A stretch of 26,526 nt of DNA, from positions 1 to 26,526 of the IMG/VR virus record IMGVR_UViG_3300020462_000038. One strand, written 5' to 3'. A program made the translations under genes and the position numbers. Under the pieces are notes generated by a model, which saw only the letters and a program-made list of their open reading frames with translations, did no database searches and was not told the origin of the DNA. This DNA is from a virus. Positions 1-26,526 of this stretch are shown here, piece by piece; position 1 is the stretch's first letter, and every line of letters begins with the position of its first letter.

Positions 1-2
1 TT

Positions 3-31
3 ATTATAGTACATATACTGCGTATATGCAA
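3..31 (-). promoter_or_regulatory. Putative sigma70 promoter facing out of the left edge
   Basis: Read on the minus strand, TTGCAT (31 to 26) is followed after exactly 17 bases by TATAAT (8 to 3), a good host sigma70 layout. A 7-base inverted repeat with a 3-base centre (CATATAC at 12-18, GTATATG at 22-28) fills the spacer and touches the -35 box, a typical place for an operator. The gene it would drive lies beyond the window. Inference from sequence only. Confidence 0.45.
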
Positions 32-48
32 GCTATTGTGACACTAAT

Positions 49-375
49 TTAATCGTCCCAATCATCATCCCAATCTATTTCCTCATCTTCACCGAACATC
101 ATTTCATAACTCTCCGCATCCTCCTCATCAAAATGGTTCATAGCCCACTGAAGAACCTTATAACCACTCAAGGAACTAAAGTTTATGGTGCTATCTCCCT
201 CATTCATAGCGTAACCACGCTTCAACCACTCCGTTAGTTCGTGTTCTGGGTGTGCCTCTATCATTAGATCGAGTAACTCCTCAAACTTATCACGCTCAAG
301 ATGCTTATATTCCAGTGGTGGATGATCTAAATGCTTCTGCCACTGCGGATATAGTCCATCTTCAATGAACATCAT
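49..375 (-). CDS. Hypothetical acidic 108-aa protein
   Basis: I do not recognise a family. The product is strongly acidic, and its last dozen residues are almost only Asp, Glu and Trp (ending IDWDDDWDD). The middle is probably helical and carries an HPEHELTEWLKRG stretch. There is no signal peptide or membrane segment. The start codon overlaps the stop of the upstream 219-aa gene by four bases (ATGA), so the two are probably translationally coupled. It is the last gene of a minus-strand run that follows the tail-fibre block. An acidic tail could bind a basic partner or mimic nucleic acid, but that is speculation. Confidence 0.7.
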   Translation of the reverse strand: MMFIEDGLYPQWQKHLDHPPLEYKHLERDKFEELLDLMIEAHPEHELTEWLKRGYAMNEGDSTINFSSLSGYKVLQWAMNHFDEEDAESYEMMFGEDEEIDWDDDWDD

Positions 376-1031
376 CGCTCAAATACCTCAATTTTATGGT
401 CTAACCATTGATGACAATAGTTTATCAGCTCATCCTCTATTGTCAAGGGCTCCTTAATATACTCTATCAGGTAACCAGGTTGCTCAAATACTAACTCATC
501 AAAGTCAATTGCGGGCTTAGCAATCTCTCCCATGCCTATTTTTTGACTACCAAAGGTACAATCCTCTGTTGGTATTAGATATGACTGCTCCGACTGTGGC
601 ATGAACATAGTCTTATCCTTTATCTCATGCACCTCTCTGCGTAAATTAAGTATATGATCTGCGTCTGGATTATATCCTACACATATTGCACTGGAATTAT
701 TGGTGAGTGCAGTAAACCTAGTGACACCAGAGACTCTAAATGATGTGTTAGCACCTGATCTGTAGCGTAAGTATTGCGAATAGGATGCTGTTTCACTCAT
801 CCATACACCACTAGTAAACAATAGACACCGACTATGCAAGTAAAATCTGCTTAAAAATTCCCATGGGTAATCTTTAGAGATATCTTTGATCATATCAATG
901 TGTGTGTCATTGATGTATGACTTATGTTCTTCTGGGTCATCCCCGAAAAACTTAAATCCTTGTGGGCATCCTTTGTAATAAAGAACAGTAAGATCATCAC
1001 ATGCGTCTCTTACTGTGGTTTCAGTCATCAT
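372..1031 (-). CDS. Hypothetical 219-aa protein, paralogue of the next gene upstream
   Basis: Function unknown. It shares a pattern with the 239-aa product of the adjacent upstream gene: an FG-x-DP motif near the N-terminus, an H-x-R-x5-F-x-S/G-x-W block, then a core GA-x-T-x-FR-x2-G-x2-R-x-T-x-L-x5-I-x-C-x-G, and a QWL-x3-IE motif near the C-terminus. The two are probably tandem duplicates that have diverged strongly. Several Cys, His and aromatic residues are present, but no clear catalytic triad or Fe(II) facial triad. Its start overlaps the stop of the upstream gene by four bases. Being downstream of the fibre genes, it could be a fibre-assembly factor, but nothing in the sequence proves it. 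Confidence 0.72.
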   Translation of the reverse strand: MMTETTVRDACDDLTVLYYKGCPQGFKFFGDDPEEHKSYINDTHIDMIKDISKDYPWEFLSRFYLHSRCLLFTSGVWMSETASYSQYLRYRSGANTSFRVSGVTRFTALTNNSSAICVGYNPDADHILNLRREVHEIKDKTMFMPQSEQSYLIPTEDCTFGSQKIGMGEIAKPAIDFDELVFEQPGYLIEYIKEPLTIEDELINYCHQWLDHKIEVFER

Positions 1032-1747
1032 CTATTAACTATTTCAATAAGTCCTTTCTCTATTTGATTTAACCATTGTTGTGTAAATTCTGCAACATCT
1101 GGATAATCTTGCGTAATCTCTAATATAACCGTGGGTTTGGTCACACTTATTTGTACTGTCTCTGTACTATCGACATAAAATGGGAAGTGTTGCTTAACTT
1201 GCACGTTATGATAGAAGCAATCATGCATTGCTACTAGTATACTACCAATCCCAACAGGTGTAAAGCTCTCATTCTCTTCAAAGAAATGAACTTTCCTGTT
1301 TGTTGCGTTCATGTCCTCCCAACCAGAGCAAGCAATGAGACCACCTTCATCGAGTGATGTTATTCTATTGAGGCCAGGAAATCTAAAGTGAGTGTGTGCA
1401 CCATTATGATATATGATTGAATGGTTGGCAGGTTTTAAACTGTCACTCTTCCATGTGCTTCCGAACATTACTGTCCTATGATGCACCTGATAAGTTTGAC
1501 CTGCTTCTCTTATAATCTTCTCGTAACCTGCAACCTTACCCTTCTTATGTTTTTTAATGTGACCAGATATAATATCATTCTGTGTTGTCAGCATGATCTC
1601 CTTGACTGGATCAGGATCATTGCCGAAAACTTTTTTACCTTTACGTGCTTTATCACACCCAAATACAGTTACACCATTTGATGCAATGCTCTTACCAAAT
1701 GTGTAGTGAGCAATTCGACTATCTTGGGTCTCTGCTAATTGATACAT
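1028..1747 (-). CDS. Hypothetical 239-aa protein, tandem paralogue
   Basis: Function unknown. It shares the core NGA-x-THFRFPG-x-NRITSLDEGGLIACSG with the related GANTSFRVSG-x-TRFTAL-x5-AICVG of its downstream neighbour, in the same order with the FG-x-DP and QWL motifs. Compared with that neighbour, the stretch between FG-x-DP and the core is rich in Lys and His. There is no signal peptide or membrane helix. It overlaps the next gene by four bases and follows the 158-aa gene with a gap of only three bases, so all belong to one transcript. It could be a small virion protein or a fibre chaperone; the sequence does not decide. Confidence 0.72.
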   Translation of the reverse strand: MYQLAETQDSRIAHYTFGKSIASNGVTVFGCDKARKGKKVFGNDPDPVKEIMLTTQNDIISGHIKKHKKGKVAGYEKIIREAGQTYQVHHRTVMFGSTWKSDSLKPANHSIIYHNGAHTHFRFPGLNRITSLDEGGLIACSGWEDMNATNRKVHFFEENESFTPVGIGSILVAMHDCFYHNVQVKQHFPFYVDSTETVQISVTKPTVILEITQDYPDVAEFTQQWLNQIEKGLIEIVNR

Positions 1748-1750
1748 GTA

Positions 1751-2227
1751 TCATTCCTCTGAGTTCAGTGCAGCACTGAGTGCTTCAAACTGTTCGTCAA
1801 AGTCATCTTCACTGTATACATTGACAACCTGTGTTGCAGTCAGTACATTTGGATCAACAAACTGAGGATCATTTTTCACCATATCCTCATGATGTGCCAT
1901 TAATTCTTCTTGTGATACTGACTGCTCTTGTCCTATAATACTATTGAGATACAATATACTCTGTGACATGTCAACTTCCTTACACTGTTCGTATGTTACT
2001 CTAGCAGCAACAGCGTCAGCAATTTGAAATCTCAGTGGGTTTACGTTCTCTGGTTCTAATGCGTCCAAATCCATGTGAATAGGACCATACCATTCATCAT
2101 TGTTTAATGTACCGTCATTGTAGTACACCTCAAATGTTTTATCTTCTATATTGTAGTTCTCACATTTCCATGTTGGAGCCACAGTTGTGTCCATTCGGAA
2201 AGATGGATTGATGTCTTCAAGTGCCAT
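1751..2227 (-). CDS. Hypothetical 158-aa protein downstream of the adhesin
   Basis: The family is not recognised with certainty. The protein is acidic (EDDFDEQFEALSAAL near the C-terminus) and has no Gly-rich or repeat region. The N-terminal half, with WKCENYNIEDKTFEVYYNDG and WYGPIHMDL, looks like a small beta-rich domain; the C-terminal half is probably helical. It starts six bases after the stop of the glycine-rich adhesin-like gene. In T4-type phages the gene after an adhesin or fibre is often its assembly partner, so an adhesin chaperone is a reasonable but unproven guess. Confidence 0.7.
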   Translation of the reverse strand: MALEDINPSFRMDTTVAPTWKCENYNIEDKTFEVYYNDGTLNNDEWYGPIHMDLDALEPENVNPLRFQIADAVAARVTYEQCKEVDMSQSILYLNSIIGQEQSVSQEELMAHHEDMVKNDPQFVDPNVLTATQVVNVYSEDDFDEQFEALSAALNSEE

Positions 2228-2233
2228 TGTTCT

Positions 2234-3151
2234 TTAAGTGTTAGTTGTTCCCCCACGAATGTCTCCGTCTCCAGAGCCATACGTACCGTATTTATGATTT
2301 ACCCCTTGGATACCCCATCCTTTAGTTCCACCGTTACCGCCAGAATTTTGTCCGTCTTGTCCAAGATTACCACCTTTACCTCCACCAGTTGCTCCACCGC
2401 AACCGCCAGCTGATCCAGGTCCTCCACCAGCAGTTTGAGAACCGCCAGATCCATTGCCTCCCTGTGGGTTTGTGTTAGGGCAAGTGCCACCACTACCGCC
2501 AGGAAAACCAGCACCACCGCCACCTCCTCCACCCCCAGACTGGGAGTATTGAGTTTGTTGTTGAGCACACTGTTGTCCCTTCATGCAAGAAACATTCTGT
2601 GTAGTTTGATAACTGCACTGTCCGTGGTTACCAGCACCACCTCCACCACCGCCACCTGCGATAACACCTGCATTATTTAATTTGAATGGAGTACCACCAG
2701 AATATAATGCACGTTGTCCATTTTGTCCATTACCACCAGAAGCATTACCTCCGTTACCACCACGTCCAGATATTTTCTTACCACTATTGACTACTAATAA
2801 TATTCTAGAGCCGTTCTGATAGTTATTTAAGTTTACCCTCTGTTGTGCATTATTAACAACTACGACACCTTTGATCTTATTACCAGTATATCCTTGTCCA
2901 GTAATATATGTTGATAGTGACCACTGATTTTCTGCGTTAGTTGATAGTGTAGTCTTGAATAAGAAATGCTCTCCTTCATGGACTAATCTCCATGTACCAC
3001 CAGATTTATACCATACTTCTTTAACATCTTTCCATCCATCTGCACCAACATGTTTATAAACATCTTCTACATAACGCCACGCGAACATATGTCGTCGCGA
3101 CACGTGTGTACCAAGTTCATCAGCCTCTGCTTCTGTATAAGGGATTGCCAT
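2234..3151 (-). CDS. Glycine-rich tail-fibre adhesin-like protein
   Basis: A 305-aa protein. Residues 1-125 form a beta-rich base (VWYKSGGTWRLVHEGEHFLF, then ILLVVNSGKKISG). Residues 129-300 are dominated by glycine in GG-x-GG-x-GG patterns with two runs of eight (166-173 and 206-213 region). The stretch KLNNAGVIAGGGGGGG matches the style of glycine-rich phage tip proteins. Glycine runs of this kind fold as stacked polyglycine-II helices in the gp38-type adhesins of T-even relatives such as S16, where the loops between runs contact the receptor. Five cysteines (179, 189, 195, 224, 251) lie in or beside the Gln-rich loop at 179-204, so disulphides or metal binding are possible. It follows the large fibre gene by 16 bases. 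Likely role: host receptor binding at the fibre tip. Confidence 0.75.
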   Translation of the reverse strand: MAIPYTEAEADELGTHVSRRHMFAWRYVEDVYKHVGADGWKDVKEVWYKSGGTWRLVHEGEHFLFKTTLSTNAENQWSLSTYITGQGYTGNKIKGVVVVNNAQQRVNLNNYQNGSRILLVVNSGKKISGRGGNGGNASGGNGQNGQRALYSGGTPFKLNNAGVIAGGGGGGGAGNHGQCSYQTTQNVSCMKGQQCAQQQTQYSQSGGGGGGGGAGFPGGSGGTCPNTNPQGGNGSGGSQTAGGGPGSAGGCGGATGGGKGGNLGQDGQNSGGNGGTKGWGIQGVNHKYGTYGSGDGDIRGGTTNT

Positions 3152-3167
3152 AATTTAGTTACCTGTA

Positions 3168-6100
3168 TTAGTACTTATAATGGATATCTCCATTGCTTCC
3201 ACCAGAGGGTGCGGATGTGGATATAGTTTCATTACCAAAACATTTTTTACCTAGGATTCCAATATCATGACTCCATTCAAATGTTGGATTACCTCCAGTA
3301 GCCCTTAGAACTTCACCAGCTGCTCCATAGTCATCTGTACCAACTACACTATTTGTTATAGCATATACTTTCAATCTAGAAAGTAATAACATGTTAGTGT
3401 ATGGATTATATTGGAATGATCCATAATCATGGAATATACTGCGATTTCCATTTGAGTTGGTGTCATCACCCATCAATACACTGTAATATACATTATCATC
3501 TTTATTTGTCATGTATACCTGAGTTGCAGTCGCAGCATTACCAGATGTATTTTGGTTACCAGCTGTGTTAACGCCAGGTAGATTGATGTCAGCAGTACCA
3601 TTGAATGACACACCACCAATATTTCTAGCAGTTTGTAACTGACTTGCAGTTCCTGCGTTACCACTTACATTACCTGTTACGTCAGCAGATACAGCTGTGA
3701 TACCAGATATTGCAGTACAATATAATGTGCCAAATTTTAGTAAACTACTACCTAGATTTCGAGTACCAGTTGTTGATGGAATAATGTTAGTGTCAACATA
3801 ACCTCCAAAACTAACAGTATCAGTAGTTGCATTACCAAGATCAACGTTTCCATTTAACGTTGTGCCACCAGCTACTGTTAATGTACCGTCAGTTGCTATG
3901 TTACCTGTAGCAGAAGCAATAGTCAACTTATCAGTAGTACCTGATCTGACTGCAAAGTTTGCATCTACATCTAAGGTGCCATTGATTTCTGTGTTATTAG
4001 CAACAGTCAGTGTACCACCAAGTGTAGTAGCACCTGTACCTACTGTTAATGTACCAGTTGATTGAATATCAACACCCAACCCGTTGTAAAATTCTAAATT
4101 ACCCGTAGCATCAGTATTACCAGTACCACCAGTTATCTTAAGATTACCAGTATCACTAAGACCAAACTTAACCCAATTATTTCCATCATATATCCAACCT
4201 AGGTATTCTCCACGAGTATGACTGTCATCCCATGTGATGTCTCCATCGTTTGCGGCTACCGTAGATGCAGGTGCACTGGATCCAACAGTAATTTTCTTCT
4301 CCTGTGTTCCATTAATAATTAAATAACCTGTTTTTGTCTCACCATCTACCTGTAAATCTTTATTGATAGTAAAGTATCCTTTGATGACACTAGTTTGCAT
4401 AGCGTCTTCAACTGTGATCTTATCCCTGATAATAATCTCATCAAATACAGGACGTAAGTTTGCAGTCTCACCAATAATGGATAGTGATGGAGTATCTAAA
4501 CTCTCTTCAGTACCAGTAACAGAGCTTACTTTCTTATTACCAATGAATAGGTCACCATTACTGTTAAGTCCAGAGTAGAATGCGATACCACCGTCTTCTT
4601 TCTGTGACTGTGCTAATAATATTTCAGCATCAGTAAGAACTCTGTTCTGAACTGAAGGTAAACCAGTTGAATAGTTACCTGGTCCGAAACCAACGTATTC
4701 AAATGTGTGGTTACCAGATCTTAGGATACTAGGTCGTCTAAGTTCTGTAATTGTTCCACCTGTAGAGTTAACAACAACCATTCGTTTGGCTTTATCAACT
4801 TCAGTAACCTCACCATCACGAGGTTCTAGAGTGATATATCCTGCAGTAGAAGCATCAGATGTAGCTGCGTTAGTATATGAGTTTTTGTTTTCAATAATCC
4901 AATCGCCAATTACTTCCTTAGTGATAGATAATGATTTGTCTTCTAGTCCTGTATTAATGTTAGTTGTAGTAACTAAACCAACACTAGTATTACTTGCAAC
5001 AGAAGTTGCTTCATCAGCATCTTCAGTTGGGTTATCCTTGTCTAATACTGGATACAGGTCGTTAATATTCTGAGAGAATGAGAATGAATTAACGTTTGAG
5101 TCAGAAGGTGATATACTACCTTTAACTAAAGTACAGTAGTAAATACCATTTTGATTTCCTTTGATTAATTCTTTCGCTACTTGGATGTCATAGATGTAGT
5201 AAACAGAATCATATGACTGACCAGTAGGTACGTTTCTTGGTTGGACAATATAACCGTTAATAGGATCTCTTTGTAATGTAGCAGATGAACTATCTACTTC
5301 ATAACGTATACGGTATGTTCTATCTCTTGATGATCTGTTATCAGGAATACGTGAAATATATGATGCACCAGTAAATAATGCAGATCCGTAGAATACTGCT
5401 TCATTACCTAAGTGATAATGAATACCTTTAAAACCAGTGGATGCATTGACTGTACTGTCACCAGATGTAGCAGCTGTGACTCTTACATACCATGCACCAA
5501 ATGCAACGTCCCATTGTAGTGGGTGTGCAGGATCGCCTGGTGTAAATGCTTGTGAACTAACGTTTTTGAATGTTAGATCAGCAGGTGATGCACTATCGTC
5601 AGGTGTGATTAATGCACAGAATGTTCCTGTAGTTGATCCATCAATCAGAGATACCTTGATCTTATCTTGTACTCTTGCACCAATATTATATCCTTGTAGT
5701 TTATATGGAGGCTTAGTTGCTTCTGAATTATATCCATAGAGATATAATCTAGTATTTTCTAATCCAATATATTTCCATACAACTCCACCATCACTCTGTC
5801 CAGATGTGCTAGTGTGAGTTGGTGCAGTGCTACCACTTGTACCACCTGCAACTGTTGTATATGTCTTTCCACCATTTTTACATGATGCACCAGCAGCAAA
5901 TGATGTTGTTGCAGCCCATGCAGTGTTGTTCTCAGAAGCGTTTGATCTTACCTTTTGTACATCAATAGCAACATAACCAACAGGAATTTCATCTTGTGTT
6001 CCCTTCCATGCATTTTCAGCAGCTGCTGTAGTTCCACGATATCCTTTTGATAGTGTTAATGCACCAGTTCCTGAGTTAACAGCAGAGATATAATATGATT

Positions 6101-7826
6101 CTGCAGTTGCACCACCATCTTCAGCGTTAAATCTTACATAATCACCGACTGAAATGCCATGAGAATTATTTGTAGGACTAGATGATACAGTTAAATTGTT
6201 TTGTGTGACTCCAAATGTATAACCGCTGACTTGATTCCATGTTCTAGATAATTTTTGTGGCGGTATAACATGTGTGATAGTACCAGCTTTATCCTGTGTA
6301 AATGGTACAGGCTTAAATCCCTTTGCTCTTAATGCACAGGATCCAAAGTTGGAGTTAGAGTTGGTAATTGACTGGTCGCCACCAGTAAGGGCAACGAAAT
6401 GATCAGCGAAACCAACAGCGAAAACAGATACAGCTTGGATAACTGCATCATTAGATGCTTTAACATGGAAATTTCTATAGGCAGCTTTGAATATACTGTC
6501 TCCATCCGTGTGTGAGCCAGCAATATATGATGAACCATCCCATTTAATGAATGCGTTATCATCTTTTTGTAGTGATACACCAGTAAACTGAGCAACAACC
6601 ATGGATTTAAATCCACTTGCTTTAGAACCGTCAGCATGCATACCACATGTACCCCATGTTGAACGTAGGGATATGTTGAATATGTAAGGTGATGATGAGT
6701 CTACGTTATCAACTTCTACCTCAACACTAGATGATGTAGCAGTTGGGTTACCAGATGGTGCACCAAGACTAGGATCTTTGATAATATATCTGAATGTTGT
6801 TGTTGAAGGTATCTCACTAATATAATATGACCCGTTAAATCTAGTTGCATCAGTTCCTGTGACTCCACTGATTAACACGGGAGTACCAACTGAGAACCCA
6901 TGAGGTATAGACGTTGTTACTTCAGCAGTTGTTGTGAAGACGTTTGTACTAACATAGTCAGTTACAAGTGAACTGATACTTAATGGACCTGCAGTATTGG
7001 GTCCTACAATTCTATTTTCTTCTACTCTTGACTGTAATTCATCAGCAGATAATACACTGGTAGAGTCAGGAATGTCAGAGAATGCTTTTGCTACCTTCTG
7101 ATAGTATAGATCAAGGTCAGTAATATCAAGAGCAACATTACTTGTATCTTGGAAACCTGTTAATTTATTCGCACCATCAGCATATTCAAAGCAACATAGT
7201 TTATGGTGTGAGAATGTAGGAGGTGATGATGCACTTGGTTGTGTAGGATCTTTGTAGACTCCAGTTGAAGGACCATCAAAGAAACTAAACTGCCAGAAGT
7301 AACAACCACCTGTCACTCTGAATATTGCAGATCTACTAATAGCACCAGCCTCAGGATCAGGAATATATAATGGTCTTAGTTTAGTTTTTCTAAGATCCAT
7401 ACCTATGAGTGATGTACCTCTAGGGATTATAACTCCACCTTCAACTGAGTTAAATTGATAAAGAACGTTATTTGGATTAGGATTACCACTAGCATCTAAT
7501 AGATCGAAGTCACTAGAGGTACTAAGTTCTGATATATTTGGTGATGTAAATGCTTTACCACTAATATTGGTACCTGGTCTGTTATCAATAACATAATCAC
7601 CAGGATATAATACTATACTAAATGATTCAAATTGGTCATTATATTGTCCACTTCTATATGAAAATCTGGCAGCTTCAAGTAATGCCCTTTGAATACTCTT
7701 AAAAGGACGGTTTGGAGAGTTACCTCTGTTATCAAATCTATCTGATGCATCAAAATCATCTGGGTTGACATATAGGCAACGTCCAGTTTTTGATGTAAAG
7801 ACATTCTTTAGTCTAGTAAGTGCCAT
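3168..7826 (-). CDS. Large tail-fibre protein with beta-helix N-terminus and gp37-like repeats
   Basis: The 1552-aa product is the longest in the window. The N-terminus (VNPDDFDASDRFDNRGNSP, then RPFKSIQRALLEAARFSY and a YPGDYVIDN motif) resembles the pectate-lyase-like beta-helix start seen in large cyanophage fibre proteins. The middle is Ser/Thr/Asn/Gly-rich beta structure. From roughly residue 1230 a ladder of short repeats appears (GTLTVGTGATTLGGTL, GTLTVAGGTTLNGNV), followed by a gp37-like segment (GNVSGNAGTASQLQTARNIGGVSFNG, given here as consecutive motifs) and a distal domain of about 115 residues ending NGDIHYKY. It starts 12 bases after the 342-aa gene. It probably forms a trimeric fibre; the adhesin encoded next may cap it. 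I cannot say whether it is the long or the short fibre. Confidence 0.8.
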   Translation of the reverse strand: MALTRLKNVFTSKTGRCLYVNPDDFDASDRFDNRGNSPNRPFKSIQRALLEAARFSYRSGQYNDQFESFSIVLYPGDYVIDNRPGTNISGKAFTSPNISELSTSSDFDLLDASGNPNPNNVLYQFNSVEGGVIIPRGTSLIGMDLRKTKLRPLYIPDPEAGAISRSAIFRVTGGCYFWQFSFFDGPSTGVYKDPTQPSASSPPTFSHHKLCCFEYADGANKLTGFQDTSNVALDITDLDLYYQKVAKAFSDIPDSTSVLSADELQSRVEENRIVGPNTAGPLSISSLVTDYVSTNVFTTTAEVTTSIPHGFSVGTPVLISGVTGTDATRFNGSYYISEIPSTTTFRYIIKDPSLGAPSGNPTATSSSVEVEVDNVDSSSPYIFNISLRSTWGTCGMHADGSKASGFKSMVVAQFTGVSLQKDDNAFIKWDGSSYIAGSHTDGDSIFKAAYRNFHVKASNDAVIQAVSVFAVGFADHFVALTGGDQSITNSNSNFGSCALRAKGFKPVPFTQDKAGTITHVIPPQKLSRTWNQVSGYTFGVTQNNLTVSSSPTNNSHGISVGDYVRFNAEDGGATAESYYISAVNSGTGALTLSKGYRGTTAAAENAWKGTQDEIPVGYVAIDVQKVRSNASENNTAWAATTSFAAGASCKNGGKTYTTVAGGTSGSTAPTHTSTSGQSDGGVVWKYIGLENTRLYLYGYNSEATKPPYKLQGYNIGARVQDKIKVSLIDGSTTGTFCALITPDDSASPADLTFKNVSSQAFTPGDPAHPLQWDVAFGAWYVRVTAATSGDSTVNASTGFKGIHYHLGNEAVFYGSALFTGASYISRIPDNRSSRDRTYRIRYEVDSSSATLQRDPINGYIVQPRNVPTGQSYDSVYYIYDIQVAKELIKGNQNGIYYCTLVKGSISPSDSNVNSFSFSQNINDLYPVLDKDNPTEDADEATSVASNTSVGLVTTTNINTGLEDKSLSITKEVIGDWIIENKNSYTNAATSDASTAGYITLEPRDGEVTEVDKAKRMVVVNSTGGTITELRRPSILRSGNHTFEYVGFGPGNYSTGLPSVQNRVLTDAEILLAQSQKEDGGIAFYSGLNSNGDLFIGNKKVSSVTGTEESLDTPSLSIIGETANLRPVFDEIIIRDKITVEDAMQTSVIKGYFTINKDLQVDGETKTGYLIINGTQEKKITVGSSAPASTVAANDGDITWDDSHTRGEYLGWIYDGNNWVKFGLSDTGNLKITGGTGNTDATGNLEFYNGLGVDIQSTGTLTVGTGATTLGGTLTVANNTEINGTLDVDANFAVRSGTTDKLTIASATGNIATDGTLTVAGGTTLNGNVDLGNATTDTVSFGGYVDTNIIPSTTGTRNLGSSLLKFGTLYCTAISGITAVSADVTGNVSGNAGTASQLQTARNIGGVSFNGTADINLPGVNTAGNQNTSGNAATATQVYMTNKDDNVYYSVLMGDDTNSNGNRSIFHDYGSFQYNPYTNMLLLSRLKVYAITNSVVGTDDYGAAGEVLRATGGNPTFEWSHDIGILGKKCFGNETISTSAPSGGSNGDIHYKY
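3172..3179 (-). promoter_or_regulatory. Weak candidate late promoter box before the adhesin gene
   Basis: TATAAGTA on the minus strand differs from the T4 late box TATAAATA by one base. It overlaps the end of the 1552-aa fibre gene and lies about 20 bases before the adhesin start, the right distance for a short leader. One mismatch in AT-rich sequence is easily met by chance. Confidence 0.25.
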
Positions 7827-7838
7827 CTCTTAAAACTC

Positions 7839-8867
7839 TTATGAAGGTATTTCAGCAGATTCTTCAAACCCTATGAAGGTTGCAGTAACTGCAGCAGAAC
7901 AATTAACAAATAGGGTCTGGTAAGTACCTAATACTATTCCACCCACTTCAAGTGTAGAAGCGTCAGTGATTTGCTTGTTACGAACTATGTACTGTTCGGG
8001 AGCCGCCTGACTAACACCAGATACTAACAGTTCAATACCATTAGCAGTGATAAACTCAGTAGTAACTGTTGAGTTTGATGATGCAAATCTTGTTTGTGTA
8101 GTAGCAACTGGACTGTATACATTAGCATAAGACCTATTTAAGTTACTATTACCTAATTCACGGTTTTCATTATTTACGTCACCAAGAACTGCCCAATCCA
8201 AATTATTTCTAAATTCATAGTTTTGTAGGAATAATCTACCCTTGTAAGTGTCATAGAATGAAACTATACCAGAGTGTCCCTGACTTGAAGCACTACCTGC
8301 ATGTGATGCACCAAATTCAAATGTCCCACCACCACTTGCAGTAACAGTAACAGTGGTGTTTTGTACGTTTAAAGCATCAGGTTTTGACAGATTTCTCAAC
8401 CAAATTTTATTATTTGCTGTATCGTGATATAATACCGTCGCTGTCTGTGCTTGAGGTGTCAACGTAGTATTATTAAATGTTAATGTCTCATTAGCGTTGA
8501 TTGTACCAGTTAAGTTAGCATACTCAACATATATTGAGGAAACATATGAGTTTTTAGGGAAGCTAAAATAAGAGTAATTTAAATATGATGCACTCGTGCT
8601 AGGGTTATTAGGTTGTGATGCTAACGCATCAAACTGAATAATATCTGATTGCTCTACAATTGCAACATCAACGTTGACAGCACCACCAGTATTATTTGCA
8701 AGCATTAGTTTGCCACTTGCTAAACTAGCACCAGGACATGTATAAAAAGCAAATCCAGTACCAGTAGATACAGTATTATTTGGATGTGTCTCAGAAAGAG
8801 AGTTGTTTGTATATGGGGTAACTGTCGGAGTATAAGTTCCAAGTACCCCGTTCTGTTTCGTCGCCAT
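7839..8867 (-). CDS. Virion structural / fibre-associated protein, 342 aa
   Basis: No named family is recognised. The composition is that of a virion beta-protein: rich in Asn, Thr, Ser, Ala and aromatic residues, few charges, no repeats and no membrane segment. It begins with MATKQNGVLGTYTPTVTPY. A C-terminal stretch (VRNKQITDASTLEVGGIVLG, then FVNCSAAVTATFIGFEE) looks like a small beta sandwich. It sits between two fibre genes, separated by 2 bases from the 533-aa gene and 12 from the 1552-aa gene, so it is probably made with them as a fibre connector or decoration. Position and composition are the only evidence. Confidence 0.65.
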   Translation of the reverse strand: MATKQNGVLGTYTPTVTPYTNNSLSETHPNNTVSTGTGFAFYTCPGASLASGKLMLANNTGGAVNVDVAIVEQSDIIQFDALASQPNNPSTSASYLNYSYFSFPKNSYVSSIYVEYANLTGTINANETLTFNNTTLTPQAQTATVLYHDTANNKIWLRNLSKPDALNVQNTTVTVTASGGGTFEFGASHAGSASSQGHSGIVSFYDTYKGRLFLQNYEFRNNLDWAVLGDVNNENRELGNSNLNRSYANVYSPVATTQTRFASSNSTVTTEFITANGIELLVSGVSQAAPEQYIVRNKQITDASTLEVGGIVLGTYQTLFVNCSAAVTATFIGFEESAEIPS

Positions 8868-8869
8868 GA

Positions 8870-10471
8870 TTAGTTAAATGAATGGAAGTATACTTTTGCT
8901 CTACTTAAACCACCAGCATTACCTGCGGCTAATGTTGTAGAAGCTCCTGTTTGAGGATCCGTTAGAACGACCTCTCTAGCGGTAATTTTACCACCTGTAT
9001 TGTTTGCAGTGTTGGTAGTAACAACAACCACATCACCGTCAATGTTGGCATTACCCGAAACATCTAAAGGTTGTGATGGTGTCTTACCAATACCTAATTG
9101 GCCTGATCCACTGAGTACCATTTGATCAGTACCTGTGTCATCAGTAAAGTGCAAACCAATACCAGTAGCACCTTTTTGAAGTATGAATTTACCAGCACTA
9201 CCGTTACCAGCAATGATTGTAGATCCTGTAGAGTATATAGAACCCTCAACTTCAAGGTTATATGTTGCTGCAGCTCTACCAATACCTAGTTTGGCAGATG
9301 CAGACGAACCAAGTTGGAATGTAGTTCCACTTGATGCGGTGACGTTACCGCCACCTGTAATGTTGCCCCCGAATACAGCATTGCCATTAGTACTATCCAG
9401 AGTAAACTTATCAGTAGCAATAGCGATGTCGCCACTACCTGTGATAGATGTGACAGCATCAATCGCTCCTCCTATGTTTATTCCTGTTGCACTCGTTGTG
9501 ATACGAGCAGCGTCGTTATGATATATTATAGTATTTGTTGCATCGCCATATACCCACTTGACAGTATGAGCAGCGTTCATCAAAAACATTTTGTCACTAG
9601 CAAGAACTAATCCATTGGCAGCTGTGCTAGTAACGTAAGATGAGTCACCTGTGTTTAGATATTTGATCTGTAGATCATCGTCTGCACCCAATTTGATGAC
9701 TTTATCATCAGTCATGTCAATGTGACCGTTTGCAGTTATATCCTGTGTAACTGTTAATGTCTGTTGACAAGCGACAGTATTTGAGAATGTAGTTGCTGCA
9801 GCAAAAGTTGGTGTCGAATTTACAGTAAAAGTATCGGAATCGGCATCTCCTAAAGTAACATTACCACTGCAATTCATTGCATCAATGGTAAGTGTTCCTG
9901 TAAATGTAGGACTTACTAAAGTTTTATTGCTTATTGTTTGTGTCGCAGCTAATGTAACTAGAGTATCGGATGTAGCGATTGCACCGTTAGAAGGTAACAC
10001 ATAAGTATGTGTCACACCAGTCGGCATATCAGCTGTACTAAATCTTGCTACCTTTGTCTCATCAGATGAGTTAGGTATGATAAAGTTGAGATCATTGATC
10101 GCTAGAATAGAACCTAGACGTATCTTACCATTTCCCTGTGCAGAAATGGTGAAGTCTAAGTTAGTATCAGCACTATCTTTTGCTTGTATATTAAGCGTGC
10201 TCCCTACTTTTTGAAGATGCAGTCTAGCATCTCCCATTGCAAGTCCCACCTGTCCTTGAGCTTCAGAAAAAACACCAGTTGATGTCTTGCCTTCAAATCC
10301 TAAACCAGGCGTACTTACTGTACCTGCAGGTACTGCTCTAAAAATACTACCTACCTGAGCTCGTTTGTTCTGATCGGTTGGATCAGAGTTATCGAGAAGT
10401 AACAGAGTATCAGCAGACGCAACAGATCCTGCTATTAATTCAGTCAGGTCAGATATCTTACGTGTTGCCAC
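8870..10471 (-). CDS. Tail-fibre protein, 533 aa
   Basis: The N-terminus (RKISDLTELIAGSVASADTL, then LLLDNSDPTDQNKRAQVGSI) is the attachment-type start common in marine T4-like fibre proteins. A TISNKTLVSPTFTGTLTI motif and a ladder of beta repeats follow (GNVTLGDADSDTFTV, KVIKLGADDDLQIKYLNTGD, GDIAIATDKFTLDSTNGNAVFGG as separate repeat units). The C-terminal part (LGIGKTPSQPLDVSGNANIDG) resembles fibre shafts and ends VYFHSFN. The start codon is GTG (10471-10469), with no strong ribosome binding site but a perfect T4 late box 29 bases upstream. It is the first gene of the fibre transcript. Trimeric shaft folding is inferred from the repeats. Confidence 0.78.
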   Translation of the reverse strand: MATRKISDLTELIAGSVASADTLLLLDNSDPTDQNKRAQVGSIFRAVPAGTVSTPGLGFEGKTSTGVFSEAQGQVGLAMGDARLHLQKVGSTLNIQAKDSADTNLDFTISAQGNGKIRLGSILAINDLNFIIPNSSDETKVARFSTADMPTGVTHTYVLPSNGAIATSDTLVTLAATQTISNKTLVSPTFTGTLTIDAMNCSGNVTLGDADSDTFTVNSTPTFAAATTFSNTVACQQTLTVTQDITANGHIDMTDDKVIKLGADDDLQIKYLNTGDSSYVTSTAANGLVLASDKMFLMNAAHTVKWVYGDATNTIIYHNDAARITTSATGINIGGAIDAVTSITGSGDIAIATDKFTLDSTNGNAVFGGNITGGGNVTASSGTTFQLGSSASAKLGIGRAAATYNLEVEGSIYSTGSTIIAGNGSAGKFILQKGATGIGLHFTDDTGTDQMVLSGSGQLGIGKTPSQPLDVSGNANIDGDVVVVTTNTANNTGGKITAREVVLTDPQTGASTTLAAGNAGGLSRAKVYFHSFN

Positions 10472-10499
10472 AGAATGTCTACAATAAAACGTTCATGTA

Positions 10500-10507
10500 T
10501 ATTTATA
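10500..10507 (-). promoter_or_regulatory. T4-type late promoter (TATAAATA) for the fibre operon
   Basis: The minus strand reads TATAAATA, identical to the T4 late promoter -10 element, which is used by the gp55 sigma factor with the gp45 clamp. Transcription would start near 10493, giving a leader of about 20 bases before the GTG start at 10471. The box overlaps the cpeT stop codon, so it separates the accessory cassette from the fibre block. Confidence 0.7.
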
Positions 10508-10943
10508 CATCCTTATCAAAGATAAAATATCCTTCTGCTGACTGCCACCATCCAACATCCCATGAGTGATATGCATCTTGGTATAACTTTGCTTTAGATA
10601 TCAGTGGTTTGCCCTTATATGTACACTCTCCTAGGGTACCACCAACGAAACAACTATCCTTTTCGATGAATGAAAATATTTGATCACACACTGGGTTCTT
10701 TACTATTATAATGTCTTCTGTTGCACCCAATACCCATGGTGCAGTCACTTCTACCTCTTGTTCTCTGTATGGTTTATCAGGTTGATAGTTGTAACGATTG
10801 CTCGTTCTAAACTTTCTATCCCCTATTTTCTCATGAGTTACAAATATATGTGACCATTTTGTAGGATTAGATGATGCCTGTGTCCAGTTATCAAATCTAC
10901 CTTCAAACCATTCACAAAATAAATCTAAAACTTCAGTGGACAT
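10503..10943 (-). CDS. cpeT: CpeT-like phycobiliprotein lyase (auxiliary metabolic gene)
   Basis: The 146-aa product matches the CpcT/CpeT lyase family, which attaches phycoerythrobilin or phycocyanobilin to a cysteine of phycobiliprotein beta subunits. Visible family features are the N-terminal EWFEGRFDNWTQASSNP (residues 11-27) followed by HI, a PYR motif at 58-60, and a C-terminal GECTYKGKPL then HSWDVGWWQSAEGYFIFDK. Host enzymes are about 200 residues, so this is a shortened phage type, as in other cyanomyoviruses. It overlaps the upstream 228-aa gene by 19 bases and ends inside the fibre late promoter. It is the last gene of a cassette with its own sigma70-like promoter. Likely role: influencing the light-harvesting antenna during infection; chromophore specificity cannot be read from the sequence. 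Confidence 0.85.
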   Translation of the reverse strand: MSTEVLDLFCEWFEGRFDNWTQASSNPTKWSHIFVTHEKIGDRKFRTSNRYNYQPDKPYREQEVEVTAPWVLGATEDIIIVKNPVCDQIFSFIEKDSCFVGGTLGECTYKGKPLISKAKLYQDAYHSWDVGWWQSAEGYFIFDKDV

Positions 10944-11611
10944 TTACTTTCTTTCTTAACTCTATTCATAATCAAATCCCACACCTTGAACTTAGTATAG
11001 TATCTCATCAAACTATGTTCTTCATTTTGCTTCTTAAGGTCTGTTGGTAATGCTTTCTTCTCTAGAACAAAATTAGCATCAGATCTTTTAGAATAGAACT
11101 TAACATAGCACAAGGGAGTGCCTTTTGGTAAGAATAGATTTACATTCTTATCTATGATCTTTGCACCCATGACTAATGGCCTGAACCATACAGATACTGG
11201 GAACGTTGCAGGTATCAACTCTAATCCATATCTACTCAATAATGGATGTGGTATTTGTTCTACCCATACATCCTTATCTCTTGTCCAGAAATATTGTACG
11301 AATTGCATCTGTATTTCTGGATACTCACCCTCTAACCACCTCTCACCTATATGAAAATATTCATTATAAGCGTCTTGGTTCATATCAGTCTTGATTGACC
11401 GATTTTTATCATCATATTGCATACCAAGATCGAACGGTTGATTTATAACCCAACAGTTGTCACCCCACTTTTTCCATGCAGGACATTTTGAATGATCATA
11501 TTTGGTGTCATAACCAGTCCGAAATTTTTTTGGTATTTCTACGTAATCATCGGGTAAAGGATATGAACTTGGATTACGACCTATACCATAATCCCAGTAT
11601 ACTTTCTTCAC
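10925..11611 (-). CDS. Hypothetical 228-aa protein in the ACP-cpeT cassette
   Basis: The family is not recognised with certainty. It has a Cys-containing motif [19 protein letters not shown] (residues 43-61), aromatic-rich strands ([20 protein letters not shown]) and a segment [10 protein letters not shown] then [15 protein letters not shown]; the end is basic ([11 protein letters not shown]). The pattern of a Cys/Trp N-terminal motif followed by a beta-barrel-like region faintly recalls the uncharacterised DUF6065 proteins, but I would not rely on that. It overlaps the ACP gene by four bases and cpeT by 19, so the three are probably co-translated. A cytosolic role linked to ACP or CpeT is suggested by position only. 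Confidence 0.72.
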
Positions 11612-12081
11612 TCTTCCTCTTCTAGTGCTTTATCCATTTCTGCATCGAACTCTGCTGTTTTCTTAGCAGCAGCATCTGCCTGAGCACGTGCTGCCTTTGC
11701 AGCAGTTAGAGCTGCATCTGGATTTGCTGCCTTCTTGTACTTAGATACATTAATCTTTTTCTTCTTACCCTTATTTGCTTTCGCTTTTTTAATTACTTCG
11801 ATAGCATCACCAACTGTGACAATATCTCCTGCATCTTCATCAGGTATCTCAACAGCAAAGCATTCTTCCAAGAACATGACAAGTTCTACCATGTCTAGAC
11901 TGTCTAGTTCTAGATCATCACTTAACTTAGAATCCCATGTCACTTCTGTTTGAAGTTCTCTGGTTTCACCCATAGTCTCAATGATTGCCATCTTAGCAAC
12001 CTTAAGCATAGTCATTTTAGAGATCTTCTTGTTGTCCTTAAGGATCTGCTTTATTTCGCTATAAGTTTTGTTATAAGACAT
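11608..12081 (-). CDS. Phage acyl carrier protein with Lys/Ala-rich C-terminal extension
   Basis: Residues 23-100 form a carrier-protein domain. The signature [20 protein letters not shown] contains Ser61, the expected 4'-phosphopantetheine attachment serine of the D-S-L motif, followed by the conserved acidic helix and [21 protein letters not shown]. ACPs are normally about 80 residues; this one is 157. It has a 20-residue N-terminal addition and, after residue 100, a Lys block ([10 protein letters not shown]) and an Ala-rich predicted coiled coil ending in EEEE. It overlaps the 61-aa gene upstream by one base and the 228-aa gene by four. It would need a host phosphopantetheinyl transferase for activation. 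It may redirect host acyl chains or serve a phage reaction; the substrate is unknown. Confidence 0.85.
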
Positions 12082-12266
12082 TAAACGTACACTACCTCAT
12101 CATTTAAACACAATTCTCTGATTAATTCAAGAATTCTCATGAACTGGTCACCATCATCACAGTCTATAGTTTTCAGTTGACCATCACTACCTAGTAGTGT
12201 AAACCTTCTTTTGGGAATGTCAACCGTCACCTTATCAAGGACAGCATTGTCATCTTCAAAATTCAT
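12081..12266 (-). CDS. Hypothetical 61-aa protein, first gene of the ACP-cpeT cassette
   Basis: A small acidic protein without a recognised domain. Its sequence ([18 protein letters not shown], then [18 protein letters not shown]) suggests a beta hairpin followed by a helix. Its stop overlaps the ACP start (TAATG), so it is likely coupled to it. It begins 24 bases downstream of a near-consensus sigma70 -10 box, making it the leader gene of the cassette. The reading frame is supported by this tight arrangement, not by any known family. Confidence 0.65.
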
Positions 12267-12289
12267 AGGATAATTCCATCAGTACGATG

Positions 12290-12318
12290 ATTATAGCAAA
12301 TTATTTTAGGTTTGTAAA
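12290..12318 (-). promoter_or_regulatory. Near-consensus sigma70 promoter for the ACP-cpeT cassette
   Basis: On the minus strand TTTACA (12318 to 12313), a 17-base spacer and TATAAT (12295 to 12290) form an almost perfect host promoter; the only mismatch to TTGACA is at one base. Transcription would begin near 12283, leaving a leader of about 16 bases before the ATG at 12266. The -35 box overlaps the end of the upstream 78-aa gene. Confidence 0.65.
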
Positions 12319-12537
12319 GTAGGGTGTGTCACTTTTTCTGCTGGCACGACGGTGCACCTCAGATGCCTTGTCCATGAGAGACTTACCTGTATCACGGTTT
12401 TCTTTCATATTCTTGACCATATCTGTATTATTTTTATCTTCTTTAGTTAATTCTTCGACGTAATCGTCTAAATGTTTTGCAAGAATACCTTTTATTAACA
12501 CAGCTTCTTGCTTAGTTACTGACATGTGAAAAGTCAT
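12301..12537 (-). CDS. Hypothetical 78-aa basic helical protein
   Basis: No family recognised. The sequence is charged and probably all-helical (KQEAVLIKGILAKHLDDYVE, then RDTGKSLMDKASEVHRRASR), with equal Lys/Arg and Asp/Glu. Two in-frame start codons are possible, Met1 and Met5 (MTFHMS); neither has a strong ribosome binding site. It follows the needle gene by 22 bases and is the last gene of the baseplate run before the sigma70 promoter of the accessory cassette. It could be a small baseplate or regulatory protein. Confidence 0.6.
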   Translation of the reverse strand: MTFHMSVTKQEAVLIKGILAKHLDDYVEELTKEDKNNTDMVKNMKENRDTGKSLMDKASEVHRRASRKSDTPYFTNLK

Positions 12538-12559
12538 TTGTGTTTCTAGAAATCGACAT

Positions 12560-13432
12560 TCAATTCAAGTAAATAGCGGAAGCATCCATATCTATGTTGC
12601 CACCTGCTGCTACTACATAGTTGCCACTGGTTGCAGTATTCATTACTCCAGAGACATTAATATCATAACCAGCTGATGCAGGTGCGGATATCATTCCCTC
12701 GAATGCTCCTCCGTTTATACAACTAAAACTACCACCACTGATGTTAGTTCTAACCTTACCACCCACGTCGGTCATAAAATTACCACCGACTTTATCGTAT
12801 CTGCAGTTCTCTGCACCGATACGAACATCTCCATCACTCTTTATAGAGAATGTAGATGATTCTTTTTGGATCTTAACTTCATAATTACCTTTTACATTCT
12901 CCTTGACGGAGCCACCTTCACTCAAATCATTGTACAAGAACGTTGTCTTGTTTGTGTATGCATTGGACTGAAGTTTCATTTCATTCTTAGCTTGTATTGC
13001 TAAGTTCTCTTCAGCTCTCATAAACATCACACCACCACACTTCATTTCCCAGTTTCCGTTGACTTGATCGTAACGGTCACCCTCAACTTCAGTGTGCATG
13101 TCACCTTCAACATAGAGATTAACATCACCTATGACTTGTAGTACTACTCTGTCAGTTTTGACATCAGTTCCTACTTTTATAACAAGATTGTGGTCTGATA
13201 AGATATATGTATCATTATAAGACTTTAGAGTTGTGTTGTTTTTCTCGTCTAAATCGAGGAAATTGCCGTTTCCGTTCAATAAACGAATCCTTTCACCATC
13301 TTTGGTATTGTTCATTTCTAGAACATGACCACAAGATGTTGTCTGGACATAGTTCTTTGGATATCTTACTCTTATAGTAGGACTATCATTCTCTTTAGTG
13401 TTTCCACCAGTAAATAAATTAACGTCAGCCAT
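12560..13432 (-). CDS. Baseplate needle protein, gp5 C-terminal/VgrG-like beta-helix
   Basis: The 290-aa product resembles the C-terminal part of T4 gp5 and the needles of VgrG proteins. An N-terminal domain (residues 1-90) is followed by a ladder of short V-x-G-x-x-x-x-x-V repeats (VIGDVNLYVEGDMHTEVEGD, KVGGNFMTDVGGKVRTNISG) and a terminal DMDASAIYLN that matches how such needles end. These repeats build an intertwined trimeric beta-helix used to puncture the outer membrane. The start codon overlaps the stop of the gp5-like gene (TAATG), so the two parts of T4 gp5 appear here as adjacent coupled genes. T4 gp5 is itself cut into two chains after synthesis; here two genes replace the cut. A separate tip protein is not seen. 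Confidence 0.78.
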   Translation of the reverse strand: MADVNLFTGGNTKENDSPTIRVRYPKNYVQTTSCGHVLEMNNTKDGERIRLLNGNGNFLDLDEKNNTTLKSYNDTYILSDHNLVIKVGTDVKTDRVVLQVIGDVNLYVEGDMHTEVEGDRYDQVNGNWEMKCGGVMFMRAEENLAIQAKNEMKLQSNAYTNKTTFLYNDLSEGGSVKENVKGNYEVKIQKESSTFSIKSDGDVRIGAENCRYDKVGGNFMTDVGGKVRTNISGGSFSCINGGAFEGMISAPASAGYDINVSGVMNTATSGNYVVAAGGNIDMDASAIYLN

Positions 13433-16209
13433 TAGTATCCATAACCTCCTCCACCTTGATTAGGTGTATTACTTGGTGTGCTTGGTGTTGATGGAGTGCT
13501 CGGAGTGCTAGTAGATGGATTTACAGGAGTTGTCACTGGATCAACATTAGTTGGTGTACTTGGAGTTACAGTAGTTGTAGTGGTTTCTGAGCTCAAAGTA
13601 TTGGTAGTAGTTTCTTCTTTAACTTCTCCTACCAACATTGGGTGTCCAACACAGTCTATGTAGGATGTGAGAGGTAAAAGAGAGGTCTCTTTAATCTGTC
13701 TAGGTCCATTATATGCATAGACTGGAATGATATTTCCACCAGTACCAGTAGGAGTTTGACTACTAAATCCTCTGTCTACAACAACAGGTTTGATAAATCC
13801 AAGAACCTTTTTAGTAATCTTAGGTTCTACTAGAGCACCATTAGCATCTATAGTTACAGTGCCTATCTCTTGTTCATTAGGTCCTGAACCAATAGTAATG
13901 ACTGGGTTGACATAATTACTTCCAACGTTATCTAACTTGATCTTATCAATAATAGGAATAAGGTCACCACATTTAGCATATATTGCAGTAGCTTCTTCTG
14001 GGAAGACTAACTCTGGATATTTTTCATTGAAGTTAAGTGTGAATTGATATCCTGATTTAGTTTCAAGAACTACTCCAGTCTCTAAATTAGTATTCCAAGA
14101 TGGATCTATGGTGGCAAATGTCATTAGATCATCACTAAAGTTAGTATCAACTACTTGTAATACATCAGGTTTCGTAATATCTTCGGTTCCATTAGCATAC
14201 TTGACAAGCATTAGATACTCACCATCATTAAGGTTATTGACTATTGCACCTTTAGGAACGGTAACTACATACTGTTCTTTAGGGCAGAATGTTGTTGCTG
14301 GATCAAATCCATATCCAATACCAGGCTTGATGACTTTCACAGAATCTACCTGACCATCAATAATAGTAGGTTTCAATATAGCACCACTACCCTCAGGTTG
14401 ATTACAAGTAAATTGAGCTCTGACCTGTGCTTCTGTGTTAACATTACTTCCTTTACGTTTCATAAAGATACCAAGGATCTGTCCAATATCATCCACAATA
14501 GGTAATGCTTTAATTGGACTGGTTGATCTGAGGTTATCCCATACCAACTCAGGGAAACATGGTTTCTTATTAAGAATACTATTGGAACAATTGACAGTGG
14601 CAGAGCTTATATTACCATTACTATCATAGAAATTCAACCCCTCAAACTTCTCTAGAGCACCTCCAGTCTTGAAATTATCAGCAGATATACCAGATGTCTG
14701 AGATATTGCAGAGTTGAGAGGATATCTAACACCTGTTTTTGTATCAAATATTTGTTTCTCTCCGTTACCACTTAGGAATGGGACAAATCCTTTCGTAGGT
14801 TTACCATTACCAAGAACAGTTCCAGAGTTAGGTGGTGCAAATGGATATTGTGATACTTGTTTTTCTTTTGCATCATTACCTTTAGCCTTAGCCCCAGTGC
14901 CAGTTTCAAATACAGATGCACCAATAGCACATGAAACAGCACCATCACAAAATAGATCTATGATATCAAAAACTTTACTAAGAATACCTTGAATTTGACT
15001 AGCAGCGTCCTTGATAGATCCAGTGATACCTTTAAGTATACTCAATGCAGCCTTTATCTTGCCCATTATCTGACCCATAATGGATCCGATTATATCTTGT
15101 ATCAAACAAAGTGCAGTGTCTAAAACATTTTCTAAAAGATCTTTTAAGATACCTTTTATAAAATCACCTAACTCACTAAGTAATTGTTTGAACAAACAAG
15201 ATACTAAGTCACCAACATTTTTTAGTTGATCTCTAACTGCAACATCTAATTCTGGATCTGGGATACCAATATTATTAAGACCTTCTTTTACGAGTTTGTC
15301 AACATCAGTCATGACAACACCTTTGATGTTGGCAGTAAGACCTAGCATTTTTCTTTGTATTCTCTCTGCAGTCTGTGATATCTTAAGATCTAAATCTATG
15401 ACAGCACCAGTTGCTACTTCAATATACTCTCCTATAGAATTTTGTTCAATACCACGGGAGAACTTCATAAATTCAGCAAGAGGTCCTTCTAACTTTGTTG
15501 CAGTCTCTGATCCACACTTACCATTACCAACTTGTACTGTTACTTTCTTTGCATCATCAGCGGCCTTCTGTGCTGCTGAGTATTGTTCATCTCCACCACG
15601 AGGATTTCTAGTGCTACCAGCAACCGCAATACCATCACTTTTGGTAGATGCTGTATCTAAACCAGTATTATCATCAGTTTCAATGGTGTTACCTGTGCCA
15701 GGTACACCACTTCCTGAACTTCCGTGAACTCTTTCATCATATTCAGGGGCAGCTAGTTGTGCAAATCCAGTTTCAGATCCTTTCTCAGTTCCATATGCAC
15801 CTATAGGATTTTCATCACCAACAGCACCCATAACAATAGGAACCTGTGCAGCTGCACCATCCATGAAGAAACCAATGACCCAACTATTGATTTGTAATTG
15901 ATGATGTCCTCCAATACCTGATCTTTGTGGCATTGTTACGGGCATCAAACATAAAGCCCATGGTAAATCTTCTGTTGGTAAATCAGCTTTATTATCGGTA
16001 TGATACCCTACAATCCTGACCTTAACTTTGTTAGTCCAGTCCCAATCAGATGTATCAAATCCTTTACCAGAGAATACATCTAATATTTCACCACCAACAT
16101 TTTCTGTTACTTCTTTCCAAAATGTGCCAGCACCATCGTTCTCAACTTGACCTATCCACCAGTTGAACCCTTCCTTACCTATAAAATTAGCAGTTGCTTC
16201 TATACTCAT
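13432..16209 (-). CDS. gp5: gp5-like baseplate hub protein with OB fold, no visible lysozyme
   Basis: A 925-aa product. Residues 15-140 match the gp5 OB-fold domain: WWIGQVEND, then KVKVRIVGYHTDN, LPTEDLPWALCLMPVT, SGIGGHHQLQINSWVIGFFMDG and a following PIVMGAVGDENP. T4 gp5 continues with a lysozyme domain; none is recognisable here. Instead there is a linker, a long hydrophobic amphipathic helical region (about 320-430), two beta segments with GIGYGFDP/VGSNYVNP motifs, and a Thr/Pro/Ser-rich tail (about 875-915, repeated STP units) ending GGGGYGY. It overlaps the gp27-like gene by four bases and the needle gene by one. Role: central hub joining gp27-like protein to the needle. The central helices may contact the tail tube lumen or the host membrane. 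Confidence 0.78.
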   Translation of the reverse strand: MSIEATANFIGKEGFNWWIGQVENDGAGTFWKEVTENVGGEILDVFSGKGFDTSDWDWTNKVKVRIVGYHTDNKADLPTEDLPWALCLMPVTMPQRSGIGGHHQLQINSWVIGFFMDGAAAQVPIVMGAVGDENPIGAYGTEKGSETGFAQLAAPEYDERVHGSSGSGVPGTGNTIETDDNTGLDTASTKSDGIAVAGSTRNPRGGDEQYSAAQKAADDAKKVTVQVGNGKCGSETATKLEGPLAEFMKFSRGIEQNSIGEYIEVATGAVIDLDLKISQTAERIQRKMLGLTANIKGVVMTDVDKLVKEGLNNIGIPDPELDVAVRDQLKNVGDLVSCLFKQLLSELGDFIKGILKDLLENVLDTALCLIQDIIGSIMGQIMGKIKAALSILKGITGSIKDAASQIQGILSKVFDIIDLFCDGAVSCAIGASVFETGTGAKAKGNDAKEKQVSQYPFAPPNSGTVLGNGKPTKGFVPFLSGNGEKQIFDTKTGVRYPLNSAISQTSGISADNFKTGGALEKFEGLNFYDSNGNISSATVNCSNSILNKKPCFPELVWDNLRSTSPIKALPIVDDIGQILGIFMKRKGSNVNTEAQVRAQFTCNQPEGSGAILKPTIIDGQVDSVKVIKPGIGYGFDPATTFCPKEQYVVTVPKGAIVNNLNDGEYLMLVKYANGTEDITKPDVLQVVDTNFSDDLMTFATIDPSWNTNLETGVVLETKSGYQFTLNFNEKYPELVFPEEATAIYAKCGDLIPIIDKIKLDNVGSNYVNPVITIGSGPNEQEIGTVTIDANGALVEPKITKKVLGFIKPVVVDRGFSSQTPTGTGGNIIPVYAYNGPRQIKETSLLPLTSYIDCVGHPMLVGEVKEETTTNTLSSETTTTTVTPSTPTNVDPVTTPVNPSTSTPSTPSTPSTPSNTPNQGGGGYGY

Positions 16210-17495
16210 CCTGATATACCAGTATTATTTTCTTTCATACCACTAGTTCTAGTATCTTCAGAGCCAGGACTATCAGTAAACAATGTTAGTTTAGTATTCA
16301 TTTGATTATTTTTAGTCAGGAACTGACGTTGAACTCTACCAACAACGTATTTACCACTGTTCTGCACATCTAGTTCTTGTTCTTTACCTTTAAATACCAT
16401 CAACTCTACCACCATACCAACAGTCATTTCATTAGTTCCTACATATTCTACTTCTACTTCTTTATTGAAAAATAACTTTTCTCTCAATGCAGCCTGTGAT
16501 ATTTGTGCTGTCATACCATCAGTATATGTACCCTCGGTATACAATGCAGTATCGAGAACTTTAGACATATATCTTGTTGCTGCAGTTCCCTTCTTAAATT
16601 TACTATAGTACTCTGGAACTGAATAGTTCTTATTCATCAAAGGAATGTCTTCATAATATTTATTGATGTTAAAAGGAAACTGTTCGTACTTCATATCCTT
16701 AACATCCAGTGTCATTACGTTACTAGCATAAGAACCCATATTCAAACCTCTCAATACATCAGATGATTTTTTAACAATCATTTTATCGACTGGTAGAATA
16801 TTCTTATCCTCCTCTTCTTCCATTTCTTCTGCCTTATGCCCGACTACAATTTTTCTAACTGGTTCTTCCCTTGTAAATGAATCATAGGACTTAAAATTAT
16901 ATCCAGAATTATTTTGGAAGAAACAATAACCAGCAGATGCGTTTTTGCCACCAGCAGACTTAGCAGAAATTGCTTTACTGCATAACCATTTAATTATAGT
17001 AAATGGAGCCCAGAATGGTGATATAAAAGAAATTTTATTAACGGTCTCTTCGATACTACCCTCAATATCATAAACAGTATTTAATTGTTTCCCAAGAAGA
17101 TCTTCAGCAACAATCTTACTAATTTTGTCACCTCCCCCTTTACCAAAACGTTTAGATAATTTTGTAGCAGCATTGTTAATCATATCAGGTGTGCATAATA
17201 ATAACGTGGCTTTAGATGATCCACCCTTCGTAACTCTGTCCTGTATATCATAGATGACCATATAATTTGCTATCGCATTTCCTTTATGATCTTCCCATCC
17301 AATGAACACTGGTTCCATTCCTTGAAGTGATGACACAAGACCAGTTTGACTGTCAGTTATCTGCACTTCCATTCTGATACTAGCACTTCTAATATCTTCA
17401 ACATAGTTGATATACAGCAAATGATTGATATTAAGAAGGGGATACTCTCCTATCCTAAAATCTACTAGATTAAAATTAGATTCTGTAATGTTCAT
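16206..17495 (-). CDS. gp27: gp27-like baseplate hub subunit
   Basis: The 429-aa product is close in size to T4 gp27 (391 residues) and lies directly upstream of the gp5-like gene, overlapping it by four bases. The N-terminus carries hub-type beta strands (SASIRMEVQITDSQTGLVSS, then EPVFIGWEDHKGN), and residues 155-176 hold ISFISPFWAPFTIIKWLCSK, a helix-forming motif of myovirus hub proteins, followed by GYCFFQNNSGYNFKS. The end is polar and disordered. gp27 forms a trimeric torus that adapts the six-fold tube to the three-fold spike and binds gp5. Assignment rests on motif style, size and position rather than clear identity. Confidence 0.68.
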   Translation of the reverse strand: MNITESNFNLVDFRIGEYPLLNINHLLYINYVEDIRSASIRMEVQITDSQTGLVSSLQGMEPVFIGWEDHKGNAIANYMVIYDIQDRVTKGGSSKATLLLCTPDMINNAATKLSKRFGKGGGDKISKIVAEDLLGKQLNTVYDIEGSIEETVNKISFISPFWAPFTIIKWLCSKAISAKSAGGKNASAGYCFFQNNSGYNFKSYDSFTREEPVRKIVVGHKAEEMEEEEDKNILPVDKMIVKKSSDVLRGLNMGSYASNVMTLDVKDMKYEQFPFNINKYYEDIPLMNKNYSVPEYYSKFKKGTAATRYMSKVLDTALYTEGTYTDGMTAQISQAALREKLFFNKEVEVEYVGTNEMTVGMVVELMVFKGKEQELDVQNSGKYVVGRVQRQFLTKNNQMNTKLTLFTDSPGSEDTRTSGMKENNTGISG

Positions 17496-18856
17496 GAGAA
17501 TTGGGATGTAGAAGCGTATTCATCAAAATATGGAGACAAATCTATGACAGGAGCAGCCTCTGCACCTCCTTCTGGACTCTTAGTTGGAGGAGGAGTTGTT
17601 GAGATTGCGGGCATTGCAATTTCACTAGCTATATTTTGTTTAGTTATTTCAGTGTTGTGCGTAACAAGATCTCTATTTTCAGTGATAACATTGTTAGTTA
17701 ACTCATTTAGGTCTGTCTTTTGCTCATCATTTTGGGCAAACAAATTATTATGCACACTCTTCATTGCCTTATAACCAGCTGTAGCTAACATGGCTGCAGG
17801 TGAGAACATGAGTGCCTTCTTAGCAAAACCACCCAAGTTACCAAGAAATCCACTTTTCTTATTCACATTCTGTGTGATATTTGTACTTGAATCACCAAAA
17901 CTAATATCCATTGGTACAATACCATCGGTACGAGTTTTCTTACGAGATCTTACTGGTTTACCGTCACCAAGTCCTATACCATCAGCAGTTCCTGTGTATG
18001 GTGCTCCCTGTACATATCCATCACCCATTTTTACTATACTAGATGTTGGCAATGCTAGTTGATCCTTAGCAGGTGGTAACAATGGAGTTGTAGATGCTAC
18101 GTCATCGGAACCCGATCCTCCTCCAAATTTACCTGCAATGGCATCAATACCCATAGCTCCATATAATACTGCCAACTCACCAATAGATTTTGTTTTTACC
18201 TTCTCCTCTTCGTTTTGTACTCTTTCTTCACCTGTAGGAGGGGGAGGTACATTGAAAGCACTACTTACTTTTTGTACTTCAGTTTTTACAATATCTGAAC
18301 TGCCAGGTATTGAAATTTTAGATAATAAATCTGCTAGTGCAACTGCAGCTGCCCGAGCTGGCAATGCCATTGACTCAGAGAATGCTTTTGCTAACTTATC
18401 ATCTAACTTAAAGTCTTCTAATACAGCACCTGTGACCTTAGTTAAATCGTTTGTTACTCCTGCCTCTGCTAATGATTCAGTCTGTTTATTAGTCTGAGGT
18501 TGATATGTACCACTACTGTCTGGTAACATATCAATGATAGGATTGTTGCCAACGACACCACCCTGACGCATTTGTTTAGGTTGCGACTGTTGACTTGGTT
18601 TATTAACTTGAATAGTATTAGGTGCTATTTCATTTACGGGACTTAAATCAAATCCTTTACGAGATATTGGTTGTACATCTAATCCACCAGTGTCATCTAG
18701 TGACTGTAACTTCTCAGCTAATAAAAAATCTTGGAATAAATCCTGTCTGTACATAGACTTTAATAGTCTATTACGATCTTCAATCAGTCCTAGCAGACCA
18801 GTTCCTTGATCTAACAGTTGTTCCTCGAATGGATATGCTTCGTTAATATTAGACAT
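17492..18856 (-). CDS. Hypothetical baseplate hub-region protein, 454 aa
   Basis: No family recognised. The N-terminal 90 residues are helical (EEQLLDQGTGLLGLIEDRNR). The middle is low-complexity with Gln, Pro, Ser and Gly, interrupted by an Ala-rich helix (SESMALPARAAAVALADLLS). Residues 347-366 (KALMFSPAAMLATAGYKAMK) are hydrophobic and could cross a membrane or line the tube, followed by an Asn/Asp/Thr-rich coiled stretch and a Pro-rich tail. It overlaps the gp27-like gene by four bases and the M15-peptidase gene by eight. It occupies the place held by T4 genes 28/29 (hub and tape measure), which makes a hub or tape-measure component plausible but unproven. Confidence 0.68.
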   Translation of the reverse strand: MSNINEAYPFEEQLLDQGTGLLGLIEDRNRLLKSMYRQDLFQDFLLAEKLQSLDDTGGLDVQPISRKGFDLSPVNEIAPNTIQVNKPSQQSQPKQMRQGGVVGNNPIIDMLPDSSGTYQPQTNKQTESLAEAGVTNDLTKVTGAVLEDFKLDDKLAKAFSESMALPARAAAVALADLLSKISIPGSSDIVKTEVQKVSSAFNVPPPPTGEERVQNEEEKVKTKSIGELAVLYGAMGIDAIAGKFGGGSGSDDVASTTPLLPPAKDQLALPTSSIVKMGDGYVQGAPYTGTADGIGLGDGKPVRSRKKTRTDGIVPMDISFGDSSTNITQNVNKKSGFLGNLGGFAKKALMFSPAAMLATAGYKAMKSVHNNLFAQNDEQKTDLNELTNNVITENRDLVTHNTEITKQNIASEIAMPAISTTPPPTKSPEGGAEAAPVIDLSPYFDEYASTSQFS

Positions 18857-20858
18857 ATGCTACCTCCATTCTTGCTCCCTTATCAAAAGTATCAATAATT
18901 AATGTTCTTCTAATTTCCTTTGTCTCTTTCTGAGCCATAGGTACGGGTACAGTAACAGTTGTTGATATAGGAACAGGTATCATACTTGGTTGAGTTGCAA
19001 TTAAGTCCGAGTTCTTATCTAGTTGATTAACTGGTTGATTAGAAACTATTTCCTTATCAGTTTGTGTATTTGGTGGAGTTATATTTCCCCTACCCATCAT
19101 ACCAAGACCTCCAAGTGCACCAACTGTTGCTCCCACTTTCTTCTTTACATTCTTTACATTCGTTTCTTCTATTGGATTAGGTGTTATATCTTTCTGAATA
19201 TTATTTGGTTGCAATTCATCTAAATGCTTTGTATTACTCTCATTATTAACAAAATTAAAGTGAACTGGGTCACCATCACCTTGCCATTCAAATCCAAACT
19301 TATTGCCATTAATTAACATCCATTTATGGGCATCAGTATTAAGACCAAGATCAATACCCCAACCTTGTTGGTGTGGTGATGCTCCAATCTCTGCAACTTG
19401 TGCAACACTAGGATCACCAGCATCTTGTAAATCTAACAACTGTTGCTGTTGTTCTGGCGACCTAAATGATGAGTTAACACCTGCAGCTAGATCAACACCA
19501 TCACCTGCAGCAGCCCTAACTGCCTTTTGCCATGCATTCTCAGTTGAACTATTCAATACAATTGGACTTCCAAACCTATCATTACCATTACCATCACTCG
19601 GTATCTTCACCTGTTCAGAAGCATCTGAAAAAGGATTTGGTTTTGCTCCTGATCCACGTTTATTTAATTTCTTTTGTTTCTTTGCTAGTTCTTTCGCATC
19701 AATCTCTGCCTTTACTTCATCGAAAGTCTTTCTTTGCTTTCTTCTCTTTGCAACTCTAGACTCACCACCACTCTTGGCTGCTTCCTTTAAACTTTCTTTT
19801 TCTATACTTTCAAGATCTAAGTCCTCTTTCTCAACAGTAGAAGTAGATGAAAATGTAATTGGACTTTCTAATCCAACTGATAATGAACTACCATCACCTT
19901 TATCTGTTATGCCAAAGATTGCTGCTAGTCTATTTGCATCACCTAATACAGCAGTTTTTCCTGGTGATGATGGAAGTCCAGATAGAAAATCTTGTGATGT
20001 ACCTATGAATACTTGAGCACCATCCTTATATAACATTGCAATAACATCACCCAACTCATCAACTGGGAGTACTATTTCAGCCCCATCTTCACCTATAATA
20101 GTTTCTGTTGGTTGTGTATACATGCTAGTTAAATCTTTGTCTCCAAGTTCTGATCCATATACTGCACCACCAAGACCAAGACCACCACCAAAGAAAATGT
20201 ATTTGATGAGACCTGCACCTATTGTCAAAGGAAGCAACTGGAATCTGTTAATAAATTCTCCAGCTGTTATCGCTCCATCTACTGTGTTATCCCAAACCTT
20301 ATCCCATGCTATACCGCTATCTGGCACATCAACACTACCTGCACCTGATGATATTGGATCTACTGGAAGATCTTTATGACCAGTTCTACTACGATACTCA
20401 GCAAAGGATTCTGCTGGAACTAGTGGTGCCTGTGGCACGAGGGCTGGATCTTTTGCTGGTTCCCTTTCAAACTCTTTTATATCATTCGCACCGTCATCCT
20501 GTTTATCTTTTTTTGGTACAATAACAGGTACAGGTACGTCACATTTTTCTTTTTCGTCTTCTTGTTTCTCTTTCACTCTTTCTGGTACGAAAAGAGGGAC
20601 AGGTATAGGAACTCCAACACCACCAAATCCACGAGGTCCTCTTGGATTTCTTCTTGGTGTTGGATTTGGATCATCAGGAAATTTTCCTGAACCTAATCCA
20701 TTTGACATTATATTTCTTACACCAATATGAAATCTCTTTCTATCTCTTAAGTATTTTAAATAATTAAGCTCAGTGACAAGCAACTTATCCATCGAAGCTG
20801 CAAATTGTTCCCCTACGTCTAGGACTGATTGTTGTAACTGTTCTTTTGATTTAGACAT
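18849..20858 (-). CDS. Tail-associated M15 (VanY-type) peptidase in the baseplate hub
   Basis: A 669-aa product. A helical N-terminus (1-50) is followed by a Pro/Arg/Lys-rich region with VPIPVPLFVPE and VPVPVIVPKK, a hydrophobic segment at 206-234 and a Lys-rich stretch at 368-402. Residues 440-540 form an M15 peptidase domain: SSFRSPEQQQQL, then SPHQQGWGIDLG with zinc ligands His496 and Asp503, and DPVHFNF with His533 and the catalytic acid at Asp530. M15 enzymes cut the peptide stems of peptidoglycan (D-Ala-D-Ala carboxypeptidases and L-Ala-D-Glu endopeptidases). Placed among hub genes, it probably opens the wall during DNA entry, replacing the lysozyme missing from the gp5-like protein. 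The ATG overlaps the gp51 stop (TAATG). Confidence 0.8.
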   Translation of the reverse strand: MSKSKEQLQQSVLDVGEQFAASMDKLLVTELNYLKYLRDRKRFHIGVRNIMSNGLGSGKFPDDPNPTPRRNPRGPRGFGGVGVPIPVPLFVPERVKEKQEDEKEKCDVPVPVIVPKKDKQDDGANDIKEFEREPAKDPALVPQAPLVPAESFAEYRSRTGHKDLPVDPISSGAGSVDVPDSGIAWDKVWDNTVDGAITAGEFINRFQLLPLTIGAGLIKYIFFGGGLGLGGAVYGSELGDKDLTSMYTQPTETIIGEDGAEIVLPVDELGDVIAMLYKDGAQVFIGTSQDFLSGLPSSPGKTAVLGDANRLAAIFGITDKGDGSSLSVGLESPITFSSTSTVEKEDLDLESIEKESLKEAAKSGGESRVAKRRKQRKTFDEVKAEIDAKELAKKQKKLNKRGSGAKPNPFSDASEQVKIPSDGNGNDRFGSPIVLNSSTENAWQKAVRAAAGDGVDLAAGVNSSFRSPEQQQQLLDLQDAGDPSVAQVAEIGASPHQQGWGIDLGLNTDAHKWMLINGNKFGFEWQGDGDPVHFNFVNNESNTKHLDELQPNNIQKDITPNPIEETNVKNVKKKVGATVGALGGLGMMGRGNITPPNTQTDKEIVSNQPVNQLDKNSDLIATQPSMIPVPISTTVTVPVPMAQKETKEIRRTLIIDTFDKGARMEVAYV

Positions 20859-21022
20859 TAGCGACTACGACGTTGCTCTTCTATTCGCTCCCTTTCCTTT
20901 TGGAGGTGAGCAGATAACAGGTTAACATAGACATCTCGTTCCCAAGGTATCATATTGTCAATATCTGTCAAACTATATTTATGGTGTTGAACCAGAGAAA
21001 AATTGGTTTGATAGAAAGTCAT
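20858..21022 (-). CDS. gp51: gp51-like baseplate hub assembly protein, 54 aa
   Basis: Reading the minus strand from ATG at 21022 gives a 54-residue product, MTFYQTNFSLVQHHKYSLTD at its start, followed by IDNMIPWERDVYVNLLSAHL and a charged helix ending EEQRRSR. The NFSLVQHHKYSL and IDNMIPWERDVYV motifs match the short gp51 of marine T4-like phages; T4 gp51 (249 aa) is a catalyst of hub assembly. It lies between gp26 and the M15-peptidase gene, ending in a TAATG overlap with the latter. Its GAGG ribosome binding site, five bases before ATG, is inside a perfect hairpin formed with the gp26 stop region, suggesting translation coupled to gp26. Small size is the main reason it would be missed. Confidence 0.78.
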   Translation of the reverse strand: MTFYQTNFSLVQHHKYSLTDIDNMIPWERDVYVNLLSAHLQKERERIEEQRRSR

Positions 21023-21024
21023 CA

Positions 21025-21044
21025 AGCCCTCATGGAAGAGGGCT
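21025..21044 (-). promoter_or_regulatory. Hairpin sequestering the gp51 ribosome binding site
   Basis: On the minus strand AGCCCTC (21044-21038), a TTCCAT loop and GAGGGCT (21031-21025) pair perfectly. The GAGG that would serve gp51 is in the 3' arm and the gp26 stop codon (21045-21043) overlaps the 5' arm. A ribosome finishing gp26 would open the stem. No U-tract follows, so it is not a terminator. Confidence 0.5.
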
Positions 21045-21741
21045 ATGCGAAAAAATCTGCTAGACCCTCTATCGTGATGTCATTTACCTTCTTAGTCTTA
21101 GGGTTTGTGACCTTAAGTGTATGCCTAAGAGTTGGCATTGTATTAAAAAATTTCTGTATCATTGAGAACTGAGAGTTAGTTAAACCCTCTACCCAATCTC
21201 TAGCTTCTTTGAAAGTAAACTCACCACTATCCTCTGTGCCAACATATACTCTCTTGATGCATTGAGCAACTAGATCGTAAGGATCTACTTTCTGTTTGGC
21301 AAAATTAACCTTAGTAAAGTATTCTAAGTTAGGATACTTCATCTCTAAGGTGATGTCATCAGTCAACTTAAGAACATTCTTATGTCCTTTAGGAAAGAAA
21401 ACTTTAACATCATCTACCATAAATGATATATTAACCTCTGTCTCTCCATCATCAGGACATCTTACTTTCATCTCAATCTCTTCACTGATTGATCTTGCAC
21501 GTACTTGTAAGAAAATATATTCTATATCAAACAAAGCCATATCATCTATATTAACTTTTGAGTTGATACAGTTTGACAGTATAGTTTTGATTGCATCCAA
21601 GATCTGTTCTTGATCTTGAGACTCCATAGAAATGATTAATGTTTTCTGTTCCTTAACGAGGAACGGACGATATTTAATTTTCTTTTTTGTAGAAGGCACC
21701 GTCAACGTATACGTTGGCGTAACAATTTCAGGTAATGGCAT
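21043..21741 (-). CDS. gp26: gp26 baseplate hub subunit
   Basis: The 232-aa product fits the T4 gp26 family (T4 gp26 is 208 residues; Pfam T4_baseplate). The start MPLPEIVTPTYTLTVPSTKK leads into KYRPFLVKEQKTLIISMES (residues 24-42), the typical N-terminal block. A RCPDDGETEVNISFMVDDVK motif follows, then the acidic KLTDDITLEMKYP region and a C-terminal helical domain with FKEARDWVEGLTNSQFSMIQ. It is the second gene of the minus-strand hub operon, three bases after the gp54-like gene, and its stop lies in the gp51 hairpin. It acts in assembly of the baseplate hub in the infected cell. Confidence 0.85.
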   Translation of the reverse strand: MPLPEIVTPTYTLTVPSTKKKIKYRPFLVKEQKTLIISMESQDQEQILDAIKTILSNCINSKVNIDDMALFDIEYIFLQVRARSISEEIEMKVRCPDDGETEVNISFMVDDVKVFFPKGHKNVLKLTDDITLEMKYPNLEYFTKVNFAKQKVDPYDLVAQCIKRVYVGTEDSGEFTFKEARDWVEGLTNSQFSMIQKFFNTMPTLRHTLKVTNPKTKKVNDITIEGLADFFA

Positions 21742-21744
21742 AAT

Positions 21745-22434
21745 TTATTCGTTGACAGAATTGGAACTAATTAGATGACTGTACTCGTAGTAGAAACCAA
21801 CAGTAACTTTCACAAGTTGTGTAGCTCCAGCTGAGTAAGGTATAGATGATACAGTGTAGGGATATGCTTTAGCAAGTCTTGCATTAAATGCTACTTTATA
21901 ATCTTGCTTCTCACCTCTATCATTCTTCTCTATACCATATTTTTCTAACTTATGTATAAGTATATCACAAGTGTAGTCATTATAGTATCTTTGTGCATAT
22001 GCTAGGTGTTGGTACTTTGTGAGAGAGCTCTCTTGAGAGTAACCCGTGACTGGATTTTCTAATGCACCCATAATATAATCTTGCCATGATCTAAAGAATA
22101 TCAATGGTAATGACTCAGCATCACAATAAAAACTAACATCAAGTTCATTGAAAACTTTAGATGTAGCCATCTTCTGAGTTATACCCTTCTTGGGTTGTGT
22201 TAGATCATGTGATGAGTATGTGACACCAGGCAACTGAATCTCATTACATAGAAGATTCAAATTGATAATGTCATCTGCACCATCGGAACCATAAAAATTA
22301 TTATCTTTCCAATACTGTCTAACACCACCATTACCTGCATCAATACTAAATTGATAGAGGTTAGATGATGATATACCACCCGATCTGGTTAATATCCTTT
22401 CTTTGAAGGTTTGTATTCCAATAGCCTTTGGCAT
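21745..22434 (-). CDS. gp54: gp54-like baseplate tail-tube initiator (tube-protein fold)
   Basis: The product has the signature of the gp19/gp54 tube fold: LYQFSIDAGNGGVRQYW, LNLLCNEIQLPGVTYSSHDL (the C-x-x-x-x-LPG-x-x-x-S motif of tube proteins), then VFNELDVSFYCDAESLPLIF and a final VKVTVGFYYEYSH. T4 gp54 (320 aa) starts tube polymerisation on the baseplate. I chose Met at 22434 (229 residues, MPKAIGIQTFKERILTRSGG) rather than the upstream ATG at 22458. A late-promoter-like box (22462-22469) would start transcription near 22455, after the upper ATG, and leave a leader of about 20 bases for the lower one. If that box is not used, the start is 22458 (237 aa). First gene of the hub operon; divergent from the gp4-like gene. 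Confidence 0.7.
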   Translation of the reverse strand: MPKAIGIQTFKERILTRSGGISSSNLYQFSIDAGNGGVRQYWKDNNFYGSDGADDIINLNLLCNEIQLPGVTYSSHDLTQPKKGITQKMATSKVFNELDVSFYCDAESLPLIFFRSWQDYIMGALENPVTGYSQESSLTKYQHLAYAQRYYNDYTCDILIHKLEKYGIEKNDRGEKQDYKVAFNARLAKAYPYTVSSIPYSAGATQLVKVTVGFYYEYSHLISSNSVNE

Positions 22435-22439
22435 AAATA
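22432..22439 (+). promoter_or_regulatory. Candidate late promoter for the gp4-gp53 operon
   Basis: CATAAATA differs from the T4 late box TATAAATA only at the first base. Transcription would start near 22447, about 23 bases before the ATG at 22470. The box begins exactly at the start codon of the divergent gp54-like gene. Confidence 0.5.
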
Positions 22440-22461
22440 TTAAATATGGTGTGACCATCTT

Positions 22462-22469
22462 TATTTATC
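22462..22469 (-). promoter_or_regulatory. Candidate late promoter for the hub operon
   Basis: The minus strand reads GATAAATA, one base from TATAAATA. It directly abuts the gp4-like ATG at 22470 and would start a transcript near 22455, giving about 20 bases of leader before Met at 22434. It mirrors the plus-strand box at 22432-22439. Confidence 0.5.
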
Positions 22470-22943
22470 ATGGCATACAAAGGCAAATATAAGGTAAGAA
22501 ATTACCGAAAATATAAAGGAGATCCTACACAAGTGGTGTTTAGATCTTTGTGGGAACGACAGTTCATGGATTGGTGTGATAGTAACACTAGTGTGATCGA
22601 ATGGTCTAGCGAAGAATACATTATACCTTATAAAGATCCAGTCGCACAGAAGTGGCGACGTTATTTTCCAGACTTCTATTGCAAAATCAAAGAAACAGAT
22701 GGAAAAGTCAAATCATATTTGATAGAGGTAAAACCTGCAAAACAGGTCGCTCCTCCACAGAAACAACAAAGGAAAACCAAACGTTACATAACGGAGGTAC
22801 AAACCTATGCCACCAACACAGCAAAGTGGAATGCAGCAGAAGAGTTCTGCAGGGACAGGCTTTGGGAGTTCAAAATCATTACAGAGCACGAACTCCAGAT
22901 TCGACAGTTTAGTGCAAAACCTAAAAGGAAGAACTATTACTAA
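22470..22943 (+). CDS. gp4: gp4-like head-completion protein with PD-(D/E)XK nuclease motif
   Basis: The 157-aa product matches the size and motif order of T4 gp4 (150 residues, also called gp50/65). The N-terminus MAYKGKYKVRNYRKYKGDPT leads into FRSLWERQFMDWCD with Glu29, then EWSSEEYIIPY, YFPDFYCKI with Asp68, and YLIEVKP with Glu86 and Lys88. This is the TnsA-like PD-(D/E)XK nuclease arrangement seen in this family. gp4 acts late in head completion after DNA packaging, where a nuclease could trim the DNA end; that is inference. Translation starts without a clear ribosome binding site, 23 bases after a likely transcript start. Its last 137 bases are shared with the next gene in another frame. 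Confidence 0.82.
   Translation: MAYKGKYKVRNYRKYKGDPTQVVFRSLWERQFMDWCDSNTSVIEWSSEEYIIPYKDPVAQKWRRYFPDFYCKIKETDGKVKSYLIEVKPAKQVAPPQKQQRKTKRYITEVQTYATNTAKWNAAEEFCRDRLWEFKIITEHELQIRQFSAKPKRKNYY
22793..22797 (+). promoter_or_regulatory. Strong ribosome binding site inside the gp4-like gene
   Basis: GGAGG lies nine bases before the ATG at 22807 and within gp4 coding sequence. It supports the long overlapping start of the 164-aa gene, which would otherwise look like an over-extended frame. Confidence 0.65.
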
Positions 22944-23301
22944 AAGTAAAATCAGATCAGAAGTATTCGATATATTATATGATGATGCTACTGATAATCC
23001 CTCAGAAGGTAAGTGGTATGCTTTTGAATATGAACCCAAATTCAAGGATCAATTGAGAGAATGGGATGAATTTCCTCTAATTCATATAGTAGAAATGAAA
23101 AAAGGGAATATATTAGGTGCTAATATACATTACCTCAACAAAAATGCTCGATTACGTGCTATAAATAATAAAAAGTTTCCTGCGTCTACTCTACATTATT
23201 ACATTCCAAAAAATGCAGACCGCATTTTCTTTGAAGTTCAAGAAAACGAAGTACCAATTTTAAGTCAACTACCCATAGAAAAATTCCATCGTAATAGATA
23301 A
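22807..23301 (+). CDS. Virion protein, possibly gp2-like DNA end protector, 164 aa
   Basis: The N-terminal 35 residues are Gln/Ser/Gly-rich and disordered; they are the part encoded in the overlap with gp4. From residue 45 an ordered domain follows: SKIRSEVFDILYDDATDN, then GKWYAFEYEPKFKDQLREWD, EFPLIHIVE, LGANIHYLNKNARLRAI and a C-terminal FFEVQENEVPILSQLP. The motif of aromatic-Y-x-P-K, then D-x-FPL, then LG-x-N-x-HYL resembles a family often annotated in T4-like phages as gp2 DNA end protector or as hypothetical; I cannot separate the two. The start at 22807 is backed by GGAGG. The stop overlaps the gp48 start by one base. Partnership with gp4 in head completion would fit its place. Confidence 0.72.
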   Translation: MPPTQQSGMQQKSSAGTGFGSSKSLQSTNSRFDSLVQNLKGRTITKSKIRSEVFDILYDDATDNPSEGKWYAFEYEPKFKDQLREWDEFPLIHIVEMKKGNILGANIHYLNKNARLRAINNKKFPASTLHYYIPKNADRIFFEVQENEVPILSQLPIEKFHRNR

Positions 23302-24599
23302 TGGCTGAAAAAAATACAGTACAGATCCCCGAACACTTAGAATATCCACTTGGGATATCTACAATTCCCTATGCTTCGTTTCTCAATATTAAAAAGTATG
23401 AGTACCAAGAGGGATTAAAGAAGGTAGCCGCAAATCAAAACGATGCACTTGGATCTTTGACAAGATCGGGAGCACTTAAAAAACTAGTGGGTGGTATTAA
23501 TGCTACAGCTTCATTTCTATATGGTGCTAATCCCATAGGAGGAGATATTGATTCGGATGAAATATCTGACTCGAAAAGAATTAAAAGAAAAAAGAGAGGA
23601 TCAGGGGTAAATCCAAAAGAGATAACTGGTGGCGATAAAGAAATCATACTTCCAAATGGAAAGACAACCACTCTTAATAAACTATTATCAGATAAGAATG
23701 AGGTACAATCAAAAAGACAAGCGGGATTGCAGGCAAGTCAATTAAATGTGGCTATGCCAGATGAGTATCAATATAGTTACGGTGCTGATTGGAATAATAA
23801 ATTTAAAATGGGAACCCTAGCACTAGCAGCAGATAATATGACTCAATTTATGGGATTAACTGCTCTTGGTGGTGTTGCAGGTGGAGGACTACAGGCTGCA
23901 ATGGGTCAACTTACAGGTAAATTAGGGAAAGGTGGAGCTGGAGGTGTACTAAGCACTATTGGAGCAAATCCTGCAGATTATGCTCAGAAAATAGCAGGTG
24001 GAGCTGCCTTTGCAACTAACCCATATGGTGTTAATGGCGATATAAACATGAAGAATATAGCTGGTTTGTCTGGTCTTGCACCAAATGAGAATGCTATTCA
24101 GATGTTTCAGTCTATGGACATGAGAAAATTTGATTTTACTCTTGCTTTTGCTGCAAGAGATGCAAATGAATCAGAAGAAATACAAACTATTATTGAATGG
24201 TTCAAACGTGGTATGCATCCTGGCTCAAAAACTGGTAGAGGTAGTGCAGTTACCCTTACATTCCCAGATGTATTTGTATTAGAACCTAGATTTGTTCCTG
24301 TTGATCCTAGCGAAAATGGAATGCGTGATCCTGTTATTGGAGATCCTATACAACATCCTATGATGCCTAAAACTAAACTATGTGCATTGACATCACTGTC
24401 CGTAAACACAAGTCCAATGAGTAAATTCCAGACAGTATTTGATGGAACCATTCCTTTAGTTACCATTACCTTACACTTCATGGAGACAACTGCACTTACA
24501 CGTGTAGACTTTGAAGGTGCTAGAATGCGTGCTGGTAAGAAAAATAAGGGATTTAATAAATCATCACTTAATGATAATCAACCTGAGATAGTATTCTAA
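23301..24599 (+). CDS. gp48: gp48 baseplate tail-tube cap
   Basis: The 432-aa product fits the T4 tail-cap family (T4 gp48, 364 residues). The N-terminus (LEYPLGISTIPYASFLNIKK) is typical. A basic patch RIKRKKRG is at 93-100 and Ala/Gly-rich helices occupy 170-240. The diagnostic region at 268-310 reads MFQSMDMRKFDFTLAFAARD followed by ANESEEIQTIIEWFKRGMHP, a tube-fold beta strand plus helix, and a later LTSLSVNTSPMSKF precedes PLVTITLHFME. gp48 sits on the hub together with gp54 and initiates the tail tube. It overlaps both neighbours by one base (TAATG), so it is translated as part of the gp4-gp53 operon. Confidence 0.83.
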   Translation: MAEKNTVQIPEHLEYPLGISTIPYASFLNIKKYEYQEGLKKVAANQNDALGSLTRSGALKKLVGGINATASFLYGANPIGGDIDSDEISDSKRIKRKKRGSGVNPKEITGGDKEIILPNGKTTTLNKLLSDKNEVQSKRQAGLQASQLNVAMPDEYQYSYGADWNNKFKMGTLALAADNMTQFMGLTALGGVAGGGLQAAMGQLTGKLGKGGAGGVLSTIGANPADYAQKIAGGAAFATNPYGVNGDINMKNIAGLSGLAPNENAIQMFQSMDMRKFDFTLAFAARDANESEEIQTIIEWFKRGMHPGSKTGRGSAVTLTFPDVFVLEPRFVPVDPSENGMRDPVIGDPIQHPMMPKTKLCALTSLSVNTSPMSKFQTVFDGTIPLVTITLHFMETTALTRVDFEGARMRAGKKNKGFNKSSLNDNQPEIVF

Positions 24600-25240
24600 T
24601 GTTACAACAATTACCAGATCTATTATACAATTTTGGACAGTCACAAATAGACCAAAAATATCTTCTTGCTAAAAATTTGTGGCGAAGGGCTGAGATCATA
24701 GAAGAATATAAAACATCACTCACTATGTTTGATGAGTATATTGTTCAGAATGGTGAGAGACCAGAAGATATTGCATTACATGAGTATAATAATCCATTCT
24801 ATAATTGGACTATACTTATTATCAATGATATAGTTAACTACCACGATCAGTGGCCTAGAACTCAAAAACAGTTAGAAGACTATGTTAATGAAAAGTATGC
24901 ACCAACTGATGCTGAACCTAATCGTGGTTCTACATCAACCAAGCATTATGTGACAACAGAACTTAGGGATACTAAAAATGATATTATCGTACCTGCAGGT
25001 AAGATAGTGCCATCTAACTATTCAGTTAGTTATTTTAACGGGACTGTTCTAGTAACATCAAATCCTGTTGTGTCCATAACCAACTATGCGTATGAAGAGG
25101 AACTCAACTCTAAAAAAGAGAAGATACAGATAGTCAAACCAAATTATATTGAAGATTTTGTTGCCAAATATTATTATATTATTGGTAGAGGAAGATCGAC
25201 ACAGATAGGATTTAGCACATCTGACATATCTATGGGATAG
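24599..25240 (+). CDS. gp53: gp53 baseplate wedge protein
   Basis: The 213-aa product carries the gp53 signature NGERPEDIALHEYNNPFYNW then TILIINDI (residues 51-78), with Tyr/Pro-rich segments after it, as in T4 gp53 (196 residues). An added beta stretch at about 110-165 (VTTELRDTKNDIIVPAGKIV) follows the core domain. gp53 joins baseplate wedges to each other around the hub. It is the last gene of the plus-strand operon. Its stop overlaps the stop of the convergent hydroxylase gene by 11 bases; no terminator is seen at that junction. Confidence 0.85.
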   Translation: MLQQLPDLLYNFGQSQIDQKYLLAKNLWRRAEIIEEYKTSLTMFDEYIVQNGERPEDIALHEYNNPFYNWTILIINDIVNYHDQWPRTQKQLEDYVNEKYAPTDAEPNRGSTSTKHYVTTELRDTKNDIIVPAGKIVPSNYSVSYFNGTVLVTSNPVVSITNYAYEEELNSKKEKIQIVKPNYIEDFVAKYYYIIGRGRSTQIGFSTSDISMG

Positions 25241-25781
25241 TCACTAAATTATCAAAACAAAGACAATATCTAGGGGTAGATAGAGTATTGTATACATGAT
25301 GCAGAGATCTTCCCCAAAACAAATGAAACCTATTGTTCGCAAAGGTTTCTTTTTTATTCTTTAAATGTATCTCGCATACCTCTTGATCTTGTGGGTTGAT
25401 ATCTAATCCCCATAGACCTCTGACAATAATTTTATCTTTGTATGTTGGATCAGTATCTATATGCCAATCAATATTTTTATTAGGCTCCAATACACTTATA
25501 CCACATCTCTGTACTATACCTGCTTTTAAACACAACTTAAGTAGAGTTGGCATCTTGGCAGCATTATCTTTATGAATTCCAACACCCTTTGCATATAATG
25601 GAGCAACTTTCCATCCATCATAAGGACTTTTCTTTATAGAGGAATATTCGTTATTACCATTCCAATTTGTATATTCTAATTCATCTCGTACATTATTAAA
25701 CTCATCTCTGATCGTTGTATAGTTATCAGATAGAAGAGTGAGTGAAGGATTTATTTGTTTCGTAGTAAAAAACATAGGCAT
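25230..25781 (-). CDS. Aspartyl/asparaginyl beta-hydroxylase-like 2-oxoglutarate oxygenase
   Basis: The 183-aa product fits the AspH-type Fe(II)/2-oxoglutarate dioxygenases. Visible motifs are PTLLKLCLKAGIVQRCGISV (residues 78-97), the iron site H-x-D in IDWHIDTDP (His107, Asp109), Arg121, and a distal FHLFWGRSLHHVYNTLSTPR with the third ligand His161 or His162 and Arg171, which would bind 2-oxoglutarate. Such enzymes hydroxylate protein side chains; the substrate here is unknown. It converges on gp53. Its ATG lies only a few bases after the gp32 terminator stem, so its expression may depend on read-through; a second Met at codon 3 is possible. No signal peptide, so cytosolic. A peptide- or small-molecule-acting relative cannot be excluded. 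Confidence 0.72.
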   Translation of the reverse strand: MPMFFTTKQINPSLTLLSDNYTTIRDEFNNVRDELEYTNWNGNNEYSSIKKSPYDGWKVAPLYAKGVGIHKDNAAKMPTLLKLCLKAGIVQRCGISVLEPNKNIDWHIDTDPTYKDKIIVRGLWGLDINPQDQEVCEIHLKNKKETFANNRFHLFWGRSLHHVYNTLSTPRYCLCFDNLVTIP

Positions 25782-25782
25782 T

Positions 25783-25809
25783 AAAAAGACCCCCGAAGGG
25801 GTCTGTTTT
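25783..25809 (-). terminator. Intrinsic terminator downstream of gp32
   Basis: AGACCCC (25787-25793), a CGAA loop and GGGGTCT (25798-25804) make a 7-base-pair GC-rich stem with a tetraloop. On the minus strand it is followed by a run of T (from AAAAA at 25783-25787), on the plus strand by GTTTTT. It would stop gp32 transcripts and may work both ways. Confidence 0.85.
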
Positions 25810-25818
25810 TATCTGAAC

Positions 25819-26526
25819 TTACTCTTGTGCTAATTTAGCAAAGTAAGATAAGGTATCATCTTCACCTGATGATGCAGGAACTGCAGCAGTTGGTGTAGGA
25901 ACGACTTCCTCTTGGAATTCTTCCTCTACTGGTGCTGAGTAGTTACCTTTTAGAGTTCTCTCAAGACGTTCCTTGAGTTCCTCATAGGATTTGAACTGGT
26001 CATCTGCAGTGTATGCTGCAAGACTATGCTCTTGTTTCCAAACACCTTCAAGTTCTTTATCGCTAAAGTCCCCAAGTGTTGAAGGAGCATCGAACTCTGA
26101 CTTATCATAGTTCCAGAAACCAGCGACCTTAGTGATCTTAAGTTTGAAATCAGCACCCTTCCAAAAGTCGAAAGGATTGATTGGTGTTTCATCCTCAAAT
26201 GCAGGCTTCATGCTCTCCATAATCTTATCAAAGATTTTCTTACCATAACGGTATAAAAATACTTTGCCCTCGTTCTCAGGGTTTGCACTATCTTTAACAA
26301 CTAGAATGTTGCTGTAATAGTTTAACTTACGTTTCTGGTTACGTGCTTGTGCTCTCTGAGGAGAACCTTCTGCACCAGAATTCCAGAGTTCCCTGTTCAA
26401 GTCAGAAACAGGATCCTTTTTGCCTAAAGTTGTTAGACTGTTTTCAATGTACCATCCACCTGGTCCTTGGAAGGCATGTGTCCAAACTTGTGCCCATGGG
26501 AGGTCTTCCCCATTGGGTGCTGGTAA
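25819..26526 (-). CDS. gp32: gp32 single-stranded DNA-binding protein (5' end outside the window)
   Basis: The frame is open to the window edge, giving 235 visible residues; the N-terminus is missing. The core matches T4 gp32: GGWYIENSLTTLG, then NYYSNILVVKDSANPENEGK followed by VFLYRYGKKIFDKI, and FKLKITKVAGFWNYDKSEFD. The C-terminal tail is acidic (EEEFQEEVV and SGEDDTLSYFAKLAQE), the part that in T4 contacts the replication proteins. T4 gp32 binds zinc through His64, Cys77, Cys87 and Cys90; here the corresponding stretch (YIENSLTTLGKKDPVSDLNR) has no cysteine, so no zinc site. The internal Met at 26400 is not the true start, because conserved OB-fold sequence lies upstream. It coats single-stranded DNA in replication and recombination. 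Confidence 0.9.
   Translation of the reverse strand, partial: LPAPNGEDLPWAQVWTHAFQGPGGWYIENSLTTLGKKDPVSDLNRELWNSGAEGSPQRAQARNQKRKLNYYSNILVVKDSANPENEGKVFLYRYGKKIFDKIMESMKPAFEDETPINPFDFWKGADFKLKITKVAGFWNYDKSEFDAPSTLGDFSDKELEGVWKQEHSLAAYTADDQFKSYEELKERLERTLKGNYSAPVEEEFQEEVVPTPTAAVPASSGEDDTLSYFAKLAQE

Follow-up and report, generated by a model that had tools for sequence, protein, structure and literature searches.

Candidate entry peptidase encoded apart from the spike in the hub operon of a probable Prochlorococcus phage of the T4 type

The DNA analyzed here, a stretch of 26,526 nucleotides (termed the window throughout the paper), was found to carry what we consider likely to be the operon for hub and spike in a Prochlorococcus phage of the T4 type, with the entry enzyme, an M15 peptidase, located off the spike in a slot open to enzyme exchange. 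The puncturing device would be composed of an OB-fold spike base (925 aa) and a separately encoded needle (290 aa), and a wall-opening M15 zinc endopeptidase domain would be carried by a 669-aa protein of the tail operon, probably placed within the tube or hub. The initial annotation of this DNA had already proposed that the functions of T4 gp5 are spread over separate genes. This was supported by the present analysis, with a complete M15 site detected within the hub operon.

Most of the scanned proteins of the window matched phage structural families. The hub operon corresponded gene for gene to that of the Prochlorococcus phages P-HM1, P-HM2 and MED4-213, which share the gene order, the separate needle and an M15 protein at the same place. 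Identity to these relatives was 73–78% at the DNA level, over short parts only, approximately 60% for gp5 and 32–36% for the M15 protein. By synteny of the hub operon and protein identity the window falls among the Eurybiavirus-type cyanophages, as a new fragment of a T4-type phage resembling Eurybiavirus. As P-HM1, P-HM2 and MED4-213, the nearest named relatives, were all isolated on Prochlorococcus MED4, a Prochlorococcus host is more likely than Synechococcus, the host named in the initial annotation, which is probably wrong. Outside of the hub operon, two neighbouring genes (372–1031 and 1028–1747), both assigned to phrog_16242, form a tandem duplication beside the tail fibre genes. Shortly after the needle gene follow genes for a CpeT-like antenna protein and for a protein resembling acyl carrier protein (10503–12081), as in P-HM1 and P-HM2.

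All features of the hub operon of the window described below are encoded on the minus strand. The genes for the gp51-like protein, the M15 protein, a 454-aa protein, the T4-GC15 protein, the OB-fold protein and the needle follow each other in this order with overlaps of 1, 8, 4, 4 and 1 bases. They are preceded by a second tube-like protein (T4-GC10, 21745–22458; phrog_45 tail tube, 2e-34) at the place of the tube-baseplate junction protein and by a gp26-like baseplate hub protein (21043–21741; PF12322, 5e-64). In P-HM2 a separate gp19 is present. The gp51-like open reading frame (20858–21022) encodes only 54 aa, shares one nucleotide with the start of the M15 gene (TAATG) and resembles P-HM1 gp51 in size and place. 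We define the slot as the two genes flanked by gp51 and the gene of the T4-GC15 hub protein, which in the window are those for the 669-aa and the 454-aa protein. In the latter (T4-GC453, 17492–18856; phrog_26201, 1e-43) an enzyme domain was not detected, and no hydrolase was found in 37 orthologues of this second-slot family. The 429-aa T4-GC15 tail protein (16206–17495; phrog_350, 1e-81) probably forms the hub ring at the position of gp27. No sequence similarity to T4 gp27 was detected, so that its name as hub protein rests on its position. The order tube-like protein, gp26, M15 protein, second slot protein, GC15, OB-fold protein and needle was observed in 25 retrieved environmental contigs, and the others showed the same order as far as it was not cut by contig ends. 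Similarly, gp51, two slot genes, GC15, gp5 and needle were kept in this arrangement in the named Eurybiaviruses and in environmental contigs.

The 925-aa protein (13432–16209) was identified as the gp5 orthologue. Using a profile of its orthologues, residues 14–136 (15802–16170) were aligned to residues 7–109 of T4 gp5 (E 4e-9), and this OB fold was the only aligned part, leaving the lysozyme part of T4 gp5 without a match. Pfam Gp5_OB matched the window protein with an E-value of 9e-5, slightly below the curated cut-off, and 29 of 30 gp5 orthologues, with a best E-value of 4e-8. T4 gp5 was also the sole match of the protein in a PDB profile search. In none of the 30 proteins did Pfam detect a lysozyme, while the same scan of T4 gp5 as positive control recovered both the OB fold (5e-66) and the lysozyme (1e-12). 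Consequently, the description given in the initial annotation, an OB fold without recognisable lysozyme, held, as the profile search for a hidden muramidase that it had proposed yielded no match. The AlphaFold model of this protein, with a conserved helical region (residues ~240–430) and a beta-rich C-terminal half, was of low confidence (mean pLDDT 47), too poor to decide on a lysozyme either way. The gp5 orthologue of P-HM1 (PHM1_022 and PHM1_023, 14442–17223 of the retrieved P-HM1 locus) is split into two overlapping frames, reflecting a frameshift or a sequencing error, unlike the single open gp5 frame of P-HM2, MED4-213 and the window.

The C-terminal beta-helix of T4 gp5 is not part of the 925-aa chain; its homologous segment is a gene of its own. 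This 290-aa needle protein (12560–13432; phrog_24638, 9e-142) matched residues 383–544 of T4 gp5 with an E-value of 7e-8. Together with the overlap of one nucleotide with the 925-aa gene, this bears out the earlier suggestion of a separate, coupled needle gene. T4 gp5 is cleaved after Ser351 into two chains, by which the beta-helix is parted from the rest (PMC7650644). As the needle aligns to the very beta-helix that T4 cleaves off, the gene split falls near T4's own gp5 cut. OB fold and needle are therefore homologous to T4 gp5 at the profile level, whereas a lysozyme domain was not detected, the OB-fold protein is longer (925 aa versus 575 for the entire T4 gp5) and the enzyme is found on another protein and with another chemistry.

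This other protein (669 aa, 18849–20858; phrog_23178) is the orthologue of PHM1_019 and PHM2_022 and matched Pfam VanY (28.5 bits at a cut-off of 25) and a PHROG peptidase family (7e-70). Pfam Peptidase_M15_4 gave no match in the window; the matching model was VanY, which was found in 31 of 31 scanned orthologues. Orthologues were obtained from P-HM1, P-HM2, MED4-213 and 72 environmental contigs. The 72 loci were found from an alignment of four orthologues; a single-sequence scan, with patterns in variable stretches, found none. In PDB, a phmmer search with the single 669-aa protein gave no match, whereas a profile search placed PLY500 first, its four catalytic positions being aligned with His496, Asp503, Asp530 and His533. 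By alignment to 2vo9, the zinc ligands His496 (19371–19373), Asp503 (19350–19352) and His533 (19260–19262) correspond to PLY500 His80, Asp87 and His133, and the catalytic acid/base Asp530 (19269–19271) to Asp130; the PLY500 numbering and the roles of these residues we take to be established. All four residues were identical in 79 of 79 aligned orthologues having a residue there, a count partly selected for Asp530 and His533, as the patterns used for retrieving the 72 environmental loci included DPVHF. They were likewise identical in 14 of 14 orthologues from an independent gp5-anchored search, which is free of this bias.

The AlphaFold model of the M15 domain (residues 427–550, 19209–19580) was confident (pLDDT mostly 80–96), and its best Foldseek match in PDB was PLY500 (2vo9, E 1.4e-4, probability 1.00), followed by LdcB and LysB4, all of them M15 enzymes. 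An HxxxxxxD...H zinc site, an acid (Asp530) three residues before the last histidine and the M15 fold were thus all present, the acid being an aspartate as in PLY500 and not the glutamate of the VanX/VanY types. A chance motif was rejected in view of the invariant residues and the fold match, and a frameshift artefact because the same genes are intact in the relatives. Taken together, sequence and model point to a genuine M15 domain with a complete site, in agreement with the four residues picked in the initial annotation. If the domain works like PLY500, the bond cut is predicted to be L-Ala-D-Glu. Fold and catalytic residues are shared with the endolysins PLY500 and LysB4, which, unlike the 669-aa protein of the tail operon, are free enzymes used at lysis. 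Outside of the M15 block the 669-aa protein was largely disordered in the model. Between the window and its near relatives the M15 domain was, at 71–79%, better conserved than residues 61–245. This long N-terminal part (~61–245) is rich in proline and charged residues and evolves fast even in comparison to the nearest relatives.

The absence of a lysozyme from gp5 is general in the cyanophages tested and not special to the window phage. By Pfam, an OB fold without lysozyme was found in gp5 of S-ShM2, S-PM2, S-SSM7, S-SKS1, Syn33, ACG-2014j, S-SM2 and the Pelagibacter phage HTVC008M (n = 8). When 20 records, including cyanophages whose gp5 was not scanned singly, were searched in six frames with the model of T4-type lysozyme, T4 was the only one with a match in gp5. 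As this gp5 state is common to the cyanophages tested, it is not a local consequence of acquiring the M15 domain. The standard label of cyanophage gp5 is nevertheless "baseplate hub and tail lysozyme", despite no detectable lysozyme domain in those tested. In S-PM2, Syn1 and ACG-2014j the needle is likewise annotated as a gene of its own; these phages resemble the window in the lysozyme-less gp5 and in having slot proteins between gp51 and GC15.

In most of the compared phages two large proteins with various wall-cutting domains were found between gp51 and GC15. Unlike the window with its M15 domain, the slots of S-PM2 and Syn1 contain Phage_lysozyme2 and M23. The slot of S-ShM2 carries Phage_lysozyme2 and C39 plus a T4-type lysozyme, that of S-SKS1 Phage_lysozyme2, P-RSM4 a T4-type lysozyme, P-SSM7 M15_3 and S-BM3 a glucosaminidase. 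An amidase plus hydrolase_2 were found for Syn33 and an amidase for S-WAM1, with matches that fell just short of the Pfam cut-off when the proteins were scanned, whereas in the genome scan the amidase exceeded it. VanY-type M15 was limited to the three Eurybiaviruses among the 20 records. No slot enzyme was recognised by Pfam in S-SSM7, P-SSM4, S-RIM8, S-CAM9, S-SM2, ACG-2014j and HTVC008M. S-BM3 encodes one protein of 1337 aa (7367–11380 of the retrieved S-BM3 locus) instead of two slot genes. The S-PM2p209 slot protein (11357–14860 of the retrieved S-PM2 locus) contains, besides Phage_lysozyme2, an ADP-ribosyltransferase-like domain (PF01129, residues 66–218, E 1e-5), which would be in keeping with a virion protein that is injected.

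Marine T4-like phages hence use the slot between gp51 and GC15 for exchanging the wall-cutting domains of their tail proteins. The best evidence for such a swap comes from the comparison of the S-PM2 and Eurybiavirus slot proteins. In the Eurybiavirus M15 protein a hydrophobic domain occupies the central part (phrog_23178, ~274–387). It was found again in slot proteins from S-PM2 (E 7e-21) and ACG-2014j (3e-24), with weaker matches in those of S-SKS1, S-RIM8 and S-SM2. As S-PM2 has Phage_lysozyme2 beside this domain where the Eurybiaviruses have M15, the catalytic domain appears to differ on a related backbone. The window copy differs from those of P-HM1, P-HM2 and MED4-213 in the N-terminal part; it and its nearest relatives are without the central domain, so that their link to the backbone runs through the orthologues. 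The initial annotation had regarded the peptide cutter as a replacement of the lysozyme that may suit the cyanobacterial wall. This was rejected, since in sister cyanophages with lysozyme-less gp5 and similar hosts the corresponding slot holds enzymes that cut glycan (S-ShM2, S-PM2, Syn1, S-SKS1, P-RSM4 and S-BM3); a peptide cutter is one option and not an adaptation to this wall.

From synteny and the shared backbone domain we infer that the M15 protein is part of the virion. With a peptidoglycan-hydrolase domain in a tail gene, the 669-aa protein is a candidate virion-associated hydrolase. T4-GC15 and gp5 were detected in S-SM1 virions (PMC3037559). The slot protein of S-SM1 belongs to GC607, a cluster with lysozyme, whose P-RSM4 record reads "similar to Synechococcus phage S-SM1 protein", a note which otherwise marks known S-SM1 virion proteins. 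The hub region of the Anabaena phage A-1(L), with its wall-cutting domains, resembles that of the window; it contains active hydrolases including a peptidase domain active on host cells (PMC10966104). In A-1(L) the hub protein itself bears these domains, whereas in the window the domain is found on a separate protein. Against a virion location, no Eurybiavirus virion proteome was found in the literature searched, and in the proteome list of S-SZBM1 the likely slot genes (numbers 66–68) were absent, which may reflect low copy number or true absence. During entry, contraction of the sheath would drive the needle through the outer membrane. At the tip of the tube, the M15 domain, by then freed or uncovered, would cut the stem peptides, at L-Ala-D-Glu if PLY500-like, opening a passage for the tube or the DNA.

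Alternatively, the 669-aa protein might be a tape measure carrying an M15 domain, like many siphophage tape measures. The slot adjoins gp51, where the single slot protein of HTVC008M (945–3008 of the retrieved locus), annotated as "putative tail tape measure", matches several tape-measure PHROGs. The M15 region matches the tape-measure family phrog_16823, and no other tape measure is annotated within ~176 of the 184 kb of P-HM2. Compared to T4 gp29, however, nothing above noise was obtained for the 669-aa and 454-aa proteins, with the 669-aa protein (P ~0.27) in the same range as shuffled controls. Since the window copy is also largely disordered in its model and its 454-aa neighbour is an equal candidate, we regard this role as somewhat unlikely. 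It differs from the preferred explanation in the structural role and not in the enzyme function. Less probable still is that the M15 protein acts (also) as endolysin, made late for progeny release, with its place in the tail operon being incidental. Phage_lysozyme, Phage_lysozyme2, M23, SLT and Amidase_2 were not found in the whole genomes of P-HM1, P-HM2 and MED4-213 (a GH19 search was void, as its control gave no match), an endolysin is not annotated in ~176 of the 184 kb of P-HM2, and PHROGs labels related slot proteins "endolysin"; the lysis enzyme of Eurybiaviruses could be the M15 protein. But the protein is 5–6 times the size of its M15 domain, has long non-enzymatic parts and sits between baseplate genes, and S-ShM2, Syn1, S-SKS1 and S-PM2 combine a slot enzyme with a separate small lysozyme gene elsewhere, so that the role of the slot can be separated from that in lysis. 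A lysozyme, strongly diverged, or another muramidase persisting in the 925-aa or 454-aa protein, by which glycan would be cut too, would fit the poor model of the former and the P-SSM4 and S-SSM7 slot proteins lacking a Pfam enzyme, which suggest that profile searches may miss enzymes, but is improbable given the empty scans of the 30 gp5 and 37 second-slot orthologues, the alignment to T4 gp5 over the OB fold only, and a low-confidence model with long helices approximately at the T4 lysozyme position and beta-rich segments in the remainder.

With the M15 domain on a tail protein as the favoured reading, the window shows a modest variation on an established puncturing device rather than a new kind of machine. 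Public records have contained the M15 gene and both parts of gp5 since 2010. The P-HM1 and P-HM2 records already name the M15 protein "peptidase M15B and M15C", an annotation of the same year. Syntenic peptidase genes have been mentioned before (PMC3037559); a paper connecting the M15 gene with the split gp5 was not found in the literature searched. Tentatively, and with somewhat less than even confidence, a broader proposal may be made: marine T4-like cyanophages as a group would have transferred the entry enzyme from the needle to a cassette of two genes, located between gp51 and the hub protein, in which glycosidases, amidases and peptidases are exchanged among lineages on a related tail-internal backbone, leaving a peptide cutter as the sole remaining entry activity of the Eurybiaviruses. 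If true, the Prochlorococcus wall would be opened without glycan cutting in this lineage, and the label "gp5 tail lysozyme" would be wrong throughout these genomes. The results correct this widespread cyanophage annotation and indicate the genes in which very abundant ocean viruses encode their actual entry enzymes. The bond cut at entry probably differs between close relatives, and it becomes testable whether the entry enzyme tracks the chemistry of the host wall or is exchanged regardless of it.
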